From contig NZ_VTRT01000003.1 of the NCBI RefSeq assembly GCF_008274585.1, positions 248,001 to 312,000 on the forward strand: a stretch of 64,000 nt of DNA, in the 5' to 3' direction. The stretch comes from Pedobacter sp. BS3. GTDB taxonomy: Bacteria > Bacteroidota > Bacteroidia > Sphingobacteriales > Sphingobacteriaceae. The notes beneath the pieces were generated by a model, which was given only the letters and a program-made list of their open reading frames with translations, was not told where the DNA came from and did no database searches. The position numbers were made by a program, and so were the translations under genes. How positions within the stretch are numbered: the stretch's first letter is position 1; every line of letters begins with the position of its first letter. Shown in pieces: positions 1 to 64,000 of the stretch.

Positions 1-687
1 AAAACCATTCCGCAGGTTGACAGCGAGCATTTTGTAAATTCATACCTGAAAGCTGGTAAAACCGTACTGGCTGAAGGTGCACAAGGAACCATGCTCGATG
101 TAGATTTCGGTTCTTACCCATTTGTCACCTCATCAAACACCACAACAGCCGGGGCATGCACCGGCTTGGGCATTGCTCCAAGCGCCATTGGAGAGGTAAT
201 TGGTATCTTTAAAGCTTACTGTACCCGTGTTGGCGGCGGCCCCTTTCCTACCGAGCTGCACGATGAAACCGGCGAGGAACTTCGTCGCGTAGGTCACGAA
301 TTTGGCGCAACAACCGGTCGTCCGCGTCGCTGCGGCTGGATTGATCTACCTGCTCTGCGTTACGCAATTATGCTAAACGGTGTTACCGAATTGGTAATGA
401 CCAAAGCCGACGTACTAAGCGGTTTTGATAAGATATATGCCTGTACGCATTATAATCACAATGGTGAGCTTATTGATTACATGCCTTATGACATTTGCTC
501 GGTAAAACCGGAGCCTGTTTACGAAGAAATAGAAGGCTGGAACGAAGATCTGACAGGCATTAAATCGCCAGATGAGATTCCTGCCAAGCTAAAATCCTAT
601 GTAAGCTATTTGGAAACTGCGCTTGGCGTGCCGGTTAAATACCTTTCTGTAGGGCCAGACCGGGTACAAACCTTGGTTTTGAGGTAA
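1..687 (+). CDS. purA: Adenylosuccinate synthetase, C-terminal part (partial)
   Basis: PurA joins IMP and aspartate using GTP to give adenylosuccinate, the first committed step from IMP to AMP, in the cytoplasm. The reading frame is open from base 1, so the N-terminal half, including the GTP-binding loop, lies outside the window. The visible part has the EGAQGT...DFGSYPFVTSSNT block typical of PurA, then TTGRPRRCGWIDL and the C-terminal LSVGPDR motif. The first ATG in the window (base 91) is internal, since the family motif EGAQG is encoded before it. It ends in VLR followed by TAA. A strong palindrome follows just downstream. Confidence 0.96.
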   Translation, partial: KTIPQVDSEHFVNSYLKAGKTVLAEGAQGTMLDVDFGSYPFVTSSNTTTAGACTGLGIAPSAIGEVIGIFKAYCTRVGGGPFPTELHDETGEELRRVGHEFGATTGRPRRCGWIDLPALRYAIMLNGVTELVMTKADVLSGFDKIYACTHYNHNGELIDYMPYDICSVKPEPVYEEIEGWNEDLTGIKSPDEIPAKLKSYVSYLETALGVPVKYLSVGPDRVQTLVLR

Positions 688-694
688 TACACTG

Positions 695-727
695 AAACCT
701 CACAGGTTTTGAAAACCTGTGAGGTTT
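695..727. repeat. Intergenic palindrome between purA and pabB
   Basis: A perfect inverted repeat with 16-base arms (695-710 and 712-727) around a single G; the core is AACCTCACAGG and its complement. It lies 8 bases after the purA stop and could act as a transcription terminator. A similar palindrome with a CGTCATAGG core lies at 43373-43405, so this looks like an interspersed repeat family rather than a gene-specific signal. Confidence 0.7.
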
Positions 728-761
728 TAACTTACTAAAAAACAGTCTGATAATATGCCTT

Positions 762-2045
762 ATGGCACAAGAGCAGGTTTTTCATGTAGCTGATATTCCA
801 CAGTTCTGCCGGCAGGCTTTGATTTGGGCCTCCGGGTTCGATCAATGCTGTTATTTAGATTCCAATCACTACACCGATCCTTATTCCGCATTTGATGTAC
901 TGATCACTGCCGGAAGCGTATCAACGTATGTATTTTCGGCCAATAAACCGCTGCACTGTCTCGACACTTATCTTTCTCAGAATAACACCTATAAGTTCGG
1001 TTTTTTGACTTACGATCTGAAAAATGAGATTGAGGATCTACACTCGGCAAACAAAGATTACCTGAATTTTCCTTTGGCTTTCTTTTTCGAACCCAGGCAT
1101 CTTATCCAGATCAAGAACCGGCAGGTGAGCATTATTTCCCCGGATGCCCGGAATGTATTTGAGAAGATTAGCACACAAGCTATTTCACCGGGAAATGCAG
1201 GTTTTACAGGTAAGATCAGCAGCCGTTTTAGCAAAGCCGAATACCTGGAAACCGTTAAACAGTTGCAGGAGCATATTCACCGTGGTGATATTTACGAGGT
1301 AAACTTCTGCCAGGAATTTTACGCCGATAAAACCACAATAGATCCTGTGCAATTGTTTTTGCGGTTAAATTCGCTGTCGCCTACTCCATTTGCAACCTTT
1401 TTTAAAAATGGATCGCAATATATTATATCGGCCAGCCCGGAACGCTTCCTGAGTAAACGTAACAACAAGCTCATATCGCAACCTATTAAAGGAACGGCTA
1501 AACGCGGAGCCACAGCAGCCGAGGATGAAGCTATCAAAGAACAGCTACGTCACGATGCTAAAGAACAGGCAGAGAATGTGATGATTGTAGACCTGGTACG
1601 TAATGATCTGACCCGTTGCGCTGAGCCTGGCACCGTAACCGTTGAAGAGCTTTTCGGTATATACAGCTTCAAACAGGTACACCAGATGATCTCTACAGTG
1701 GCCTGCACCATCTCCCCGGAAACCTCTTTTAGCGATATCATTAAAGCCACTTTTCCTATGGGTTCCATGACCGGCGCTCCTAAAATCAGGGCGATGCAGC
1801 TTATCGAAAAATTTGAGCGCAGTAAACGTGGCGTATTTTCTGGCGCCCTGGGTTATGTTTCCCCTGCCGGGGATTTTGATTTTAACGTGATCATACGCAC
1901 CCTGCTGTACAATGCTGATACGGCTTATTTATCTTTCCAGGTAGGCAGCGCCATTACCGCCGCTTCGGTAGCCGAAAAAGAATACCAAGAATGCCTGTTA
2001 AAAGCTCAGGCGATTATGGAAGCGTTAAATAATTCCTTATTTTAG
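762..2045 (+). CDS. pabB: Aminodeoxychorismate synthase component I (anthranilate synthase component I family)
   Basis: A 427-residue chorismate-binding enzyme. PabB converts chorismate plus amidotransferase-supplied ammonia to 4-amino-4-deoxychorismate for folate synthesis. The C-terminal two thirds carries the family signatures: GDIYEVNFCQEF near residue 175, QPIKGTAKRG near 239, IVDLVRNDL near 273, and GSMTGAPKIRAMQLIE near 330. The length fits stand-alone PabB better than the longer TrpE. The lysine in the PIKGT motif fits PabB, whereas TrpE usually has PIAGT. No trp genes or glutamine amidotransferase gene adjoin it, so the partner subunit is elsewhere. Confidence 0.85.
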   Translation: MAQEQVFHVADIPQFCRQALIWASGFDQCCYLDSNHYTDPYSAFDVLITAGSVSTYVFSANKPLHCLDTYLSQNNTYKFGFLTYDLKNEIEDLHSANKDYLNFPLAFFFEPRHLIQIKNRQVSIISPDARNVFEKISTQAISPGNAGFTGKISSRFSKAEYLETVKQLQEHIHRGDIYEVNFCQEFYADKTTIDPVQLFLRLNSLSPTPFATFFKNGSQYIISASPERFLSKRNNKLISQPIKGTAKRGATAAEDEAIKEQLRHDAKEQAENVMIVDLVRNDLTRCAEPGTVTVEELFGIYSFKQVHQMISTVACTISPETSFSDIIKATFPMGSMTGAPKIRAMQLIEKFERSKRGVFSGALGYVSPAGDFDFNVIIRTLLYNADTAYLSFQVGSAITAASVAEKEYQECLLKAQAIMEALNNSLF

Positions 2046-2219
2046 AAAAAGTTAACCCGTTTGCCTCTAAATACGTAAAACCCACAGGGCAACATTATAT
2101 TTCTATAGGAGGCAAAAGCTTAAAGCTTTTAAAGCAATGATTAACGGCTAATGTACTAATAGCTATTAGCCATCAGCACGTAAAAACGTATAACGTACAA
2201 CTTAAAACCTAAAAAACCT

Positions 2220-3017
2220 TCACTTCACGGTTACGGTTTGCCGGCTCACGGTATAGGCGCTGAAATATCCTAAGGCATTGTTGGTAATGTTTGACGGCGG
2301 ATTATACGGCGTTGCCGATCCGGTTGGGCCTTTAGGTTGCTGCTGACTCAGGCTGTAAAAATAAGTGTACACATTTTTATCGATACACTGCATTTCCACC
2401 TGAACTTTATCGCCTGATTTCAGCTTAATATCGTCGTCATCAAAAAACAACGACTTTTTTACTTCACGTCCATTGGTTAGTTTATCATCATCGGTAAACA
2501 GCTCTTTCACCAGCCGGTTGTTGATAGCAACCACAAAACGGTACTGGTTACTCTCCTCTTCCGGATCATGATAGTAAACAAAAATGGACTTTCGGGTATT
2601 CGATGCAAAGCTTAATTCCTCAACTCCCAGCGAATCTATTCCAACCTGTTTGGGCATTACCGAAACGGCCTGGTACACCTGGTTATCCACAGCGATTTTT
2701 AATGAATAACTGCTACCCGGATTTCCTGTAAAAGTATTGGAAATATACGTACCCGGCTCTGTTTCTATGAAGGGATAAGTATGACCATTGCCGGCAGTAA
2801 CGGTAACCACGGCGCCCGAAACTGTGGGAAACTGGCTGGTTTGGTTAAAGGGTACGGAGCGGCTTAGCTTCACGGTTTTTGCTTCGCCGGTGTTGGTTAC
2901 CGTAGCTTCTACCACCAACTGACTGGCTGCATCGTTCACCTTGATATCTATTACTTTCTGACAGGATATGCCCAATATGCTTAACATAATAACTCCAAAA
3001 ACAGCTCTGACCTTCAT
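2220..3017 (-). CDS. DUF4249 family lipoprotein, partner of the upstream TonB-dependent receptor
   Basis: About 265 residues from the chosen ATG at 3017. This start gives a short basic N-terminus, a hydrophobic segment and a lipobox-like LGISC, as expected for an exported lipoprotein. The longer frame back to 3188 would add residues encoded by a repeat and is unlikely. The mature region has the beta-rich DUF4249 pattern: VIDIKVNDAASQLVVEATVT, then a VSGAVVTV strand and later AVSVMPKQVGIDSLG. DUF4249 genes usually follow a TonB-dependent receptor in Bacteroidota, as here. The substrate is unknown. Confidence 0.8.
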   Translation of the reverse strand: MKVRAVFGVIMLSILGISCQKVIDIKVNDAASQLVVEATVTNTGEAKTVKLSRSVPFNQTSQFPTVSGAVVTVTAGNGHTYPFIETEPGTYISNTFTGNPGSSYSLKIAVDNQVYQAVSVMPKQVGIDSLGVEELSFASNTRKSIFVYYHDPEEESNQYRFVVAINNRLVKELFTDDDKLTNGREVKKSLFFDDDDIKLKSGDKVQVEMQCIDKNVYTYFYSLSQQQPKGPTGSATPYNPPSNITNNALGYFSAYTVSRQTVTVK

Positions 3018-3070
3018 TACAGGATGCAGGACAAATTTCCGTTTTATCATACAAAGAGTGCAAAACAAGG

Positions 3071-3126
3071 TTCTTTGCGTTCTCTGCGCCGAGGCGAAGC
3101 GTCTTAATGCTCTTTGCGTGAACGCT
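3071..3126. repeat. Degenerate TTCTTTGCGT-type repeat
   Basis: Several near copies of a TTCTTTGCGT / CTCTGCGCC / CTCTTTGCGTG unit lie between the receptor stop and the DUF4249 start. The minus-strand translation gives a FTQRALRRFA-like peptide, a form often seen as spurious protein ends in bacterial databases. It is best read as a non-coding interspersed repeat, and it argues against the long DUF4249 start. Confidence 0.5.
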
Positions 3127-3191
3127 TTTAACTCATAAAGGCTTGCTTCACAAGCAGTAACGATTTTTTTGGATACTCCCCTTATCATACC

Positions 3192-5513
3192 TCAAAATTT
3201 AAAATTCCAGCTAACCGAAGGTACTGCCCCAAACAAGCTGGTCTGCACGGCCTCGGTACGCGTAGGATCGTTTTCCTTATCCTGGAATGTAATGGTATAC
3301 GGATTTTTATGGCTGTAAACATTGTATACGCTGAATGTCCAGCTTGAGCGGAACTTTTTGCCCGGTTTGCCTTCAAGCGTGGCTCCCAGGTCAAGCCGGT
3401 GGCTGGCCGGCATCCGGTAGCCGTTGCGTTCGGTATAATAAAATGTGGTCATCCCGGCAACCTGGTATTTCCCTGCCGGAAAAGTTACCGCATTGCCCGT
3501 ACCATATACAAATGTTCCCGAAAACGTCCAGCGATTATTTAATTTATAGATGCCTACAGCAGTAATATCATGCAGCCTGTCCTGACGGGCCGGGAAATAG
3601 TTACCGTTGCTTATGGCATCAAACTTTCGCTCCGTACGCGATAAGGTATAGCCCAGCCATCCGTTAAAATTGCCGTATTTCTTTTTCAGGAATAATTCCA
3701 GCCCGTATGCCCGGCCAAGGCCATATAACAATTGTGATTCCACATTCTCATTGGCAATGAGCTGCGCCCCATCGCGATAATCGATCTGGTTTTGCAGCCA
3801 TTTATAATACACTTCGGCAGAGAACTCAAACACATTGTCTCTGAAATTCCTGTAGTAACCCAAAGCAAGCTGATCGGCAATTTCGGGTTTTACGTTATTG
3901 CTGCTCATAATGTAGGCATCCATCGGCGAACCGGTGGTTGAATTGGAAAGTAAATGGATATTCTGCGTATTCCGGTTATACGATGCCTTGATGGAATTTC
4001 GATCGTTAAAAGTGTACGCTGCCGATAGACGGGGCTCCAGGCTGACATAATTAGCTACAGTGCGGCCTCCACCGTAATGTTTAGCAGATTGAACGTCTCC
4101 ATCCTCATTATAGGTATTGAACGTACCTGGCCCCAGCAAGGCAAACCAGCTTGCCCGCAAACCGTACATCACATTCAGCTTACTGCTTATATGCCAATCG
4201 TCCGAAATGTACAGGGCATTTTCCATCCCATAACGGGATTCGATGGTTTTGGAATTAAAGCTCGACGTTTGCGAGGTGCTGATACTTCCCGGAAGGATAG
4301 TATGATGAATGGCATTTAAACCAAAACGCAGGCTGTGCCTGTTGTTGATAAAATACTGAAAATCTTCCTTAAGATTAACATCCCGGATGGTAGAGGTCGA
4401 CCTGAAATCGTTACTGTTGCTGAGGCTTTCTACCACATAGTTATAATTGGTATATATCACCGACGAATTAAGAAACAATCTGTTGCTGAACAGATGATTC
4501 CACCTGAACGTGCCGGTTACATTGCCCCAATCGGTTGAAAACAACCTTCTTAGCCCCAGCACATCGCGACCGAAATATCCGGAAAGGTACACGGTATTTT
4601 TTTCGTTGAACTGGTAATTCAGCTTGGCATTGATATCATAAAAATACAGTGATGCTCCACGCACAGTGGTATCTGCGGACAAGCCCAGGAACATATCGGC
4701 ATACGTACGTCGGGCGCTGACCATAAATGAGCCTTTGTTCTTTACCACGGGCCCTTCTACCTTTATCCGCGAAGCAATGAGGCCAATACCGCCTTCCACC
4801 CCGAATTGCTTGTTATTACCGTCGTTCATTTTGATATCCAGCACCGACGAGAGCCTTCCGCCAAACTGGGCGGGCATACCGCCTTTATATAAGCTGGCAT
4901 CTTTAATGGCATCCGAATTAAAGGTTGAAAAAAAGCCGAACAGGTGCGATGCATTGTAAACCGTAGCCTCATCAAGCAATATTAAGTTCTGGTCTGCCCC
5001 GCCTCCGCGTACATAAAAGCCGGTATTGGCCTCGCCAAAAGTTTTTACGCCGGGCAATAGCTGAATGGTTTTGACGATATCTTTCTCGCCCATCACCACA
5101 GGCACACTGTTAATGGTACTCATGTTGAGCTTCTCTACACCCATTTGCACACCCGATACATTTTCATTACCTGATGATGCAGCGCTCACGGTTACTTCCT
5201 GCAATTCATTTCCCCCGGCGGTTAATTCTATATTTTGTCGCAGGTCTTTAACCAGAACTATCGTAACGGATTGGGTTGTATATCCCAGGTAACTGGTTAC
5301 CAGCTCGTATTTCCCGGCAGGGGCCGACAAAGAAAAAAAGCCGTAAGCATTGGTCGATGTGCCGGTTTGCAGTTCCTTAATTTTAACAGATGCGCCAATC
5401 AATGTCTCGCCCGTTGCGGCATCTTTAACTGTTCCGCTGACGGTATACCGTGTTTGAGACAGACTGTATTGTGTATATAACAGGCAAAAGAAGCACAGGG
5501 CAAACCTTATCAT
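3192..5513 (-). CDS. TonB-dependent receptor with N-terminal carboxypeptidase-like beta domain
   Basis: An outer-membrane beta-barrel transporter energised by TonB; the substrate cannot be told. From the ATG at 5513 it has about 773 residues: a signal peptide (MIRFALCFFCLLYTQYSLSQ), a carboxypeptidase-D regulatory-like domain (YTVSGTVKDAATGETLIGA through SYLGYT), a plug domain (NTGFYVRGGGADQNLILLDEATVYNASHLFGFFSTFN), and a barrel ending in a terminal aromatic residue (SWNFKF). The longer frame to 5582 places MPEIFLMS before the signal peptide, so the internal start is preferred. It precedes the DUF4249 lipoprotein gene and is probably cotranscribed with it. Confidence 0.88.
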   Translation of the reverse strand: MIRFALCFFCLLYTQYSLSQTRYTVSGTVKDAATGETLIGASVKIKELQTGTSTNAYGFFSLSAPAGKYELVTSYLGYTTQSVTIVLVKDLRQNIELTAGGNELQEVTVSAASSGNENVSGVQMGVEKLNMSTINSVPVVMGEKDIVKTIQLLPGVKTFGEANTGFYVRGGGADQNLILLDEATVYNASHLFGFFSTFNSDAIKDASLYKGGMPAQFGGRLSSVLDIKMNDGNNKQFGVEGGIGLIASRIKVEGPVVKNKGSFMVSARRTYADMFLGLSADTTVRGASLYFYDINAKLNYQFNEKNTVYLSGYFGRDVLGLRRLFSTDWGNVTGTFRWNHLFSNRLFLNSSVIYTNYNYVVESLSNSNDFRSTSTIRDVNLKEDFQYFINNRHSLRFGLNAIHHTILPGSISTSQTSSFNSKTIESRYGMENALYISDDWHISSKLNVMYGLRASWFALLGPGTFNTYNEDGDVQSAKHYGGGRTVANYVSLEPRLSAAYTFNDRNSIKASYNRNTQNIHLLSNSTTGSPMDAYIMSSNNVKPEIADQLALGYYRNFRDNVFEFSAEVYYKWLQNQIDYRDGAQLIANENVESQLLYGLGRAYGLELFLKKKYGNFNGWLGYTLSRTERKFDAISNGNYFPARQDRLHDITAVGIYKLNNRWTFSGTFVYGTGNAVTFPAGKYQVAGMTTFYYTERNGYRMPASHRLDLGATLEGKPGKKFRSSWTFSVYNVYSHKNPYTITFQDKENDPTRTEAVQTSLFGAVPSVSWNFKF

Positions 5514-5724
5514 ACGTAGTCTGGTAAAAACAGGAAGCGTAACAGCAACGGGTAAAAAACTCATCAGAAAAATTTCCGGCACTAATGATATACGCTATAA
5601 ACTTACAAAGACTTGCGGATATTGTTACCGGGTCATAGTATTTTTACGCTGTGGGGATTTTTCGAATGAGTTCGATTGATAAATAGCTAAAATTAACGTG
5701 AGTTCGGGTTAAGGCGCAGGCTCG

Positions 5725-5851
5725 TCCCGATTTGCAATCGGGATGCCAGAAAACGGCGTTTGCAACGCCGCAATGTTGCTTAAGACAATCAAAGGCAGCT
5801 ATTTCCGGCGTTACAAACGCCGGAGATTGATGCACTCGTTTTGCAAACGAG
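5725..5851. repeat. Cluster of four REP-like hairpins
   Basis: Four perfect hairpins occur in about 130 bases: 5725-5743 (TCCCGATT arms), 5754-5770 (CGGCGTT arms), 5804-5824 (TCCGGCGTT arms) and 5835-5851 (CTCGTTT arms). Each closes with TT, a three-base loop (TGC in three, ACA in one), then AA. This resembles REP arrays mobilised by RAYT transposases, but no transposase gene is visible. The rest of the 5514-5921 gap holds no gene I can support; an 83-codon frame across the cluster is a by-product of the repeats. Confidence 0.65.
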
Positions 5852-5921
5852 CGCAAACAGGAACTCCGTAATACCATCCACCAGCAATCGGACAAGTTAG
5901 TTATAAATAATTATTCCTGTA

Positions 5922-6818
5922 TCAGCTTACATGAGTGTTTTTAGCCAGGTTTTTGTCTATAAGCAGTTGTATAATACCGTCGACAAGCCCGACACGTGGT
6001 ACGTAAATGCTTTTAACCCCTCCCCACTTCATTACGTTCTGGTAAATCTCGCAGGCAGGTATGATCACATCAGCACGATCCTGGCTGAGGCCTAATACAG
6101 TAATGCGATCTTTTAGTGAAAAGGAGTTGAGATAAACAGCAATGGATCTCAGTTTGGCTAAAGAAAGAGCTGTGCCGTCCTTTTCTTCCGACATGCGGAA
6201 TATTTTGTTGATGTTGCCGCCCGTACCGATACCGTACAGGTTTTTAAATGTTTTGCTGTGGGTTTTGATCCATTCTTTCATTTCCTGCCAGGTTTCTTCT
6301 TTGTCCTGGTTGTCTAACATACGTATGGTACCGATGTTGAACGATTGCGATACCTGCGGCTTGCCGGCCGAGAAAAAGGATAATTCGGTGCTCCCGCCAC
6401 CCACGTCAATGTATAAATAGTTTTTTGCCGGGTCTATCTGCTCGTTGATATTGCTGGCGTAAATAATGCTGGCTTCGCGTTGACCGGATATGATCTCGAG
6501 GTTTATATGGGCTTTGTCTTTAATTTCTGCCACGATATCATTTCCGTTAACTGCCTCACGCATAGCTGATGTAGCACATGCCATATAATCTGAAACTTTA
6601 TATACATCCATCAGGTTACGGAATGCGCTCATGGTTTTAAGCAGGTCGGTTGCTTTTTTGGGGGATATTTTTTTGTCTAAAAAGGCGTCGTCGCCCAGGC
6701 GCAACGGAACACGTATCAGGCTGTTTTTTTTAGACGTAATGTTTTTCCCGGTCTGGTTAACTTCGGTTATTAGCATACGGATGGCGTTAGAGCCTATATC
6801 AATTGCTGCGTATCTCAC
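5922..6818 (-). CDS. ppx: Ppx/GppA family exopolyphosphatase-like phosphatase
   Basis: A 298-residue ASKHA-fold enzyme that would release phosphate from polyphosphate or hydrolyse pppGpp. The N-terminal phosphate loop AAIDIGSNAIRMLI and the second motif YIDVGGGSTELSFF (near residue 137) are intact. It is about the size of short Ppx forms and lacks the C-terminal HD domain of long Ppx. The start is GTG, and its first bases overlap the ppk1 TGA stop, so the two are translationally coupled. The pairing with ppk1 supports a role in polyphosphate turnover. Confidence 0.87.
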   Translation of the reverse strand: MRYAAIDIGSNAIRMLITEVNQTGKNITSKKNSLIRVPLRLGDDAFLDKKISPKKATDLLKTMSAFRNLMDVYKVSDYMACATSAMREAVNGNDIVAEIKDKAHINLEIISGQREASIIYASNINEQIDPAKNYLYIDVGGGSTELSFFSAGKPQVSQSFNIGTIRMLDNQDKEETWQEMKEWIKTHSKTFKNLYGIGTGGNINKIFRMSEEKDGTALSLAKLRSIAVYLNSFSLKDRITVLGLSQDRADVIIPACEIYQNVMKWGGVKSIYVPRVGLVDGIIQLLIDKNLAKNTHVS

Positions 6819-8878
6819 GGTTGCTGATTTTTAGTTTTTAAATAAGTATAAATATCATCCTGCGCCCGGTACTTTATTTTGCCCTGCTTTTTGTACGGAT
6901 TATTGTTCGATCGTGTTATTTCGCGGGCCTTGGTATTATCCTTTAGCTGTATGCTGATGATATCCCTGATCTCCCGGGCCACTTCTTTATCCAGTACCGG
7001 GAAGCCTACTTCTACGCGTTTATCCAGGTTGCGGGTCATTAGATCGGCCGAAGAAAGATAGATCTTTTCATCGCCTTCATTGCCGAATATCCACACACGG
7101 GCGTGCTCCAGGTATTTATCTACAATGCTTATTACCTCAATATTGGTGCTATACCCGGGCAAACCGGGAATAAGGCAGCACATTCCGCGTACAATGAGTT
7201 GGAGCTTAACACCGGCGTTACTGGCTTCGTACAATTTTGTGATCATAGCCTCGTCCGAAAGGCTGTTCATTTTTAAGATCATCCAGGCTTTTTTGCCGGC
7301 TAACGCGTTGTTGATCTCGGCATCGATCAGCGCCGTTAGTTTAGTGCGGGTTTCTAACGGAGAAACTATAAGATGCTGATAATGATGATGAAATGTTTTT
7401 TTATTTAAACTATTAAAGAAGGTTTTTACTTCGCTGGTTATTTTTTTGTTGGAAGTAAATAAGCTGTGATCGCAGTAAAGCTGGGCTGTTTTTTCATTGT
7501 AATTACCGGTTGCCAGGTTGGCGTAATGTACGGCTTTTCCCTTTTCGCGGCGTGTTACCAGGCATAATTTGGAATGAACCTTATAATCAAGCAAGCCGTA
7601 ATTAACCATAACGCCCTCTTCTTCCAGCCGGTTTGTCCAGAAAATATTGGCTTGCTCATCAAAACGGGCTTTAAGCTCTAAAAAACAGGTTACTTTTTTT
7701 CCGTTGCGGGCCGCATTGATAAGCGCATTGATCACCTTGGAGTTTTCCGCCAGGCGGTACAATGTCATGTTTATCTCGGTAACTTTAGGGTCAATGGCTG
7801 CTTCGCGTAAAAAGTGGATGATATAATCGAACGACTGATACGGCAGGTTGATCAAAAAATCGCGGGTGGCAATCTGGGACAGGATGCTTTTATTGACTGT
7901 AAGCCCTTTAACACGCAAAGGGGGTAATTTGGGATATTCCAGCTCCGGCGAACCTACGTTAGGAAAATCAATAAAATCTTTAAAATTATGATACCTGTTA
8001 CCGGGAATCAGCGCATCGGCGTCCAGATCGAGCTTGGCTACCAGGTAGGTCAGCATATCCAGTGGCATGCCATTATCGTACAGCAGGCGCATGGGCTTTC
8101 CTTTTTTTCGCTTTTGCAGGCTTTTGGTGAGCGCATCAATGAATTTTTCGCTCACGTTGGTATCTAAATCCAGCTCCGCATCCCGCGTAAGCTGTATGGA
8201 ATAGGCTTCAACGGTATTGTGCTCAAAAATAAAGTAAATATCTTCCAGGCAATACCGGATAATATCATCCAGCAGGATAATGAATTTCAGGTTATTGGTT
8301 TCGGGTAGCACCAAAAAACGGCTCATGTTGTCCAGCGGAATTTCAATGAGACTGTACCGTACTTTTTGCTTGTGGTTATTGTGTGTTAATTTTACCAGGA
8401 AATAAATAGCACGGTCTTTCAGCTCGGGCAGCGGCTTGTCATCATCAAGCATTACAGGAACCAGGTTAGATAATACCTTTTGTAAGAAATACTGCCTTAC
8501 GTATTGTCCACGCGATACATTGAGCTGGTTTTCGTTAATAATGAATATCCGCTCCTTGGCCAGCTCTTTGATGATAACATCTTCGTACAGGTGATCAAAT
8601 TTGCGTTCCTGTTTAACTACAATGTTCTTTATTTCGCCAAGGATTTTTTTAGGATTATAACCCAATACTTCCTTAACCTGGCTGTTTACATTGGTAAGCC
8701 GGTTTAGGGTGGCTACACGCACCCGGTAAAACTCGTCGAGGTTGGAAGAAAATATAGCTAAAAACCGTATCCGCTCAATCAGGGGCACTGTTTCGTCGGC
8801 AGCTTCCTGCAACACCCGGTCGTTAAAATATAGCCAACTGATCTCGCGGTTTGTAAGCGGTATTTTGTGTTTAGACAT
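6815..8878 (-). CDS. ppk1: Polyphosphate kinase 1
   Basis: Reversibly polymerises the gamma-phosphate of ATP into polyphosphate. The 687-residue length is normal. The N-terminal domain begins with NREISWLYFNDRVLQEA and SSNLDEFYRVRVA; the catalytic region has the phosphorylated-histidine motif DYKVHSKLCLV near residue 435, LATGNYNEKTA, and the second histidine segment LEHARVWIFG near 590. It is the first gene of a ppk1-ppx pair that overlaps by four bases. The region upstream to 9231 contains an inverted-repeat element and no clear promoter. Confidence 0.95.
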   Translation of the reverse strand: MSKHKIPLTNREISWLYFNDRVLQEAADETVPLIERIRFLAIFSSNLDEFYRVRVATLNRLTNVNSQVKEVLGYNPKKILGEIKNIVVKQERKFDHLYEDVIIKELAKERIFIINENQLNVSRGQYVRQYFLQKVLSNLVPVMLDDDKPLPELKDRAIYFLVKLTHNNHKQKVRYSLIEIPLDNMSRFLVLPETNNLKFIILLDDIIRYCLEDIYFIFEHNTVEAYSIQLTRDAELDLDTNVSEKFIDALTKSLQKRKKGKPMRLLYDNGMPLDMLTYLVAKLDLDADALIPGNRYHNFKDFIDFPNVGSPELEYPKLPPLRVKGLTVNKSILSQIATRDFLINLPYQSFDYIIHFLREAAIDPKVTEINMTLYRLAENSKVINALINAARNGKKVTCFLELKARFDEQANIFWTNRLEEEGVMVNYGLLDYKVHSKLCLVTRREKGKAVHYANLATGNYNEKTAQLYCDHSLFTSNKKITSEVKTFFNSLNKKTFHHHYQHLIVSPLETRTKLTALIDAEINNALAGKKAWMILKMNSLSDEAMITKLYEASNAGVKLQLIVRGMCCLIPGLPGYSTNIEVISIVDKYLEHARVWIFGNEGDEKIYLSSADLMTRNLDKRVEVGFPVLDKEVAREIRDIISIQLKDNTKAREITRSNNNPYKKQGKIKYRAQDDIYTYLKTKNQQP

Positions 8879-8960
8879 GTATAAAAGGCAATTCCAATAT
8901 AACCAACGGAATCACAAAACTGAACATTATTTTGTTAATATATTATCAATTAATTGTTAA

Positions 8961-9232
8961 GAGCATGTTTAAATTTCATATATGGTAATTCAGAATGAGG
9001 GTGTCTCACCGCCCTTAGCCTTCGCTGGGGCCGACCAAGAAGTCAAAAAGCAGCGCCATTTCGATCCCGAAATCTCGGGAGAGGAGACCACGAAGTAGCT
9101 GCGAAGCAAAATCTTCTTCCTAAGCACTTCTGGCGGAGATCCCTCTCCCGATCCCGTATGTACGGGAGGGAGAGGGAGGAGAGCTTTTTGGTCAGCCCCA
9201 AAAACATTATTTTATGAAATTTAAACACGTTT
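8961..9232. mobile_element. MITE-like inverted-repeat element A
   Basis: Terminal inverted repeats near 8963-8980 (CATGTTTAAATTTCATA) and 9213-9230 (TATGAAATTTAAACACG) match at all but one of 17 bases. The interior has GAGGGTGTCT near 8998, a CCCGAAATCTCGGG hairpin near 9067 and a CCCGTATGTACGGG palindrome near 9163, with no coding capacity. Related ends occur at 10954-11203. The element fills most of the 353-base gap before ppk1 and ends at the stop codon of the next gene. Confidence 0.6.
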
Positions 9233-9780
9233 CAAGATTTTATTGCCCTTCCGGGTGATCCGGGTTGTTTATCTGCCGGTTTCGCTGTTGACTTTTTAGC
9301 GGCAGGTTTCCGGGCGGAAGTGGCTTTGGGTACAGCTGGCTGTTTCTGAACAGGTTTATCAGCAGCCGGCTTTTTGGTACTTTGCCTGTTATCTTCCAGC
9401 TTTACTACTGCCGATTTTGAACCAACCGTTGGCGCCGCCCGTTTAATGATTGGCTTAGCCTTTGGCGAAGCGTTTTGGGTTACTTTCTCAACTACCTTGC
9501 GGGCTTTGTTGACGGTTTTTTCACTTTGATTTTTTGGACTTTGTACCGGCTTTTTCTCTTTTTCGGGGATTGCTGCGGGGGCCGGAGCAGCGGAAAATTT
9601 ACCGGCCAGCTTTTTTGCCATCCGTTTACCGGCCTTCCTGATATCTTTGGATAGCTGCTGAGCATCGTGACCTAAGCCCTTTATGGCTTCGATAAACTTT
9701 TCACTCAGGCTGTGCTCAATATCTTTTCTTAGCTGTTTTCTGCTTTCTTTTTTAGCAGTGGCTTTTTTACTTTTTTTCAT
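9232..9780 (-). CDS. Lysine/alanine/proline-rich basic protein (histone H1-like tail)
   Basis: A 182-residue, very basic, low-complexity protein. Residues 1-65 (MKKSKKATAKKESRKQL, then a likely amphipathic helix through KAGKRMAKKLAGKF) look helical. The rest consists of KKP, AAKK, KPA and similar runs like histone H1 or AlgP tails. DNA, RNA or polyphosphate binding is plausible from composition only. It has no signal peptide. The stop codon abuts the inverted-repeat element, so the last codons may have been altered by that insertion. Function unknown. Confidence 0.6.
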   Translation of the reverse strand: MKKSKKATAKKESRKQLRKDIEHSLSEKFIEAIKGLGHDAQQLSKDIRKAGKRMAKKLAGKFSAAPAPAAIPEKEKKPVQSPKNQSEKTVNKARKVVEKVTQNASPKAKPIIKRAAPTVGSKSAVVKLEDNRQSTKKPAADKPVQKQPAVPKATSARKPAAKKSTAKPADKQPGSPGRAIKS

Positions 9781-9926
9781 CTTATTTTAGGTTTTATCGT
9801 TTTTTATTTGTCTGGCAATCATGATGATCAAATGTTTAATTCAATCAGGCAAGTTTATAACACTAACTTTTCATATTTTTATTTTAAATCTATCGACATA
9901 TTTTTAAACACACAAATTATTTCACC

Positions 9927-10418
9927 ATGCCATCATTTGATATTGTAAGCAAAATAGACGGACAAACGCTTGATAATGCCATTAACAACGCTAAAAAGGA
10001 AATATTGAACCGTTATGATTTCCATGATTCTAAAAGCAGCGTTGACCTGGATAAGAAAACGAATGAAATTACCATTGTTACTGAAAATGACATGCGGCTT
10101 AAAGCTATACAGGATGCTATCATATCCCGTATGGTTAAACAGCATCTTGACCCAAAAAGTTTAGATATGGGTAAAGAACAATATGCATCAGGCAATATGA
10201 TACGTAAGGAGATCAAGGTTAAAGAGGGTATTGATAAGGAGGCGGCCAAGAAAATTGTTAAAAAAATTAAAGACAGCGGCCTTAAGGTGCAGGCTTCTAT
10301 TATGGACGACCAGGTGCGTGTGCAGGGTAAAAAGATCGATGATCTGCAGGCGGTTATTGCGCTTTGCCGGAATGAAGATTTTGGTCAGCCGTTGCAGTTT
10401 ATTAATATGCGGAATTAG
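9927..10418 (+). CDS. yajQ: YajQ family nucleotide-binding protein
   Basis: A 163-residue cytoplasmic protein of the UPF0234/YajQ family, some members of which bind cyclic-di-GMP or nucleic acid. It opens with MPSFDIVSKIDGQTLDNAINNA and contains EILNRYDFHDSKSS, both characteristic, then the duplicated half with KKIVKKIKDSGLKVQASIMDDQVRVQGKKIDDLQ and the C-terminal FGQPLQFINMR. Length is standard. It precedes rnhA by 40 bases. Confidence 0.93.
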   Translation: MPSFDIVSKIDGQTLDNAINNAKKEILNRYDFHDSKSSVDLDKKTNEITIVTENDMRLKAIQDAIISRMVKQHLDPKSLDMGKEQYASGNMIRKEIKVKEGIDKEAAKKIVKKIKDSGLKVQASIMDDQVRVQGKKIDDLQAVIALCRNEDFGQPLQFINMRN

Positions 10419-10458
10419 GGGATAGTGAACCTGCTAAAATGCGTATACTTGTGCCCTA

Positions 10459-10926
10459 ATGGCAATAGAGATTTTTACAGATGGCGCTTCAAGCGGCAAT
10501 CCCGGCCCTGGCGGCTATGGTGTTATCTTACGTTCGGGGCAGCATTACAAGGAACTTTCGGCTGGATACCGGAAAACTACCAACAACCGGATGGAGCTGC
10601 TGGCTGTAATAACCGGCCTGGAAGCACTGAAAAAACCGGGACAAACGGTACTTATTTATTCCGATTCAAAATACATTATTGATGCCGTGGAGAAAAAATG
10701 GGTATTTGGCTGGCTGAAGAAAGGTTTTGCCGGCAAAAAGAACAAGGATCTCTGGCTGCGCTTTCTTGAACTGTATAAGCTACATTCCATCCGTTTTATC
10801 TGGGTTAAAGGCCATGCCGGTCATCCTGAAAATGAACGTTGCGACCAGTTGGCCGTGGCTGCATCGCAAAATAAACAAACCTGGCTTATTGATACGGTCT
10901 TTGAAGCCGAATGTCCGGTTGGTTAG
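10459..10926 (+). CDS. rnhA: Ribonuclease HI
   Basis: Cleaves the RNA strand of RNA-DNA hybrids using two metal ions. The 155 residues start with IEIFTDGASSGNPGPGGYG, giving the first catalytic Asp. NNRMELLAVITGLEAL supplies the Glu, YSDSKYIIDAV the second Asp, and WVKGHAGHPENERCDQLA the active-site loop and last Asp. Length is normal. A TATACTTG, one mismatch from a Bacteroidota -7 box, lies just before the ATG, so a very short leader is possible. Confidence 0.95.
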   Translation: MAIEIFTDGASSGNPGPGGYGVILRSGQHYKELSAGYRKTTNNRMELLAVITGLEALKKPGQTVLIYSDSKYIIDAVEKKWVFGWLKKGFAGKKNKDLWLRFLELYKLHSIRFIWVKGHAGHPENERCDQLAVAASQNKQTWLIDTVFEAECPVG

Positions 10927-10953
10927 GTAGGTTATACGCCTGATAATTCTGGA

Positions 10954-11203
10954 ATATGTTTAAATTTCACGAAACAATGGTTTTATTGCGGCTGGTGTCT
11001 CCACCAGCAGCGGCTGAAGCCATGAGGGTGTCTAAAAAGCCTTCACGTCATTCCGCCCCGAGTACTCGGGGGATCAGGAATCTCCTAAATGTAGCATTGA
11101 CGGTGCTTTAATATCCTAAATCGAGTTCAGGGTGACGGAAAAAACAAGCTTTTTAGACACCGTCCATCCACAATTACCCACATCTGTGAAATTTAAACAT
11201 GTT
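10954..11203. mobile_element. Nested inverted-repeat element B
   Basis: The outer inverted repeats are 10954-10970 (ATATGTTTAAATTTCAC) and 11186-11203 (GTGAAATTTAAACATGTT). Inside lies a second pair, 11027-11040 (GGTGTCTAAAAAGC) and 11148-11161 (its complement). The interior also has a GCTGGTG/CACCAGC hairpin at 10991-11008 and a CCCGAGTACTCGGG palindrome near 11057. No coding capacity is seen. It occupies nearly all of the gap between rnhA and the pterin dehydratase gene and may end transcription from both sides. Confidence 0.6.
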
Positions 11204-11247
11204 CTAAGTCCCGTACTATTAATTTACAGCGCTTAGGGGGTGAATTT

Positions 11248-11490
11248 TTATTTACTTTGCCCCGTTAAAAGCTGATCTATTTCGGAGGCAAGCTGCTCGT
11301 CTTTTTCAGAAATACGTCCTTCATCATGGGTGTATAACCAGATCTCTACCTTATTCCACACATTAGTCCATTGCGGATGATGCTGGTGCTTTTCCGCCAG
11401 CAGAGCTACGCGGGTCATAAAGGCAAATGCCTCCGGGAAATCGGCGAATAAAAATTCCCTGTAAAGTTTGTTATCAATTTGCTGCCACAT
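11248..11490 (-). CDS. phhB: 4a-hydroxytetrahydrobiopterin dehydratase (pterin-4a-carbinolamine dehydratase)
   Basis: An 80-residue protein that dehydrates 4a-hydroxytetrahydropterin to regenerate the cofactor of aromatic amino acid hydroxylases. The active-site pattern [23 protein letters not shown] (residues 34-56) has the conserved His pair, Pro-x-Trp and Asn-Lys-Val positions. It is shorter than many homologues (about 95) at the N-terminus, but no better start is visible. No hydroxylase gene is nearby. Confidence 0.88.
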
Positions 11491-11496
11491 GAGAAA

Positions 11497-11547
11497 AAAT
11501 CAAAAGTCAAAATTAAAAAGTCAAAAGTTAAATCCCGTACATACGGG
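11497..11547. repeat. AAAAGTC-type heptamer tract and CCCGTA palindrome
   Basis: Imperfect heptamers (AAAAGTC, AAAATTA, AAAAGTT) are followed by the palindrome TCCCGTACATACGGGA. Similar heptamer tracts lie near 32883, 34026, 35826, 39604 and 43271, and the palindrome recurs near 9163 and 37062. No gene is predicted here. Confidence 0.5.
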
Positions 11548-11633
11548 AAAATCCTGAAGGGCTCATCGAGGTCTGAATAAAAACAAATACATCAATAATT
11601 AACAACCCGACTATTCGGATTATGGATTGAAAA

Positions 11634-11885
11634 TTATTCCTGTGCTTTTTCTTTTATCTTTTGGTCAATATGAGCCGACAATTCATTGAGCTCCTCGATA
11701 GTTAAACGCCACTTTCCGGGGTCTTCTATTTCCAGCGTACCATCCACAGATCGCTTCAGTAAAACAGGGTTTGGAGCGCCGGTAATCATTTCTACCTTAA
11801 ACCTGTTTAATTCGGCATCTAAAGGCGTCACAATGAGGCTCATGATCATTCCTCTTACCGGGAACTCTGTCGTAAACAAATCCAT
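11634..11885 (-). CDS. Small hypothetical protein, paralogue of the next gene
   Basis: An 83-residue cytoplasmic protein of unknown family. The ATG at 11885 (MDLFTTEFPVRG) is preferred to the one four codons upstream because it aligns with the start of its neighbour (MKSFKIMFPLNG). Both share the order: N-terminal strand, a central P-x-P-[VL]-LL segment, a Trp-containing W-[RS]-L-[TD] motif and a C-terminal helix ending near I-x-x-[KE]L. This points to tandem duplication. No catalytic motif is visible. Confidence 0.6.
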   Translation of the reverse strand: MDLFTTEFPVRGMIMSLIVTPLDAELNRFKVEMITGAPNPVLLKRSVDGTLEIEDPGKWRLTIEELNELSAHIDQKIKEKAQE

Positions 11886-11958
11886 ACCCTGCTGCATTTA
11901 ACAGAACAACATACAAAACCGGCAGGAGTTTGCCGAACGCCTTAATTTATTACTTACG

Positions 11959-12228
11959 TTAAAGGGCATTCACTCCTGACGAAAATGGCTCGGCTTTATT
12001 AAGTTCATCGCTTATTTTTTGTCCCAATAGATGAATTTGCTCGTCATCAAGCGACCAATGATCCTGCGACTTACATTTCCAGGTATGATCACAAAGTTCT
12101 AAAAGTAATGGATGCGGGTCATTCACATTCCGCATTACGGAATAGCGCATATCATTTGCATCCATCGACTCAACGAGTAACTCGGTTTCCACGCCGTTAA
12201 GCGGAAACATTATTTTAAAGGATTTCAT
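11959..12228 (-). CDS. Small hypothetical protein, paralogue of the downstream gene
   Basis: An 89-residue protein of unknown function: MKSFKIMFPLNGVETELLVES, then NDPHPLLLELCDHTWKC and a C-terminal LDDEQIHLLGQKISDELNKAE helix. It lies 73 bases upstream of its weaker relative in the same direction, probably in one unit. No signal peptide or membrane segment is present. Two cysteines in the centre (LCDHTWKCKS) are absent from the paralogue. Confidence 0.6.
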   Translation of the reverse strand: MKSFKIMFPLNGVETELLVESMDANDMRYSVMRNVNDPHPLLLELCDHTWKCKSQDHWSLDDEQIHLLGQKISDELNKAEPFSSGVNAL

Positions 12229-12263
12229 CTGTTTATTTATTTTTATGACAGATAATACATAAA

Positions 12264-12461
12264 TCAGGGAGCCGGTGTTGGAGGTACGGTTGTAGTTGTA
12301 TCGGTAACTCCGGTAGATGTGGTATCCATCATATTCATGCTATCCCGCATGCTTGTGTCAGACATCATGGAATCTGCATTCTGGTTATTCCGGTTTTTCG
12401 AATTACATCCTGCAAAAGCTATACCTGCAATGGCAAGAACTGTTAAAAGTTTTGTTTTCAT
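12264..12461 (-). CDS. Small lipoprotein with Met/Ser/Asp/Thr-rich tail
   Basis: A 65-residue precursor. It has a clear lipoprotein signal (MKTKLLTVLAIAGIAFAGC, with lipobox AFAGC), then a disordered tail of repeats such as DSMMSDTSMRDSMNMMD and a Thr/Pro end. It is likely a lipid-anchored periplasmic or outer-membrane peptide, and no function can be assigned. It is transcribed away from the DUF4142 gene; the 619-base gap between them holds duplicated DNA and hairpin repeats. Confidence 0.6.
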   Translation of the reverse strand: MKTKLLTVLAIAGIAFAGCNSKNRNNQNADSMMSDTSMRDSMNMMDTTSTGVTDTTTTVPPTPAP

Positions 12462-12502
12462 GAGCTGTTTTTTTATAGGTAATACTTACAGTGTAACAAT
12501 TG

Positions 12503-12660
12503 TTGCAGGATTCTGATTTCAGAAATTCACTTTTTATTAGCCTATCGCCCTTCCTTGGTTTAGCAAACCATCAACCTGGTAAAAACTATTACCAAACCCA
12601 ATTGTGTTATACATCATCTTAAAATACATTACTATGAAAACAACAAATTTGGTTATTATT
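12503..12660 (+). repeat. Direct repeat copy of the DUF4142 gene's upstream region and first codons
   Basis: Bases 12503-12660 repeat at 12948-13107 with only two substitutions and a two-base length difference. The repeat covers the untranslated region and the first nine codons of the intact gene at 13081. The two copies flank 287 bases of hairpin-rich DNA. This is a recent duplication. Confidence 0.9.
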
Positions 12661-12711
12661 CAAACGCCCTGGTTTGTGTCTCCACGAACCGGTATTGGAG
12701 AAGTTTCGTGA
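12634..12711 (+). pseudogene. Truncated start of a DUF4142 lipoprotein gene
   Basis: The duplicated ATG begins MKTTNLVII exactly like the intact gene at 13081, then runs into the inserted hairpin repeat and stops after 25 codons. If the duplicated upstream DNA carries a promoter, a short transcript and peptide could still be made. It is a fragment, not a functional lipoprotein. Confidence 0.75.
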
Positions 12712-12947
12712 AGGCATGAAACTTTGCCGGAGCCGGAGGCTCAAGGGTAAAACGGACGAAGCTGGAGCTTCGCCCGATCGCTACCTTATGAAATGACGTT
12801 ACGAGAAAGCAACCGAACGAAGTGAGCCAACGCCCCGGTTTGAGTCTCCACGAGCCGGTATCAGAGAAGTTTCGTGAAGACACGAAATATGAGCGAAGCC
12901 GGAGGCTTAAATGTAAAACGGACGAAGCCGGAGCTTCGCCCGATCAA
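12663..12947. repeat. Two tandem copies of a GTGTCT(T/C)CAC-core hairpin repeat
   Basis: Sub-copies start at 12663 and 12829. Each begins AACGCCC(C/T)GGTTTG and carries two hairpins with a GTGTCTCCAC or GTGAAGACAC-like centre, then GTAAAACGGACGAAGC and GGAGCTTCGCCCGATC. The same unit lies inverted at 37112-37175. There is no coding capacity. It sits precisely between the two direct repeats of the DUF4142 start region. Confidence 0.75.
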
Positions 12948-13080
12948 TTGCAGGATTCTGATTTCAGAAATTCACTTTTTATTAGTCTATCGCCCCTCCT
13001 TGGTTTAGCAAACCATCAACCTGGTAAAAACTATTACCAAACCCAATTGTGTTATATACATCATCTTAAAATACATTACT

Positions 13081-13659
13081 ATGAAAACAACAAATTTGGT
13101 TATTATTCTGACTGCCGCCCTTTTTCAGTGCTGCCAGAATAGCGGGGACAAGGCTTCTTCCGCCAATAACTTATCTAACGGCACTGCTTTAAACCGGACA
13201 GACTACAGCGAAGAATCAGGTGCGGATGCTGACTCTAATGACTTTATTAAAAAAGCTGCCGATGGCGGTATGCTGGAAGTAGAGCTGGGAAAGCTGGCGC
13301 AACAAAAGGCCGCATCGGTACGTGTTAAGAATTTCGGCACGATGATGGTCACCGACCATACAAAGGCAAATAATGAACTAAAGCAGATTGCACAGCAACA
13401 CCAGGTAGTTGTACCATCCGGGCTTAGTCCTGAAAGTAAAAGCCATGTGGATGAACTGGGCAAGCTGTCAGGCTCTCAATTTGATAAAAACTATATCAAT
13501 ATGATGGTGACAGACCATGTAAAAGATATCGGCCTGTTTGAAAATACCGGCGCAAAAAGCAGGATGAATGATTTAAATCAATTTGCAAAGAAAACACTTC
13601 CTACCCTTAAAATGCACCTTGATTCGGCTAAGGCTATCCAAGCGGATATCAGCTTATAA
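13081..13659 (+). CDS. DUF4142 family lipoprotein
   Basis: A 192-residue exported protein. The signal peptide ends in a lipobox-like LFQC near residue 17. The rest is a helical DUF4142 domain: NDFIKKAADGGMLEVELGKLAQQKAA, VKNFGTMMVTDHTKANNELKQIA, and a second, ferritin-like helix pair with NMMVTDHVKDIGLFEN. The family is common in Bacteroidota envelopes; its function is not established. The start region is duplicated upstream (12503-12660). A bidirectional terminator follows. Confidence 0.88.
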   Translation: MKTTNLVIILTAALFQCCQNSGDKASSANNLSNGTALNRTDYSEESGADADSNDFIKKAADGGMLEVELGKLAQQKAASVRVKNFGTMMVTDHTKANNELKQIAQQHQVVVPSGLSPESKSHVDELGKLSGSQFDKNYINMMVTDHVKDIGLFENTGAKSRMNDLNQFAKKTLPTLKMHLDSAKAIQADISL

Positions 13660-13666
13660 TTATCAC

Positions 13667-13706
13667 AAAAAAAGAGGCATCCAAATAATGGAATGCCTCT
13701 TTTTTA
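13667..13706. terminator. Bidirectional terminator between DUF4142 and cold-shock genes
   Basis: Arms AAAAAGAGGCAT and ATGCCTCTTTTT flank a 12-base loop, with A and T runs on the two sides. It lies between two convergent genes, just after the DUF4142 stop and 20 bases from the cold-shock stop, so it can serve both. Confidence 0.85.
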
Positions 13707-13726
13707 CTTCTTTGTATGGTATTTAA

Positions 13727-13924
13727 CTAAGCTCTTTTTACATTAACAGCTTGAAGACCTTTGCGACCTTCGGCTTCTTCATACTCCACATCATCATTGT
13801 CGCGAAGCCCGTTTAAGCCTCCTGCAACATCTTTAAAATGTACGAAGATATCTTTACCGTCTTCGCCAACAATAAAACCATAACCTTTCTGGCTGTTAAA
13901 CCATTTTACTTTTCCAGTTTTCAT
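13727..13924 (-). CDS. cspA: Cold-shock domain protein
   Basis: A 65-residue single-stranded nucleic-acid-binding OB-fold protein. It contains GKVKWFNSQKGYGFI (RNP-1) and DIFVHFKDV (RNP-2), followed by GLQAVNVKRA. The length is standard for CspA-type RNA chaperones. The leader of about 75 nt inferred from the upstream promoter match fits the long untranslated regions that control such genes. Confidence 0.95.
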   Translation of the reverse strand: MKTGKVKWFNSQKGYGFIVGEDGKDIFVHFKDVAGGLNGLRDNDDVEYEEAEGRKGLQAVNVKRA

Positions 13925-14005
13925 ATATTCTATTTTTATTAATTATACTGTATTGTCTAACTGAAAAATAATGGCTTTTAATCAGAAATCCTGTATACAG
14001 TTTGT

Positions 14006-14034
14006 CAAAGATATGGTTTTATCTCAGAAGTCAA
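14006..14034 (-). promoter_or_regulatory. Putative promoter of the cold-shock gene
   Basis: Read on the minus strand, TTG at 14032-14034 is followed after 18 bases by TATCTTTG (14006-14013). This matches the Bacteroidota TTG ... TAnnTTTG pattern. The position predicts a leader of about 75 nt. Sequence match only. Confidence 0.55.
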
Positions 14035-14053
14035 CTATCAGCATATAAATAAT

Positions 14054-14689
14054 TTATTTATTCGGCTGGGGCGTTAAACGCAGATAAGGCTTAACTTCTC
14101 TGAAACCTTTAGGAAATTTAGCCGGAATATCTTCTGTTTTGATAGCAGGCGAAACCACCACATCTTCACCCTCTTTCCAGTCGGCCGGCGTAGCTACACT
14201 ATACTTATCGGTTAGCTGTAAGGAATCGATCACACGCAGGATCTCCTGGAAATTACGTCCGGTTGATGCCGGATAGGTGATAATTAACTTAATGGTTTTA
14301 TCGGGTGCTATTACAAACAACGACCTTACGGTGGCTGTTGCCGATGCATTGGGGTGGATCATATTATAGGCTTCGGCAACTTCACGGTTTTCGTCGGCAA
14401 TAATGGGGAAGTCAACTTCAACATCCTGGGTTTCGTTAATATCCTTGATCCATCCTTTATGTGATTCTGCCGAATCTACGCTTAACGCGATCACCTTTAC
14501 GTTACGTTTGGCAAATTCATCTTTTAATGCAGCAGTGCGCCCTAATTCTGTTGTACAAACCGGTGTATAATCGGCCGGGTGCGAGAAAAGAACTGCCCAG
14601 CTATCGCCTAAATAATCGTAAAAGTCAATTTCGCCTTGCGAAGTTTGTGCTTTAAAGTTTGGTGCTTTATCACCTAATCGTAAGCTCAT
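14054..14689 (-). CDS. 1-Cys peroxiredoxin (Prx6 type)
   Basis: A 211-residue thiol peroxidase that reduces hydrogen peroxide and organic peroxides. The active-site stretch SHPADYTPVCTTELG (residues 36-50) holds the peroxidatic Cys. The long C-terminal extension after DSLQLTDKYSVATPADWKEGEDVVV marks the Prx6 subgroup, and the length agrees. No second resolving Cys is visible. A perfect 17-base palindrome lies 32 bases before the start and may be an operator. Confidence 0.93.
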   Translation of the reverse strand: MSLRLGDKAPNFKAQTSQGEIDFYDYLGDSWAVLFSHPADYTPVCTTELGRTAALKDEFAKRNVKVIALSVDSAESHKGWIKDINETQDVEVDFPIIADENREVAEAYNMIHPNASATATVRSLFVIAPDKTIKLIITYPASTGRNFQEILRVIDSLQLTDKYSVATPADWKEGEDVVVSPAIKTEDIPAKFPKGFREVKPYLRLTPQPNK

Positions 14690-14720
14690 AGTTTTAATAT
14701 TTATTGTTTAACAATTAATG

Positions 14721-14737
14721 TCTACTAAGTTAGTAGA
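14721..14737. promoter_or_regulatory. Perfect 17-base palindrome upstream of the peroxiredoxin gene
   Basis: TCTACTAAGTTAGTAGA is an 8-base inverted repeat around a central G, 32 bases before the peroxiredoxin ATG. Size and symmetry suit a dimeric winged-helix regulator (MarR, HxlR or similar). No regulator gene is adjacent, so the binding protein is unknown. Confidence 0.5.
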
Positions 14738-14777
14738 TTTAATATTGAAATAACCAATATAAATTATAATAGTTTGG

Positions 14778-15695
14778 TCAAAATAATGTATTTTGTTTTT
14801 TGATCAGCTTCGGGCCGCTGATATTGAGGCCCGTAAGCGCATTCAGTTTATTCACCGTATAATCAGCCAGTATAGGAGTATCTTTTTCATCATGCTGATG
14901 CAGGAAAAAATAAACCGACTGCAAACCGTTCTCTAACCATTCGGTGATGCGTTCGGCCCATTGATCTATACGTTCATAATCAGTAGGATGCAAACCGTTA
15001 CCTACAAAGCGGACAAATGCTTCCGGTATAGTGAGCTCCATGTGCACGCAATCCCGGCGACCGCTGGCATCGGTAATTACGGCCCCCTTCTTTAATTCAG
15101 CAAGCATGGTAAATAATTCGTTCCTTGCTCCGGTATCACTAAACCAATCTTTATGGCGCACTTCAACAAATACCTTAAAATCTTCCGGTAAATGTTCAAG
15201 ATAGCTTTTCAGAGCCGTAAAGTTCTTCGGGCCAAAGTTATCATTCAGCTGCAGAAAGGCCGGCCCCAGGTAATTGCCAAATGCGGCCATACTTTCCAGG
15301 TAACTGTTGGTTGCTTCTTCTGCCCCAAGTAACCGTTTAATATGTGTGATCTGACGTGGAAATTTAGGGCAAAACAAAAATTCCTTTCCGGCCGATTCAG
15401 CTTTTTCACGCCAGGCGCTTACCTGTTCAGGCTTTGGCATGGCATAAAAAATGCCATTCATTTCTATGCTGTTAAAATGCTTCACATATTCAGAAAGGAA
15501 ATCGGCCTCTTTGGTTTTTTCGGGATAAATAAGACCGATCCATTCTTTTCGCCCCCATTTGGCACAACCGGTATATATTCCCGGATGCCGGGCTACGGTT
15601 TGCCCGGATAATACTTTTCGTGTAAGCAGGGTATCTTCGGGAAGATCAAAATCAACCTGCAAAAGTTCATTCAAAGGTAAACGGCCAAACTCCAT
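14778..15695 (-). CDS. DUF72 (YecE-like) TIM-barrel protein
   Basis: A 305-residue DUF72 protein of unknown biochemical role. Recognisable parts are IYTGCAKWGRKEWIGLIYP, FNSIEMNGIFYAMPKPEQVSAW, FCPKFPRQITHIKRL, and FVEVRHKDWF. No signal peptide. It lies downstream of the rplT terminator on the same strand, so it probably has its own promoter. Confidence 0.88.
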   Translation of the reverse strand: MEFGRLPLNELLQVDFDLPEDTLLTRKVLSGQTVARHPGIYTGCAKWGRKEWIGLIYPEKTKEADFLSEYVKHFNSIEMNGIFYAMPKPEQVSAWREKAESAGKEFLFCPKFPRQITHIKRLLGAEEATNSYLESMAAFGNYLGPAFLQLNDNFGPKNFTALKSYLEHLPEDFKVFVEVRHKDWFSDTGARNELFTMLAELKKGAVITDASGRRDCVHMELTIPEAFVRFVGNGLHPTDYERIDQWAERITEWLENGLQSVYFFLHQHDEKDTPILADYTVNKLNALTGLNISGPKLIKKQNTLF

Positions 15696-15734
15696 AAGCG
15701 GATATTATCAGTTAGGTTTTACCTTACAAAAATA

Positions 15735-15766
15735 AAAAAGGGAAGCAGATAACTGCTCCCCTTTTT
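15735..15766 (-). terminator. Terminator after rplT
   Basis: Arms AAAAAGGGAAGCAG and CTGCTCCCCTTTTT form a G/C-rich stem with one mismatch and flanking A/T runs. It is placed 22 bases past the rplT stop in the direction of transcription and separates the translation operon from the DUF72 gene. Confidence 0.8.
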
Positions 15767-15787
15767 CTATGTTATTTCTGATACTGT

Positions 15788-16132
15788 TTATTTTACAGCA
15801 TCAACAATAGCTTTGAACGCTTCCGGCTCATTCATGGCTAAATCGGCCAGTACTTTACGGTTTAAACCGATGTTTTTGGCTGATAATTTACCCATTAACT
15901 GTGAATAGGAAATTCCATGATGGCGGGCGCCTGCGTTGATACGTTGTATCCATAAAGCCCTGAATTCTCTCTTTTTAGCTTTACGATCGCGGTAAGCGTA
16001 TTGTAAACCTTTTTCTACTGTGTTTTTGGCAATGGTGTAAACCTTGCTGCGTGATCCCCAATAACCTTTGGCTAATTTCAGGATCTTTTTTCTTCTTCTT
16101 CTTGAAGCTACTGCGTTAACCGAACGTGGCAT
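15788..16132 (-). CDS. rplT: 50S ribosomal protein L20
   Basis: A 114-residue 23S rRNA-binding protein needed early in large-subunit assembly. It starts [37 protein letters not shown], with the basic extension, and contains [23 protein letters not shown]. Last gene of thrS-infC-rpmI-rplT, 90 bases after rpmI. In other bacteria L20 represses the rpmI-rplT mRNA, and the gap before it may hold such a site, but I see no clear pseudoknot. Confidence 0.97.
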
Positions 16133-16222
16133 GTTGTTTTGTTTTTTGGTAAACGGTGTTTAGTTACTCTAAATCTTTGGCCGGATTACCGGCACCGGGT
16201 ACCTGGTTAAAAAATTTGTTGT

Positions 16223-16423
16223 TTACTTCCCGATACAAAGCATACGTTTTACGTTACCTAAATCAGCATCAGCTACTAAGCTGCTCTGACCTAAATTACG
16301 CTTACGTTTTTTAGACATCTTGGTTAAGATGTGGCTCATGTATGCGTTGTTTCTCTTGATTTTACCTGTTCCAGTAAGCTTAAACCGCTTTTTGGCACTG
16401 GAATTGGTTTTCATTTTTGGCAT
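16223..16423 (-). CDS. rpmI: 50S ribosomal protein L35
   Basis: A 66-residue basic protein starting [35 protein letters not shown], diagnostic for L35. It lies 32 bases after infC and 90 before rplT on the same strand, the conserved order. Confidence 0.97.
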
Positions 16424-16455
16424 AACAGATATATTAACAATTAATAGTTTACTAC

Positions 16456-17025
16456 TTATTTTTTTGAGCCTTTGGGCGCTACGGTAAGAAACATACGTTT
16501 CCCTTCCAGTTTCGGAAGCTGCTCAACCTTGCCGACTTCTTCTAATGCCTGGGCAAACTTTAATAAAAGTATTTCGCCCTGCTCTTTATATACAATTGCC
16601 CGGCCCTTAAAATGCACATAGGCCCGAACTTTCTCGCCGTTCTCTAAGAACCCAATGGCATGCTTCAGCTTAAACTGAAAATCATGATCGTTGGTATTAG
16701 GGCCAAAGCGTATCTCTTTAATAACGGTTTGCTTGGCGTTGGCCTTGATCTCCTTCAGCTTTTTCTTTTGCTCATATATAAACTTATTATAATCAATAAC
16801 CTTACATACGGGCGGATTTGCATTCGGTGAGATCTCTACCAAATCTAACTCCTGCTCTTCGGCAATGGCAAGAGCCTGACGCAACGGAAAAATGCCCGGT
16901 TCAACATTATCGCCTACCAAACGCACTTCCGGTGCTTTGATATGCTCATTGATGTTGTGTTCTGCTTCTTTCTTTTTAAACGGAGGGCGTGGGCCCCTGT
17001 TAAAACCTGGTCTTCCTAATGCCAA
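16456..17025 (-). CDS. infC: Translation initiation factor IF-3
   Basis: Keeps 30S subunits free and checks start-codon pairing. The 189 residues include [18 protein letters not shown]-like N-terminal sequence (here [17 protein letters not shown]), [29 protein letters not shown], and the C-terminal domain with [20 protein letters not shown] and VHFKGRAI. The start is TTG at 17025; a stop codon lies in frame three codons upstream and there is no ATG that keeps the family N-terminus. A non-AUG start is a known self-regulation feature of infC in enterobacteria. It begins 12 bases after thrS. Confidence 0.95.
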
Positions 17026-17037
17026 ATGAAATTAAAT

Positions 17038-18963
17038 TTAAACTGTTATTTCTTTAATTAATTGATTTTTAAACTCTTCCGCTGTAAAGCTTCCCATATC
17101 TCCTGCTCCATGCCGGCGTACAGAAACCTTATTTTCATTCATTTCCTTCTCGCCGATGATTAGCATGTACGGGATTTTCTTCACTTCTGCATCACGTATC
17201 TTCCTGCCAATCTTCTCGTCTCTTAAATCAATCAAGCCGCGAATATCGGAATTATTAAGAGATTCTAAAACTTTTTTTGCATAATCTTCGAATTTTTCGG
17301 AGATGGGCAAAACGATAAATTGCTCAGGGCTAAGCCACAACGGGAAGTTTCCGGCGCAATGCTCAATAAGCACGGCAACAAAGCGTTCCAGCGAGCCAAA
17401 AGGCGCCCGGTGTATCATTACCGGCCGGTGTTTGGTATTATCGCTGCCGGTATATTCCAGCTCAAAACGTTCGGGTAAATTGTAGTCTACCTGTATGGTT
17501 CCCAGCTGCCATTTCCGGCCAAGCGCATCCTTAACCATAAAATCGAGCTTCGGCCCGTAAAAAGCGGCTTCGCCCAACTCTACAACGGTGTTCAGGCCTT
17601 TTTCTTCGGCTGCCTCAATAATAGCGGCTTCGGCCAGCCTCCAGTTTTCATCGCTGCCAATGTACTTTGACTTATTATCGGGATCACGAAGCGAAACCTG
17701 GGCGGTGTACTCGTCAAAGCCAAGCGCATTGAATACGTACAATACCAGGTCTATTACTTTCTTAAATTCGTCTTTTACCTGATCCGGACGGCAAAATAAA
17801 TGGGCATCGTCCTGCGTAAATCCGCGAACGCGGGTCAATCCGTGTAACTCCCCGCTTTGCTCATACCGGTAAACGGTTCCAAACTCGGCGTAACGCACCG
17901 GCAAATCTTTGTACGAGCGTGGCTTGGATTTATAAATTTCGCAATGATGCGGGCAATTCATCGGCTTTAACAGGAACTCCTCTCCTTCCTGCGGTGTTTT
18001 GATGGGCTGGAAAGAATCGGCGCCATATTTCTCATAATGGCCGGATGTGATGTATAAGTTTTTATGCCCGATATGCGGGGTAACTACCTGCTCATATCCT
18101 GCCTTTGCCTGTGCATTTTGTAGAAAACGGGTGAGCTTTTCGCGTAAAGCGGTTCCCTTGGGTAACCATAAGGGAAGCCCCATACCTACTTTCTCTGAAA
18201 AAGTAAACAGCTCTAACTCTTTACCCAGCTTGCGATGATCGCGTTTTTTAGCTTCCTCGATCATCTGCAGATATTCGGTCAGCTCGCTTTGCTTGGGGAA
18301 GGTAACACCATAAATGCGGGTAAGCTGTTTGCGGGTTTCATCGCCACGCCAGTAAGCGCCAGCCACATTGGTAAGCTTTACGGCTTTTATAAAACCGGTA
18401 TTGGGGATGTGCGGCCCACGACACAGATCGGTAAAATTACCTTGTGTATAGAAGGTGATGGTTCCGTCGGGCAGATCCTTGATCAGATCCAGCTTGTATT
18501 CATCGCCTTTTTCGGTAAAATAAGCTACTGCTTCGGCTTTGCTTACCGGCTTACGAACGTATTCTGACTTGTTCTTAGCCAGCTCAAGCATCTTATCTTC
18601 GATCTTTTTGAAATCATCTGAAGAGAATTCCTGATCGCCAAAATCCACATCATAATAAAAGCCGGTTTCTATGGCCGGCCCTATTCCGAATTTTATTCCC
18701 GGATAGAGCGCTTCTAATGCTTCGGCCAGTAAGTGAGCAGACGAATGCCAGAAGGTTGATTTTCCGGCGGTATCATTCCACGTAAGCAGCTTTAAGGTAG
18801 CATCGGTTTCTATCGGACGGCTGGCATCCCATACCTGTCCGTTAACTTCGGCGCCCAGTACATTGCGGGCTAAACCTTCTGAAATGGATTGAGCAACCTG
18901 GTATGAAGTTGTTCCTTTTTCGTATTGCCTGACCGAGCCGTCAGGAAGCGTAATGTTAATCAT
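17038..18963 (-). CDS. thrS: Threonyl-tRNA synthetase
   Basis: Charges tRNA-Thr and edits mischarged serine. The 641 residues give the TGS domain ([16 protein letters not shown]), the editing domain with [11 protein letters not shown] and the [10 protein letters not shown] motif, and the class II catalytic core: [34 protein letters not shown], and [19 protein letters not shown]. The anticodon-binding domain follows, ending [16 protein letters not shown]. Full length. First gene of the thrS-infC-rpmI-rplT operon; a TATTTTTG -7-like box lies 30 bases upstream. Confidence 0.97.
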
Positions 18964-18992
18964 CTACAACTATGATTTTAATATTTAAGCTG

Positions 18993-19000
18993 CAAAAATA
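18993..19000 (-). promoter_or_regulatory. Possible -7 box for the thrS operon
   Basis: TATTTTTG on the minus strand fits TAnnTTTG and would give a leader of about 20-25 nt. No good -33 TTG lies at the usual distance, so support is limited. Confidence 0.35.
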
Positions 19001-19142
19001 GATTTTTTACGGCTTGGTTAAGCTAAAAAATTACTTACTTTTTTTAACAACCTTTTTTACTTCTGCCCGTTTATATAGTCAGATTGAAAAAATGAGGTAA
19101 CAATTCTACCGGTTGCCTGATTTAGTGTAAAAGGATATAGTC

Positions 19143-19229
19143 ATGAGAACAAACTTGTTAACCCGGATTGCTTTTTCAATTATTGTTTATGCATTATTGG
19201 TAACAGCTATTATGATGTATATGCTGTAA
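19143..19229 (+). CDS. Candidate 28-residue membrane microprotein
   Basis: ATG to TAA encodes MRTNLLTRIAF followed by a hydrophobic helix (SIIVYALLVTAIMMYML). The basic N-terminus with one transmembrane span fits a single-pass inner-membrane peptide. An AAAAGGA stretch lies about 10 bases before the ATG. It sits in a 358-base gap between divergent-side genes with no other feature, and a second short frame follows. No family recognised; expression is unproven. Confidence 0.4.
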   Translation: MRTNLLTRIAFSIIVYALLVTAIMMYML

Positions 19230-19250
19230 CATAATTAAAAACACTACCCT

Positions 19251-19307
19251 ATGAGCGTTCTAAAAAAGAAAGCAGATAAACCTGATAAAAGCCTGAACAG
19301 TTCCTGA
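19251..19307 (+). CDS. Candidate 18-residue basic peptide
   Basis: ATG to TGA encodes MSVLKKKADKPDKSLNSS, hydrophilic and Lys-rich, 21 bases after the membrane microprotein frame. It could be the second gene of a tiny unit, or chance. It runs towards the LutA-like gene on the opposite strand. Confidence 0.25.
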   Translation: MSVLKKKADKPDKSLNSS

Positions 19308-19321
19308 CCGGTAGCGGCGGA

Positions 19322-20050
19322 TTATACATTTCCCCAGCCGGATGTGAGCACATCGGCAATGTGCATGGTTTTTAGAGGCAGGTTATTTTTATCGATATAG
19401 GCTTGCAGGTGCAACAAGCACGAGGCATCTGTAGAAATGATGTATTCTGCGTCCATAGCCAGTGCATTGTCTGTTTTTTGCTGTGCCATAGCGCTTGAAA
19501 TGGCTTCAAATTTTACAGCGAAGGTTCCGCCAAAACCGCAGCAGGTATCGGTATCTTTCATTTCAACCAAGTCCAGACCATGTACTTTAGACAGCAATTG
19601 ACGGGGCTCATCCTTTATTTTACATTCCCGCAAGCCGGAGCATGAATCGTGATAAACTGCACGGCCTTCCAGTTCTGCGCCGAAATAGTCTTTCTTAGCG
19701 ATATTGACCAGGAAATCAGACAATTCATGAATATGATTCTGCACATTGCGGCATTTGTTGTGCACTACCGTATTGGTAAACAGATCGCTGTAATAGTTTT
19801 TAACCATGCCCGTGCACGATGCGGATGGTGATACAATGTAACTTTCTTCGGAAAAATCGTTTAAGAATTTACTCCCTACTTTTTTAGCTTCATCCCAGAA
19901 TCCCGCGTTAAAGGCAGGTTGTCCGCAGCATGTTTGTTGCGGGTTATACGATACCTTGCAACCGGCTTTTTCTAATAACCTGATGGTATTAAATGCGGTC
20001 TGAACAAATAGCTGATCAATAAAACAGGGAATAAAAACTTCTACTTTCAT
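19322..20050 (-). CDS. lutA: LutA/YkgE-like iron-sulfur oxidoreductase subunit (two CCG domains)
   Basis: A 242-residue cytoplasmic protein related to LutA, which works with LutB and LutC in lactate oxidation. It has two cysteine-rich CCG domains: FIPCFIDQLF with TCCGQPAFNAGFWDEA, and HDSCSGLRECKIKDEPR with DTCCGFGGTFAVKFEAIS. The ATG at 20050 (MKVEVFIPCF) is chosen because the family starts there. No lutB or lutC gene adjoins, so the partners are elsewhere or the role differs. Confidence 0.85.
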   Translation of the reverse strand: MKVEVFIPCFIDQLFVQTAFNTIRLLEKAGCKVSYNPQQTCCGQPAFNAGFWDEAKKVGSKFLNDFSEESYIVSPSASCTGMVKNYYSDLFTNTVVHNKCRNVQNHIHELSDFLVNIAKKDYFGAELEGRAVYHDSCSGLRECKIKDEPRQLLSKVHGLDLVEMKDTDTCCGFGGTFAVKFEAISSAMAQQKTDNALAMDAEYIISTDASCLLHLQAYIDKNNLPLKTMHIADVLTSGWGNV

Positions 20051-20099
20051 GCTTGCGGCTTGAATAATAACGCCCAAAATTCAGAAAAAATATCGGTTC

Positions 20100-21407
20100 T
20101 TACGCAGCCGGGATAGCATTATATGACTTTTTTACTTTCAGAACAGTAGCCAGGATCAGCAAACCAACAATGAAAAATACCGCCAGGGATAACGCCGAAT
20201 TACGGATATTGTTGGTCAGCTCTTCAATAAATCCAAAACTGAACAAACCGATTACAATGGCTACCTTTTCGGTAACATCGTAAAAGCTGAAGAAGGATGT
20301 GGTATCCGGTGTGTTTTCTGGCAGGAACTTGGAATAGGTTGAGCGTGAAAGCGATTGAATACCACCCATAACCAGACCCACCACAACAGCCAGGCCATAA
20401 AACTGATACTCATTTTGCAGGTAGTAGGCAACTACACAGACACCTATCCATATACACACTACGCCGATCAGCACAGCGATATTGCCGATCTTTTTTGCGA
20501 AAACAGACATGATATACGCTCCCGGAATAGCCACCAGCTGAATAACCAATATAGTTGCTATTAATTTGGATGTACCGAGGTGCAGTACCTTCTCACCGAA
20601 GTTGGCGGCCACCAGCATAACGGTTTGTACGCCCATAGAATAAAAGAAAAAGGCCAATAAAAACCGTTTCAATACAGGCATCAGCTTTAGCTGGTGCCAT
20701 ACTTTGCCCAGTTCCTGGAAGCTGTTTCTTACCAGGCTTTTATTCAGCTTTGACTGGTTGCGGTTTCCTTCGGGAAGCTTACTGAAAGGAATTTGAGAAA
20801 AAGCTATCCACCATACGCCTACCAGCAGGAAAGATAGCCTTGCCGGGAAGGATTTATCGGCAAACCAGCTATCATTCAGCACGAAAACAAAACAGATGAT
20901 CTGCAACAAAACACTGCCGATATAACCGTATGCGAAACCCTGGGCGCTTACGCGATCCTGTTCATCGGTAGTGGCAATTTCGGGCAGGTATGAATTGTTA
21001 AACAATACTCCGCCGATATAGCCCATGGCCGCAATGGCCGAACAGATCACGCCAAGCTCCAGCGTACTGAGCTTAAAAAAGAACAGGCCGCAACAGGCTA
21101 AACCACCCATGTAGGTAAAGAATTTCATGAATGATTTTTTATTGCCATGATAATCTGCCACCGATGATAAAACAGGCAGCAGAATAGCCATGATAAGATA
21201 AGCCACCGCCAACGAATAATTTGCCAGGGCCGTATTGATAAACTCCATTCCAAAGAAGCTGACACGGTCGCCGTGCTCTTTGGTAGTTGTAATAATGGTA
21301 TAATATGCCGGGAATATGGTTGAGGTAATAACCAGGTTATAGGCTGAGTTAGCCCAGTCAAACATGGCCCAGGCACGAATAACGCCTTTATTGTTTTTTT
21401 GTTTCAT
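20100..21407 (-). CDS. MFS transporter, Atg22/UMF1 family
   Basis: A 435-residue inner-membrane protein with about 12 hydrophobic segments. The opening VIRAWAMFDWANSAYNLVITSTIFPAYY is characteristic of the Atg22-like UMF1 branch of the major facilitator superfamily. GGIQSLSRSTYSKFLPENTPDTTSFFSFYDVTEKVAIVIGLFSFGF near residue 345 is the second signature. The substrate is unknown for bacterial members. It lies 49 bases upstream of the LutA-like gene, same strand, and may be cotranscribed. Confidence 0.88.
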   Translation of the reverse strand: MKQKNNKGVIRAWAMFDWANSAYNLVITSTIFPAYYTIITTTKEHGDRVSFFGMEFINTALANYSLAVAYLIMAILLPVLSSVADYHGNKKSFMKFFTYMGGLACCGLFFFKLSTLELGVICSAIAAMGYIGGVLFNNSYLPEIATTDEQDRVSAQGFAYGYIGSVLLQIICFVFVLNDSWFADKSFPARLSFLLVGVWWIAFSQIPFSKLPEGNRNQSKLNKSLVRNSFQELGKVWHQLKLMPVLKRFLLAFFFYSMGVQTVMLVAANFGEKVLHLGTSKLIATILVIQLVAIPGAYIMSVFAKKIGNIAVLIGVVCIWIGVCVVAYYLQNEYQFYGLAVVVGLVMGGIQSLSRSTYSKFLPENTPDTTSFFSFYDVTEKVAIVIGLFSFGFIEELTNNIRNSALSLAVFFIVGLLILATVLKVKKSYNAIPAA

Positions 21408-21551
21408 GGCAGGCTAAAAGTATGTAAAAAACCGGAATTGCAACTAATCCGGAAGCAATGCAATTTTAGATGGTAAGCTTTCATGCGCCTCAGCAAAGCG
21501 AAGTTATAAAACGTTGCAGACAGGCGTAGCCATTTCAATACCCAATACGCA

Positions 21552-22970
21552 CTACTCAATACCAGCTTGCTCAAAAAACGCGTCACCAAAGTTTACCAGA
21601 AACAGTTCTGTAGTAGCACGGGTAACGGCGGTGTACAGCCAGCGCAAAAACTCGGTATCTATCATATCCTCGGTCAAAAAGCCCTGGTCTACGAATACGG
21701 CATTCCACTGGCCGCCCTGGGCCTTATGACAGGTAACCGCGTACGCGAATTTAACCTGCAGGGCATTGTAATAGGGATTTGTTTTCAGTTCCAGCATACG
21801 CTGATGTTTATTACCGATATGCTCGTAATCCAGCATGACGGTTTCGTATAATCGCTTGCTGTCTTCGCCCGAAAGGCTTGGCGTATCACTATATAACGTA
21901 TCGATTAAGATTTTGCAGCTTAATGGCTCCTCATCTGGATAATCTACAAATTCAAGCACCACATCGGCAAACCTAAAGCCATACATTTCGTGGATATTGC
22001 GCACCCGCCGGATGCGGGCAATATCACCGTTAGCAATAAACGTATTGGCTTCCTCATTTTGTTTCCAGTAATAATTGTTTCGAACAATCATCACGTAATC
22101 GCCGCCGGTAAGCTCTTCCTCACGGTACAATATGCGGTTTCGTATCTGCTGGTTGTAGCTGTTGGCACCTTTATTCGAACGGCATATCAGCAGCGTATTT
22201 TCCATGCCGTATTTATCATAAGCGTACTGCAAGCCTTCCGCCAAACGCTCACCATTCATCCGGTAAATATCCCTGTAGGATTTTACCGTGAACCGGGGCA
22301 GGATTTGCTTCTCCTTACGTATCAGCTCCCTGATGCGTGTGGCATTATACAAAATGCCCGAGCTTTTCTGCTGACGCACCACATCCGTCAGCTCATAACT
22401 GAACAAGGTTAGCCCGAAGGTGCTGCTTAGCAATTCCTGGTCTAACGCCGGGCTGCGTTTGCTGCCTACCGGCGGTAGCTGTGCCGTATCGCCAACCAGC
22501 ATGAGCTTACAGTTTTTACCATTATACACGTAGCTTACCAGGTCATGAAGCAGGCCAAACCGGCTGAAATCCGCATGCTCATTGCTGATCATAGAAGCCT
22601 CATCCACAATAAACAGGGTATTTTCGGCCATATTGGGCGCCAGCATAAAAGCGGAAGCCGGGTCCATAGCCGATTTTTTACGGTATATTTTTTTGTGGAT
22701 AGTAAAAGCCTTCCGGCCCGAATAATTACTGATAACCTTTGCCGCCCGGCCTGTTGGCGCCAGAAGCACCGCTTTTAGCCGTAAAACGGGTAAAGTTTTT
22801 ACCAGGTTACTTATCAGTGTGGTTTTACCGGTTCCCGCGTATCCTTTCAGCAAAAAACAATCGTCGCCGTTATCAGCCTGTATAAACTGTTCAAAACGTA
22901 AAAAAACTTCTTCCTGCTGTTTGGTGGGTATATGATTAAATTGTTTATGAAGCAATGCGGCTACCTGCAT
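21552..22970 (-). CDS. RecD-like ATP-dependent DNA helicase (superfamily 1)
   Basis: A 472-residue helicase. Motifs in order: Walker A GYAGTGKTTLI (near residue 43), LLAPTGRAAKVIS (Ia), FIVDEASMIS (Walker B), LVGDTAQLPPVGSKRSPAL (III), and a UvrD-like C-terminus with AYAVTCHKAQGGQWNAVFVD and WLYTAVTRAT (V-VI). It is shorter than RecD2 and lacks its N-terminal region, matching the compact exonuclease V alpha-like proteins of Bacteroidota. It is divergent from the DUF3822 gene with 56 bases between starts. Confidence 0.88.
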   Translation of the reverse strand: MQVAALLHKQFNHIPTKQQEEVFLRFEQFIQADNGDDCFLLKGYAGTGKTTLISNLVKTLPVLRLKAVLLAPTGRAAKVISNYSGRKAFTIHKKIYRKKSAMDPASAFMLAPNMAENTLFIVDEASMISNEHADFSRFGLLHDLVSYVYNGKNCKLMLVGDTAQLPPVGSKRSPALDQELLSSTFGLTLFSYELTDVVRQQKSSGILYNATRIRELIRKEKQILPRFTVKSYRDIYRMNGERLAEGLQYAYDKYGMENTLLICRSNKGANSYNQQIRNRILYREEELTGGDYVMIVRNNYYWKQNEEANTFIANGDIARIRRVRNIHEMYGFRFADVVLEFVDYPDEEPLSCKILIDTLYSDTPSLSGEDSKRLYETVMLDYEHIGNKHQRMLELKTNPYYNALQVKFAYAVTCHKAQGGQWNAVFVDQGFLTEDMIDTEFLRWLYTAVTRATTELFLVNFGDAFFEQAGIE

Positions 22971-23012
22971 GGTGTAAAGTTGCGGAATACTGCCTATTAT
23001 CCAAAAAAATTT

Positions 23013-23020
23013 TAGCTTTG
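23013..23020 (+). promoter_or_regulatory. Possible -7 box immediately before the DUF3822 gene
   Basis: TAGCTTTG matches TAnnTTTG and ends six bases before the ATG, which would place the transcription start at or next to the start codon (leaderless). No -33 TTG is correctly spaced. Confidence 0.35.
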
Positions 23021-23026
23021 TTACGC

Positions 23027-23860
23027 ATGTTAGTAAGTAAAGAATTATATCTGGCCGAAGAGGATTTTAAATCGCAGCATTCTTCCAAGTGTGATTTGCT
23101 CATAAAGATTACCGGAACGCAATGTATCTATGCCATTATTGACCAGTTGCACGACCGTATTAAAATACTGGCAGAACACCGCATTCAGAATACTGACGAA
23201 CTTAAAGCCCTGCTGGATAGCGATGCTCTTTTTAATTACTATTACCGTAAGGTCAAAATTGCGCTGTACACTAAAAAGTTCACGTTTATACCGCACGAGG
23301 TTTACAATGTCAATAATCTGTCTGCTTACAGCAAATTTATACAGGCTAAACCCGAAACCGTTTCCGTTATCCCGGTAAAACAGGCCGCTATTCGTAACGT
23401 CACTGATTTAAGTCACCCGTTCAGGGAACTTTTACAGGAAAAATTTCCGCAGGCACGCTTCTACAGCCAGGTAGAAACACTGATTGAGCCCGCCATTAAA
23501 CATCTCCAGAAAGAGGACGGCACGTATCTGCACCTCCATATCAACCAGCATAACCTGGAATTGCTGGCCACCCGCAATAAACAGGTGTTATTGTATAATG
23601 TATATCCGGCCGCTACGCCTGATGAATTCAATTATTTTCTACTACTGGCCATTCAGCAGCTTAATCTTTCTGAAACCGACACCGAGGTAACGCTCAGCGG
23701 TCAGGTTGATGAGCAGGATGAATGGTATAGCCGTGTGCAAAAGTATTTTCACCATATCCGCTTCGCGGGATGGAATGAAATGATACATATCCCCGAACTG
23801 TTTAACGAAATACCTGCTCATCGTTACTTTACCTTAGCCGGACTGAACGAATGCGAATAA
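23027..23860 (+). CDS. DUF3822 family protein
   Basis: A 277-residue cytoplasmic protein from the ATG at 23027; the longer frame to 22955 overlaps the helicase start and lacks family resemblance. It begins MLVSKELYLAEEDFKSQHSSK and contains FTFIPHEVYNVNNLSAYSKF, HLHINQHNLELLATRNKQVLLYN and FNYFLLLAIQQL, which fit DUF3822, an actin-like fold family of unknown role in Bacteroidota. Its end overlaps rsmD by 10 bases, a conserved pairing, so translational coupling is likely. Confidence 0.8.
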   Translation: MLVSKELYLAEEDFKSQHSSKCDLLIKITGTQCIYAIIDQLHDRIKILAEHRIQNTDELKALLDSDALFNYYYRKVKIALYTKKFTFIPHEVYNVNNLSAYSKFIQAKPETVSVIPVKQAAIRNVTDLSHPFRELLQEKFPQARFYSQVETLIEPAIKHLQKEDGTYLHLHINQHNLELLATRNKQVLLYNVYPAATPDEFNYFLLLAIQQLNLSETDTEVTLSGQVDEQDEWYSRVQKYFHHIRFAGWNEMIHIPELFNEIPAHRYFTLAGLNECE

Positions 23861-24384
23861 TCGGCGGTCGGTTAAAAGGATTGCGCTTAAATCCGCCGGC
23901 CAATCTGCCGGTAAGGCCAACCACCGACATGGCTAAGGAAGCCTTGTTTAACATCCTGAATAACCTGGTTGATTTTGACGGTCTTACCGTGCTGGATTTG
24001 TGCAGCGGTACGGGCAGCATCGCACTGGAATTTGCATCGCGTGGAGCTGCAAAAATTACTGCCGTGGATTTAAGTTCTGCATGCGTACAGTACCTGAAAA
24101 ACACAGCCAAAAGCTATGAGCTAACCCAAGTAAAAACTATCAAAGGCGACATTTTCAAATATCTGGCTCATGAGACTGTGGCTTACGATTTAATTTTCGC
24201 CGACGCCCCTTACGACCATCCTAAGCTGCCTACTATTCCTCAACTGGTTTTTGACAATAACCTGCTCTCACCCGATGGATTGCTGATTGTGGAACACCCG
24301 TCTACCATTAAACTGGATTATTATCCGCAGTTTACGCAGCAACGTAAATACGGGTACTCTTCGTTTAGTTTTTTTGAAAATTAG
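23851..24384 (+). CDS. rsmD: 16S rRNA (guanine(966)-N(2))-methyltransferase
   Basis: Methylates G966 of 16S rRNA with S-adenosylmethionine. The 177 residues begin MRIIGGRLKGLRL and RPTTDMAKEALFNIL; VLDLCSGTGSIALEFASRGA is the cofactor-binding motif. The catalytic motif IV, normally DPPY, here reads FADAPYDHP, an Ala in place of the first Pro. The last part, LLIVEHPSTIKL, is typical. It overlaps the DUF3822 gene by 10 bases. Confidence 0.92.
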   Translation: MRIIGGRLKGLRLNPPANLPVRPTTDMAKEALFNILNNLVDFDGLTVLDLCSGTGSIALEFASRGAAKITAVDLSSACVQYLKNTAKSYELTQVKTIKGDIFKYLAHETVAYDLIFADAPYDHPKLPTIPQLVFDNNLLSPDGLLIVEHPSTIKLDYYPQFTQQRKYGYSSFSFFEN

Positions 24385-24385
24385 A

Positions 24386-24523
24386 GTATTGCGTACAGCG
24401 TATTGAGTATTGCGACAATAGCTTGTGATTCATGGCTGATGGTCGAAAAGTTAGATAGAAAGTGAGCTAAACTCACTTCATCCCATATCTCAATACGCTA
24501 TACTCACTACACAATACCGACTC
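24386..24523. repeat. Intergenic CAATAC-type repeats
   Basis: The gap between convergent rsmD and the E2 gene carries GCGTATTGAGTATTGC near 24398 and its rough complement (CTCAATACGC ... CACAATACC) near 24489-24518. A similar run, CAATACCCAATACGCACTAC, is at 21537-21556. A folded transcript could help termination. No gene is seen. Confidence 0.4.
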
Positions 24524-25864
24524 CTAAATCTTCCTATCCACATCCCAGGCTTCCAGGTAATCGGCTATTTTACGTAAGAACATACCGCCCAGAGCGCCGT
24601 CAACAATACGATGGTCGTATGAAAGCGAGAGGAACATCATGTGGCGGATTCCAATTACATCGCCATATTGCGTTTCGATAACAGCAGGCTTTTTAATGAT
24701 GGAACCGATGGCCAGGATAGCTACCTGCGGCTGGTTAATAATGGGCGTACCCATGATATTGCCAAACGAACCGATATTGGTAATGGTAAATGTGCCGTCC
24801 TTCACTTCGTCCGGTTGCAGTTTATTGGCCCGGGCACGGTTAGCCAAATCATTTACCGCCTTGGTTAAACCTACCAGGTTAAACTGGTCGGCAGATTTGA
24901 TGACCGGAACAATTAAATTTCCGGACGGTAAGGCAGTAGCCATACCGATATTAATGCTCTTCTTCTTAATGATACGCGTTCCGTCGAGCGAAATATTTAC
25001 CATCGGAAAATCGCGGATGGCACGTGCCGCTGCTTCAATAAATATCGGCGTAAAGGTTATCTTCTCCCCTTCCCGTTTCTCAAACTCGCCTTTTATCCGT
25101 TCACGCCATTTTACAATATTCGTTACATCAGCTTCCACAAACGAGGTTACGTGCGGCGCTATTTGCTTGCTGGCTACCATGTGGTCGGCAATGAGCTTAC
25201 GCATACGGTCCATTTCTATAATCTCATCTGTACCGGAAACAGATGTGGCAGGCCTGTAACTATGGGGCTCAGGTTCCGGATGTGTTACCGGATTAGTATT
25301 TTCAGGCACAATAGCTGCACCAGACCGCTGTTTCTGTACAAAATCAAGAATATCCTGTTTGGTCACCCGGCCATCAATACCGGTTCCCGGAATTTGCTCA
25401 AGCTGCTCCGGGGATATGCCCTCTTCGGCAGCTATGCTTTTCACCAAAGGTGAATAAAAACGTGATGTATTTTTAAAACCGGCCTGTGCGGAGGGTTGAG
25501 AAGCACCCAACGATGGCAATTCTTCAGCAGGGCTTATTCCCGGAATAGCAGATAAGAGTTCTTCTGTTACGTTTTCTTCTGCAACTTCCTGCTCCGTAAT
25601 CGTCGTTTCCGGTTCCGCAACATCTTCGGTTTCTATTAAGGCTATAACATCACCCACCTGAGCTACCTGCTCTTCAGAAAATAACTGCTTTAGCAAGGTA
25701 CCACTTACCGGCGACGGAACATCGGAGTCTACCTTATCGGTAGCTATTTCAAGTATAGGTTCATCGGCTTCAATACGGTCGCCGGGTTGTTTTAACCATT
25801 TTACGATGGTAGCTTCGGCTACACTTTCGCCCATCCTGGGAAGTAATAATTCAAACTGAGCCAT
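24524..25864 (-). CDS. 2-oxo acid dehydrogenase E2 (dihydrolipoamide acyltransferase)
   Basis: A 446-residue core subunit that transfers acyl groups from lipoate to CoA. Domains: a lipoyl domain (residues 1-75; lipoylated Lys in EIATDKVDSDVPSP), a Glu/Ala-rich linker, an E3/E1-binding domain (SPLVKSIAAEEGISPEQLEQIPGTGIDGRVTKQDIL, about 140-180), and the catalytic domain ending SLSYDHRIVDGALGGMFL with the active-site His and Asp. The sequence leans toward branched-chain or generic 2-oxo acid complexes; the substrate cannot be fixed. E1 and E3 genes are not adjacent. A TATTTTTG -7-like box lies 23 bases upstream. Confidence 0.9.
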   Translation of the reverse strand: MAQFELLLPRMGESVAEATIVKWLKQPGDRIEADEPILEIATDKVDSDVPSPVSGTLLKQLFSEEQVAQVGDVIALIETEDVAEPETTITEQEVAEENVTEELLSAIPGISPAEELPSLGASQPSAQAGFKNTSRFYSPLVKSIAAEEGISPEQLEQIPGTGIDGRVTKQDILDFVQKQRSGAAIVPENTNPVTHPEPEPHSYRPATSVSGTDEIIEMDRMRKLIADHMVASKQIAPHVTSFVEADVTNIVKWRERIKGEFEKREGEKITFTPIFIEAAARAIRDFPMVNISLDGTRIIKKKSINIGMATALPSGNLIVPVIKSADQFNLVGLTKAVNDLANRARANKLQPDEVKDGTFTITNIGSFGNIMGTPIINQPQVAILAIGSIIKKPAVIETQYGDVIGIRHMMFLSLSYDHRIVDGALGGMFLRKIADYLEAWDVDRKI

Positions 25865-25922
25865 CTGTTTTTATTAGCCTTTACCGCAAAAATAAACCTT
25901 TTAACGAATTTTGCCCGGCTTA

Positions 25923-27179
25923 TTATGGATTTATCTGAACTTCTTCCCGGAGCAACTGAAACAATAAAGCAAGTCCGGCAACAGCGCTCCGTTCAATATT
26001 CTGGATACGTTTGCTTCCGAAAATAAACTGCCGGGCAATGATTTTATCCCGGTTTGCAACTGCAATCCACACTGTTCCAACAGGTTTATCGGGCGTACCG
26101 CCATCAGGCCCGGCAATGCCGCTTATGGCGATGCTGTAATCTGCATTATAATGCGATATAACGCCCTTTGCCATTTCCTCTACCGTTTGCTGGCTTACTG
26201 CTCCATACTGTTCCAGCGTTTCGGGCGATACTCCAAGCATACGCTGTTTTAATGCATTGGAATACGATACGGCTCCGCCAAGAAACACAGCGCTGCAACC
26301 AGGATGCTGCGTAATAAGGTGCGACAAATAACCGCCGGTACAGCTTTCGGCAACAGCCAGCTTAAGATTATTTGCCAGCATCAGGTTCAGAATGGCTTCT
26401 TCTATGGCGATATCCTGCGTTGCAATAACATGGTCAGACAAACGCTTAGTAATTTCAGATGTAAACCGGCTAATCTCCTGCTCTATTGCTGCCAAATCAT
26501 CGCCATAACCGCTTAACCGCAATCGAACATTACCCAGCTTGGGCAGGTAAGCCAGCCTGATATGCGCAGGCAGCCGGTCTTCAATATCGGCAATCTGCTC
26601 TGCAAGATACGATTCACCAAGGCCTGCTGTCAGTATCGTTTGATGCACGATGGCACCCATCTTAAACCGGGCCTGCAAACGTGGATATACGTATTGCTGC
26701 ATGAGGTACTTCATCTCATGCGGTACACCGGGCAACGAAACCAGCACATTATCATCAAATTCAAACCACATTCCGGGAGCTGTACCGTTTTCGTTGAGCA
26801 GCACTGTACAATTTTCGGGCACATCAGCCTGCATCCTGTTAATTTCCAGCATCGGGCGATTGGTACGCGAAAATATGCGCTCCACGTTTTTTAATGTGGC
26901 CTCATCACGTTTAAAACCGACATTAAAATACCGGGCAAGTGTTTTTTTGGTAATATCATCTTTGGTTGGCCCCAATCCGCCGGTCATGATAATAATATTA
27001 GCCCGTTTCGCGGCGGCATTCAGCGCCTCGGTGATATGTCCGGCATCATCAGAAACAGAGGTAATCTGCTTTACGCGGATTCCCCTATCGTTAAGTCCGG
27101 TAGCAATCCATGCGGAATTGGTATCAATAACCTGCCCGATGAGTAATTCGTCTCCTATAGTAATAATCTCGGCTTGCAT
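25923..27179 (-). CDS. cinA: CinA family nicotinamide-nucleotide amidohydrolase / competence-damage protein
   Basis: A 418-residue protein. The N-terminal molybdopterin-binding-like domain starts MQAEIITIGDELLIGQVIDTNSAWIA and has MTGGLGPTKDDITKK. The C-terminal CinA deamidase domain has AVAESCTGGYLSHLIT near residue 277 and ISGIAGPDGGTPDKPVGTVWIAV. It likely recycles nicotinamide mononucleotide from pyridine nucleotide turnover. The ATG at 27179 is used because the longer frame to 27224 adds residues outside the family. Confidence 0.94.
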   Translation of the reverse strand: MQAEIITIGDELLIGQVIDTNSAWIATGLNDRGIRVKQITSVSDDAGHITEALNAAAKRANIIIMTGGLGPTKDDITKKTLARYFNVGFKRDEATLKNVERIFSRTNRPMLEINRMQADVPENCTVLLNENGTAPGMWFEFDDNVLVSLPGVPHEMKYLMQQYVYPRLQARFKMGAIVHQTILTAGLGESYLAEQIADIEDRLPAHIRLAYLPKLGNVRLRLSGYGDDLAAIEQEISRFTSEITKRLSDHVIATQDIAIEEAILNLMLANNLKLAVAESCTGGYLSHLITQHPGCSAVFLGGAVSYSNALKQRMLGVSPETLEQYGAVSQQTVEEMAKGVISHYNADYSIAISGIAGPDGGTPDKPVGTVWIAVANRDKIIARQFIFGSKRIQNIERSAVAGLALLFQLLREEVQINP

Positions 27180-27323
27180 TTTTAGTTGCTGGTTGTTAGT
27201 ATTAGTTGAAGGACGAAAGTACAAAAAGTGGCTTAATGACGCATTAACCTAAAAGAATAGTTAATAATTGACAAAACATTACGTATTAAACAGACCAAAG
27301 TTTATAACTTCGCCTTATTGAGA

Positions 27324-27341
27324 TTTAACTCGTTTAGTTAA
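27324..27341. repeat. 18-base repeat TTTAACTCGTTTAGTTAA, copy 1
   Basis: TTTAACTCGTTTAGTTAA contains the inverted repeat TTAACT/AGTTAA. The identical 18 bases recur at 28233-28250, each time upstream of an AT-rich gene of unknown function. It could be an operator or a recombination scar. Confidence 0.55.
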
Positions 27342-27439
27342 CAATCCGTAGTTATAATGCTAAAGTCTGACAACAAGGCTATGGGGGCAAGGATAAATAC
27401 CAGGGAGCCATATTTACATTTTATATTAATTGTTGAAAA

Positions 27440-28213
27440 ATGAAAAATATAATTTACCCGTTGATAATTTTATTTTCTGCTTGCGCTCCAAAGAATAAAC
27501 ATCCTGCTAAACATATTCGGGCCGATGGAACAATAAGCACCGATTCTCTTCAAATAATAACAGATGGCGTCATTATTAAAAACAATCAACAATTAACTGA
27601 TTCAGCTAAGACTTTTACCCTGCATCCGGGTTTAAAACCACCTCTCACAGGAGATTTACCTTTTGGCAGTGATATTTTGGCAAATACTAAGTTTCCGTCT
27701 AAATGGGATACTTCAGAAGAGGCGACTGACAAGGACAAGCAAATAGATGATTTATGGCTCCAAGCTTACCACTATTACAACGTAATAGATGAAAAAAAAG
27801 TCATTAGTAAACCTAATATTAAGAACGTTGAATATATACGGCTTAATTACCCCTATAATTTCATAGATTCAATTACAAATTCAATAGATTCAGTAAGATA
27901 TCAGTTGCCAGATTTCGGCCCTTATAAATGTTACTACGCACAACTGACTTATCTCAAGGCAATAGAAAAGCCATATTGTCGTGAAGCCGGAAATTTAATT
28001 TTATATAACCCTGAAACAGGTCACGCAAAAGTTATCAATGTGTTTTTTAGTACAGAGGGTGAAATAGAAGCTGAATATAGATTATTTTATATAGGTAAAA
28101 ATAGGGTAATTCAGATTTTTTACAGTAAAGGAGGGGAATTGGAGAGCTATTTTAAACGTGAGTTTTTGATAAGAGTAGATGACGATGGAAAAGTTGTAAT
28201 TAAGAAACTATAA
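27440..28213 (+). CDS. AT-rich hypothetical lipoprotein
   Basis: A 257-residue protein of no recognised family. The N-terminus MKNIIYPLIILFSACAPKN gives a lipobox (FSAC). The mature part has a disordered start, then a mixed alpha/beta region with DDLWLQAYHYYNVIDEKK and a beta-rich end (AEYRLFYIGKNRVIQIFYSKGGELESYFKRE). Base composition is clearly more AT-rich than the flanking cinA and lptD, suggesting acquisition. The gene lies between two copies of an 18-base repeat. Confidence 0.65.
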   Translation: MKNIIYPLIILFSACAPKNKHPAKHIRADGTISTDSLQIITDGVIIKNNQQLTDSAKTFTLHPGLKPPLTGDLPFGSDILANTKFPSKWDTSEEATDKDKQIDDLWLQAYHYYNVIDEKKVISKPNIKNVEYIRLNYPYNFIDSITNSIDSVRYQLPDFGPYKCYYAQLTYLKAIEKPYCREAGNLILYNPETGHAKVINVFFSTEGEIEAEYRLFYIGKNRVIQIFYSKGGELESYFKREFLIRVDDDGKVVIKKL

Positions 28214-28232
28214 AATTGTTTTAGTTACGCGG

Positions 28233-28250
28233 TTTAACTCGTTTAGTTAA
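28233..28250. repeat. 18-base repeat TTTAACTCGTTTAGTTAA, copy 2
   Basis: Identical to 27324-27341; the similarity extends a few bases more to the right (AAyAAnCC). It stands 42 bases before the ATG of the next AT-rich gene and 20 bases after the stop of the previous one. Confidence 0.55.
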
Positions 28251-28291
28251 TAAACCTGAATGTGAAATATGGAATAATAAACAGAAATACG

Positions 28292-29044
28292 ATGAAAAGT
28301 AAGCAAACTCACCTTGTATACAATCTTAACTTCATATCAAATGGAAAGCGTACTGTTGATGGTCAAACATGCGATTTGATAGATAAAAATGCCAGTCCAA
28401 ACTATTCGGGTATTTGCATGCTGCTTAATGCTATCCACACCAATTTAGAGGCATTGCTAACCGTGCGAATGCAACTTCAGGGTATTCCCGGCGAAAATTT
28501 CAATACAGCTGGCATAACATTAAAATTATTAGGGGATAATTGCCATATTTATGACAATGACAATATGATTGATAATGTTTCACGTGCAGACCTAAGACAA
28601 ATTATAACAGAGTACAATAATTTCTTGCTGCAACCTTCAGATTGGGATATACTTTCAAGCAAAGCAAAACAATATCATTTAAAATTTGAAGTATTGAGAT
28701 ATGCAGATGGAACCAATTGGCCTAAGATATTTTGCAATAATGATTTTACCGGCTCAACAATTAATAGGTCATTAGCAGATTTCATTGATGGTATGGGACC
28801 TAAATCAATAGATTCGGTAATTTATGATATTACGAGCGAGAATCCTTTCAACAGGAGTATTTCTGAATATCAGGTTTGGGGTGGTTATGAAGAAGTAGTA
28901 GAAATTTTTTCATCCCCTGCCAGAGCCGTTTTCAATGATGGTATGGAAGTTCCGTTACAGGATTTTTTAGATATACTCCAGGAATGGAAAGATTTCCTGA
29001 ATTCATTGCCGTACAAACATACACATACACTATCTAACATGTAA
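28292..29044 (+). CDS. AT-rich hypothetical cytoplasmic protein
   Basis: About 250 residues from the ATG at 28292 (MKSKQTHLVYNLNF); a GTG start at 28262 would add ten residues. No signal peptide or membrane helix. The sequence is evenly mixed, with GICMLLNAIHTNLEALLTVRMQLQGIPG helical and a C-terminal FLDILQEWKDFLNSLP helix; it looks globular. I do not recognise a family. AT-rich like its upstream neighbour and preceded by the same 18-base repeat, so the two may be one acquired pair. Confidence 0.6.
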   Translation: MKSKQTHLVYNLNFISNGKRTVDGQTCDLIDKNASPNYSGICMLLNAIHTNLEALLTVRMQLQGIPGENFNTAGITLKLLGDNCHIYDNDNMIDNVSRADLRQIITEYNNFLLQPSDWDILSSKAKQYHLKFEVLRYADGTNWPKIFCNNDFTGSTINRSLADFIDGMGPKSIDSVIYDITSENPFNRSISEYQVWGGYEEVVEIFSSPARAVFNDGMEVPLQDFLDILQEWKDFLNSLPYKHTHTLSNM

Positions 29045-29216
29045 CGGGCATATTCTGCAAGGCACGTTGAATATAGAACTTAAGCAGAGCGTTATTCATG
29101 TTTAGTCCACCCTAGGATTGTGCTCTTTGTATTGCTTCTTACTTCTTTATTCTTGTATCTAAAATAAATCCAACGTTTATCATTGTCAACTGTCAGTTAT
29201 CAACTATCAATTAATA

Positions 29217-29280
29217 TTGCTTCCGGTCTTTGCTGACTTTCCCGGCCTCCGGACTATAAGCTATGAACCATGAACTATAA
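29217..29280. repeat. GCTTCCGG-type and CTATGAAC-type intergenic repeats
   Basis: GCTTCCGGTCTTTGCTGACT and TCCGGACTATAAGCTATGAA-like stretches resemble those at 34147-34215 and 34244-34281. The rest of the 29045-29291 gap shows nothing I can assign. Confidence 0.45.
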
Positions 29281-29291
29281 GCTATCCGCTA

Positions 29292-31946
29292 TCAATAATT
29301 ATTAAAGTAATCGCGGCGGCGGTTCAGCTTCAAATCTTGTAAGATAGACGCTTTTACCCGCAGGTCAATGCTGTAACTGCGATATGGGCCGAACGGAACC
29401 CAGCGCATGGATAAATCCCAACAATGGAGGTCGCGGTAAATAGAAAACTGCGTAAGGCTTATTTTATGCTGCTGAAAGTCGAATCCCGAAGTGTATTGCA
29501 CCTTCCATTTGGGCGTCACGTTAAAATCCCCGGAAAAATTCAGCGTATTGGTTATCGTTCGATAGGCGGCCAGTCCCGGGTTGCTGTAATTAAAGCTGTA
29601 CGATGCCGATATATTCCATGGGATATTGAAATCAACAAACGCATTCGGGTCACGGCTTATGCGGGCCAGCGCTTCGGATAATTGCGGATTCATTGTTCCC
29701 TGCTTCATCTGCTCGGTAGCACTGTTCTTGCTTTTGGCGGCTTCGGAGTTGAAACTGAAATCGAACGACAAACCGAAGTTAGTCAAGCGGGCCAGCTTAC
29801 CATCGGATAAGGCATACTTGTTGATACGTGTTCCGGCAGAATTAATCTCATAAGGGTCAAAGGTTCCGTAAAAGTTCACGCCGAATTTTTGCTTAAAGAA
29901 AGCAGTTCTTCCCGAAAAAGAGATGGTAGACAGTTTAAATGAATCGGCTACGAAATTGTAATTTCCACTAAAGGATAATCCCTGCAGAATGGGAATTTTC
30001 TCAAACTTTTCTGCGGCGGTATCGGCCTTAGCCTTCACTTTTGCCTCAATGTTGTTATCTACCGAAAAGCTGATACCAGCCTGTCGCCCCATGCCTGGGC
30101 CACCAAATATAGCACCGTCATAAATGGAGTATCGTTGGATGGTTCCTGCCGGGTCTATCACCTTATCACGGTAAAAACCGTACCGGTCGGCACCAAAATC
30201 AGGGGTGTACACAAAACTGGCTGAAGGTGTAATGACGTGCCTGATAGCTACCAGGTTACCTTTTTTAAAGTTCTTCATCCCATAAATTTTGGTTGAAAAG
30301 CCCGAGCTGATAGAATAATTATAAGCCCGGCTAAAGCCTGAGATGGTGTCGCGAACATCCGTGTTGGCCGGTGCAAATAAACGGCGTTGCCGGTATGTTT
30401 GCAGATACCAGCGTTCGGTATAGTTTACGCTGCTGTTAAATTGTAAATACTTAAGCACGTTAAGCGATAAGCTTACCGGGATATTGTGCTGAATACCGTT
30501 CTGGAAACGGCTCAAAAAGCCTTTTTTAAACAGCAGACTATCATAGGTGGCTATGCTGTTGCTTCCCTGCATGCTATAGCCTACAGAGATACGCTGATAC
30601 CATTTTTGCTCGCCAACCCTGTCCTTCTTATCAAAAGGGTTAATGGTGCTCATGTTCAGGCTGAACTGGGGCAGTTGCAGATTCACCGTATGCGCCTGTA
30701 AGTCCTGGCTATGGCTAAGGCTGGATGTAAAGTTGAACAAACCATTGGCAAACACCTTACCATAGGCAATACTGGATGAAAGACTGTTCCGCGTAAGCTG
30801 GTCGATATCGTATGTACCGCCGGCCGCCGTAGTCTGGAAATACTGGCTGGTTCCTACGTTTACGCTTGCGCTGAAGGTTGTTCCGGGGTTAGCCTCCTGC
30901 CGCTGGCTATGGCTCCACTGGATGTTAAACTGCCGGGACGCTTTATTGCTTGGCGTACCTTCAATCCCACTTTTAATAGCCGCGTAATGGACGTTTACCG
31001 TTCCATCATATTTATAATTTTTACGATATCGGGCCAGTACGCTTCCTTCGTATGAACCTTTGCTGTAAAGCGTTCCGCGAATCTCGGCATCCCAATAATC
31101 ACTCAAACCCAGATACCAGCCCAGATCACGCATGTAAAATCCACGGGCGCCGTCTTCGCCAAATGTGGGGAACAGCAGTCCCGAAGTACGTTTATTGGTT
31201 TTAGGAAAAAAGCCAAACGGTATAGCCGCCGGAATCGGAATGTCTTCAATAACCAGGTATGCCGGTCCGGTTACAATCTGCTTTTCGGTAACCACCCCTT
31301 TGACAATATGAATACCGAAATGCGGATGCGGCAGGTTACAAGTGGTGTAAATAGCATCCTTAATGGATATTTCGCCATACTGGTTCTTTTTGGACTGACC
31401 GGCCTGAATATATCCCCCTTCTACCTCGCTGGCAACGCCATACGTTTTACCTTTCTTGGTTTTGAAATTGAAATACAGCGAATCTGTTGCGGCGGGCGGC
31501 TCCTCGCCCTGTTTAAATATGGGTCGCCCGGTATAATGCTTCGTCTTATCGTCAACAACGCCACGGGCAAAAACCAGATTTTCTTTTTGTTTCAGCTCAA
31601 TATAATTGGCATCCAGCTCAAAATCCTCATAGGTAATACGGGCTTTCCCGTACAGGTATACAATACTGTTTACCTTATCGAACCTGATAGAATCTTCGGC
31701 GCTGTATTTTACCTCGGTATTTAAGCCGGTAGCTGTTTTTACGTTTCCCTTTACCGAATCTGCCTTCACGGTATCTGTGCCTGCCATTTTTACGGTATCA
31801 GCAAGTATCAGGCGCTTATCTGGCTTAACCGTATCCTGAACGGTTGTTTGCGCAGACTGCGTTTGCGAAAACAGGTGCATTACACTCATTAACAGTAAAA
31901 CCAGCAGGACAGCGCTTCGCACAAAAAAAACATTAATAAATTTCAA
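29292..31946 (-). CDS. lptD: LPS-assembly outer membrane protein LptD (OstA family)
   Basis: An 884-residue outer-membrane barrel that inserts lipopolysaccharide into the outer leaflet. A signal peptide (FVRSAVLLVLLLMSVMHLFSQ) leads a Thr/Asp/Lys-rich spacer. The OstA-like N-terminal domain follows (VNSIVYLYGKARITYEDFELDANYIELKQKENLVFARGVVDD, about residues 85-130), then TTCNLPHPHFGIHIVKG and VIEDIPIPAAIPFGFFPKTNKRTSGLLFPTFGE. The rest is beta-barrel with alternating aromatic strands. The C-terminal rivet ends RRRDYFNNY. It is divergent from the amidase gene. Confidence 0.9.
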   Translation of the reverse strand: MKFINVFFVRSAVLLVLLLMSVMHLFSQTQSAQTTVQDTVKPDKRLILADTVKMAGTDTVKADSVKGNVKTATGLNTEVKYSAEDSIRFDKVNSIVYLYGKARITYEDFELDANYIELKQKENLVFARGVVDDKTKHYTGRPIFKQGEEPPAATDSLYFNFKTKKGKTYGVASEVEGGYIQAGQSKKNQYGEISIKDAIYTTCNLPHPHFGIHIVKGVVTEKQIVTGPAYLVIEDIPIPAAIPFGFFPKTNKRTSGLLFPTFGEDGARGFYMRDLGWYLGLSDYWDAEIRGTLYSKGSYEGSVLARYRKNYKYDGTVNVHYAAIKSGIEGTPSNKASRQFNIQWSHSQRQEANPGTTFSASVNVGTSQYFQTTAAGGTYDIDQLTRNSLSSSIAYGKVFANGLFNFTSSLSHSQDLQAHTVNLQLPQFSLNMSTINPFDKKDRVGEQKWYQRISVGYSMQGSNSIATYDSLLFKKGFLSRFQNGIQHNIPVSLSLNVLKYLQFNSSVNYTERWYLQTYRQRRLFAPANTDVRDTISGFSRAYNYSISSGFSTKIYGMKNFKKGNLVAIRHVITPSASFVYTPDFGADRYGFYRDKVIDPAGTIQRYSIYDGAIFGGPGMGRQAGISFSVDNNIEAKVKAKADTAAEKFEKIPILQGLSFSGNYNFVADSFKLSTISFSGRTAFFKQKFGVNFYGTFDPYEINSAGTRINKYALSDGKLARLTNFGLSFDFSFNSEAAKSKNSATEQMKQGTMNPQLSEALARISRDPNAFVDFNIPWNISASYSFNYSNPGLAAYRTITNTLNFSGDFNVTPKWKVQYTSGFDFQQHKISLTQFSIYRDLHCWDLSMRWVPFGPYRSYSIDLRVKASILQDLKLNRRRDYFNNY

Positions 31947-32000
31947 ATTCGGTGCTGAATATTATTTTTGCAATAATAGTTTTCAAATCCGCCAAAATTA

Positions 32001-32879
32001 ATGAAAATAATGCCATTGAAAAGATTGATTTATGGTTTCGTGTGTTTATTTGCAATCCTTCCATTAACATCATTTTCTAATAACTCACCAACAGACACTT
32101 ATCGTATAAAGACCATCGTAATTGATGCCGGGCACGGCGGAAAAGATGGCTCAACCCACGGTGTTTATTCTAAAGAGAAAGACGTTGCCCTGAAAACCGC
32201 ACTTAACCTGGGCAAAGCGATAGAAGCCAATTTAAAGGATGTAAAAGTAATTTATACCCGCACAGAGGATGTTTTTATACCTTTGTACGAACGTATCGGG
32301 ATTGCAAACCGGGTAAAGGCTGACCTGTTTATATCGATACACTGTAACGATATGCCGGTGATATCACGTAAAGTGGCTAACGGTTACTATCGCGATAAGC
32401 GTGGCCGGAAGATCACACGATATAAGACAGTTTACAGCAAAAGTACTTCTACTCATGGTGTAGAGACGTTTGTATCGGGCTTTGGCCGTTTGGATGAGCA
32501 GGATGTGGTACTACGTGAAAATGCTTCTATCTTACTGGAAAATGATTACCAGGATAAATATGATGGATATGATCCGAAAGACCCGGAAAGTATCATTATG
32601 CTTTCGCTGATGAAAAATACGTTCAGAGACCAGAGCATTAAGCTGGCATCGCTGATACAGCAGGAATATGTTAAGGTTGGGCGTATTGATCGTGGTGTGC
32701 AGGAAAAAAGTCTGGCTGTACTGGCTCGTGCCGGAATGCCTGCGGTATTGACCGAAATCGGCTTTATCAGCAACCCGGAAGAAGAGGATTATATGAATTC
32801 AGAGAGCGGTCAAAACGAAATTGTGTCTTGTTTGTTAAACGCAATCCAGGCATATAAAAAACAAGTAGAAATAAACTAA
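32001..32879 (+). CDS. N-acetylmuramoyl-L-alanine amidase (Amidase_3)
   Basis: A 292-residue exported zinc amidase that cleaves the glycan-peptide bond of peptidoglycan. A signal peptide (LKRLIYGFVCLFAILPLTSFS) precedes the catalytic domain. Zinc ligands are visible in IDAGHGGKDGSTHGVYSKEKDVAL (His and Glu) and LFISIHCND (His); the C-terminal AVLTEIGFISNPEEEDYMNSE holds the catalytic Glu. The insertion ENASILLENDYQDKYDGYDPKDPES is typical of Bacteroidota forms. It is divergent from lptD with 54 bases between, and precedes mlaD, a common envelope gene group. Confidence 0.93.
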   Translation: MKIMPLKRLIYGFVCLFAILPLTSFSNNSPTDTYRIKTIVIDAGHGGKDGSTHGVYSKEKDVALKTALNLGKAIEANLKDVKVIYTRTEDVFIPLYERIGIANRVKADLFISIHCNDMPVISRKVANGYYRDKRGRKITRYKTVYSKSTSTHGVETFVSGFGRLDEQDVVLRENASILLENDYQDKYDGYDPKDPESIIMLSLMKNTFRDQSIKLASLIQQEYVKVGRIDRGVQEKSLAVLARAGMPAVLTEIGFISNPEEEDYMNSESGQNEIVSCLLNAIQAYKKQVEIN

Positions 32880-33070
32880 TGTCAAGTCAAAAGTAAAAAT
32901 TCAAAAGTAAAAAGTTGAGTACAGCAAAATCTCGACTATTCGGGACAAAAACACATAACTATATTTTAATCAACAATATAAAAAATAAACTTATAGGTCG
33001 GTAAGGCGGGGGCAGATTGTGAGGCTGAATAAAACAACAATCATTTAATTAATTATATAACTCATATTTT

Positions 33071-34018
33071 GTGAAAATAACAAACGAAACCAAAGTAGGC
33101 GTTTTAACCGCTGTAGCTATCACCATATTAATTTTAGGATACAGCTTTTTAAAGGGAAACGAAATATTCACCAGCGAAAACGACCTGTACGCAAAATACG
33201 AGCGTGTAGACGGCCTGGCCGTATCAAAACCGGTACTGATTAACGGTTTCCAGGTTGGCCGCGTGTCGCAAATGCTGTTACAACCCGACGGCGCTATCCT
33301 GGTACAGTTAAAAGTTGATCCTAAATATGAGATCCCGAAAAATACTGTGGCCCGTTTAGCCAGCACCGACCTGCTGGGCAGCAAGGCCATTGTATTTGAC
33401 CTGGGTAACAGTACTGATTACGTAAAAAGCGGTGATACACTGAAAGCCAACATCCAGAAAAACCTGCTGGAACAGGTTGAGCCTGTACAGAAAAAAGCGG
33501 AAGTAATGGTCAGTCGTGTGGATTCTATTCTTACTTCAGTTAACGAAACCTTAAGCCCTGATTTTCAGCGCAACTTTAACAGGAGCTTTGCCAGTATAGC
33601 ACACATGCTCGAAACGCTGGAAGGTACTACCAAAAAGGTGGACAATATGGTGGGTACACAAAGCGACCACATTGCAGCCATCATAGCCAACCTGGAATCC
33701 ATATCCAGTAATTTCAAGGAAAATAACCAGAAAATATCGGCTATTATGAGCAACCTTAACCAGATAACCGACCAGGTTGCCCGGGCGGATTTTTCACAAA
33801 CCATTAACAGTGCCAATAAGGCTGTTGCCGATATGCAGACGGCTGTGGATAAAATCAATCGTGGCGAAGGCTCATTAGGTCAGTTAATTAATGATAAACG
33901 GCTTTATGAAAACCTGAATCATTCTGCCGAAAACCTGAACAACCTGATGATCGACCTGAAAGCCCATCCGAAACGCTATGTAAGCTTCTCTGTTTTTGGC
34001 GGTGGAAAGGATAGGTAG
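33071..34018 (+). CDS. mlaD: MlaD/MCE family lipid-transport protein
   Basis: A 315-residue inner-membrane-anchored protein that carries lipids across the periplasm as part of an Mla-type ABC system. The N-terminal transmembrane segment (VGVLTAVAITILILGYSFLKG) is followed by the MCE domain (LYAKYERVDGLAVSKPVLINGFQVGRVSQM and TVARLASTDLLGSKAIVFDLG). A long helical or coiled-coil tail runs to residue 300. The start is GTG (GTGAAAATAAC); no in-frame ATG keeps the N-terminus. MlaE/F genes are not in the window. Confidence 0.9.
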   Translation: MKITNETKVGVLTAVAITILILGYSFLKGNEIFTSENDLYAKYERVDGLAVSKPVLINGFQVGRVSQMLLQPDGAILVQLKVDPKYEIPKNTVARLASTDLLGSKAIVFDLGNSTDYVKSGDTLKANIQKNLLEQVEPVQKKAEVMVSRVDSILTSVNETLSPDFQRNFNRSFASIAHMLETLEGTTKKVDNMVGTQSDHIAAIIANLESISSNFKENNQKISAIMSNLNQITDQVARADFSQTINSANKAVADMQTAVDKINRGEGSLGQLINDKRLYENLNHSAENLNNLMIDLKAHPKRYVSFSVFGGGKDR

Positions 34019-34146
34019 CGAGTGTAAGTCAAAATTCAAATAGTCAACGCATTAAAAATCGATAATGTAAAAACGCATCAACAAGACTATTTATAATTAA
34101 AACTTTGCAATAGTTTGTTAGTTGGTTGGGCTGATTAGCGTTATGT

Positions 34147-34281
34147 GTCGCTTCCGGACTTTTGGCCTTTTCCGACTTTCAGACTACTATCAGCTATGAA
34201 CTATGAACCATAAGCCACTTAAAACGTATCACTTTTATTCCCGCTTCCGGACTTTCGGTCTTCCTGACTTTCGGACTATAA
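34147..34281. repeat. GCTTCCGGACTTT-type repeats, two copies
   Basis: CGCTTCCGGACTTTTGGCC (34148) and CGCTTCCGGACTTTCGGTCT (34242) stand about 95 bases apart, separated by CAGCTATGAACTATGAACCA. A third relative is at 29217. The last copy abuts the fbp stop. The function is unknown. Confidence 0.5.
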
Positions 34282-34283
34282 TC

Positions 34284-35315
34284 TCAACACAGCACTGCTT
34301 TTTCCAAAGGCGAGTACTGACGCATATATTCCTCTGCTAACAACACCATATTTTCAGATCCTGCAAAAATAGATGCACGCTGGTGCAGCTCGGTGACTTC
34401 CATATCGAGAATACGCTGATACCCATTAGTTGCACGACCGCCTGCCTGCTCCAGTATAAACGCCATCGGGTTACACTCATAAACCAGGCGCAGCTTGCCC
34501 TGCGGGGCATGTGCTGTTGTGGGATAAATATAAATTCCTCCTTTTATCATATTACGGTGCAGATCGGCTATCATTGAGCCAATATAGCGTGAGGTATACG
34601 GCCGGTGCGTGGCGGGATCTTCCTCCTGGCAATATTTAATATACTTTTTCACACCATCCGGGAAACACTTATAATTACCTTCATTAATGGAATAAATGGT
34701 GCCATCTTTCGGGATTTTCATATTGGGGTGCGAAAGGCAAAACTCGCCGATAGAGGGATCGAGCGTAAAGCCATTGACGCCACAACCGGTGGTATAAACC
34801 AGCATGGTTGATGATCCGTATACAATATAACCCGCCGCAACCTGCTCTGTTCCCTTTTGTAATACATCTTCCATTGTTGGCCTGCCTTCAACAGATTTAC
34901 GCCGGTAGATCGAAAAAATAGTACCAACAGCTACATTTACATCGATATTCGAAGAACCGTCAAGCGGATCGATAGCCACAATGTATTTAGCATTTTTTGA
35001 AACCGGCGACTCGATATGATTCACTTCCTCGTTTTCTTCAGAAACTACCATGCAACATTCGCCGCCACTGGTAAGGGCACCGATAAAATGATCATTGGCA
35101 TATACATCCAGCTTTTTCTGCATTTCACCCTGAACATTCACTGTACCCACATCGCCGAGAATATCATTAACCAAGCCGGCTTTATTAATTTCACGGTTAA
35201 CAACTTTGGCGGCAATTCCTATATCGCGAAGCAGGCGTGACAGCTCGCCTTTGGCATACGGAAATTCGGCTTGTTTTTCTATGATAAACTGACCTAACGT
35301 TACAAATCCAGACAT
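34284..35315 (-). CDS. fbp: Fructose-1,6-bisphosphatase, class I
   Basis: Hydrolyses fructose 1,6-bisphosphate to fructose 6-phosphate in gluconeogenesis. The 343 residues include the metal-binding [22 protein letters not shown] near residue 113 and the C-terminal substrate site [24 protein letters not shown], both intact. Normal length, slightly long at the N-terminus. It follows the phosphoesterase gene (start at 35832) by 19 bases on the same strand. Confidence 0.96.
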
Positions 35316-35334
35316 ACTTAGTGTATTTTATACA

Positions 35335-35832
35335 TTATCTATTGGCTAATTCTATGGCCTCTAAGGTATGGATTTTTTCTTCAGAAACGCAAAAACGAAG
35401 CAATGTACGCACTTTTTGCCAACCATGCTTTCCGGCGGCGCCTGGATTTAAGTGTAAACAACCGATTTTTTTATCGTACATAACCTTTAAAATATGCGAG
35501 TGTCCGCACACAAACAACTTTGGCGGATTTGCGTAGATTTCTTCACGGATTGCGGGGTTATATTTTCCGGGATAACCGCCAATGTGCGTCATCCACACAT
35601 CCACCAGTTCGCAATTAAAACGAAGGTGCTCCGGGTAATGAATCCGGATATTTTTTCCGTCAATATTACCGTACACGCCCCGCAAGGGTTTGAAAGCCGC
35701 GAGCTTTTCCGCTACGTCCGGACCAAAGTCCCCGGCATGCCATATTTCATCGCAATGCTCAAAGTGCTTAAAAACGGCGTCGTCTAAATAACCGTGCGTA
35801 TCAGAAATTAATCCTATCTTTTTCAAAGTCAA
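35335..35832 (-). CDS. YfcE/MJ0936-type metallophosphoesterase
   Basis: A 165-residue cytoplasmic metallophosphatase. The metal-binding set is complete: ISDTHGYLD (motif I), HAGDFGPD (II), GNIDGKNI (III, with D in place of the usual H after GN), and MTHIGGYPG and VCGHSHILK (IV-V). The substrate is unknown; related proteins hydrolyse small phosphodiesters. It is nestled between trmN6 and fbp on the same strand. Confidence 0.88.
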   Translation of the reverse strand: MTLKKIGLISDTHGYLDDAVFKHFEHCDEIWHAGDFGPDVAEKLAAFKPLRGVYGNIDGKNIRIHYPEHLRFNCELVDVWMTHIGGYPGKYNPAIREEIYANPPKLFVCGHSHILKVMYDKKIGCLHLNPGAAGKHGWQKVRTLLRFCVSEEKIHTLEAIELANR

Positions 35833-35856
35833 AAGTTAAAATTCAAAAATTATCGA

Positions 35857-36564
35857 TTAAAAGATCAGAAAAAAATCTTTTAACAGTTGCTTATAAGCTT
35901 CGGTATAGGCGCTGTGCGACTGGTAAATCATAAAATCCTGTTCTGTAAAATCTTCGTTCCGGTTACTGAAACAACATATTTGCCTGAAAGCCGGTTTTGA
36001 AACATCGGAATGAACCTGAATCCGTTCAGCTAATACCAATCCGAGTCCTGAAGCGTCAGCTATGATCTTCTCTGCCTGCTTTACCGGCAAAATCAGCCAT
36101 AGCTCCCCTCCTTCGTTGAGCATTGCGGCTGATTTCTGTAAAAGGCACTGAAAAAACGATTCATTGGTGTGCCTTGCTGTTGTTTTCCGTACATCGGGAT
36201 TTTTTAAATCGTTGACAAAAAACGGAGGGTTTGAAACGATCAGATCGTATTTCTTAGCGGCGCTAAAATCTTCAAATGATATGTGGTATACAACCGGGCG
36301 ATTGACAAAACCGGAATTTTCAAAATTACGATTTGCCGTATCTGCGGCCTGCGCATCAATTTCTACAGCTTCTACCTGCGCTGCCAGAAAACGCTGTGCC
36401 AGCATCAGGGCAATAACACCGGTTCCGGTTCCGATATCAAGTATCTGCCGGGGAGACGGATGATGAGCCATCGCACCAAGCAAAACACCGTCCGTATTGA
36501 TCTTCATGGGACAATGTGCCTGGTCTACCGAAAATTGCTTAAACCGGAACAGCTCATTTTTCAT
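35857..36564 (-). CDS. trmN6: tRNA1(Val) (adenine(37)-N6)-methyltransferase
   Basis: A 235-residue SAM-dependent methyltransferase of the TrmN6/YfiC family. The ATG at 36564 (MKNELFRFKQFSVDQAHCPMKINTDGVLLGAM) is chosen over the TTG-initiated longer frame because FRFKQFSV-AH-PMKI is the family start. The cofactor motif ILDIGTGTGVIALMLAQRF and catalytic IVSNPPFF (NPPF) are intact. It overlaps the VOC gene by 11 bases, implying coupled translation. Confidence 0.92.
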   Translation of the reverse strand: MKNELFRFKQFSVDQAHCPMKINTDGVLLGAMAHHPSPRQILDIGTGTGVIALMLAQRFLAAQVEAVEIDAQAADTANRNFENSGFVNRPVVYHISFEDFSAAKKYDLIVSNPPFFVNDLKNPDVRKTTARHTNESFFQCLLQKSAAMLNEGGELWLILPVKQAEKIIADASGLGLVLAERIQVHSDVSKPAFRQICCFSNRNEDFTEQDFMIYQSHSAYTEAYKQLLKDFFLIF

Positions 36565-36937
36565 ATAACTCCAAAGGCAATCCGTCAGGATCTGCGAAAA
36601 AGGTAAAACGCTTTCCGGTACATTCATCAATTCTTACCGGCTCGGTAATCACGCCTTTCCTGTTCAGTTGTTCGATAACGATATCCAGATTATCCACCTC
36701 AAACGCCAGGTGACGTAAACCAGTTGTTTCCGGTCGTGACGGACGTTTAGGTGGTTCGGGAAATGAAAATAATTCTATCTGGTATATGCCGCCAACCTCC
36801 AGATCCAGCTTAAAGGAATTTCTATCCTGCCGATATTCCTCATTTTTTATTTTCAGACCCAATATGTCTGTATAAAAATGCTTCGAAACTGCGTAATCGG
36901 AACAAATAATGGCGATATGATGAATGCAATTGAACAT
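36554..36937 (-). CDS. VOC family protein (glyoxalase-like)
   Basis: A 127-residue single-domain metalloenzyme of the vicinal oxygen chelate superfamily. From the ATG at 36937: FNCIHHIAIICSDYAVSKHFYTDILGLKI, then GLRHLAFEVDNLD and the C-terminal FADPDGLPLELYEK, which supplies the metal-binding Glu. His, Glu, His and Glu ligand positions are present. The substrate is unknown; it resembles YwbC/SMU.1112c-type members. Upstream sequence (36938-37194) is mostly repeats. Confidence 0.85.
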   Translation of the reverse strand: MFNCIHHIAIICSDYAVSKHFYTDILGLKIKNEEYRQDRNSFKLDLEVGGIYQIELFSFPEPPKRPSRPETTGLRHLAFEVDNLDIVIEQLNRKGVITEPVRIDECTGKRFTFFADPDGLPLELYEK

Positions 36938-37111
36938 GATCCGGAGAACCAAACGCCAAAAGTAAAAAAATCCCGGGAGGATGTTCATTGCGAGTGCACG
37001 ACAAATTCCTTTTGTTATGTTGATCCTGAGTAATTCGGGATCAACAGCTATAAGTCCTACTCCCGTACATACGGGTCAGGACGAACTGTTATATATGGAA
37101 AACCGGGGGCC

Positions 37112-37168
37112 AAGCTTCGTGTCTTCACGAAGCTTTTCTTATACCGGTTCGTGAAGACACAAACCGGG
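37112..37168. repeat. Inverted copy of the GTGTCTTCAC-core hairpin repeat
   Basis: Two hairpins: 37112-37135 with perfect 10-base arms AAGCTTCGTG/CACGAAGCTT around TCTT, and 37144-37167 with CCGGTT/AACCGG arms and a GTGAAGACAC centre. The unit and its flank (GGGGCGTTA) are the reverse of the copies at 12663 and 12829. The rest of 36938-37194 contains a CCCGTACATACGGG palindrome and no gene. Confidence 0.75.
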
Positions 37169-37194
37169 GCGTTAGGGGTTATGGATAACTTATG

Positions 37195-38115
37195 CTAAGA
37201 AATCACAGTCTTCAGTGAAGCCGTATTGTCTATAAATTTTTTGACATCGGCTGGTGTATACGGCGGACACGCTCCTGCCTGCGTGGTAACAAAAGCGGCC
37301 ACGGCGGAAGCAAATTCCAGTATATGTTCGGGAGTTTCGCCCATTAATTGCTTTGATAGAAAAGCGGCCAGAAAGGAATCGCCGCTGCCAACGGTATCTT
37401 TTACCGCTATTTGATAAGCAGGACTATGATATACCTTACCGCCTTTATAATACGAAGCGCCTTTACCGCCTTTGGTCACAATAATCTCGCTAATGGCGAA
37501 TTTTTCCTGTAACAATCTCACTTTATCTGGTTCATTACTATCTGAATCGCCATACCAGCCTGTAAGCAGGTTTAACTCATAAAGATTCAGTTTGAGCAGA
37601 TTGGTTTTTGCCAGCAAAGAAGTGATATATGCCTGTTCATAAAACGGAGGTCGCAGGTTAACGTCAAACACGTTAAAAGCCGATAAATTCAGCAGCTTGT
37701 TCAATGTTGCCCGTGTTACCTCATTTCTCCCGGCCAGGCTGCCAAACACAAAGGCATCCGATTTTTTTATCAGTTCTTCAAACCGGTTTTCATATTGAAT
37801 GTAATCCCAGGCTACCGGGAATACAATATCATACGTTACTTCATTATCCGGTGTAATCACTACCTCTACGGTAGAAGTGGACTGTAAATCATCTACCTGG
37901 CAATATGTTGTATTTAAATCCAATTGATGCAATACCTGTAGCAATTCCTTACCATTTGCATCATGACCAACCCTGCTGATCAGGCTGGCCGAAACACCCG
38001 ACCTGGTTAAATGATAAGCGACATTCATGGGCGCACCACCCGGTTTTTTTCCGGAAGGCAGGTTATCCCAAAGTACCTCGCCGAAACATACGATATGCGG
38101 ATTTTTTGATTGCAT
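37195..38115 (-). CDS. PfkB family sugar kinase, fructokinase-like
   Basis: A 306-residue ribokinase-family ATP-dependent kinase. It starts with CFGEVLWDNLPSGKKPGGAPMNVAYHLTRSG (sugar-binding, first PfkB signature) and ends with KDTVGSGDSFLAAFLS (second signature, with catalytic Asp). The FGE-LWD-P-G opening is typical of fructokinases. Located 19 bases after the polyol dehydrogenase, it would phosphorylate the ketose product to fructose 6-phosphate. Last gene of the ABC-dehydrogenase-kinase operon. Confidence 0.88.
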   Translation of the reverse strand: MQSKNPHIVCFGEVLWDNLPSGKKPGGAPMNVAYHLTRSGVSASLISRVGHDANGKELLQVLHQLDLNTTYCQVDDLQSTSTVEVVITPDNEVTYDIVFPVAWDYIQYENRFEELIKKSDAFVFGSLAGRNEVTRATLNKLLNLSAFNVFDVNLRPPFYEQAYITSLLAKTNLLKLNLYELNLLTGWYGDSDSNEPDKVRLLQEKFAISEIIVTKGGKGASYYKGGKVYHSPAYQIAVKDTVGSGDSFLAAFLSKQLMGETPEHILEFASAVAAFVTTQAGACPPYTPADVKKFIDNTASLKTVIS

Positions 38116-38134
38116 AAAATACTATCTAACGCTT

Positions 38135-39592
38135 TTATTGCATTTGTTCAACTGTTCTTTTGATGCCCTGTTTCCTGATGGATGTTAGTAATTCCAGGTA
38201 TGTTTCGGTAACACGCTCTGAACCTGACAGTTCACCAAATAGTACCGGTAATTTCAGGAAAGCAAGGGGATCGCCGGAAACCGATTCACGGGCTTTTTGC
38301 TGTATTATTTCCCGCATATCATCCTGTATCTCAACAGTCGGAGTATTTTCAAGATAATAGCACCACATAGCAATTAACAGGCACTGTAATATAATTGGGC
38401 CATCTTTTTCCAGTTGCTCATTCAGCGTAGGCAAAATAAATTTAGGGATTTTAGCCGATGATTGGGAAATGATGCGGGTAAGCTGATCCTTGATAAACGG
38501 ATTACCAAAGCGCTCGACAATAACCTGCTGATATGCAGAAAAATCAATCCCGGGAACTTCATCCAAAACCGGAATTACTTCATCGCTGATAAAGCGCTCT
38601 AACAGTTGCCGGATGGTTTGATTCTGAATGGCTTCATGCACATAGGTATAGCCAAACAACGTTCCCAGAAAGCCGGTTAAACTATGCCCGCCATTTAAAA
38701 TCCGTATCTTCATCTTCTCATACGGGGTTACATCGGGAACAAATTGTACTCCTTCACCGCTCCAATCCGGACGCCCGTTACTGAATTTATCTTCAATAAT
38801 CCATTGCCTGAAAGGTTCGCATACTACAGGCCAGGCATCGTCTATACCGTAATTTTTTTTGAGATTTTCAATATCTGCCGGAGTTGTAACGGGTGTAATG
38901 CGGTCTACCATGCTGTTGGGAAACGTCACTTCCCTTTCTACCCAAGCCATCAGCTTGGGGTCAGCTTTACTCAAATAAGCTAAAAGCATCCGCTTAGCGA
39001 CATCACCATTGTGCTGGATATTATCGCACGATTGGATAGTTATTCCCCGCAATCGCTTGTCTTTACGACGTTTTAACGCGGCAGCCAGGTAACCAAAAAC
39101 AGTTGTGGGCTGTTCGGGATACGTTAAATCCCATTGTATTGCCGGCGTTTCAAACTGAAACTCGCCGGTTGACGGGTTAAAATTATAGCCGCCTTCGGTA
39201 ATGGTTAATGTAATGATTTTAATATCCGGGTCGGACATTTTCTCTATCACGGCATTCGGATTTCCGGGTGCAAACAAGCATTCTACAATAGAACCAATTA
39301 CCCGGACAGCTTGTGAACCATCGGGATTAGTGATTACCAGCGTATATAATCCATCCTGTGCAGTTAAGATATCGTATATTTTTTTATCGGCATTTAGCAA
39401 CGCTATACCGCAGATGCCCCAATTGCACTGGCCTTGCTGTAATGCTTCATCGGTATATAATGCCTGATGAGCACGATGAAAACCGCCAATACCAATATGA
39501 ACAATTCCTGTTTTTATTTCTGAGCGGTTATATGCCGGCACTTCAACTTCCGAAGGAAGCGAGGCAAGATTGGCCGCATTAAGTTTAATCAT
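38135..39592 (-). CDS. Mannitol dehydrogenase family polyol 2-dehydrogenase
   Basis: A 485-residue NAD-dependent long-chain dehydrogenase. From the ATG at 39592 it has VHIGIGGFHRAHQALYTDEAL (Rossmann glycine motif) and the catalytic stretch KMKIRILNGGHSLTGFLG with the conserved Lys, Asn and His. IVHIGIGGF...QHNGDVAKRM resembles mannitol 2-dehydrogenase. Fructuronate reductase and D-arabinitol 4-dehydrogenase share this family, so the substrate is inferred. The neighbouring fructokinase-like gene favours a polyol giving fructose. Confidence 0.88.
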   Translation of the reverse strand: MIKLNAANLASLPSEVEVPAYNRSEIKTGIVHIGIGGFHRAHQALYTDEALQQGQCNWGICGIALLNADKKIYDILTAQDGLYTLVITNPDGSQAVRVIGSIVECLFAPGNPNAVIEKMSDPDIKIITLTITEGGYNFNPSTGEFQFETPAIQWDLTYPEQPTTVFGYLAAALKRRKDKRLRGITIQSCDNIQHNGDVAKRMLLAYLSKADPKLMAWVEREVTFPNSMVDRITPVTTPADIENLKKNYGIDDAWPVVCEPFRQWIIEDKFSNGRPDWSGEGVQFVPDVTPYEKMKIRILNGGHSLTGFLGTLFGYTYVHEAIQNQTIRQLLERFISDEVIPVLDEVPGIDFSAYQQVIVERFGNPFIKDQLTRIISQSSAKIPKFILPTLNEQLEKDGPIILQCLLIAMWCYYLENTPTVEIQDDMREIIQQKARESVSGDPLAFLKLPVLFGELSGSERVTETYLELLTSIRKQGIKRTVEQMQ

Positions 39593-39667
39593 GAGTGTTA
39601 ATTCAAAAGTCAAAAGTTAAAATTCAAAACCGGCAAGGGCGAAAAATAATCGTACCCTGCTGGTATA

Positions 39668-40612
39668 TTATTTTTCCTGGAAACGTTGCAGCAATACAGC
39701 CAGGATAATAATCAATCCCTTGATAACCTGCTGAGAATACGATGCGATATCCATCAGGTTCATGATATTGCCTATCATGCCTAAAATCAATACGCCTAAA
39801 AAGGTATTCAGCGCAGAACCTTTACCACCCATCAGGCTGGTGCCGCCAATTACCACAGCGGCTATCACATCCAGCTCCAGACCAATACCGATATTAGGCG
39901 AACCTACACCGGTGCGGGCCGTACCTATCATACCCGATATGGCCGCCAGTCCGCCGATAATCGCGTATACGCTGAATTTATAAACCGGTACTTTGATACC
40001 GGACAAACGTACCGCTTCTTCATTACTTCCAATAGCGATGAGGATGCGTCCGTAAATATTGTACTTTAACAGCACTGCCGTGATACCGAATACCAGGAAC
40101 AAAATAATGGCCGGGTTAGGGATTCCCAAAAGACTGCCACTGCCGAAATCTGTCAGCGCCGAAGCTGAATCTGCAACCATAACGGGCGCTCCCTTTGAAA
40201 AGATAAAGCCCAGGCCGCGAACAATGGTCATTAAGGCCAGCGTTGCGATAAAGGGCGCCATTTTCTGAACAGACACCAGGTAACCTGAAATACTGCCTAC
40301 TACTATCCCGGCTAATAAGGATGCCACGATTGCTAATGGTAATGACATGCTTTGTGTAAACAAGGCACATAATACGCCAATCATGGCTACTATTGAACCC
40401 ACCGAAAGGTCGATACCGCCGGTTAAAATGACCAGCAGCATCCCCATGCTGATTATCCCTACAGGCGCAACCTGCCTGATTAGGTTAGCAAGGTTGTTGG
40501 GCGTAAAAAACGCATTTGAGGCTAATGCCGACAGCACCAACATCAGCAGGAAAATAATAATGGTATTGTGCTTTATAATAAAATGTATCGTTCTTTTTAA
40601 GCTGCTTTTCAT
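39668..40612 (-). CDS. CUT2-type sugar ABC transporter permease (RbsC-like)
   Basis: A 314-residue inner-membrane permease with about 8-10 hydrophobic segments. GIDLSVGSIVAMIGVLCAL near residue 70 and GNIMNLMDIASYSQQVIKGLIIILAVLLQR at the end are RbsC/AraH-like signatures. The EEAVRLSGI cytoplasmic coupling motif (near residue 198) matches CUT2 permeases. It is the third gene of binding protein-ATPase-permease, 45 bases after the ATPase. Confidence 0.93.
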   Translation of the reverse strand: MKSSLKRTIHFIIKHNTIIIFLLMLVLSALASNAFFTPNNLANLIRQVAPVGIISMGMLLVILTGGIDLSVGSIVAMIGVLCALFTQSMSLPLAIVASLLAGIVVGSISGYLVSVQKMAPFIATLALMTIVRGLGFIFSKGAPVMVADSASALTDFGSGSLLGIPNPAIILFLVFGITAVLLKYNIYGRILIAIGSNEEAVRLSGIKVPVYKFSVYAIIGGLAAISGMIGTARTGVGSPNIGIGLELDVIAAVVIGGTSLMGGKGSALNTFLGVLILGMIGNIMNLMDIASYSQQVIKGLIIILAVLLQRFQEK

Positions 40613-40657
40613 ATTTATAATACAGGTTAATCAATTGGTCTAAGGTGGTTCAGTTCG

Positions 40658-42184
40658 TTAATTTGTCGATAGTGGCTGCCGGTCTGCACCAATGGCGTAG
40701 CGTAAAATATGCTCTTCTGTAAACTCATGTTTCTCCAGTTCTCCATGTACCTGTCCATCCCGCATAACCAATATCCGGTCGCAGATGCCCATCAGCTCTG
40801 CTGTTTCTGAAGAGATAACCAGGATTGCTACTCCCCTGCCGGCAAGCTCATTTATCAGGTTATAAATCTCGGTTTTAGCGCCTACGTCAACGCCGCGAGT
40901 CGGCTCGTCAATAATAATAACATGGCAATCGCGGTTAAACCATTTCGCCAGCACTACTTTCTGCTGGTTTCCACCGCTCAACTGACCTGCCGGTATATCC
41001 TCGTGTTGTGTTTTAATAAGCAGCTTTTTAATCAGTTGCTGCACATGAGCGCTTTCCTTGTTACTGCGGATAAAACCCAGCTTACCGGTAACACCGGCAA
41101 GATTAGCGAGGCTGATATTCTGTTTAATGGAAAGCGAAAGAATAACGCCCTGTTGTTTACGGTCTTCGGGAACCATTCCAATGCCTTTTTCAACTGCCTG
41201 GTGCGGATTTCTCAACCGGACTTTCCGCCCATGTAAAAACACACTGCCTTTTTGCTTTTTATCGGCGGCGAATATGGCTCTTACCACTTCGGTACGACCG
41301 CTGCCTACTAACCCGGCAATACCGAGTACCTCACCCGCCTTTACGGTTAATGAAACATCTTTCACTTTATCAGATTGAATATGCTCAACCCGCAGCACTT
41401 CGTTTCCGATAACCGGTTTGCGAGGAGGAAACATGGCATCCAGCGACCGGCCCAGCATCAGTTTTATGATGGCATCCCGGTCTGTTTCCGCCACGTTCAG
41501 GCTCTCTGATGATTTACCATCTTTTAATACAGTCACACGGTCGGCTATCTGGAAGATTTCACTTAAGTGATGCGAGATATAAATAATGGTAACGCCTTCC
41601 TTTTTGAGCTTAAGCAATATATCAAACAGCTTTTGCACTTCGTTAGGCCCTAAAACCGCGGACGGCTCGTCTAATATCAATACCTTCACCTTTTCTGACA
41701 AGGCTTTCGCTATTTCAACAATCTGCTGCTGGGCAATGCTCAGGTTAGCCACTTTTGCCGAAGGATTTATGTTAAAACCAATGCTTTGTATCAGTTCCGC
41801 GGCTTCTTTCTTCAGGCTATTCCACTTCATCCACACGCCATGTTCGCTTAACCGATTCAGAAAAACATTTTCGGCTACAGACAGCTCGGGCACCAGTGAA
41901 AATTCCTGGTAGATAATCCCGATACCCAGTTTTTTACTATCATGCGTGTTTTTAATGTGTACTTCCTCACCATCTATCGCTATCCTGCCGCCATCTTTCT
42001 GATGTGCGCCGGAAAGGATTTTCATCAGCGTTGATTTACCGGCGCCGTTCTCTCCCATCAGGGCATGAATCTCACCGGGTAAAGCCTTTAACGTAACATC
42101 TTTTAACGCGGCAACACCGCCAAATGACTTGGAAATATTGCTCAGTTCTACCCTGTTCACTAATTGGTCATGAAGCATGTCCAT
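40658..42184 (-). CDS. CUT2-type sugar ABC transporter ATP-binding protein (RbsA-like)
   Basis: A 508-residue protein with two fused ATPase domains. The N-terminal half has Walker A GENGAGKSTLMKIL, signature LSIAQQQIVEIAKAL and Walker B VLILDEPSAVL. The C-terminal half has degenerate Walker A GLVGSGRTEVVRAI, signature LSGGNQQKVVLAKW and Walker B VIIIDEPTRGVDVGAK. This degenerate second P-loop is normal for the RbsA/MglA/XylG family. It lies between the binding protein gene (26-base gap) and the permease gene. Confidence 0.95.
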   Translation of the reverse strand: MDMLHDQLVNRVELSNISKSFGGVAALKDVTLKALPGEIHALMGENGAGKSTLMKILSGAHQKDGGRIAIDGEEVHIKNTHDSKKLGIGIIYQEFSLVPELSVAENVFLNRLSEHGVWMKWNSLKKEAAELIQSIGFNINPSAKVANLSIAQQQIVEIAKALSEKVKVLILDEPSAVLGPNEVQKLFDILLKLKKEGVTIIYISHHLSEIFQIADRVTVLKDGKSSESLNVAETDRDAIIKLMLGRSLDAMFPPRKPVIGNEVLRVEHIQSDKVKDVSLTVKAGEVLGIAGLVGSGRTEVVRAIFAADKKQKGSVFLHGRKVRLRNPHQAVEKGIGMVPEDRKQQGVILSLSIKQNISLANLAGVTGKLGFIRSNKESAHVQQLIKKLLIKTQHEDIPAGQLSGGNQQKVVLAKWFNRDCHVIIIDEPTRGVDVGAKTEIYNLINELAGRGVAILVISSETAELMGICDRILVMRDGQVHGELEKHEFTEEHILRYAIGADRQPLSTN

Positions 42185-42210
42185 AGGTTTATAAATTACT
42201 GGCCGGGATA

Positions 42211-43263
42211 TTAAAATATAGATTTCGGGTCATAAAACTTGTTAACTTCTTCTTTTGAGATAAGCACCGAAGGTGTATAAATGACCTTATCCAGGTATTT
42301 ATCGCCGTTTAAATACTTTACTACTGATTCGGTAACCAGCTTACCTAACCCTATCGGACTGTTAAGCGCCGTTGCTCCGTATTTGCCTTGTTTTATTAAT
42401 TCCAGCGCTTCTTTTTGTCCGTCGAAACCAACAATAAGCATATTATCGGCTTTGCCCGCTTCCTGCGCCGCTTTCATTGCGCCCATTGCCATGGCATCGT
42501 TTTCGGCCATTAGTACGTTAATATCCGGATGGGCAGCCAGAATATCTTCCATCGCTTTCAGCCCGCCATTATTGGACCAACCGCCCCATCCCTGCGAAAC
42601 AATGCTGAAATCGGTATAACCGAGGGTACGCAGCTGGGTTTCGGCGATGCCACGTACAAATCCAAGCCGTTTTTCCTTGCCTACCGGATTGCCTTGTGCG
42701 CCGCTTATAATAGCCGCCTTAATTTTGGTTTTGCCCAGTTTGTTGGCTATCCATTCGCCCACCAGTTCGCCGTTACCCTGGTTATCTGCCAGCACAGAGG
42801 TAATGTAACGGGCTGATGGCTCGATGTAACTATCTACAATAAATACCGGCAAACCGCTTTTTACAGCCGCATTCACAGAGGGAACCAACGCTTTGGGGTC
42901 CAACGGATTGATAATTAACACATCCACTCCTTTGGCTATCAGGTCTTCAACGCCTGTAATTTGCTTGGTGATATCTCCCTGGCCATCTACGGATATGAAC
43001 TTCATTCCATAACCTTCCACGCTGTTCTGTATGGATTTTGATAAAGCCACATAAAAGGACGCATTGAGCGATGGCGTACAATACCCTACTTTAATGTGCG
43101 AAAGGTCTTTTTTACTGGTTACAGCGGCTTCACCGGATTGATTCTGTGAATCGCCTGGTTTGGAATTACAGGCTGTTAAACCGTACAACAATACCAGAGC
43201 CAGCACACACAGGAAGTTCTGCTTTACAGACAGCCCTCGTTTTAGAAAATTTGCGATTTGCAT
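42211..43263 (-). CDS. Sugar ABC transporter substrate-binding lipoprotein (RbsB-like)
   Basis: A 350-residue periplasmic binding protein of the ribose/galactose type. The leader ends in lipobox GLTAC near residue 32, so it would be lipid-anchored. Mature sequence: IKVGYCTPSLNASFYVALSKSIQ, GVDVLIINPLDPKALVPSVNAA, VFIVDSYIEPSARYITSVLADNQGNGELVGEW, and AENDAMAMGAMKAAQEAG. It leads the ABC-dehydrogenase-kinase unit. The ligand is unknown; a polyol or ketose is inferred from neighbours. Confidence 0.92.
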   Translation of the reverse strand: MQIANFLKRGLSVKQNFLCVLALVLLYGLTACNSKPGDSQNQSGEAAVTSKKDLSHIKVGYCTPSLNASFYVALSKSIQNSVEGYGMKFISVDGQGDITKQITGVEDLIAKGVDVLIINPLDPKALVPSVNAAVKSGLPVFIVDSYIEPSARYITSVLADNQGNGELVGEWIANKLGKTKIKAAIISGAQGNPVGKEKRLGFVRGIAETQLRTLGYTDFSIVSQGWGGWSNNGGLKAMEDILAAHPDINVLMAENDAMAMGAMKAAQEAGKADNMLIVGFDGQKEALELIKQGKYGATALNSPIGLGKLVTESVVKYLNGDKYLDKVIYTPSVLISKEEVNKFYDPKSIF

Positions 43264-43372
43264 AATATTTAAGTTAAAAGTTGAAAGTCAAAAGTTAAAA
43301 GTCAAATAGCCAACTCATTTAAAATGAGCAACATAAAAATAAACTGGCATTGTTAATTCGAAATTGGTTTTT

Positions 43373-43405
43373 AAACGTCATAGGTCTTTAAAACCTATGA
43401 CGTTT
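43373..43405. repeat. Intergenic palindrome, relative of the one at 695
   Basis: Arms AAACGTCATAGGT (43373-43385) and ACCTATGACGTTT (43393-43405) are perfect over 13 bases. A GTGAAGACAC hairpin follows at 43438-43461. Both lie in the 229-base gap before the ABC genes, with an AAAAGTC heptamer tract near 43271. No gene is predicted in the gap. Confidence 0.65.
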
Positions 43406-43492
43406 GGATATTTAACAGCACTAAAATTCTTAATGTGGTGGAGGGTGAAGACACTCGCCACAGCGATTTATTATTGTATACCTTCATTAAAT

Positions 43493-44374
43493 TCACTTCT
43501 TTAAAGGTAATCCTATAAATAGCGACGGATAATCGGTTTCAATAATATCCGGTTTATTGGCTATTTCTTTCAGGTATCCTGCTTTCCTTTGCTTAGGCGG
43601 CAGCTTATCCAATGTTGACGGAACAGACGACATACACATCACGCCGTGCTTGTGCAACAAATCATACACCGCCTGTTGCTTCGGGTCCATCGCCAGGCCA
43701 ACATAAGCCATAATCCGGTTCCACGGAATGCCTGATTGTTCAAATTCCTTGTACTCGTTCATGTTACTTATTTTTACGCAGAGTATGACATCGTCATTAC
43801 GCTCATAGTAAAACAAGGCTTCTTTAATGCTGCGTACGCTGAGCATGATATTAGGGTATTTATGCGCTTTAAGCAGTTTGGAATACATTTCCCAGGGCAC
43901 ATGCTTATTATCCAGGTTGAATATGGTTTTATCTTTTCCCCAATCCAGCATTTCAATTAAGGTTGGGATTTTATACGATGTTACGTTTCCCTCCCTGTCC
44001 TTCAGGTTAAACTGCTGAATTTCTTTATAAGTATAATCCGATACGTTGCCTTTCCCGGTTGTGGTGCGGTCAAGCGTAGCATCATGCATCAGCACCAGCA
44101 CACTGTCTTTGGTTAAACGGGGGTCTATCTCAAAAAAGGAAGGCATCAGGCTCAATGTCTTCTCACAAGAAGGAATACAGTTTTCCGGGTAACCGGGCAA
44201 CATCCCTCCGCGGTGTCCGCTGATGATAATATCTTTTTTCGGGCTATACGTGAAATAGTTTTGCAGCTCTTTCAGGTTCTTTACTTTGATAGTGTGCAGT
44301 TTCTGGGCATACGTACTTCCTGTAAACCCTCCTGAAAGCATTAAGGCAATTGCAATTATTTTTTTTCTCATCAT
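43493..44374 (-). CDS. Glycerophosphodiester phosphodiesterase family protein
   Basis: A 293-residue exported GDPD-fold enzyme. Signal peptide MRKKIIAIALMLSGGFTGSTYAQ precedes the domain: IISGHRGGMLPGYPENCIPS (catalytic His-Arg and Glu), FFEIDPRLTKDSVLVLMHDATLDRTTTGKG (metal-binding EID, second catalytic His). Members hydrolyse glycerophosphodiesters or related glycerol-phosphate polymers. It lies 17 bases after the esterase-like gene, in the same direction. Confidence 0.9.
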   Translation of the reverse strand: MMRKKIIAIALMLSGGFTGSTYAQKLHTIKVKNLKELQNYFTYSPKKDIIISGHRGGMLPGYPENCIPSCEKTLSLMPSFFEIDPRLTKDSVLVLMHDATLDRTTTGKGNVSDYTYKEIQQFNLKDREGNVTSYKIPTLIEMLDWGKDKTIFNLDNKHVPWEMYSKLLKAHKYPNIMLSVRSIKEALFYYERNDDVILCVKISNMNEYKEFEQSGIPWNRIMAYVGLAMDPKQQAVYDLLHKHGVMCMSSVPSTLDKLPPKQRKAGYLKEIANKPDIIETDYPSLFIGLPLKK

Positions 44375-44391
44375 ATTACGGTTAAATAGGT

Positions 44392-45822
44392 CTAATGATT
44401 AGCTGTGGTAAACTGGTTCCAGTCATCTGTCCGGAATAACGCTACCGGTAATCCGTTACTTGAATATAAATTGGTTTCCGCCGTTTCGGAAAAGGCAAAT
44501 CTTACCGCTACCGGTTTTTTAACGTTATCGCTAAATACAATAAGCTTATTTTTATCTATCCTGGCTTTTGCCGGATAGAACTTTCTATCTTCCCCGGCAA
44601 TATATAGCTCATTTACATTCTTCCCTTTGATTACTAAATGTTGATTATCCATAAAATAGAAATCTACAATAATCTTATCTCCTTTAACCTGGTGCGATTT
44701 GTATACGGGCGAATACGGGTTTTTATTAATTTTTTTGTAATGTTCTGCCAAAGCGATATCCGCCAGCCGCAAAGCGACCTCTTTTTTACGGGTTGGATGG
44801 ATATCTTTCACATTGGTTACCAAATCTGAGGTGACCACCATTTTTACATCCTGGTTATGCAGCATGGTGTTGGTTTGAGCTTCTCTAAGCAGAGCTGCCT
44901 TAGGCAAATCTTTGTTTTTATAGGTATAAGGGGCTATCTGCGCAAAGTAGAACGGGAAGTTATAGCCCCATTCTTCACGCCATTTTGCAATCATTTTACT
45001 GAATAAAAGTTCATACGAATCCCAGGATACCACATTATTTTCTCCCTGGTACCATAATGCGCCTGCGATGGTGTAACCTGCATAAGGTGCAATCATGCTG
45101 TTCCATGCCCGTCCCGGCAAATTCGGCTTGCGAGGCGCTGTTACCTGTAATTTCGCTTTTTCTGATAACTCTTTATTGGCGGCAATTACTTCCTGCGGCG
45201 TCCATACCTCTGCTGACGTACCTCCCCAACTGGCATTGATGATACCCACAGGTATATTCAGCTCCTGTTGCAATTTCTCAGCAAAAAAATACCCAATGGC
45301 GCTGAACCTGGCCGCCGAGCTTGAATCGCAGGGCATCCAGACATTATATACATCACTTTGGGGATAAGCGGAGGCAATATTGGCAATTTGCAGCAAACGG
45401 ATATTGGGATTGCTGATGGTGGGCAACCTGTCTACCATTTCCTGCAGCTTATCACCTGCGTTCCGCTGCATATTGGACTGGCCGGAACAAATCCACACTT
45501 CGCCCAGCAATACATCCCGCAAAATGAGGGTATCTCCATCTGAAACAGCCGTAATTTCATAAGGCCCGCCGGGCTTGGCAGTGGGCAGATTTATCTTCCA
45601 TTGGGCTTCGCCTGTAGCAACGGTTTTTATAGTGTCTTTCATCCAGCCAGCATGTATCTTTACTTCTCTGCCCGCCCTGGCCCAACCCCAAAACGGTGTA
45701 ATGGTATCGTGCTGAAGCACTAAATGGTCAGAAAAAAAACGCGGCAACCGTAATTGGGCAAAACCGGTTTGTACAATAAACAATGTACCTATAAGTGCTA
45801 TAACATATTTTATATGTTTCAT
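44392..45822 (-). CDS. Sialate O-acetylesterase-like SGNH hydrolase
   Basis: A 476-residue exported carbohydrate esterase. After the signal peptide (MKHIKYVIALIGTLFIVQTGFAQ) it opens LRLPRFFSDHLVLQHDTITPFWGWA, followed by the SGNH serine motif VWICSGQSNMQRNAGD (near residue 113), INASWGGTSAEVWTP and GALWYQGENNV. These are the family markers. It would remove O-acetyl groups from a glycan or polyol; the sialic acid link is only the family name. It sits between the LacI gene and the glycerophosphodiesterase gene. Confidence 0.88.
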   Translation of the reverse strand: MKHIKYVIALIGTLFIVQTGFAQLRLPRFFSDHLVLQHDTITPFWGWARAGREVKIHAGWMKDTIKTVATGEAQWKINLPTAKPGGPYEITAVSDGDTLILRDVLLGEVWICSGQSNMQRNAGDKLQEMVDRLPTISNPNIRLLQIANIASAYPQSDVYNVWMPCDSSSAARFSAIGYFFAEKLQQELNIPVGIINASWGGTSAEVWTPQEVIAANKELSEKAKLQVTAPRKPNLPGRAWNSMIAPYAGYTIAGALWYQGENNVVSWDSYELLFSKMIAKWREEWGYNFPFYFAQIAPYTYKNKDLPKAALLREAQTNTMLHNQDVKMVVTSDLVTNVKDIHPTRKKEVALRLADIALAEHYKKINKNPYSPVYKSHQVKGDKIIVDFYFMDNQHLVIKGKNVNELYIAGEDRKFYPAKARIDKNKLIVFSDNVKKPVAVRFAFSETAETNLYSSNGLPVALFRTDDWNQFTTANH

Positions 45823-45870
45823 AATTAATAGTTCTTTATGGTTAGCTCTAAATCGCTATTTCATCCTGTT

Positions 45871-46869
45871 CTATACGTTTACGTCTATCAATTCACCCTG
45901 GAATTCGTAGATGCCATCCTGCGGCTTTTTACCGGTATCAACCAAAAATTGTACGGCCGATTGGCTCATGTCTTTAAGTGGCTGTTTCACATACGATAAG
46001 GGGTATGGGAACAAACGGTATGCTTCGGCCTCATCGTAACAGATGATACCCAGTTTTTTTGGCACTTCTATTCCATATTTAAGGATAATGGGCAATGTAG
46101 ACATGGCAATTTTGTTGGTAAAACAGCAAAGGGCATCTATTTTATCATCATAAATGGCCTTATGAATCAGCGATTCTATCCGGTTGTTCATATCGGATTC
46201 ATCTACTTCATACACAAATACATTTTCTTTTCCGATGTGTCGCTGAGCTGTTTCGGTGAATCCTCTTTTCCGCTCATGCAGATGGAAAAGATTGGTGCTT
46301 AATCCTATTGCTCCCAGGCGTTTATAGCCCCGTTTCAAAAAATCTTCCACTACCATCTCGGATGCTTTAAAGTTATCCAGGCAGATACTGGTAACGTGCT
46401 GAAACTTAGGGAAGACCCGGTCTATCACTACAAAGGGTATATTCAGATTTTGCAGGTAAGGGATAACGTCTTCGGCGCCATCGGGTATTGCCAGTATAAG
46501 ACCATCCACCTGCCGGGACATCATCACATTCAACAGGCTTTTAAACCGCTCCGGGTCTTCGTAGGCGCTGCCAAATAAAACATTATTCCGATACCGGTTG
46601 GCCTCGTCTTCTATATACCGGGCAATGTAAGAGTAAAAGAAGTTAGAAATATCGGCCACTATCAATCCCAATGTATGTGTTTTATTGTTTTTTAAGCTTT
46701 TGGCTATCTGATTGGGGAAATAGTTTTTTTCACGGGCCAGGTCTAAAATCTTTTTAGCGGTATCGGCATTTATCCGTTTCTGATTTTTTCCATTTAAAAC
46801 ATACGAAACCAGGGCAATAGAAACGCCTAATTCGCCTGCAATGTCTTTCATGGATATTTTTTTCGCCAT
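45871..46869 (-). CDS. LacI family transcriptional regulator
   Basis: A 332-residue repressor-type regulator. The N-terminal helix-turn-helix is ISMKDIAGELGVSIALVSYVLNGK (about residues 5-28), then the hinge, and a periplasmic-binding-like effector domain with THTLGLIVADISNFFYSYIAR and SRQVDGLILAIPDG. It would bind a CG-centred palindrome; two matching sites lie in the susC promoter at 53968-54019. Its position between SusCD-phosphoesterase and the esterase/ABC genes suggests it controls the block. Confidence 0.93.
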   Translation of the reverse strand: MAKKISMKDIAGELGVSIALVSYVLNGKNQKRINADTAKKILDLAREKNYFPNQIAKSLKNNKTHTLGLIVADISNFFYSYIARYIEDEANRYRNNVLFGSAYEDPERFKSLLNVMMSRQVDGLILAIPDGAEDVIPYLQNLNIPFVVIDRVFPKFQHVTSICLDNFKASEMVVEDFLKRGYKRLGAIGLSTNLFHLHERKRGFTETAQRHIGKENVFVYEVDESDMNNRIESLIHKAIYDDKIDALCCFTNKIAMSTLPIILKYGIEVPKKLGIICYDEAEAYRLFPYPLSYVKQPLKDMSQSAVQFLVDTGKKPQDGIYEFQGELIDVNV

Positions 46870-46877
46870 ACTTGGAG

Positions 46878-46976
46878 CCTGTTTAAATTTTATATAACGG
46901 TTTTACAGATTTAATTAATGGACGGTGAAGACACCGTCTATGGCTTCCTGCCGCTGCTGGTGTCACCACCAGCAGC
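46878..46976. repeat. Degenerate inverted-repeat element with two hairpins
   Basis: CCTGTTTAAATTTTATATAA (46878) resembles the outer ends of elements A and B. Hairpins follow: 46921-46938 (GACGGTG/CACCGTC around AAGA) and 46953-46976 (GCTGCTGGTG/CACCAGCAGC around TCAC). No right-hand end is found, so it seems a decayed copy. It separates the phosphoesterase and LacI genes. Confidence 0.6.
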
Positions 46977-47088
46977 TTTGTATAACTTAACTTTTTCATT
47001 TTTAAATTATTCTAATAAACGCTGCTTTACTTGATTTAAAAGTGAATAAATTTAAAAAAATCCCATTACAGACATCCTAAATCAATTA

Positions 47089-48645
47089 TTAATATCCCCC
47101 TATTTTAGAATAATCTACTTTTAGCTCGTTGGTTTTATACACGTTGCCAAACCGGTCTGTAGCCCTGACCTCTATATCAGCGCCGGTTACAGGCCCCTGA
47201 ATCTGTCCGATATAAAAATGGTCAAGCGATTTATCAAAATCCGAACCTTTAGCCTTACCGAGTTCTTCGAGATGGTAGTAAGTAGCCCAGAAATCCCTGG
47301 TGGTACGTTTTTGCATATCGCCAACCTTTGTGCCATTTTGAAATAATTCAATTTTCCAGTCGGGGTCTGCGTTCCATACATTGGCCACTACCCACCCATT
47401 ACCGGCCAGGTTAAGATTTACTGTTGCACCAAAAATATAGGTGTATTTATTTGCCGGCCCGTACATTTGCGAAGCATCGTAAGCTCTAATCTGATAATTC
47501 TCATCGTAGCCGGTTGCTTTATATTTCCAGTTTACGATGTTATTACCGTTAACCTGGTAAATAGCATAGCCGTTAGGCGTACCGTCTGAACAGATCGTTG
47601 AATTCCACCACGCACCGCAGGCAGCGCCATGTATATGCTCGTAAATCAGCTTACCATTTACCTGGTGTAAATAATTAGCCTGATAATGCGTATGCCCGGT
47701 CATGATGTGGGCTTGGGAGAATGTGGACAACAGGTTTAAAATCTCATCATGATAACCGATGTGGTCATATTGCCCACCGCTTCGAAAAGGTATATGGGCC
47801 GCATAAATCACCATATTGTCTTTAGGAACCTGCGCTAAATCCTCTTTAAGCCACTCCCACTGTTCATCTGTGATACCGCCCGTATATACCTGCTTAGCGG
47901 TATAGATTACATTGTCCATTACCACAACGTGGGTTTTCCCGCGATTGAACGAGTAATCGGTAGGCCCGAAAGTATCCTGGTAATTCTCCACGCTTTTCTC
48001 ATCGTTGGGCGCTGTTTGCAAGTGGTCGTGGTTACCAATGGTTTGAAAAAACGGCAAACTTTTATTCGACATGGCCGATTTCATGTCACCCCATAGCTCA
48101 GGGGTATCAAAAACAATATCGCCTAAGGTAAAAGCGTACGCGTTTTTATATTTCTTCACCACTTCCTCTATGTCTTTCAGCGTCTCGTTTTTATAGCGTG
48201 CCAGCTCGTTAACATTACGGCACTGCGGATCGGCTACTGCAAACAGGGTAAATTCATTCTCAACGGCTTGCTTAACCAGCGAAAAATCCTGGCGAATCAA
48301 CCGGTCTTTGCTTGTCAGTTTCTCATAAAACTTAGGGCAGTTGTTTGCATCAACCATTACCTTACAATCTGACGGTGTGCTGTAAAATACAAACTTCGCT
48401 TTCTTGTTTCTTACTAACTGATAAATGCCATTATCATCTGTTTTAGCTGCGGTAAAGCCATCGCTAACGACCACTCCTTCTACCGGCTGATTATTTTCAT
48501 CGCTTACCAAACCGTAAAGCGTGGTTTTATCATCCAGCTTCGTTTTTATAGGATTTTCTTCCGGTGGAGGCGCTACAGCGTCTTTATGCTTAGAACATGC
48601 CACCAGAAAGAAAAAACCGATAACTAAAAACACTACTCTCTTCAT
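47089..48645 (-). CDS. Lipoprotein calcineurin-like metallophosphoesterase
   Basis: A 518-residue exported protein. Signal and lipobox FLVAC at residues 13-17; an N-terminal beta-sandwich (LYGLVSDENNQPVEGVVVSDG, about 43-125); a metallophosphoesterase domain with VADPQ (137-141), LGDIVFD (174-180), GNHDH (204-208), AAHIPF (282-287) and GHTHYQ (317-322); then a C-terminal beta-rich domain to the end. All metal ligands appear except that motif I is D-P-Q instead of D-x-H, as in several Bacteroidota relatives. It follows susD by 31 bases, so it likely processes the imported substrate at the cell surface. Confidence 0.9.
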   Translation of the reverse strand: MKRVVFLVIGFFFLVACSKHKDAVAPPPEENPIKTKLDDKTTLYGLVSDENNQPVEGVVVSDGFTAAKTDDNGIYQLVRNKKAKFVFYSTPSDCKVMVDANNCPKFYEKLTSKDRLIRQDFSLVKQAVENEFTLFAVADPQCRNVNELARYKNETLKDIEEVVKKYKNAYAFTLGDIVFDTPELWGDMKSAMSNKSLPFFQTIGNHDHLQTAPNDEKSVENYQDTFGPTDYSFNRGKTHVVVMDNVIYTAKQVYTGGITDEQWEWLKEDLAQVPKDNMVIYAAHIPFRSGGQYDHIGYHDEILNLLSTFSQAHIMTGHTHYQANYLHQVNGKLIYEHIHGAACGAWWNSTICSDGTPNGYAIYQVNGNNIVNWKYKATGYDENYQIRAYDASQMYGPANKYTYIFGATVNLNLAGNGWVVANVWNADPDWKIELFQNGTKVGDMQKRTTRDFWATYYHLEELGKAKGSDFDKSLDHFYIGQIQGPVTGADIEVRATDRFGNVYKTNELKVDYSKIGGY

Positions 48646-48676
48646 AAATCTTACATTAAAAACTGCACAACCTCTG

Positions 48677-50491
48677 TTATTTATTTTCCCACAAATAATT
48701 CTGTTTCAAATTGGGATTTCTTGTAATGGCTTCGGTGGGTATTGGTTTCAGGTATTTATATTCTGCCCATACCCGCTGGTAGTTCCATACCAGGTTTTTA
48801 TCAGTATTAAAGGAGAAGGTTTGATTGGCATTACTTGAACTTACGGGAACGGTATTGACCGTTTCGGATGAGCTTACGGCAAAATCAGTAATTCCGTCAC
48901 CATTAAAATCATAGGACGCACCGGGATCTGGTATATAAATACCTGTCCAGGGATTATCGCTGCTATTTAACAAGTCGCCCATGTGCCAGCGCATTAAATC
49001 ATTCCATCGTAATCCCATTTCCAGGCATAATTCGGTAGCACGTTCCCGGCGCACCTCTAAAATCAATGGGTCCGAAATGGTATTTTTGTAATAATCTTTC
49101 AAATAAGGGTCTGCAACGGTTGGATAAATAGAAGTAACTCCGGCCCTGTTGCGCAATAATGTAATGGAGCGAGCCCATTCAGAAATACCCAATTCGCCTA
49201 ATTCCGCTTTCGCTTCCGCGTAGTTTAGCAGCACTTCTGCATACCTTAATATGGGTAAGCTGTTCCAGCTTGCAGCCCGCGAAAGAATATTATCGGCATC
49301 GTCATCTATTGACCATTTTATAGGCTGATAGCCTGTGCGTGTGGTTAACCAACTGGGTGAATAAAGAGCGTTTACCCCATTCCGTGTCATTCTGTACTTG
49401 GGCGATATCACCGTTTGCGCCAGCCTCAGATCCCTGTCAGTAAATTCATCACTGTACGTAATGGTTTTATAATTTGATTTTGAAGTAAAAGGCGTCCCGT
49501 CCTTCATCAAATAGGTATTGATAAACTTTTTGGTAAGCGACGCTTTACTTCCGTAGGTAGGCGAATAATACACCCAGGAAAGATCATGAAATGTAGAAAG
49601 TCCCTTACTAAACTGCCTTCCCCAGATTATTTCTGTGGTATTGAGCTTTTCTGAAGTAAACAAGCTTCTGTAAGCCGTTTCCTTGTTGCCATTCACCAAA
49701 GAAAATGTTCCCGACTGCATAATCTCTTCTGACGCGGAAATGGCGGCTCTTAAAAACTTCTTTATATTTTCATCCCTGTTCGTCCAGGCTTGCCCGGTAG
49801 ATGGATCTACCTGGTGATACGTCCGGTAGGTTCCTTCAAATAAACAAACCCTGGATTTGAAAGCCAATGCCACCCATTTATTTATGGCCGTTCCCCCGGC
49901 GCTGTATTTATCGGCTCCTGAACAATTCTGAGAGGCAAAGTCTAAATCTTCCAATATTTTATCCATTACAAACTCCCTGGAATCTTTGGGTTTATTCAGC
50001 GCCTCCGTATCATTTGATTTGATAACCTGGTCGTAGAACGGAACCGCACCAAAGGTAGCAACCTTGTCATAGTAAAACCAGGCACGCCAAAACCGGCCGA
50101 CGCCTTCATAGTGATTGTATACTTCATCGCTGATCTTACCTTTTAACTTTGTCATGTTGTTTAAGAAATAATTAATATTTCTAAGGTTGCTCCACGATCC
50201 TTCGGTCCAGCCTCCCTGGTTACCGGGTGACACATTACCGTCAGGGCGTAGCAGGTCGGTAGGAATCTGTACCGCACAATAATCTGCGTTGATATCATTA
50301 TAGCCGATGGTTGTTGCGGATGGCGTCATATTTTGCAGAAAGCCATTGGCATATAGTTCAAGGTCAGATTCAGACTCAAAGAAATTATCCGAGCTAATGG
50401 AGTCATACGTATCTCTTTCCATAAACTTTTTACAGGATACAGCGGATATTATCAGCATGACCACCATGATATGTCTAATTATCTTATTCAT
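48677..50491 (-). CDS. susD: SusD/RagB family nutrient-binding lipoprotein
   Basis: A 604-residue surface lipoprotein that binds the ligand and caps the SusC barrel. The leader MNKIIRHIMVVMLIISAVSC ends in a lipobox. The helical TPR-like core includes FYYDKVATFGAVPFYDQVI, LNYAEAKAELGE and ERATELCLEMGLRWNDLMRWHMGDLL near the end, all SusD hallmarks. It starts 19 bases after susC and is followed by the phosphoesterase gene. Confidence 0.95.
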   Translation of the reverse strand: MNKIIRHIMVVMLIISAVSCKKFMERDTYDSISSDNFFESESDLELYANGFLQNMTPSATTIGYNDINADYCAVQIPTDLLRPDGNVSPGNQGGWTEGSWSNLRNINYFLNNMTKLKGKISDEVYNHYEGVGRFWRAWFYYDKVATFGAVPFYDQVIKSNDTEALNKPKDSREFVMDKILEDLDFASQNCSGADKYSAGGTAINKWVALAFKSRVCLFEGTYRTYHQVDPSTGQAWTNRDENIKKFLRAAISASEEIMQSGTFSLVNGNKETAYRSLFTSEKLNTTEIIWGRQFSKGLSTFHDLSWVYYSPTYGSKASLTKKFINTYLMKDGTPFTSKSNYKTITYSDEFTDRDLRLAQTVISPKYRMTRNGVNALYSPSWLTTRTGYQPIKWSIDDDADNILSRAASWNSLPILRYAEVLLNYAEAKAELGELGISEWARSITLLRNRAGVTSIYPTVADPYLKDYYKNTISDPLILEVRRERATELCLEMGLRWNDLMRWHMGDLLNSSDNPWTGIYIPDPGASYDFNGDGITDFAVSSSETVNTVPVSSSNANQTFSFNTDKNLVWNYQRVWAEYKYLKPIPTEAITRNPNLKQNYLWENK

Positions 50492-50510
50492 TACAGTATA
50501 TCTAATGTGG

Positions 50511-53500
50511 TTAAAAACTTAGGTTAAAGCCCAATGTAAAGGTTTTCAGCATCGGGTAGGAAAACCCGTTTCCTGTGCCGTTCAAGCCGGATGTTGTGGA
50601 GTTCGCGAAATCACTGTCACCAGATTCTATCACTTCAGGATCAAACATATCGGTGTATTTATACATGGGCGAATACGTCCATAGATTTTCTGCCGACAGG
50701 TACACCTTAAAGACATCAACTCCTATTTTTCGCGATATACGTTTTGGTATGGTATAATCTACCGTGATATTTTTCAAACGTATATAAGAAGCATTTTGGA
50801 GATAATGGGTATTTTCCCAGGTAAGCGGGCCATCATTTCTATTCGCTGCCAGCGATACCCGGCGTGTCCAGTATGGGTCTTTATCCATATTGGTTACCTG
50901 CCAGTTATCCGTAGATTTATCTACCTGCACAATGTTGTCACCGGTTTGCGATTTCATGAGAAATCCATAAGCCCTGTTATGCTGGCCCCAGAAAAATCCG
51001 GATTCAGTCCAGGGATACCAGTTTCTTTTTAACACGCCCTGGAAGAACGATGAAATACCAACGCCTTTCCAGTTTGCGGACAGGTTAAACCCGAACTGGT
51101 ATCGCGGCGTAGTATTACCGATAATTTCCATATCGCCATGACTGCTGAGCGTACGGCTGCCTTTTGTCATAATGCCATCGCCATCAACATCTACAAATTT
51201 TAAGTCTCCGGCGTAAGCCTGAAACATCTCCCCGTTCTTAAAAAAATTATACGCGGGCCCGTTATTGGCTTCGGCATTACTTGCATAGATACCCGCCGTT
51301 CTGAATCCCCATATCTCTCCTAATTCCATGCCTTTGTAATAGGTTGTCAGGTCACCGTTAGCATTGTAGTAATCGGTCACCCAGCTCCGGCTATCCTCCC
51401 ACATCATGGCTCTCACGCTGTAATTAAACGGCGATTTAGAAATCATAAATTGGTCTCTCCAGGTCAGGCTGGCTTCCCAGCCCCTGGTTTTCAGGCTGGC
51501 AAAATTGCCTTTTGGTGCGGCACTGCCTAATACCTGCGGTAAATTAGGCCCTACAGTATATAGATCATCTGTATAACGGTTATAGATGTCGCCGGTAAAG
51601 CTTAACCTGCTTTTCAAAAGCTCTATATCGGCTCCAAGGTTATAGGTTAATACTTTTTCCCAGGTAATACCATCAGGAATTAAATTGGGAACTTCGGTAT
51701 AGGGCACCTTATTTCCGTTGACCAGTACCGAGCTTTTGCTGAAGTTCATGACTTCCAGGAATTGGTACGGACTGATATTGGCATTTCCTAAGGAACCTAC
51801 GCTGCCCCGGATCTTAAGGTTATTCAACCACGGGCCTACGTTGTTTTTAAACCATTTTTCTTCTGAGACCAGCCAGCCCAGCGAAGCGGAAGGAAAGAAG
51901 CCCCATTGTGAATCTTTCGGAAATTTGGATGAGCCATCGTACCTGAAGCTAAATTCGCCCAGGTAACGGTTCTTAAAATTGTAATTGATACGTGAAAACA
52001 CACCCATTAATCCCCAGGTATTACCGCCCGACAGCGTGGAGTAGTACTCGCCGTCCATCAGCGTAAAGCTTGGTTTTGAAGGATAAAGATTTCCTGTACG
52101 GTACGTTTTTTGATTTCTGTAATGACTGTCTTCCAAATTCCATCCGGCCACCAGGTTCAGCTCATGCCCGCCCGAAAGCTTTGGGGTAAATGTGCCCACT
52201 ACATTGGATGATATATAATCGGTGTTATATCGCCAGTCTTCAAACGATGATTCATTATAATCTTTTCCCGAAGCCGTTATACCGGTGTAAAACGTGTATA
52301 AATTCTCTGCTCGTTGCCGTTGCGAACGCATGGATTTATAGGTAAAATCGGCCCGTACGTTAAATACTTTGGGGACAACATCAATAATCAGTGACGATGT
52401 ATTGCCAACCTCGATATCTTTATTTTCCTGGAAAGACGTGCCTTCCGCAAAAGCGGCATAACCAACTTTTGCCGCGGTTTGCGTCCACGTTCCGTCAGGA
52501 TTTTTAATATTGGCAACCGGGAACCCGAAAGCGTCTATTTGCCGGCCTACTACGTTCTGACCGTAATGAATCATGGGTTGCAGGTAATTCCCCTTAATCA
52601 GGCTGGTGTTATTTTCAAAAGTCAGCCAGGGGCGAAGCTTTATAGAACCTTTAGCTCTCAGATTATATCGCTTAAAATCTTCATTTCCTACTTTATAGAT
52701 ACCGCTTTGGTCATATATTCTTCCGGAAACATAATAATTAACCAAATCCTGGCCGCCCTGGAAATTTAAGGAGTGCACATACGAATAGTTATGGTTTTTA
52801 TAAAACTCCTTTAACCAGTTTGTATTTCCATAGTACACATAATTCCCGTTTGCATCTACATTATAGTTATCTAACGTAGGATCGTTCTGCCGTCTCTTTA
52901 ATTCTGTAAACCAGCTATCGGAATAAGGGAAATAATTATTCATTAAAGAAGGTACTGTAGCGGTAGGAGAAGAATTCAGGTACGATTCTCTGAATCCCTC
53001 TACCCATTGAACCGGATCACTCACGATATTATCTTCCCATAAAACGGTTCTTTGTAAAAATGAGGTGGAATTGGCGTACGATATTTTAGTTGTTCCCGCT
53101 TTTGGTTTGCGGGTGGTGATTAAAATCACACCAAAAGCCCCCCTGGCCCCATAAACCGCGGCAGACGAAGCGTCTTTAAGCACACTGATGCTCAATATGT
53201 CATCGGGATTAACCGTATTGATATCACCTTCCGCCCCATCAATCAAAATCAAGGCCCCGCCACCCTGGCCCAACGTATTACTGTACTGACCACCGCCCTC
53301 TTTTCTGGCTTTAAAGCTGGTATTCTGCCCCCGAATAGTCAGATCGCCACCGTGATCAGGTTTGCCGTCTACCTGTACAATGTTAAGACCGGGAACCTGG
53401 CCTTGCAATGCACGGGTTATGTTGGGCGTAGGCCGGTCTTTAAGATCGTCACCTGAAATCTCAGCCACAGCTCCCACAACCGATTTCTTTTTCAGTGTTC

Positions 53501-53870
53501 CGTATCCTACAACCACAACCTCGTCCATAAACAGATTATCGCTTACCATCGTTGTTGTAAGCGTAGCCTGACCCTGGTAAACCATTTCCTGGGTTTTATA
53601 TCCCAAATAGGAAAATACCAGCGTATCCTGCCTGTTCAAAGCAATGGCGTATTTACCATCCTTATCAGACGAGGTGGCTTTGTTAGTACCTTTTACCTTG
53701 ATGACCGCACCCTGGATAGGCAAATTGTCTTCTCTCGATAAAATTGTTCCATGTACGGTAGTTTGGGCATAAAGCGTCCCTTCTCCTACAAGCATGATGA
53801 AACACAAGGAGGCATTTCGAAATAAGTGTAAACACCTCTTATTTCGAAGTAGAAAATAAAAGTATTTCAT
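50511..53870 (-). CDS. susC: SusC/RagA family TonB-linked outer membrane protein
   Basis: A 1119-residue TonB-dependent transporter. A long N-terminus with signal (ASLCFIMLVGEGTLYAQ) leads the carboxypeptidase-like domain (VHGTILSREDNLPIQGAVIKVKGTN) and the SusC-specific MDEVVVVGYGTLKKKSVVGAVAEI. The plug has ALQGQVPGLNIVQVDGKP, ILIDGAEGDINTVNPDDILSISVLKDASSAAVYGARGAFGVILITTRK. The barrel ends YPMLKTFTLGFNLSF. No ECF sensor domain is present, consistent with control by LacI. First gene of the susC-susD-phosphoesterase unit. Confidence 0.96.
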   Translation of the reverse strand: MKYFYFLLRNKRCLHLFRNASLCFIMLVGEGTLYAQTTVHGTILSREDNLPIQGAVIKVKGTNKATSSDKDGKYAIALNRQDTLVFSYLGYKTQEMVYQGQATLTTTMVSDNLFMDEVVVVGYGTLKKKSVVGAVAEISGDDLKDRPTPNITRALQGQVPGLNIVQVDGKPDHGGDLTIRGQNTSFKARKEGGGQYSNTLGQGGGALILIDGAEGDINTVNPDDILSISVLKDASSAAVYGARGAFGVILITTRKPKAGTTKISYANSTSFLQRTVLWEDNIVSDPVQWVEGFRESYLNSSPTATVPSLMNNYFPYSDSWFTELKRRQNDPTLDNYNVDANGNYVYYGNTNWLKEFYKNHNYSYVHSLNFQGGQDLVNYYVSGRIYDQSGIYKVGNEDFKRYNLRAKGSIKLRPWLTFENNTSLIKGNYLQPMIHYGQNVVGRQIDAFGFPVANIKNPDGTWTQTAAKVGYAAFAEGTSFQENKDIEVGNTSSLIIDVVPKVFNVRADFTYKSMRSQRQRAENLYTFYTGITASGKDYNESSFEDWRYNTDYISSNVVGTFTPKLSGGHELNLVAGWNLEDSHYRNQKTYRTGNLYPSKPSFTLMDGEYYSTLSGGNTWGLMGVFSRINYNFKNRYLGEFSFRYDGSSKFPKDSQWGFFPSASLGWLVSEEKWFKNNVGPWLNNLKIRGSVGSLGNANISPYQFLEVMNFSKSSVLVNGNKVPYTEVPNLIPDGITWEKVLTYNLGADIELLKSRLSFTGDIYNRYTDDLYTVGPNLPQVLGSAAPKGNFASLKTRGWEASLTWRDQFMISKSPFNYSVRAMMWEDSRSWVTDYYNANGDLTTYYKGMELGEIWGFRTAGIYASNAEANNGPAYNFFKNGEMFQAYAGDLKFVDVDGDGIMTKGSRTLSSHGDMEIIGNTTPRYQFGFNLSANWKGVGISSFFQGVLKRNWYPWTESGFFWGQHNRAYGFLMKSQTGDNIVQVDKSTDNWQVTNMDKDPYWTRRVSLAANRNDGPLTWENTHYLQNASYIRLKNITVDYTIPKRISRKIGVDVFKVYLSAENLWTYSPMYKYTDMFDPEVIESGDSDFANSTTSGLNGTGNGFSYPMLKTFTLGFNLSF
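53816..53848. other. Stem-loop inside the first codons of susC
   Basis: Arms TTCGAAATAAG (53816-53826) and CTTATTTCGAA (53838-53848) pair perfectly over 11 bases with an 11-base loop. They lie within codons 8-19 of susC, an unusually long N-terminal extension before the signal peptide. A hairpin so near the start could modulate translation. Confidence 0.45.
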
Positions 53871-53967
53871 TGTTCATTTCTGTTTTAGGTCTATTAGTTT
53901 GTTGTTAACAGCAAGTCGTTAATCTCAACCGGTAAGAACCTATCTGGCTAATTTTTTAATGTAATTG

Positions 53968-53987
53968 GTTAAACGTTTAAACAATGC
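53968..53987. promoter_or_regulatory. LacI-type operator, proximal copy
   Basis: GTTAAACGTTTAAACAATGC contains the CG-centred palindrome TTAAACGTTTAA. It is repeated exactly 32 bases away (54000-54019), three helical turns. It lies next to the predicted start of susC transcription. Confidence 0.75.
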
Positions 53988-53991
53988 GCTT

Positions 53992-54021
53992 CAAATATAG
54001 TTAAACGTTTAAACAATGCAA
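53992..54021 (-). promoter_or_regulatory. Predicted susC promoter
   Basis: On the minus strand TTG (54019-54021) and TATATTTG (53992-53999) are separated by 19 bases, a full match to the Bacteroidota -33/-7 pattern. The leader would be about 115 nt. Confidence 0.6.
54000..54019. promoter_or_regulatory. LacI-type operator, distal copy
   Basis: Identical 20-base copy of the site at 53968. It occupies the spacer between the predicted -33 and -7 elements of the susC promoter, where binding would block RNA polymerase. The upstream lipoprotein genes on the plus strand may share the control. Confidence 0.75.
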
Positions 54022-54147
54022 GTATTTTTTTATTTTTTTGATTTGGATATTCAATTATTTTTTTCTATGCTTGCATCAGCAAGTCGAAAAATTTCAACTA
54101 TAAGAAATATTTGGTTTTAGCAATGTCTAACCAATAATTCTTATTAT

Positions 54148-55464
54148 ATGAAATTTCAAAAACCACTCATCACTTTACTCCTTCTTTCAGGGTTCGCTTT
54201 ATTTTTCTCTTGTAAAGACAATAATAAAGAGCTCTTTCTGAAAAGGAATTTAGAAGAATTATCTTTTGACTATACCGAAAGCAGCCGGGAATTTACTGTT
54301 CGTGCCACCGGAGAATGGTCAATTGAAGTACCTTCTGAATATTCATGGATTAAAGTAGAACCATCTTCAGGGATTGGAGATGGCGTAACCTATCAAAAGG
54401 TTATTGTAACCTGTAGCCGGAATACGGCAGATTCCCGCGAAGGTACCATTTATTTAAATGGGGCCAATCAATCAAACGTTCCTATTAAGGTTAATCAAAA
54501 AGACGGCTTATTTGAATGGACAACTTATTCTAACGGTGCTCATTTAGAATTGCAGAATGCCTTAATTGTAGGGCAGGCTTCTACATCAACCATCAATATT
54601 CCTTATAGTAAAGCTGTGGGAAACGAATCTTTTCCCGTTACCGTTACGCTGTCAGGTAAAGGAGCATCGGGCTTATCTGTAGGAACTACAACGGTAACCA
54701 TTCCTGAAGAGGGCGATGGCTTTATTCGTATCCCTGTATCGGGCACCCCCAACACACAGGGATATATACAAATAGGTGTTAAAATAGACAACCAGGATTT
54801 TGGCCAGATCAATTCCATTGCCGCTATGGGTAATACTGTTATAGAACAGCATTTTAATAAATTCTTGTGGGGCGGCGATTGCATTGGTAATAAAGAAGGT
54901 ATCACTACGGTAAAAGCTACCGCCGAAATGTCTTTAGCAGACGAAACCAAAATTTGTGCTATTGGCGATAACGGAGCTAATGGGTCAGGTGTTACATCAA
55001 CTATCCGAAGCAGCAATATTAGTTTCTATAAAGAAATAGAAATGGAAAACTGGTTCGGATTGCGGAATTATATGCGCCCCGGATACATCCAATTAGGCGC
55101 TGCCAGTGCAACAGCTACCGAATTTGGCTCGCTTATTACTCCCGGACTTGACTTGCCCGGTACTCAAGATCTGTTGGTAACATTCAGGGCAGCCATTTAT
55201 AATAACCCGGCGCCCGCAACTATCCTCGTTGGTCTCATTCCTAAAAATACCGATGGTATTAAAACTACCAATGTAAACCTGATTAGTAATAAGGAAAGTA
55301 TCCCGCTAAATATCAGAGCACAAACCTGGGTAAACATTACCTGTGTGGTTAAAAACGCCACTAACGCATCAAGCCTGGTTATCTCTTTACCGGAAGAGCT
55401 TAACCAGGGCGGTACCGTGCAGGCGTCACGGGTATATATTGACGATATAGTAGTAACTTATTAA
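54148..55464 (+). CDS. BACON-domain surface lipoprotein
   Basis: A 438-residue lipoprotein: signal MKFQKPLITLLLLSGFALFFSC with lipobox; BACON-like domain at about 34-118 (LEELSFDYTESSREFTVRATGEWSIEVPSEYSWIKVEPSSG, CSRNTADSREGTIYL), a beta-sandwich of about 120-232, and a C-terminal module of about 235-438 starting HFNKFLWGGDC and containing ENWFGLRNYMRPGYIQLG, SLITPGLDL and DDIVVTY. That module also occurs in the next gene. It probably binds carbohydrate at the surface. Divergent from susC, with the LacI sites between. Confidence 0.82.
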   Translation: MKFQKPLITLLLLSGFALFFSCKDNNKELFLKRNLEELSFDYTESSREFTVRATGEWSIEVPSEYSWIKVEPSSGIGDGVTYQKVIVTCSRNTADSREGTIYLNGANQSNVPIKVNQKDGLFEWTTYSNGAHLELQNALIVGQASTSTINIPYSKAVGNESFPVTVTLSGKGASGLSVGTTTVTIPEEGDGFIRIPVSGTPNTQGYIQIGVKIDNQDFGQINSIAAMGNTVIEQHFNKFLWGGDCIGNKEGITTVKATAEMSLADETKICAIGDNGANGSGVTSTIRSSNISFYKEIEMENWFGLRNYMRPGYIQLGAASATATEFGSLITPGLDLPGTQDLLVTFRAAIYNNPAPATILVGLIPKNTDGIKTTNVNLISNKESIPLNIRAQTWVNITCVVKNATNASSLVISLPEELNQGGTVQASRVYIDDIVVTY

Positions 55465-55474
55465 ACGATACAAC

Positions 55475-56911
55475 ATGAAAATTTTAAAAAATATTCAAGC
55501 CATACTCCTGTTATTTGTATGTGTATCTACACTAAACTCCTGCGAGGACAAAGGCGAGATTACCATTACCAATAAGTTTGCGGAAGATGTTCCGGGAAAC
55601 GTACAGTTATTGGGGTATACCAGTAAAAGCATAACGGTAGCCTGGGATTTTAATGAAAAGGCGACGTCTTATACGGTACAACTTTTAGCCAGTGCTGATG
55701 CTGATAATCCATTGTACACTTACACTACTTCTACCGAGGATTATTTTGAATTCAGTAATTTAAATGCCCGGACATCTTATTATGCCCGGGTAAGGGCAAA
55801 TTTCCCCTACTCGGAAACTTCAAAATGGGTGTATATCATGAACAATGATAGCCGGGCCCGGATTATCCCGGCTTACGGTATTGTTGATGACGATTTCGAG
55901 ATCACCTATATTAAACTGGTCAATGCTTCTTCATCTACGGTAACGGCCGAATGGTCTTTCACTGATTTTCTTGACATGGACAGTGAAATAAATAACAAAT
56001 TCACGCTAGGACTTTATAAAGATGCTGCCTGTACTGATCTGTATATCAGCTGGGAAAATATTTCAGGGTTATTCACGGTATCTACAGTAAGTTTACCCAA
56101 GCCATTACGCTTTACGTTCTCCGGCTTAGATGCCAATACCGAGTATTATCTCAAGATAAAGGATGAAACCAATAAAATGGAATCAAATGTGCTAAAAGTA
56201 AAAACATTAGCGGCTATTGCTGCTCCAAGCGGTAATCCTTCCAAAGCAGATGATATCTTATTATCGCAGGATTTTTCCAAATTTATTCATGGAGGCGATA
56301 TACTTTTTTCTGCGGCTGGCTATACTGTTAGCACAGCATTGGGAAGAGGCACATGGTCTCCGGCAACGGGAGCAAATCCTGTAAAAGCAGACCTGGGCCA
56401 GAATGTATGTGATCTGACTACTGAGTTTAACGTATTTGACGGAGGTAACGTAGCAACGCCCTATACTGTTGGAACAGGCATGGAAAACTGGGGCAAAAAT
56501 GGCAATACCTCTACCCGACCGGGTTACATAAAAATTGGCGGAAGCGGTGCTGTTGCAGCATTATACACGCCTAAACTAAGCAAGGTAGGTTCGTTTACAT
56601 CTGTTACAGTGAGCGTTAAAGCAGCTGTATATTCTGAAGGAGCAAATAATTACTGCGACAACATTAAAATCGAAGCTATTGAAGGCGCCACGTTTTCGGC
56701 TAAAGGCGCTATAAGCAATTTAAGCAGCATCACGGTAAAAGATTCAAAAACCGTTAATATTGCCGGCTCACTTCACAAATTTGATGAATATTCGGTAACC
56801 TTAAATAATATAACACCCGAAACACGCATAGCCATATCCTCCGATCCGGCCGGTGTCAGCGGAAACAAGACCCGGTTCTTATTAGATGATGTTATTGTGA
56901 AAATAAAATAG
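55475..56911 (+). CDS. Fibronectin type III surface lipoprotein
   Basis: A 478-residue lipoprotein (signal to lipobox LNSC near residue 23). An FN3-like domain spans about 41-121 (LLGYTSKSITVAWDFNEKATSYTVQLLAS), then a second beta domain (about 140-245), then a C-terminal module (265-478) beginning DFSKFIHGGDIL with ENWGKNGNTSTRPGYIKIG, LYTPKLSKV and DDVIVKIK, homologous to the end of the preceding protein. It starts 10 bases after that gene, so both are made together. Likely a ligand-binding partner of the neighbouring SusCD. Confidence 0.8.
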   Translation: MKILKNIQAILLLFVCVSTLNSCEDKGEITITNKFAEDVPGNVQLLGYTSKSITVAWDFNEKATSYTVQLLASADADNPLYTYTTSTEDYFEFSNLNARTSYYARVRANFPYSETSKWVYIMNNDSRARIIPAYGIVDDDFEITYIKLVNASSSTVTAEWSFTDFLDMDSEINNKFTLGLYKDAACTDLYISWENISGLFTVSTVSLPKPLRFTFSGLDANTEYYLKIKDETNKMESNVLKVKTLAAIAAPSGNPSKADDILLSQDFSKFIHGGDILFSAAGYTVSTALGRGTWSPATGANPVKADLGQNVCDLTTEFNVFDGGNVATPYTVGTGMENWGKNGNTSTRPGYIKIGGSGAVAALYTPKLSKVGSFTSVTVSVKAAVYSEGANNYCDNIKIEAIEGATFSAKGAISNLSSITVKDSKTVNIAGSLHKFDEYSVTLNNITPETRIAISSDPAGVSGNKTRFLLDDVIVKIK

Positions 56912-56914
56912 GTA

Positions 56915-57050
56915 AACGAGGGTGTCTAAAAAGCTCACGTCGTCCCGAGGCATAGCCGAGGGATCTCCGCCAAAAGTGCTTGTGACGGAGATTTCTCCTC
57001 CTAAAATCATCGAAATGACGATGTCTTTTGACTTTTTAGACACCCTCGTT
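56915..57050. mobile_element. Short inverted-repeat element C
   Basis: Perfect 19-base terminal inverted repeats: AACGAGGGTGTCTAAAAAG (56915-56933) and its complement (57032-57050), enclosing about 100 bases with a CCGAGGCATAGCCGAGG-like hairpin. The GGTGTCTAAAAAG core equals the inner repeats of element B. It starts 3 bases after the FN3 gene stop and ends before the pseudogene, so it could end transcription in both directions. Confidence 0.75.
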
Positions 57051-57071
57051 TTTCTTTCGTCTATACGTTTG

Positions 57072-57742
57072 CTATTTTACATTAGGGCTTATTTCTATTA
57101 ACACAGGATAATGATCTGAAGGCAGCTTATCCTCATAGCTGTCCATAAGAATGTTATATTGCTCTATTTTAAACCGGGAGCCTGTAACAAAAATATGATC
57201 TATAGGGCCTTTAGCGGGTGAATTAACGTTAAAATGGTTGAAGGATCCACCGGATGAATACCTGAACGTTGCAAGCTCAAACGCATCTCTTAACAGTCCC
57301 GAATTATTCAGCAGTGAATAATCCGGGCTGTTCCGGTCAAAGTTAAAATCGCACAGATCCGTTCAAACTTGGCATCCCAACCTTTGCTTTCCGTATCGGG
57401 CGTTGCCGATAACCAGAAATGCCCGCTGTTTTGTAAGGTAAGCCGGTTTTTATTGTATAAAATTCCGGTAGGGATTTTAGTAAACACACCAATACTATCA
57501 AACCTGGGCAGTGTGTTGATTAAATAGCCGGCCATATCGGCCTCAGTTTCCTGTAAACCTATAATATCGAACTGGTATTTTTCAATAAGGTTTACTACAA
57601 GTAATTTTCTGTCTTCCCACAAATTTCCAATACCGGTGGCCACGTGACCACGAAGATTATAACTGGCTACTACCAGATCCTGACCTTTTGCCTGCAATAA
57701 ATACAGGCAAAAGATGATTATTGCAGATATAGTACTTTTCAT
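57072..57742 (-). pseudogene. Endonuclease/exonuclease/phosphatase family gene, internal deletion and frameshift
   Basis: The N-terminal part (57308-57742) has a signal peptide (SAIIIFCLYLLQAKGQ), LVVASYNLRG and DIIGLQETEAD, and reaches WDAKFERICA. Frame then changes: from GAT at 57350 to the TAG at 57072 another frame encodes DFNFDRNSPDYSLL, GPIDHIFVTGSRF and LPSDHYPVLIEISPNVK, the family's C-terminal part. The NTH-x-DH segment normally between RICAW and TGDFN, perhaps 40-60 residues, is missing. In the first frame translation ends at 57308. The product cannot be active. Homologues are exported DNases or phosphodiesterases. Confidence 0.85.
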
Positions 57743-57854
57743 ATAACTGGTTATTATCGGTTAGTAAAACGGGGTCAGTAAAAACTGAGCGGGTTGGGAG
57801 AGATAATTGAATGAGGGAGACTAAAAAATCGACAAAGTCAATCAGTTTACAGTC

Positions 57855-57884
57855 ACGCTTCCCCCGAAGTATCGGGGGAAGCGT
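57855..57884. repeat. Strong intergenic hairpin, with TTCGACAGGCTCAGGATG repeat nearby
   Basis: Perfect 13-base arms ACGCTTCCCCCGA/TCGGGGGAAGCGT around AGTA. A CATCCT/AGGATG inverted repeat (CATCCTTCGACAGGCTCAGG and on) at 57903-57925 follows, an interspersed form common in many genomes. The 57743-57975 gap contains no gene. Confidence 0.6.
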
Positions 57885-57975
57885 CTGTAACCATGATAAA
57901 CTCATCCTTCGACAGGCTCAGGATGACTATAAAGGATTGTTTGCCTCTCTCATTCAATCTAATTTGTATTTAAGA

Positions 57976-58557
57976 TCAGTTTTTATAAATGGCAAAATCA
58001 TCCAGGCTTAACCTGCCGTTAGCAATAGACGGATCATTCTTATCGCTACCTAAAGCGAGCTTGACAATGCGAAAACGCACCTGTCCTTTAATATCTAAGT
58101 TATAGGTGGCCTGCTGCTTTACTTTACTTACCGCCTCAATAACTTCGCCGGTTTGTTGCCAGCTTTTGCCATTATCGGTAGAATACTCCAGACGAAATTT
58201 ACTGGACTTATCTGCTTTAGTAGCATACGAGCTATACCAGAAGGTTACTTTTGATGCACCATCCGGCACGTCAAAATTCATTCTTAAATAGCACTCTTTG
58301 GTATTATTGCCCAGCATCCGGACTGCACTGGAACCTGTCACCGGCTTATCATTAGCAAAACTGTCTATTCTTGCACCATATAAAGTCCAGGAACCACTTT
58401 TTAATTCAAGGTTTTGCTTACCATACCCGGCCTCTCCGGCTGGTGCATTCTCAAAGCTTTCCGGAAAATTTGTATACAATGTACCTTTTTGAGCTTTCAA
58501 TGAGCTTATACTAACGGATAAAATTAGAACTGTTAATAGCGTTTTAATAGTTTTCAT
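57976..58557 (-). CDS. Secreted beta-sandwich protein (module shared with the DUF5689 protein)
   Basis: A 193-residue exported protein with signal MKTIKTLLTVLILSVSISSLKAQ. The mature domain has FPESFENAPAG, KPVTGSSAVRMLGN, FDVPDGASKVTFWYSSY, FRLEYSTDNGKSWQQTGE and LSLDDFAIYKN. These align, in the same order, with residues about 266-431 of the DUF5689 lipoprotein at 60535. It has no lipobox or T9SS tail; it looks like a jelly-roll or concanavalin-like binding module. Last gene before the pseudogene on the minus strand. Confidence 0.75.
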   Translation of the reverse strand: MKTIKTLLTVLILSVSISSLKAQKGTLYTNFPESFENAPAGEAGYGKQNLELKSGSWTLYGARIDSFANDKPVTGSSAVRMLGNNTKECYLRMNFDVPDGASKVTFWYSSYATKADKSSKFRLEYSTDNGKSWQQTGEVIEAVSKVKQQATYNLDIKGQVRFRIVKLALGSDKNDPSIANGRLSLDDFAIYKN

Positions 58558-58626
58558 GTGTGTGTTATTTCAAATAATAATTAATAGGGGTTATTTAATT
58601 TTTAAGAACGATAATAAAAGCGGGCA

Positions 58627-60420
58627 TTAAAGCTTCATTATCTTTTTACTGATAACAGGATTACCCTGATTAACCAGCGTAGCTACGTATATACCATTTT
58701 GAGCAGATACAGGTACCTGCACCACATTTTGCCCGCTGTTTAACCGGATCAGCTTCCGGTAAATTATTCTGCCCGAAAGATCCGTTAGCAGAAAATCCGA
58801 TGCTGCTGTTTTTTCTGATGTAAATGATATATTCAAAACATCTCCGTTAAAAAAAGCGTTAAACGCCGGTTGCGTTAAGCCCGATTTTACGGGTATAATG
58901 CCAGACAATTCCGCGTTACCGTTGTCATCTACCTGGCGCAGTTGATAGTAATTTGTTCCGTTAACCGGATTAACATCTGTAAAGCTGTATGATTGCGGCT
59001 CATTGGTAGTGCCTTTGCCCTGCACAATACCTAACACCAGCGGCTCCTGCCCCTCCCTTATCCGTAATACTTCAAAATAAGCGTTATTCTTTTCTGACGC
59101 CGTTTGCCAGTTCAGGAGAATATTACTCCCATTGCTTTTCCCTGTGAAGGAGGTAAGATTTACGGGCAATGTGCTTTCTACCGTACCATCTAAAGACAGT
59201 ACATAGCTATTTGAAGCATACTGGTCTGATACACCAATATTGGTAGAACCGGTGGAATTATTAGAACCGCTAACATACACCCTGAAATAAACAGTAGTAC
59301 CCGCAACAACATCTTGTAAGGCATTAACCGATGATAAATCTATTGAGGGCGCATAGATACCGTATGTATTATCTTCCGGCAACAGGTAAGGTTCTGCCAG
59401 CTTTACAAAGTGCGTACCATCTACACTATATTTCCAGTACCATACCTGCGATCCTCCGGCGCTCCGTCTCACTTTATAATTCAGCTTACTTAGGGAGATA
59501 TTATAACCAGTCTTCGCTGTAGCGCTGAATGTAAAATACATATCGTTGGCTACAGCTATGGCCGTGTCTGCAAAGTCATTGGTTGAAGCAAACTTAGCAA
59601 TAGCACTAAATGCCCGGGAATAAGTGGCGGTATTATTCAACCCGTCTCCACGTGATAAAGTTGCTGTTTCCAGATTACTATTATTCAGGCTGGCAGCAAT
59701 ACTAACTTCATTTCCCGCTGTTGATGGGTTACCAAATTGCCACGCCAATAAAGAAGCAGATGTGGATAGATTTTCTACTGAACCACCAACTGAAAGAGAA
59801 AAATCGGCTGATGTTCCGGCTGCAGAACGCCCGATAGCTGTGGTTCCTGTACCACTATTACCAGCGTATAGTCTTAAATAAACTGTAGTTCCGGCCGGAA
59901 GATCCTGCAAAGCCGGTATGCCAGACAGATTTACTGTAGGCTGAACAGCACCTTCGCCGGTTGGTGGATTCGCAGAAACATCAACAGGATCGTTAATTTT
60001 ATTAAAATGAGTTCCGTCTAAGCTGTATTTCCAGAAATAGAGCTTTGCACCGGCCGCACTGCTTAACCTTAATTTATAAATAATATTGCTTAAAGAGGCC
60101 TTATAACCAGATTTCACTGTTACATTGAACCCAAAGTACATATCCTGGGCAACCATACCGGTTGTATCAGTAGCTGTACCCACGCGGCTTGAAACAAAGC
60201 CCCGTGGCAAAGTAGTACTTGGCGCCATCCAACCTGCACCTCTCGTCAAATCAGTTACTGTTAACCCATCATTTGCATACGAAGCCGGAGCACTGGCCTC
60301 ATTACCAACACTTTCCGGAGTGGAGAATTGCCAGCCTACAATCTGCGAATAGGCTGCATTACGGATAAATCCTCCCAGCAAAACTGCCAGGATAAGAACA
60401 CGTACGTAATTTTTCATCAT
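58627..60420 (-). CDS. T9SS-secreted protein with two WQFG-type repeat modules
   Basis: A 597-residue exported protein: signal (VRVLILAVLLGGFIRNAAYSQ); module 1 about 27-216 (IVGWQFSTPESVGNEASA); module 2 about 225-415 (LLAWQFGNPSTAGNEVSI); each with FWKYSLDGTHF or YWKYSVDGTHF and LQD-AGTTVY-R-Y. An FN3-like linker (LPVNLTSFTGKSNGSNILLNWQTASEKNNAYFEVL, about 419-511) and a type IX secretion sorting domain (LNISFTSEKTAASDFLLTDLSGRIIYRKLI...NGIYVATLV, about 523-597) follow. The protein would be exported through T9SS and anchored or released at the surface. The module recurs in the neighbouring protein at 60535. Confidence 0.85.
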   Translation of the reverse strand: MMKNYVRVLILAVLLGGFIRNAAYSQIVGWQFSTPESVGNEASAPASYANDGLTVTDLTRGAGWMAPSTTLPRGFVSSRVGTATDTTGMVAQDMYFGFNVTVKSGYKASLSNIIYKLRLSSAAGAKLYFWKYSLDGTHFNKINDPVDVSANPPTGEGAVQPTVNLSGIPALQDLPAGTTVYLRLYAGNSGTGTTAIGRSAAGTSADFSLSVGGSVENLSTSASLLAWQFGNPSTAGNEVSIAASLNNSNLETATLSRGDGLNNTATYSRAFSAIAKFASTNDFADTAIAVANDMYFTFSATAKTGYNISLSKLNYKVRRSAGGSQVWYWKYSVDGTHFVKLAEPYLLPEDNTYGIYAPSIDLSSVNALQDVVAGTTVYFRVYVSGSNNSTGSTNIGVSDQYASNSYVLSLDGTVESTLPVNLTSFTGKSNGSNILLNWQTASEKNNAYFEVLRIREGQEPLVLGIVQGKGTTNEPQSYSFTDVNPVNGTNYYQLRQVDDNGNAELSGIIPVKSGLTQPAFNAFFNGDVLNISFTSEKTAASDFLLTDLSGRIIYRKLIRLNSGQNVVQVPVSAQNGIYVATLVNQGNPVISKKIMKL

Positions 60421-60480
60421 CTTTTAATTTTTAATTGTTTACAACTGTTTTTTACCTTCTTGGGATTTATTAATTCTACT

Positions 60481-60492
60481 TAAAACGTTTTA
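60481..60492. promoter_or_regulatory. Possible LacI-type palindrome
   Basis: TAAAACGTTTTA is a perfect 12-base CG-centred palindrome 61 bases upstream of the T9SS protein gene. It differs from the susC sites (TTAAACGTTTAA) by one base per half. It could be a weak site for the same or a related regulator, or chance. Confidence 0.3.
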
Positions 60493-60534
60493 GCATAAGG
60501 TTATCATTTTATTATATCTGTGTTATTTGTAGTG

Positions 60535-62454
60535 TTACTGAGAAAGAGAACCGCCTATGCTCAGCACATCAGTGGCAGTACCCGCAGGTGTGCGACCGAT
60601 AGAGAAAGACCCTGAGCCGATATTAGAAAAACCCCAGCAATACATTCTTAATGTTACCGTAGTACCTGCCGGTATATTTTGCAATTCTGATGTTTGATAG
60701 ATATAGTATGCCGGCATTTCAGTTCCTTCCGTGTCTGTCCCTTCATAGCTCATATCCCCTGTACCCAGGGTTTCATGGAAGTTGACACCATCTAAGCTGT
60801 AATACCATTTGTGATTTCTTGCCCCGGCAGCACTTCGCCTTAGCTTGACGTTAATGGCAGAAAGAGATAGCTTATATCCCGACTGTACGATAAACTTTAC
60901 CTGGTAATATACATCCTGGCTAAGAGCCAGGGCCTTGGTTGAGGTGATAATGGTTCCCCCGGCAGTTGAGGCAAAGCTTCTTACTAACGACGACGCGGTT
61001 AAGCCCGGACCACGTTCAAGCACGGCATTGCTAAGTCCGGCGTGGGTTGTTGTTGAGGTTTTGCTTACTTCATTGCCTGCTGTAGCCGGAGTTCCGAATT
61101 GCCAGCCTAAAACCGTTGCGTATTCCGGTACCGGGTTGGTTATAGGGCCACCTGCTTCCGGATTTTTGTAAACCGCAAAATCGTCCATGCTGAAACGCCC
61201 GTTCTGGTTATTGGTGGTAGAGTTTCCGATGCCTATTTTGCCTATCCGGAAACGCACCGGCCCTCTGAGATCCATCAGGAAGGTAAATTGCTTTTTCACT
61301 TTGCTTATGGTTAGGATATCCTCTCCTACCTGGCTCCAGGTTATTCCCTGATCCTGTGAATACTCCAGGCGCCAGGTAGAACCGAGATCTGCTGATGCGC
61401 CATAGGAACCGGCCCATACCGTTACTTTTGTGGCTCCGTTAGGAAGATCATAGTTCATGGTACACCAGGAGCTTGTAGCAGAGCTTCCGACCAACCGTAA
61501 AGCATATTGACCTGTAACCGGTAAATCGTTAGCTGTATTTCCTACATATATATTTTGAAGCGTGTAATTTCCGGTACTGAAATTTCCTGTTTTGGTAGAG
61601 TAGCCATCAACAAATAAAGCTGCCTCTCCAGACTCAAAACTTTCCGGAAAACCTGTATATATCCTTCCGCTCTCATCTTCAATACCATCTGCATTAACTA
61701 TCCATAATTGCTTCCTGTGTGTATCGTCAGCATCGCTGTTCCACCTGGCGACAGCTGTATAAGAAGCATTTAAGGCAACGGCTTTATCGGCAAAAGTGGC
61801 CGTAGGCTCAGTGTGTAAAATACCGGTGCTACCGGTTGGCTCTGTAATCACAACATCGCCCTGCATTACGTCTCCCGCGGCATCTACGTTGGCTATTTTT
61901 ATCAGTGTGCCCTCATAATCGTCAAACTTTTCATTCAGCGTTTCGAGCGATACCAGTGTTGGCTCGGCCAGCCGGTTTTCTGCTACTTTGGTAACTCGTT
62001 CAATTGAAGATACATGAATTTGTAACGCACCTTTATTCCGGGTAATGGTTGCACCGTTTACATTGACCACTACAGAATCACCAATTTTATAAGGGATATT
62101 GGTGGCCTGCGTAACCGAAACTTCAATTCCCCTCTTCAATGTCCTGCTGGTTTGTTGTATGGCAAATACTCCCGGGGGAATGTTTCCCGATGTAGCATCT
62201 GAAACAACCACCCCGGTTATTTTGTCCGCACCATCCATATTACTTGTATTCAGCACCACATCAGCCCCTTTATAAATTTTGCGTACATCCAATATAGATA
62301 TGTATTCATTAGGGGTTCCCGAAGCCGGGAATACATCTTTTTTCAGGCAGGACGCCAGCGTCAATACACATCCAAACAGCACTAAGAACAGGCTATATTT
62401 GTGTATTGCGCTTTTATTGACCTTTCTTATTTTAACAAGCTTCAAATTATTCAT
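60535..62454 (-). CDS. DUF5689 lipoprotein with sandwich and WQFG modules
   Basis: A 639-residue lipoprotein (lipobox LASC near residue 36). A DUF5689-like domain spans about 48-255 (YISILDVRKIYKGADVVL, GVVVSDATSGNIPPGVFAIQ, IGDSVVVNVNGATI); a beta-sandwich spans 266-431 (FPESFESGE, WRLEYSQDQGITWSQVGED, GRFSMDDFAVYK), the same as the 193-residue protein; a WQFG module spans 447-639 (LGWQFGTPATAGNEVSK), the same as in the T9SS protein. DUF5689 genes usually sit beside SusD in Bacteroidota. It follows susD by 51 bases, same strand, and probably binds or trims the SusCD substrate. Confidence 0.85.
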   Translation of the reverse strand: MNNLKLVKIRKVNKSAIHKYSLFLVLFGCVLTLASCLKKDVFPASGTPNEYISILDVRKIYKGADVVLNTSNMDGADKITGVVVSDATSGNIPPGVFAIQQTSRTLKRGIEVSVTQATNIPYKIGDSVVVNVNGATITRNKGALQIHVSSIERVTKVAENRLAEPTLVSLETLNEKFDDYEGTLIKIANVDAAGDVMQGDVVITEPTGSTGILHTEPTATFADKAVALNASYTAVARWNSDADDTHRKQLWIVNADGIEDESGRIYTGFPESFESGEAALFVDGYSTKTGNFSTGNYTLQNIYVGNTANDLPVTGQYALRLVGSSATSSWCTMNYDLPNGATKVTVWAGSYGASADLGSTWRLEYSQDQGITWSQVGEDILTISKVKKQFTFLMDLRGPVRFRIGKIGIGNSTTNNQNGRFSMDDFAVYKNPEAGGPITNPVPEYATVLGWQFGTPATAGNEVSKTSTTTHAGLSNAVLERGPGLTASSLVRSFASTAGGTIITSTKALALSQDVYYQVKFIVQSGYKLSLSAINVKLRRSAAGARNHKWYYSLDGVNFHETLGTGDMSYEGTDTEGTEMPAYYIYQTSELQNIPAGTTVTLRMYCWGFSNIGSGSFSIGRTPAGTATDVLSIGGSLSQ

Positions 62455-62505
62455 GAATATTTTATTTCAGAAATTGATTAACTCTTAAATTCCATTTACC
62501 AAAAC

Positions 62506-64000
62506 TTATTCTACCTGCCACCAAACCTTAGCTTTAAGATCATCGCCGCCCATTCTCGCCGCAGCTTCCTGGTAATTACTCCGGTTTAACGATTGTACCG
62601 TTACGGGGTAATAAAGCCGTGTTGGCATGATGCCATCATTCTTAACTCCGGGCCCTATTGGCAAAGTGGGTCGTTTTGTACGCCTGTATTCAAACCATTG
62701 CTGAAAATCTGTAAAGAAGAGCGTGAAATACTTTTGGGTCATGATCTGCTCCATTTTCTGATCTTCCGTACCGGTTACAGGCCACATAATCTCGCCCGTA
62801 GTCAGATAGTTTGCCGGCATGATTAGTCCCCAATGTTCAATTCCGGCCTGTACGCCTGCATTATAATAGGTTTTGGGGTCGCCCGGAATATATCCTTTTA
62901 GGGCAGCCTCTGCCAGGATAAACTGCAACTCAGCATAATTCATGATATTGCCTAAAAGCGGTTCTAATTTTAAGGCGGAGACATACGTTGAACCACGGGC
63001 AGGAATATTTCCATCTGCATATCCGCTTTGTATCCCTTTATATTCATTATCTACCTTTGTGGCCCATAACGGTAAACGGGGATCGCCGGTTTCACTTAAC
63101 GTATTGATGAAAAATTCGCTCAGGGAACCGGTTCCGCTAAAATCTACATCGCGATAGCCTGCAAAGGGCGAACGTAACGGAAAATCTTCACCGGTTAAAC
63201 GTAATATCGCCGATTCGGCATTGCTGGTAAAAATTGGATATGTTGTTGGCGATGCAACTATCTCACCAATTTTTTGAACGGCCGTTTTTCCATCTATAAC
63301 AGCTTCTGTTCTGGCCGATACCCGCATTAACAGGCGGAGATAAAGCGAATTGCCGAATTTACGCCAGCGATCCAGCTCAATGACATTGGTTGCCGAGCTG
63401 CCATAAAGTGCGTCGAGGCTTTTTTGATTGTCTGTAAGAAGCTGAGCTGTTACCAGACCGGTAAGCAAGGTATTCGCTTCTTCCAGCTTTCTGAAAATAT
63501 CTTTGTAGATATCTTCTTGTTTATCAAAAACCGGTGTAAACCGATTTTCCTTTCCTTTATTTGCCTGCGAATAAGGAACATCTCCCCAGGTATCGGTTAT
63601 CAGGGAGCTGGCCCATGCATCCAAAATATTGGCAATAGCCATATACGGCTCACTCTGACCGGTAACAGCGCTATGGCTGGCGACCGCCAAATTGTACATA
63701 TCCAGAAAGTTTGTTTTTTCCAGGTACCAGGCATTCCATATCGGATCTGACAAATTGGGCCTGATAATATACTTGTGAATTTCTACCTGCTCGTTTAAGG
63801 GAACAAATACCTGCGTCAGCTGATTATTGATCTGCCAGCTCTTGGCAACGTTCGTCTGTACCATAGCGTATAAAGCAGGATTAAGCAAACGCTCAGGAGC
63901 GGCAACGCTTACTGCATTCGGGTTTTCGTTTAATTGCTGATAGTTTTTTGTGCAGGAAAAGAGAAGCAACAACACCGAAGATCCTGTTAAAAGCAATATT
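62506..64000 (-). CDS. susD: SusD/RagB family lipoprotein (partial at window end)
   Basis: At least 496 residues of a SusD-like protein of the SusD_2 type. The frame is open to base 64000; the first in-window start candidate is a TTG at 63996, so the true start is just outside. The visible leader ILLLTGSSVLLLLFSC carries the lipobox. Mature sequence: KNYQQLNENPNAVSVA, YMAIANILDAWASSLITDTWGDVPYSQANKG, WRKFGNSLYLRLLMRVS and YFTLFFTDFQQWFEYRRTKRPTLPIGPG. A SusC gene is expected upstream beyond the window. Confidence 0.92.
   Translation of the reverse strand, partial: ILLLTGSSVLLLLFSCTKNYQQLNENPNAVSVAAPERLLNPALYAMVQTNVAKSWQINNQLTQVFVPLNEQVEIHKYIIRPNLSDPIWNAWYLEKTNFLDMYNLAVASHSAVTGQSEPYMAIANILDAWASSLITDTWGDVPYSQANKGKENRFTPVFDKQEDIYKDIFRKLEEANTLLTGLVTAQLLTDNQKSLDALYGSSATNVIELDRWRKFGNSLYLRLLMRVSARTEAVIDGKTAVQKIGEIVASPTTYPIFTSNAESAILRLTGEDFPLRSPFAGYRDVDFSGTGSLSEFFINTLSETGDPRLPLWATKVDNEYKGIQSGYADGNIPARGSTYVSALKLEPLLGNIMNYAELQFILAEAALKGYIPGDPKTYYNAGVQAGIEHWGLIMPANYLTTGEIMWPVTGTEDQKMEQIMTQKYFTLFFTDFQQWFEYRRTKRPTLPIGPGVKNDGIMPTRLYYPVTVQSLNRSNYQEAAARMGGDDLKAKVWWQVE

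Follow-up and report, generated by a model that had tools for sequence, protein, structure and literature searches.

Which regulator controls a SusC-SusD uptake operon, and from which sites, is the question raised by a minus-strand gene cluster within a 64,000-nucleotide stretch of Pedobacter sp. BS3 DNA (hereafter the window). The promoter region of susC carries two exact copies of the 20-mer GTTAAACGTTTAAACAATGC, at positions 53968-53987 and 54000-54019 of the plus strand, whose starts lie 32 bp apart and which are separated by 12 bp. A preliminary description of this DNA proposed that these copies are identical LacI-type operators, one between the two promoter elements and the other beside the predicted start. 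The sequences, their spacing and their positions on the minus strand are all borne out by the following features:

54019-54021, minus strand: TTG, the -33 element of the susC promoter (promoter pattern match)
53992-53999, minus strand: TATATTTG, the -7 element (Bacteroidota consensus TAnnTTTG)
54000-54019, minus strand: operator O1, which occupies the spacer between the -33 and -7 elements of the susC promoter and has its palindrome, TTAAACGTTTAA, at 54001-54012; TTTAAACGTTTAACTATAT is identical in Sphingobacterium faecale
53968-53987, minus strand: operator O2, with its palindrome at 53969-53980, near the predicted transcription start and 32 bp from O1; kept in S. faecale

Housekeeping promoters of Bacteroidota follow the pattern TTG-N17-23-TAnnTTTG. 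The minus strand upstream of susC reads TTG-CATTGTTTAAACGTTTAAC-TATATTTG from 54021 to 53992, with a spacer of 19 bp (54018-54000). This is one of eight exact matches to the pattern in the window, and the sole one in its intergenic region. The -7 element agrees with the TAnnTTTG box reported for the phylum (PMC9723704). O1 fills the spacer, O2 (53987-53968) begins 5 bp past the -7 box, and susC starts at 53870.

Each 20-mer is built on a perfect 12-bp palindrome with CG at its centre, and the 3′ flank common to both copies is non-palindromic. LacI/GalR operators are even palindromes of 16-22 nt with a central CG; here the perfect 12 bp are joined by an imperfect extension, and at the orthologous locus L049 the palindrome is perfect across 18 bp. 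A central CG is typical of LacI-family motifs (PMC4052901). No third copy of GTTAAACGTTTAAACAATGC was found in the window with up to three mismatches allowed, and the number of matches expected there by chance is 0.01. In pattern searches of the whole 4.81 Mb genome, both GTTAAACGTTTAAAC (one mismatch or fewer) and exact TTAAACGTTTAA are confined to these two places in the susC promoter. When one mismatch to TTAAACGTTTAA is permitted, 29 sites are found genome-wide versus 18 for the reversed control, so the single-mismatch sites elsewhere are mostly background and were set aside.

The genes on either side of this promoter, including the candidate regulator, are as follows:

50511-53870, minus strand: susC, TonB-dependent outer-membrane transporter, first gene of the operon (Pfam)
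48677-50491, minus strand: susD (Pfam SusD_RagB)
47089-48645, minus strand: calcineurin-like phosphoesterase (Pfam MetallophosN/C)
45871-46869, minus strand: LacI-family repressor, predicted binder of both operators (Pfam LacI and Peripla_BP_3; operator co-occurrence)
44392-45822, minus strand: SASA-type carbohydrate esterase (domain match)
43493-44374, minus strand: glycerophosphodiester phosphodiesterase (GDPD) family protein (domain match)
42211-43263, minus strand: periplasmic sugar/polyol-binding protein (best solved relative 4ry9, 4e-78)
40658-42184, minus strand: ABC transporter ATPase, RbsA/XylG type
39668-40612, minus strand: ABC transporter permease
38135-39613, minus strand: long-chain polyol dehydrogenase, closest to mannitol 2-dehydrogenase (1lj8, 1e-128)
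37195-38115, minus strand: PfkB sugar kinase, fructokinase-like (2qhp, 8e-51)
54148-55464, plus strand: divergent BACON-domain protein; synteny kept in S. faecale, control by the operators uncertain
55475-56911, plus strand: divergent fn3-domain protein, in the same cluster as the BACON gene

The protein encoded at 45871-46869 has the architecture of the LacI/GalR family, with an N-terminal LacI helix-turn-helix joined to a periplasmic-binding-like sensor domain (PF00356 at 37.9 bits against a cut-off of 27, as well as PF13377 and PF00532). Its hinge reads AKSLK, and close orthologues carry A[K/Q]SLK, in keeping with the pairing of a hinge leucine with a central CG in the operator. Its relatives share the recognition helix V-S-x-A-(L/V)-V-S-Y-V.

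These relatives were collected by a scan of genome contigs with an alignment of five orthologues, which yielded 80 proteins with 38-60% identity to the Pedobacter protein. A genome-contig scan queried with the single protein returned no relatives, and the one other genome of the genus that was covered had no LacI match at E<=1e-60. The 400 bp flanking each of the 80 lacI genes on either side (64 kb in all) contain 77 sites with one mismatch or none, versus 62 in the other 1.40 Mb of these loci. This is an enrichment of 27-fold, and the same test applied to 59 permuted half-site palindromes gave a mean of 0.4 sites and a maximum of 3. Such a site is present at 47 of the 80 loci; the other 33 include the closer relatives L079 and L081, and in several of them the variant TTTAATCGATTAAA replaces the operator. 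In many orthologues the motif takes the form TTTAAACG[T/A]TTAAA just outside lacI. Sphingobacteriaceae orthologues (50-60% identity; named records include Sphingobacterium and Parapedobacter) keep the transporter, dehydrogenase and kinase neighbours wholly or in part. Regulator and motif co-occur across genomes in the manner of a local regulon. The motif TTTAAACG[T/A]TTAAA was not found in the relevant literature searched, where one match was unrelated.

It is strongly supported by these comparisons that the 20-mers are LacI-family operators, and that they can be assigned, by association, to the LacI protein encoded at 45871-46869, because the motif accompanies this kind of regulator across the phylum and no paralogue in this genome has its recognition helix. 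The tie between the operators and the LacI gene of the same block, as first proposed, is upheld on the same grounds. The preliminary description also set this locus apart from most SusCD loci, which it assigned to ECF/anti-sigma or hybrid two-component regulators. A LacI gene is indeed present in the block, but the contrast was overstated, because LacI adjoining SusC is common among the 80 relatives, many of which have a SusC homologue within 10 kb of lacI. The idea that LacI control of SusCD would be exceptional is therefore not upheld by the relatives in this set.

Ten further LacI-domain genes are present in the genome, and cross-binding between LacI paralogues is possible, so one must consider whether another family member, such as a global regulator, binds these operators. 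However, the V-S-x-A-(L/V)-V-S-Y helix occurs in just one of the 11 LacI-domain proteins, that at 45871-46869; the x-A-Y recognition code is found in none of the ten others, most of which carry x-S-R, and the motif tracks the 45871-46869 subfamily in other genera. A global regulator is unlikely in particular because the exact palindrome occurs nowhere else in the genome, and we judge binding by a different LacI-family protein to be very unlikely overall. It is likewise conceivable that the two 20-mers have no regulatory role, having arisen by chance or by a recent duplication in AT-rich DNA, as their identity extends beyond the palindrome and could mean duplication or conversion. Against this stand the low chance expectation given above, the presence in the diverged relative S. 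faecale of both sites, each with its own flanks, and the overwhelming association of the motif with lacI across the phylum (77 sites versus the permuted mean). We give this explanation almost no credence.

A further alternative accepts the assignment of the protein and questions the sign of its action. The nearest solved relatives of LacI 45871-46869 by score are CcpA proteins, and certain members of the family (CcpA, Cra) can act as activators when bound upstream. Nevertheless, O1 lies in the core promoter spacer and O2 at the start site, in both of which a bound protein should keep polymerase away, and engineered Bacteroides LacI promoters of the same layout are repressed (PMC9259675). Activation in place of simple steric repression is thus highly improbable, and repression remains the reading that we develop below.

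The placement of the operator can be followed in relatives. In 50 promoters of the set, including that of susC, the TAnnTTTG box begins 12-18 bases beyond the first base of the palindrome, and the operator therefore sits inside the -33/-7 spacer; the gene that follows is lacI itself in some cases and a susC homologue in others. The S. faecale locus (L075) shares its gene order with the window over the whole span that runs from the divergent fn3 and BACON genes to the kinase, and its SusC and SusD are 75% and 74% identical. Its promoter retains TTTAAACGTTTAACTATAT unchanged and keeps both operators, the second being 22 bp on, exactly one helical turn closer, since the DNA between the two sites is shorter by exactly 10 bp. 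In Sinomicrobium weinanense (L119) the second operator is again at 32 bp. A second operator within 35 bp is rare (3 of the 50 promoters), and most relatives have a single one, so that pairing is not a family-wide feature. Intersite distances of LacI-family regulators peak at 13, 22 and 32 bp, and Ravcheev et al. (2014) attributed the latter two peaks to cooperative binding along a single helical face (PMC4052901). Both the 32 bp observed here and the 22 bp of S. faecale fall in these preferred classes. The suggestion that this geometry would give tight repression agrees with the layout expected for it and with a known preferred spacing of the family (PMC4052901).

The same region contains other repeats. 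The sequence CGACTTGCTG occurs at 53909-53918 and 54077-54086, 168 bp apart and flanking the susC promoter, with seven copies genome-wide; GACTTGC is also found twice at aligned positions in the S. faecale promoter region, and the pair is possibly a site for a second regulator. An inverted repeat, TTCGAAATAAG...CTTATTTCGAA, spans 53810-53846 inside the signal-peptide codons of susC, where the surrounding 91-nt region folds with z = -3.06.

Considered together, the 20-mers are very probably operators of LacI 45871-46869, by which this protein would repress its own susCD operon. A repressor dimer on O1 would cover the -33/-7 spacer and exclude RNA polymerase, and a second dimer on O2 would cover the start site. 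The centres of O1 and O2 are 32 bp, or about three helical turns, apart, so the two dimers would share one face of the helix and could bind cooperatively. To switch the operon on, a sugar alcohol or a sugar derived from it would have to bind to the repressor.

lacI is the fourth gene in the minus-strand run from susC to the PfkB kinase, and its location inside the operon would probably make the circuit self-limiting. No TTG-N17-23-TAnnTTTG match is present in the gap before lacI or in that before the binding-protein gene, which favours one long transcript and hence autoregulation, although this is not proof and a separate promoter may exist within the 219-bp leader of lacI. Each of these gaps holds one REP-like hairpin element. 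The loop sequence GTGTCTTCAC, flanked by variable self-complementary stems, defines this REP-like family and occurs five times in the window (12874-12883, 37119-37128, 37151-37160, 43445-43454 and 46925-46934; 0.09 expected), places that include the gaps of this operon, and 99 times in the genome, where the reversed control has 2 copies; the copies frequently form inverted pairs spaced by about 30 bp.

Assignment of the operon to a sugar alcohol is most likely, as judged from the relatives of three of its proteins: the binding protein is closest to 4ry9, an entry that we take to hold a hexitol, the dehydrogenase to mannitol 2-dehydrogenase, and the kinase to fructokinase. The most likely function of the circuit is therefore repression of an auto-regulated operon for susCD, phosphoesterases and polyol uptake until the sugar alcohol or its product becomes available. 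Because the operon also encodes an esterase and two phosphoesterases, its substrate may plausibly be a sugar alcohol in polymeric or esterified form, perhaps with a phosphodiester linkage as in teichoic acids; both suggestions are made with low confidence. The same caution applies to the inducer, which might be either the polyol in free form or its ketose product. A broader proposal, that a phylum-wide LacI subfamily (x-A-Y, operator TTTAAACG[T/A]TTAAA) has spacer placement as its general rule and that SusCD here takes up a polyol phosphodiester polymer, is offered tentatively, with our judgment leaning against it. If true, such a polymer would be unusual among the kinds of substrate assigned to SusCD loci.

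The mechanism is an ordinary one for which the comparative evidence is unusually clean; the regulon is new and its kind is known. As in the local repressor regulons of the LacI family (PMC4052901), even central-CG palindromes lie upstream of a sugar operon, at one of the favoured spacings and with the regulator in or beside its target operon; the motif TTTAAACG[T/A]TTAAA sets this case apart from that survey, which took in one Bacteroidetes group. KdgR, UxaR, UxuR and UxmR of Bacteroides (PMC3878776), which is in the same phylum, likewise belong to the LacI family and regulate sugar catabolism, but theirs are uronate pathways, and this operon combines susCD, phosphoesterase and polyol genes. 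Synthetic Bacteroides promoters engineered with tandem operators for E. coli-type LacI and its derivatives carry one operator in the -33/-7 spacer and a second close to the start; good control needed both, and single operators were mostly inadequate (PMC9259675). The natural layout on this susCD operon is thus the engineers' solution for tight LacI control. SusR, hybrid two-component (HTCS) and ECF-sigma systems likewise serve SusC-SusD uptake operons, whereas control here would rest with a predicted cytoplasmic repressor, so that the signal would be a small imported molecule. The SusCD operon gains an assigned regulator, operator and promoter, and the motif beside lacI, often in the -33/-7 spacer, predicts regulons in many Bacteroidota.

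A second SusCD cluster lies next to this one (57308-63996; L155:2029-2676) and looks decayed: all that is left of its SusC is a C-terminal fragment of about 215 aa, and its Exo_endo_phos gene (57308-57742) has just 144 aa. Between two genes of this cluster, at 60481-60492, is a perfect palindrome, TAAAACGTTTTA, which has two mismatches relative to the operator and was left out of the operator set.

Follow-up and report, generated by a model that had tools for sequence, protein, structure and literature searches.

Why do neighbouring surface proteins of one gene cluster carry the same modules? The question is raised by a SusD cluster at the end of the window, the 64,000-nucleotide stretch of Pedobacter sp. 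BS3 DNA analysed here (Table 1), in which the earlier note saw adjacent genes exchanging binding modules and several surface proteins recognising one ligand. The main module, about 190 residues long, is marked by the motif [GA]WQF[SG][TN]P..[AV]GNE. A pattern scan of the window ORFs gave exactly the three matches that had been claimed, GWQFSTPESVGNE and AWQFGNPSTAGNE both within the T9SS protein (58627-60420) and GWQFGTPATAGNE at residue 450 of the lipoprotein (60535-62454). With the lipoprotein copy as query, the similarity among the three aligned copies is far beyond chance and supports their homology, each copy being part of a protein bearing export signals. Identity between copies is low, and the conserved R, W and Y positions may be structural. 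The same query found nine copies elsewhere in the genome, bringing its total to at least 12 in three clusters; one more divergent copy lies at L013:12861-14129.

Table 1. Features of the SusD cluster (positions in the window)
Feature	Position	Strand	Basis or remark
MITE-like element, perfect 20-bp inverted ends	56912..57053	.	adjoins EEP remnant
EEP remnant	57087..57742	-	N part 57353-57742, C part 57087-57356, different frames (one assembly)
Free single sandwich-domain protein, copy 2	57976..58557	-	45% identity to copy 1
T9SS cargo protein with two modules, 597 aa	58627..60420	-	sorting domain and module HMM
C-terminal part, type A T9SS sorting domain (residues 529-596)	58627..59175	-	TIGR04183
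Module copy 2	59179..59754	-	37% to copy 3, E 3.6e-28
Module copy 1	59776..60345	-	45% to copy 3, E 7.9e-35
DUF5689 + sandwich + module lipoprotein, 639 aa	60535..62454	-	PF18942 E 5e-19; lipobox LASC (by eye)
Module copy 3, end of DUF5689 protein	60544..61116	-	HMM search (copy 3 itself included in building the HMM); structure model pLDDT 95.8
Sandwich domain copy 1, middle of lipoprotein	61159..61698	-	identity to copy 2
DUF5689 domain	61693..62304	-	residues 51-254
SusD-like_2 lipoprotein, 503 aa	62506..64000	-	PF12771 317 bits; extends 17 bases past window end

Sequence comparison with stretches L123 to L126 of four related genomes (20 kb for L124 and L126) identified counterparts of most proteins. 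The SusD, whose ORF is complete in L016, is 79% identical to that of L123. The lipoprotein, assigned to DUF5689 by 69.4 bits to PF18942 (cut-off 28.6), shares 69% identity over 633 aa with an L123 protein of the same architecture. Its middle domain recurs in the protein at 57976 (45% identity, E 7.2e-46), as had been proposed; this gene falls outside the range 58627-62454 that the earlier note had given. The free sandwich protein has counterparts in L123 (60% identity) and L125 (61%), and shows a weak likeness to choice-of-anchor-J and reelin models, below the Pfam and NCBIfam cut-offs. A low-confidence model of the sandwich domain, built from a two-sequence alignment (pLDDT 52.3), gave the EclA sugar-binding domain, reelin, gingipain adhesin domains and meprin as mere candidate folds. 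The T9SS protein is 42% identical to its L123 counterpart and ends in a type A sorting domain scoring 24.4 bits with TIGR04183 (cut-off 23), while Pfam PF18962 stays at 17.6 bits, below its cut-off of 27.

No Pfam or NCBIfam model reaches its cut-off on the WQFG module; in these two collections, four of the 18 modules compared match PF00754, at best with E 5e-4, and one whole protein scores 25.7 bits against a cut-off of 28.2. The lipoprotein copy, the one modelled, is predicted with a pLDDT of 95.8 to form a carbohydrate-binding-module-like beta-jelly-roll, a fold common to many such modules. Its best structural matches are reelin and CBM4/29/22/15/32, and the structure lists are rich in CBM4/15/22/27/28/29/32. 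The jelly rolls of CBM4, CBM22, CBM29 and CBM32 and the reelin repeats resemble the predicted module, the listed rows having Z of 8.4-9.9 over 117-145 residues but just 6-14% identity, and no CBM Pfam family reaches its cut-off. Nor is the likeness specific to CBMs: chains other than CBMs, IFT25 and BcsB among them, reach similar scores, and Foldseek TM-scores do not exceed 0.5. Z values near 9-10 are widespread among jelly rolls and say nothing about function. As to a single fold for all copies, on which the proposal of shared binding modules depended, the jelly roll is predicted for copy 3 and sequence homology speaks for the other two.

The architecture of the cluster is conserved. All four related genomes carry SusC, SusD and the DUF5689-sandwich-module lipoprotein together with a module-bearing EEP phosphodiesterase, the L123 SusC running off the fetched stretch. 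L123 and L125 have in addition a T9SS module protein, a free sandwich protein, a free EEP and a GlpT/UhpT-like transporter, an organophosphate-type MFS below the cut-offs of named models, and L125 also has a GDPD; none of these was found in the 20-kb stretches of L124 and L126. In L125 the enzyme has no sandwich domain, and its EEP differs from that of L123 and hardly aligns with the window remnant (30% over 43 residues). The nearest solved relatives of the EEP set are a mannosyl-6-phosphatase (4c1r) and, level with it, an uncharacterised protein (3mpr). Other genomes repeat the pattern of a single module type shared by several surface proteins of an operon, which suits a shared ligand; to this extent the single-ligand proposal is supported, the ligand itself being inferred.

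The window copy of this operon is broken. In the one assembly available, its SusC retains only the last ~260 residues, the first ~900 being gone; the fragment is 81% identical to residues 901-1160 of the L124 SusC, with homology confined to these 260 residues. A SusC fragment at C23:1455-2036 was discarded as the missing part on an indirect test (71% identity to the C3-type SusC, against 61.5% for the window fragment). The EEP remnant matches PF03372 in two pieces (C21:305111-305350 and 305512-305667); its frame is broken, so that it has no full PF03372 domain with catalytic residues in one frame, and it lacks the segment with the His that is invariant in the EEP alignment. Its N part is 65% identical to the EEP of the L123 enzyme and 42% to the free EEP, whereas its C part is closer to the free EEP (50.5%) than to the enzyme (38%). 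The remnant therefore looks like the start of an enzyme-type EEP joined to the end of a free EEP, a frame-broken fusion of adjacent genes. The neighbouring MITE-like element has 25 matches genome-wide, its own included, many of them partial. SusD, the lipoprotein, the two-module T9SS protein and the free sandwich protein are still open frames and may leave room for a residual role. Since SusC and the enzyme are broken, the system has probably stopped working; with the enzyme and most of the transporter gone, the operon resembles a relic more than the product of new shuffling.

We consider it probable that what remains in the window is a decayed copy of a SusCD operon conserved in this bacterial family, one that captured a phosphodiester-containing ligand at the cell surface and cut it there. 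In the intact relatives, the DUF5689 lipoprotein and the T9SS-exported proteins would hold the ligand through the shared CBM-like jelly-roll module, often with a second, reelin/choice-of-anchor-J-like sandwich domain. The module-bearing EEP-fold phosphodiesterase or phosphatase would cut it, TonB-driven SusC with SusD would import the products, and in some relatives GDPD and the GlpT/UhpT-like transporter would handle small ones. In the window, the first ~900 residues of SusC are gone, and the module-bearing enzyme was probably removed when a deletion joined two neighbouring EEP genes.

Gene neighbourhood in the BS3 genome points in the same direction. Eight of 19 EEP genes (21 matches minus the two pieces of the window remnant) lie within 5 kb of one of the 10 DUF5689 genes, with 0.4 expected (binomial 3e-9) if placement is uniform and clustered genes are counted singly; the same holds for three of nine GDPD genes (0.2 expected). 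It does not do so throughout: among the ten DUF5689 loci, no EEP, GDPD or organophosphate-type MFS occurs in the stretches viewed at C3 and C12:388838, and only the MFS in that viewed at C24:259148. The other SusCD cluster of the window contains a GDPD and a calcineurin-like gene. A DUF5689-sandwich SusCD locus on C27 (L030) has DUF5689 followed by the sandwich domain, the same kind of SusD, an EEP and a GDPD, but differs in having no WQFG module.

That neighbouring surface genes of the window cluster copy modules from each other by recombination appears improbable. The lipoprotein module is 71% identical to that at the same position in another genome (clade support 100/100), against 41% and 36% to its two neighbour modules. 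The two T9SS modules were sisters (96/98) until the closer operons L123 to L126 were added; both then grouped with enzyme modules, copy 2 pairing with copy 2 of the L123 T9SS protein (96/77) and copy 1 joining the enzyme modules (95/86). A recent tandem duplication of the pair was set aside once this sisterhood was gone, although the sister grouping is not rejected (AU p 0.11). One clade of the three window modules (AU p 0.37, first tree) and one in-operon origin for all modules of the window operon type (AU p 0.38) are not rejected either, and in BNR-type operons the T9SS pairs nest inside the DUF5689 module clade, which indicates old spread within the operon. Grouping the window lipoprotein module with BNR-type DUF5689 modules is rejected (AU p 0.001 in the first tree, 0.0007 in a later test); given separate lineages, the simplest account is that the lipoprotein acquired the module on two or more occasions in the distant past. 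The trees give no support to a recent exchange between adjacent genes at this locus.

EEP and PLD superfamilies include nucleases, which counts for a nucleic acid ligand: DUF5689/sandwich proteins would bind DNA, EEP and PLD proteins would act as nucleases, and the operon would scavenge DNA or RNA. The available part of PMC8459023 lists a DUF5689 protein annotated as choice-of-anchor J among those reported essential for natural transformation of Riemerella anatipestifer, and that of PMC8115612 proposes uptake of lipid headgroups and nucleic acids by one phosphate utilisation system (PUS) cluster. We nevertheless find this unlikely: glycerophosphodiesters or sugar phosphates are a better match for the GDPD genes and the GlpT/UhpT/PgtP-like transporter, a mannosyl-6-phosphatase is among the two solved relatives closest to the EEP set, and the module has a CBM-like fold and also occurs on BNR-like and SASA domains. 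Equally unlikely, in our view, is that the modules are spacers keeping other domains off the membrane with no ligand bound. Tandem arrays of up to four modules ahead of the T9SS tail (L126), the low identity between copies and free single-domain proteins with no assigned role suit such spacers, but free single modules and a module N-terminal to a BNR-like domain (L069) would serve poorly, the fold is shared with many ligand-binding CBMs, and R, W and Y positions are conserved, though perhaps for structural reasons.

Among known systems, the PUS/PusCD clusters of Flavobacterium, defined by induction on phosphate depletion (PMC8115612), come close to the operons of the relatives. There, as the available text describes, a SusC/SusD pair stands with phosphodiesterase or phosphatase genes, and some clusters carry inner-membrane organophosphate transporters, comparable to the organophosphate-type MFS of L123 and L125. 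By gene content alone L123 to L126 match, with SusC, SusD and EEP in each and a GDPD in L125, while the window has an open SusD, the last ~260 residues of SusC and, for a phosphodiesterase or phosphatase, the frame-broken remnant only. PusD1 and PusD2 belong to PF07980/PF14322 and the window SusD to PF12771, and the available part of PMC8115612 does not name DUF5689. Within a limited body of literature, DUF5689 is mentioned in a single other paper, and a search for SusD with wall teichoic acid in Bacteroid species gave no match.

Paralogous operons join the module to BNR, SASA and PLD domains, so its presence need not mean a phosphodiester. The BNR_2/SASA SusCD operons of Sphingobacterium phlebotomi, Pedobacter arcticus, Pedobacter sp. 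ASV28 (L062-L064) and the C3 locus of BS3 have, like the window, the module on the DUF5689 lipoprotein, and also on a free single-module protein and on the enzyme; L063, L064 and C3 encode a T9SS protein with the module twice, and L063 and L064 a GDPD. They differ in that the enzyme is BNR_2 instead of EEP and the lipoprotein lacks the sandwich domain, its module coming from another lineage. A BNR-type partner for the window cluster was dismissed: none of the genome's BNR_2 matches falls within it, the nearest being at C21:328022, and the window operon type has EEP. Tentatively, the WQFG module might be an undescribed CBM-like family recognising one class of acidic or phosphorylated glycan, attached by Bacteroidota to otherwise unrelated enzymes acting on that class (EEP, PLD, BNR-like, SASA) and, within the same SusCD operons, to DUF5689 lipoproteins and T9SS proteins, its sharing marking an unrecognised phosphoglycan-foraging system.

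Gene neighbourhood links DUF5689, which has no function in Pfam, to EEP-centred SusCD operons, and the module, a predicted jelly-roll family without Pfam or NCBIfam model, can be used to find them. The window may show how such an operon dies, transporter and enzyme being lost while binding proteins persist as open frames. If the ligand were found, it would identify a phosphorus-containing polymer foraged by these Bacteroidota.

The module of about 190 residues and the sandwich domain, which the earlier note described as repeated in the second SusD cluster, are a real feature, far beyond chance. Both ORFs lie where the note placed them, its motif [GA]WQF[SG][TN]P-x-x-[AV]GNE matches exactly at three places, and a search with the lipoprotein module shows the two other copies to be homologous (E 7.9e-35 and 3.6e-28). 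The middle domain of the lipoprotein shares 45% identity with the free protein. The structure predicted for the lipoprotein module from 40 sequences (pLDDT 95.8, pTM 0.92) has among its best listed matches to solved structures reelin repeats and carbohydrate-binding modules (CBM) of families 4, 29, 22, 28, 15 and 32, together with unrelated chains of IFT25 and BcsB (Z 8.4-9.9 over 117-145 residues). Foldseek alone puts CBM4 and CBM32 structures on top, at E values around 1e-3 and TM-scores not above 0.5. The predicted fold is CBM-like, which by itself shows no function. No Pfam or NCBIfam model reached its cut-off in 18 modules scanned, PF00754 (F5/8 type C) appearing weakly in four.

Features discussed, with positions in the window unless a contig (C) or fetched locus (L) is given
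Feature	Position	Remark
T9SS protein	58627-60420	two modules
DUF5689 lipoprotein	60535-62454	sandwich domain 61159-61698, terminal module
Free sandwich protein	57976-58557	single domain
Free module protein	L014 11423-12046	single domain
Free module proteins	L062-L064	single domain
EEP remnant gene	57308-57742	first part 57353-57742, second part 57087-57356
MITE-like element	56914-57051	138 bp, perfect 20-bp inverted ends
Second inverted repeat	57806-57958	imperfect 35-nt arms
SusC remnant	C21:312031-312810	just beyond the window
FecR and C3-type SusC fragments	L131 1015-2045 (C23:1-12000)	near contig start
SusD of a DUF5689-GDPD locus	L135 6226-7671	apparently split, ORFs of 357 and 100 aa
First SusCD cluster	38135-53870	includes SusD and SusC
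GDPD	43493-44374	first cluster
SASA esterase	44392-45822	first cluster
LacI regulator	45871-46869	first cluster
Calcineurin-like phosphoesterase	47089-48645	first cluster
Two BACON + fn3 genes	54148-56911	plus strand, between both SusCD clusters
Module clusters	the window; C22:27667-30798; C3:38844-43489
13th module copy	L013:12861-14129	divergent

One search of the window genome (27 contigs, 4.8 Mb) gave 12 module copies in three clusters, to which a divergent copy adds. Of 60 genomes taken as relatives, 6 have a module match (1e-5), as do 25 of 395 drawn from the phylum (1e-10). Within the family, the sandwich domain matches 126 of 301 genomes. Each of these counts includes the window genome. 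Genes were typed, also with Pfam, around 24 loci chosen by module likeness without a matched control (the window, L013, L014, L027-L029, L062-L075, L123-L126). A BNR-like, SASA, EEP or PLD domain is present in 18 of these stretches, the window's being a remnant only, and was not recognised in L028, L070, L071, L073, L074 and L075. The module is fused directly to EEP in L123-L126, to BNR_2 in L014 and L062-L064, to PLD in L029, to SASA in L066, and to BNRc, our own label for a domain without Pfam match over its cut-off, in L013, L027, L069 and, with weaker modules, L066.

BNR-type operons of Sphingobacterium phlebotomi, Pedobacter arcticus, Pedobacter sp. ASV28 and contig C3 of the window genome have the module attached to BNR_2 and to a DUF5689 lipoprotein, and also as a single-module protein of its own; all except S. 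phlebotomi also have two modules on a T9SS protein. The free single-domain protein duplicates the domain following DUF5689 in both operon types, the module in the BNR type and the sandwich in the EEP type, and has an N-terminal signal-like stretch; inspection by eye showed neither a lipobox nor a T9SS tail.

Four of the 126 genomes (L123-L126) hold the EEP-type operon, in which a 640-670-residue DUF5689, sandwich and module lipoprotein adjoins SusC and SusD. Their EEP enzymes bear one to four modules, a sandwich domain (except in L125) and, in L123, L125 and one of two enzymes of L126, a T9SS tail. In L123 and L125 there are also a module-bearing T9SS protein, one free protein each for the sandwich domain and EEP, and an MFS transporter nearest to GlpT/UhpT/PgtP models, with scores under their cut-offs; L125 additionally has a GDPD. 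None of these was found in the 20-kb stretches of L124 and L126. Identity of the window proteins to those of L123 is 79% for SusD, 69% for the lipoprotein, 60% for the free sandwich and 42% for the T9SS protein. In the window this kind of SusCD operon, whose proteins have putative binding modules in common, has decayed.

Only the last 260 residues of SusC persist, 81% identical to residues 901-1160 of the L124 SusC and 61.5% to that of L014, and are followed by an AraC-like gene. The EEP remnant has two parts in different frames: at 65% identity the first matches the enzyme-type EEP of L123 better than its free EEP (42%), and at 50.5% the second matches the free EEP better than the enzyme EEP (38%). 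The EEP of the L125 enzyme is of another kind and fits both parts poorly. Since the two parts resemble different EEP genes of L123, the simplest reading, drawn from identities to this one relative, is a single deletion between two neighbouring EEP genes that would have removed the enzyme's sandwich, modules and T9SS tail. Two inverted repeats flank the remnant, one of them a MITE-like element matched 25 times across the genome. Another broken SusC locus lies on contig C23.

The earlier note read the repeats as adjacent genes exchanging modules; within the window, a tree of 71 modules shows no trace of a recent exchange. The window lipoprotein module groups with its four lipoprotein counterparts in L123-L126 (100/100; 71% identity to that of L123), and both T9SS modules fall inside a 14-row group with 11 enzyme modules and the second T9SS copy of L123 (99/92). 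Position groups across species also appear in BNR-type operons for free, BNR_2-borne and lipoprotein modules, and the T9SS pairs nest among lipoprotein modules. A single group of EEP-type and BNR-type lipoprotein modules is rejected (AU p 0.001; 0.0007 in a second test). Not rejected are one clade of the three window modules (AU p 0.37), a sister relation of the two T9SS modules of the window (p 0.11) and a common group for the modules of lipoproteins, enzymes and T9SS proteins of the EEP type (p 0.38, two L123/L125 T9SS rows outside). The trees therefore point to an old spread within operons followed by mostly vertical descent.

A phosphodiester theme also marks the window's first SusCD cluster, which stands next to a sugar ABC transporter and a mannitol dehydrogenase.

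The window genome has ten DUF5689 genes. Of its 19 EEP genes, not counting the window remnant, 8 stand no more than 5 kb from one of them, against 0.4 expected, as do 3 of 9 GDPD genes against 0.2, and 1 of 10 BNR_2 genes (12 matches, two partial ones merged) against 0.2 (P 0.2), the P values being rough as placement is assumed uniform and clustered genes are counted singly. No EEP, GDPD or organophosphate-type MFS was found in the stretches viewed at the DUF5689 loci C3 and C12:388838, and at C24:259148 there is an MFS alone, assigned by its similarity to that of L123. The solved structures nearest to the EEP set are the mannosyl-6-phosphatase 4c1r and the uncharacterised protein 3mpr; nocturnin and TDP2 come next. 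DNA is a possible ligand, since transformation in Riemerella reportedly requires a DUF5689 protein (PMC8459023). By gene content, the nearest described systems are the phosphate utilisation (PUS) clusters of Flavobacterium, which are defined by low-phosphate induction (PMC8115612). Because of the EEP and GDPD neighbourhood and the nearest EEP structures, we favour a phosphodiester or phosphomonoester as the probable substrate.
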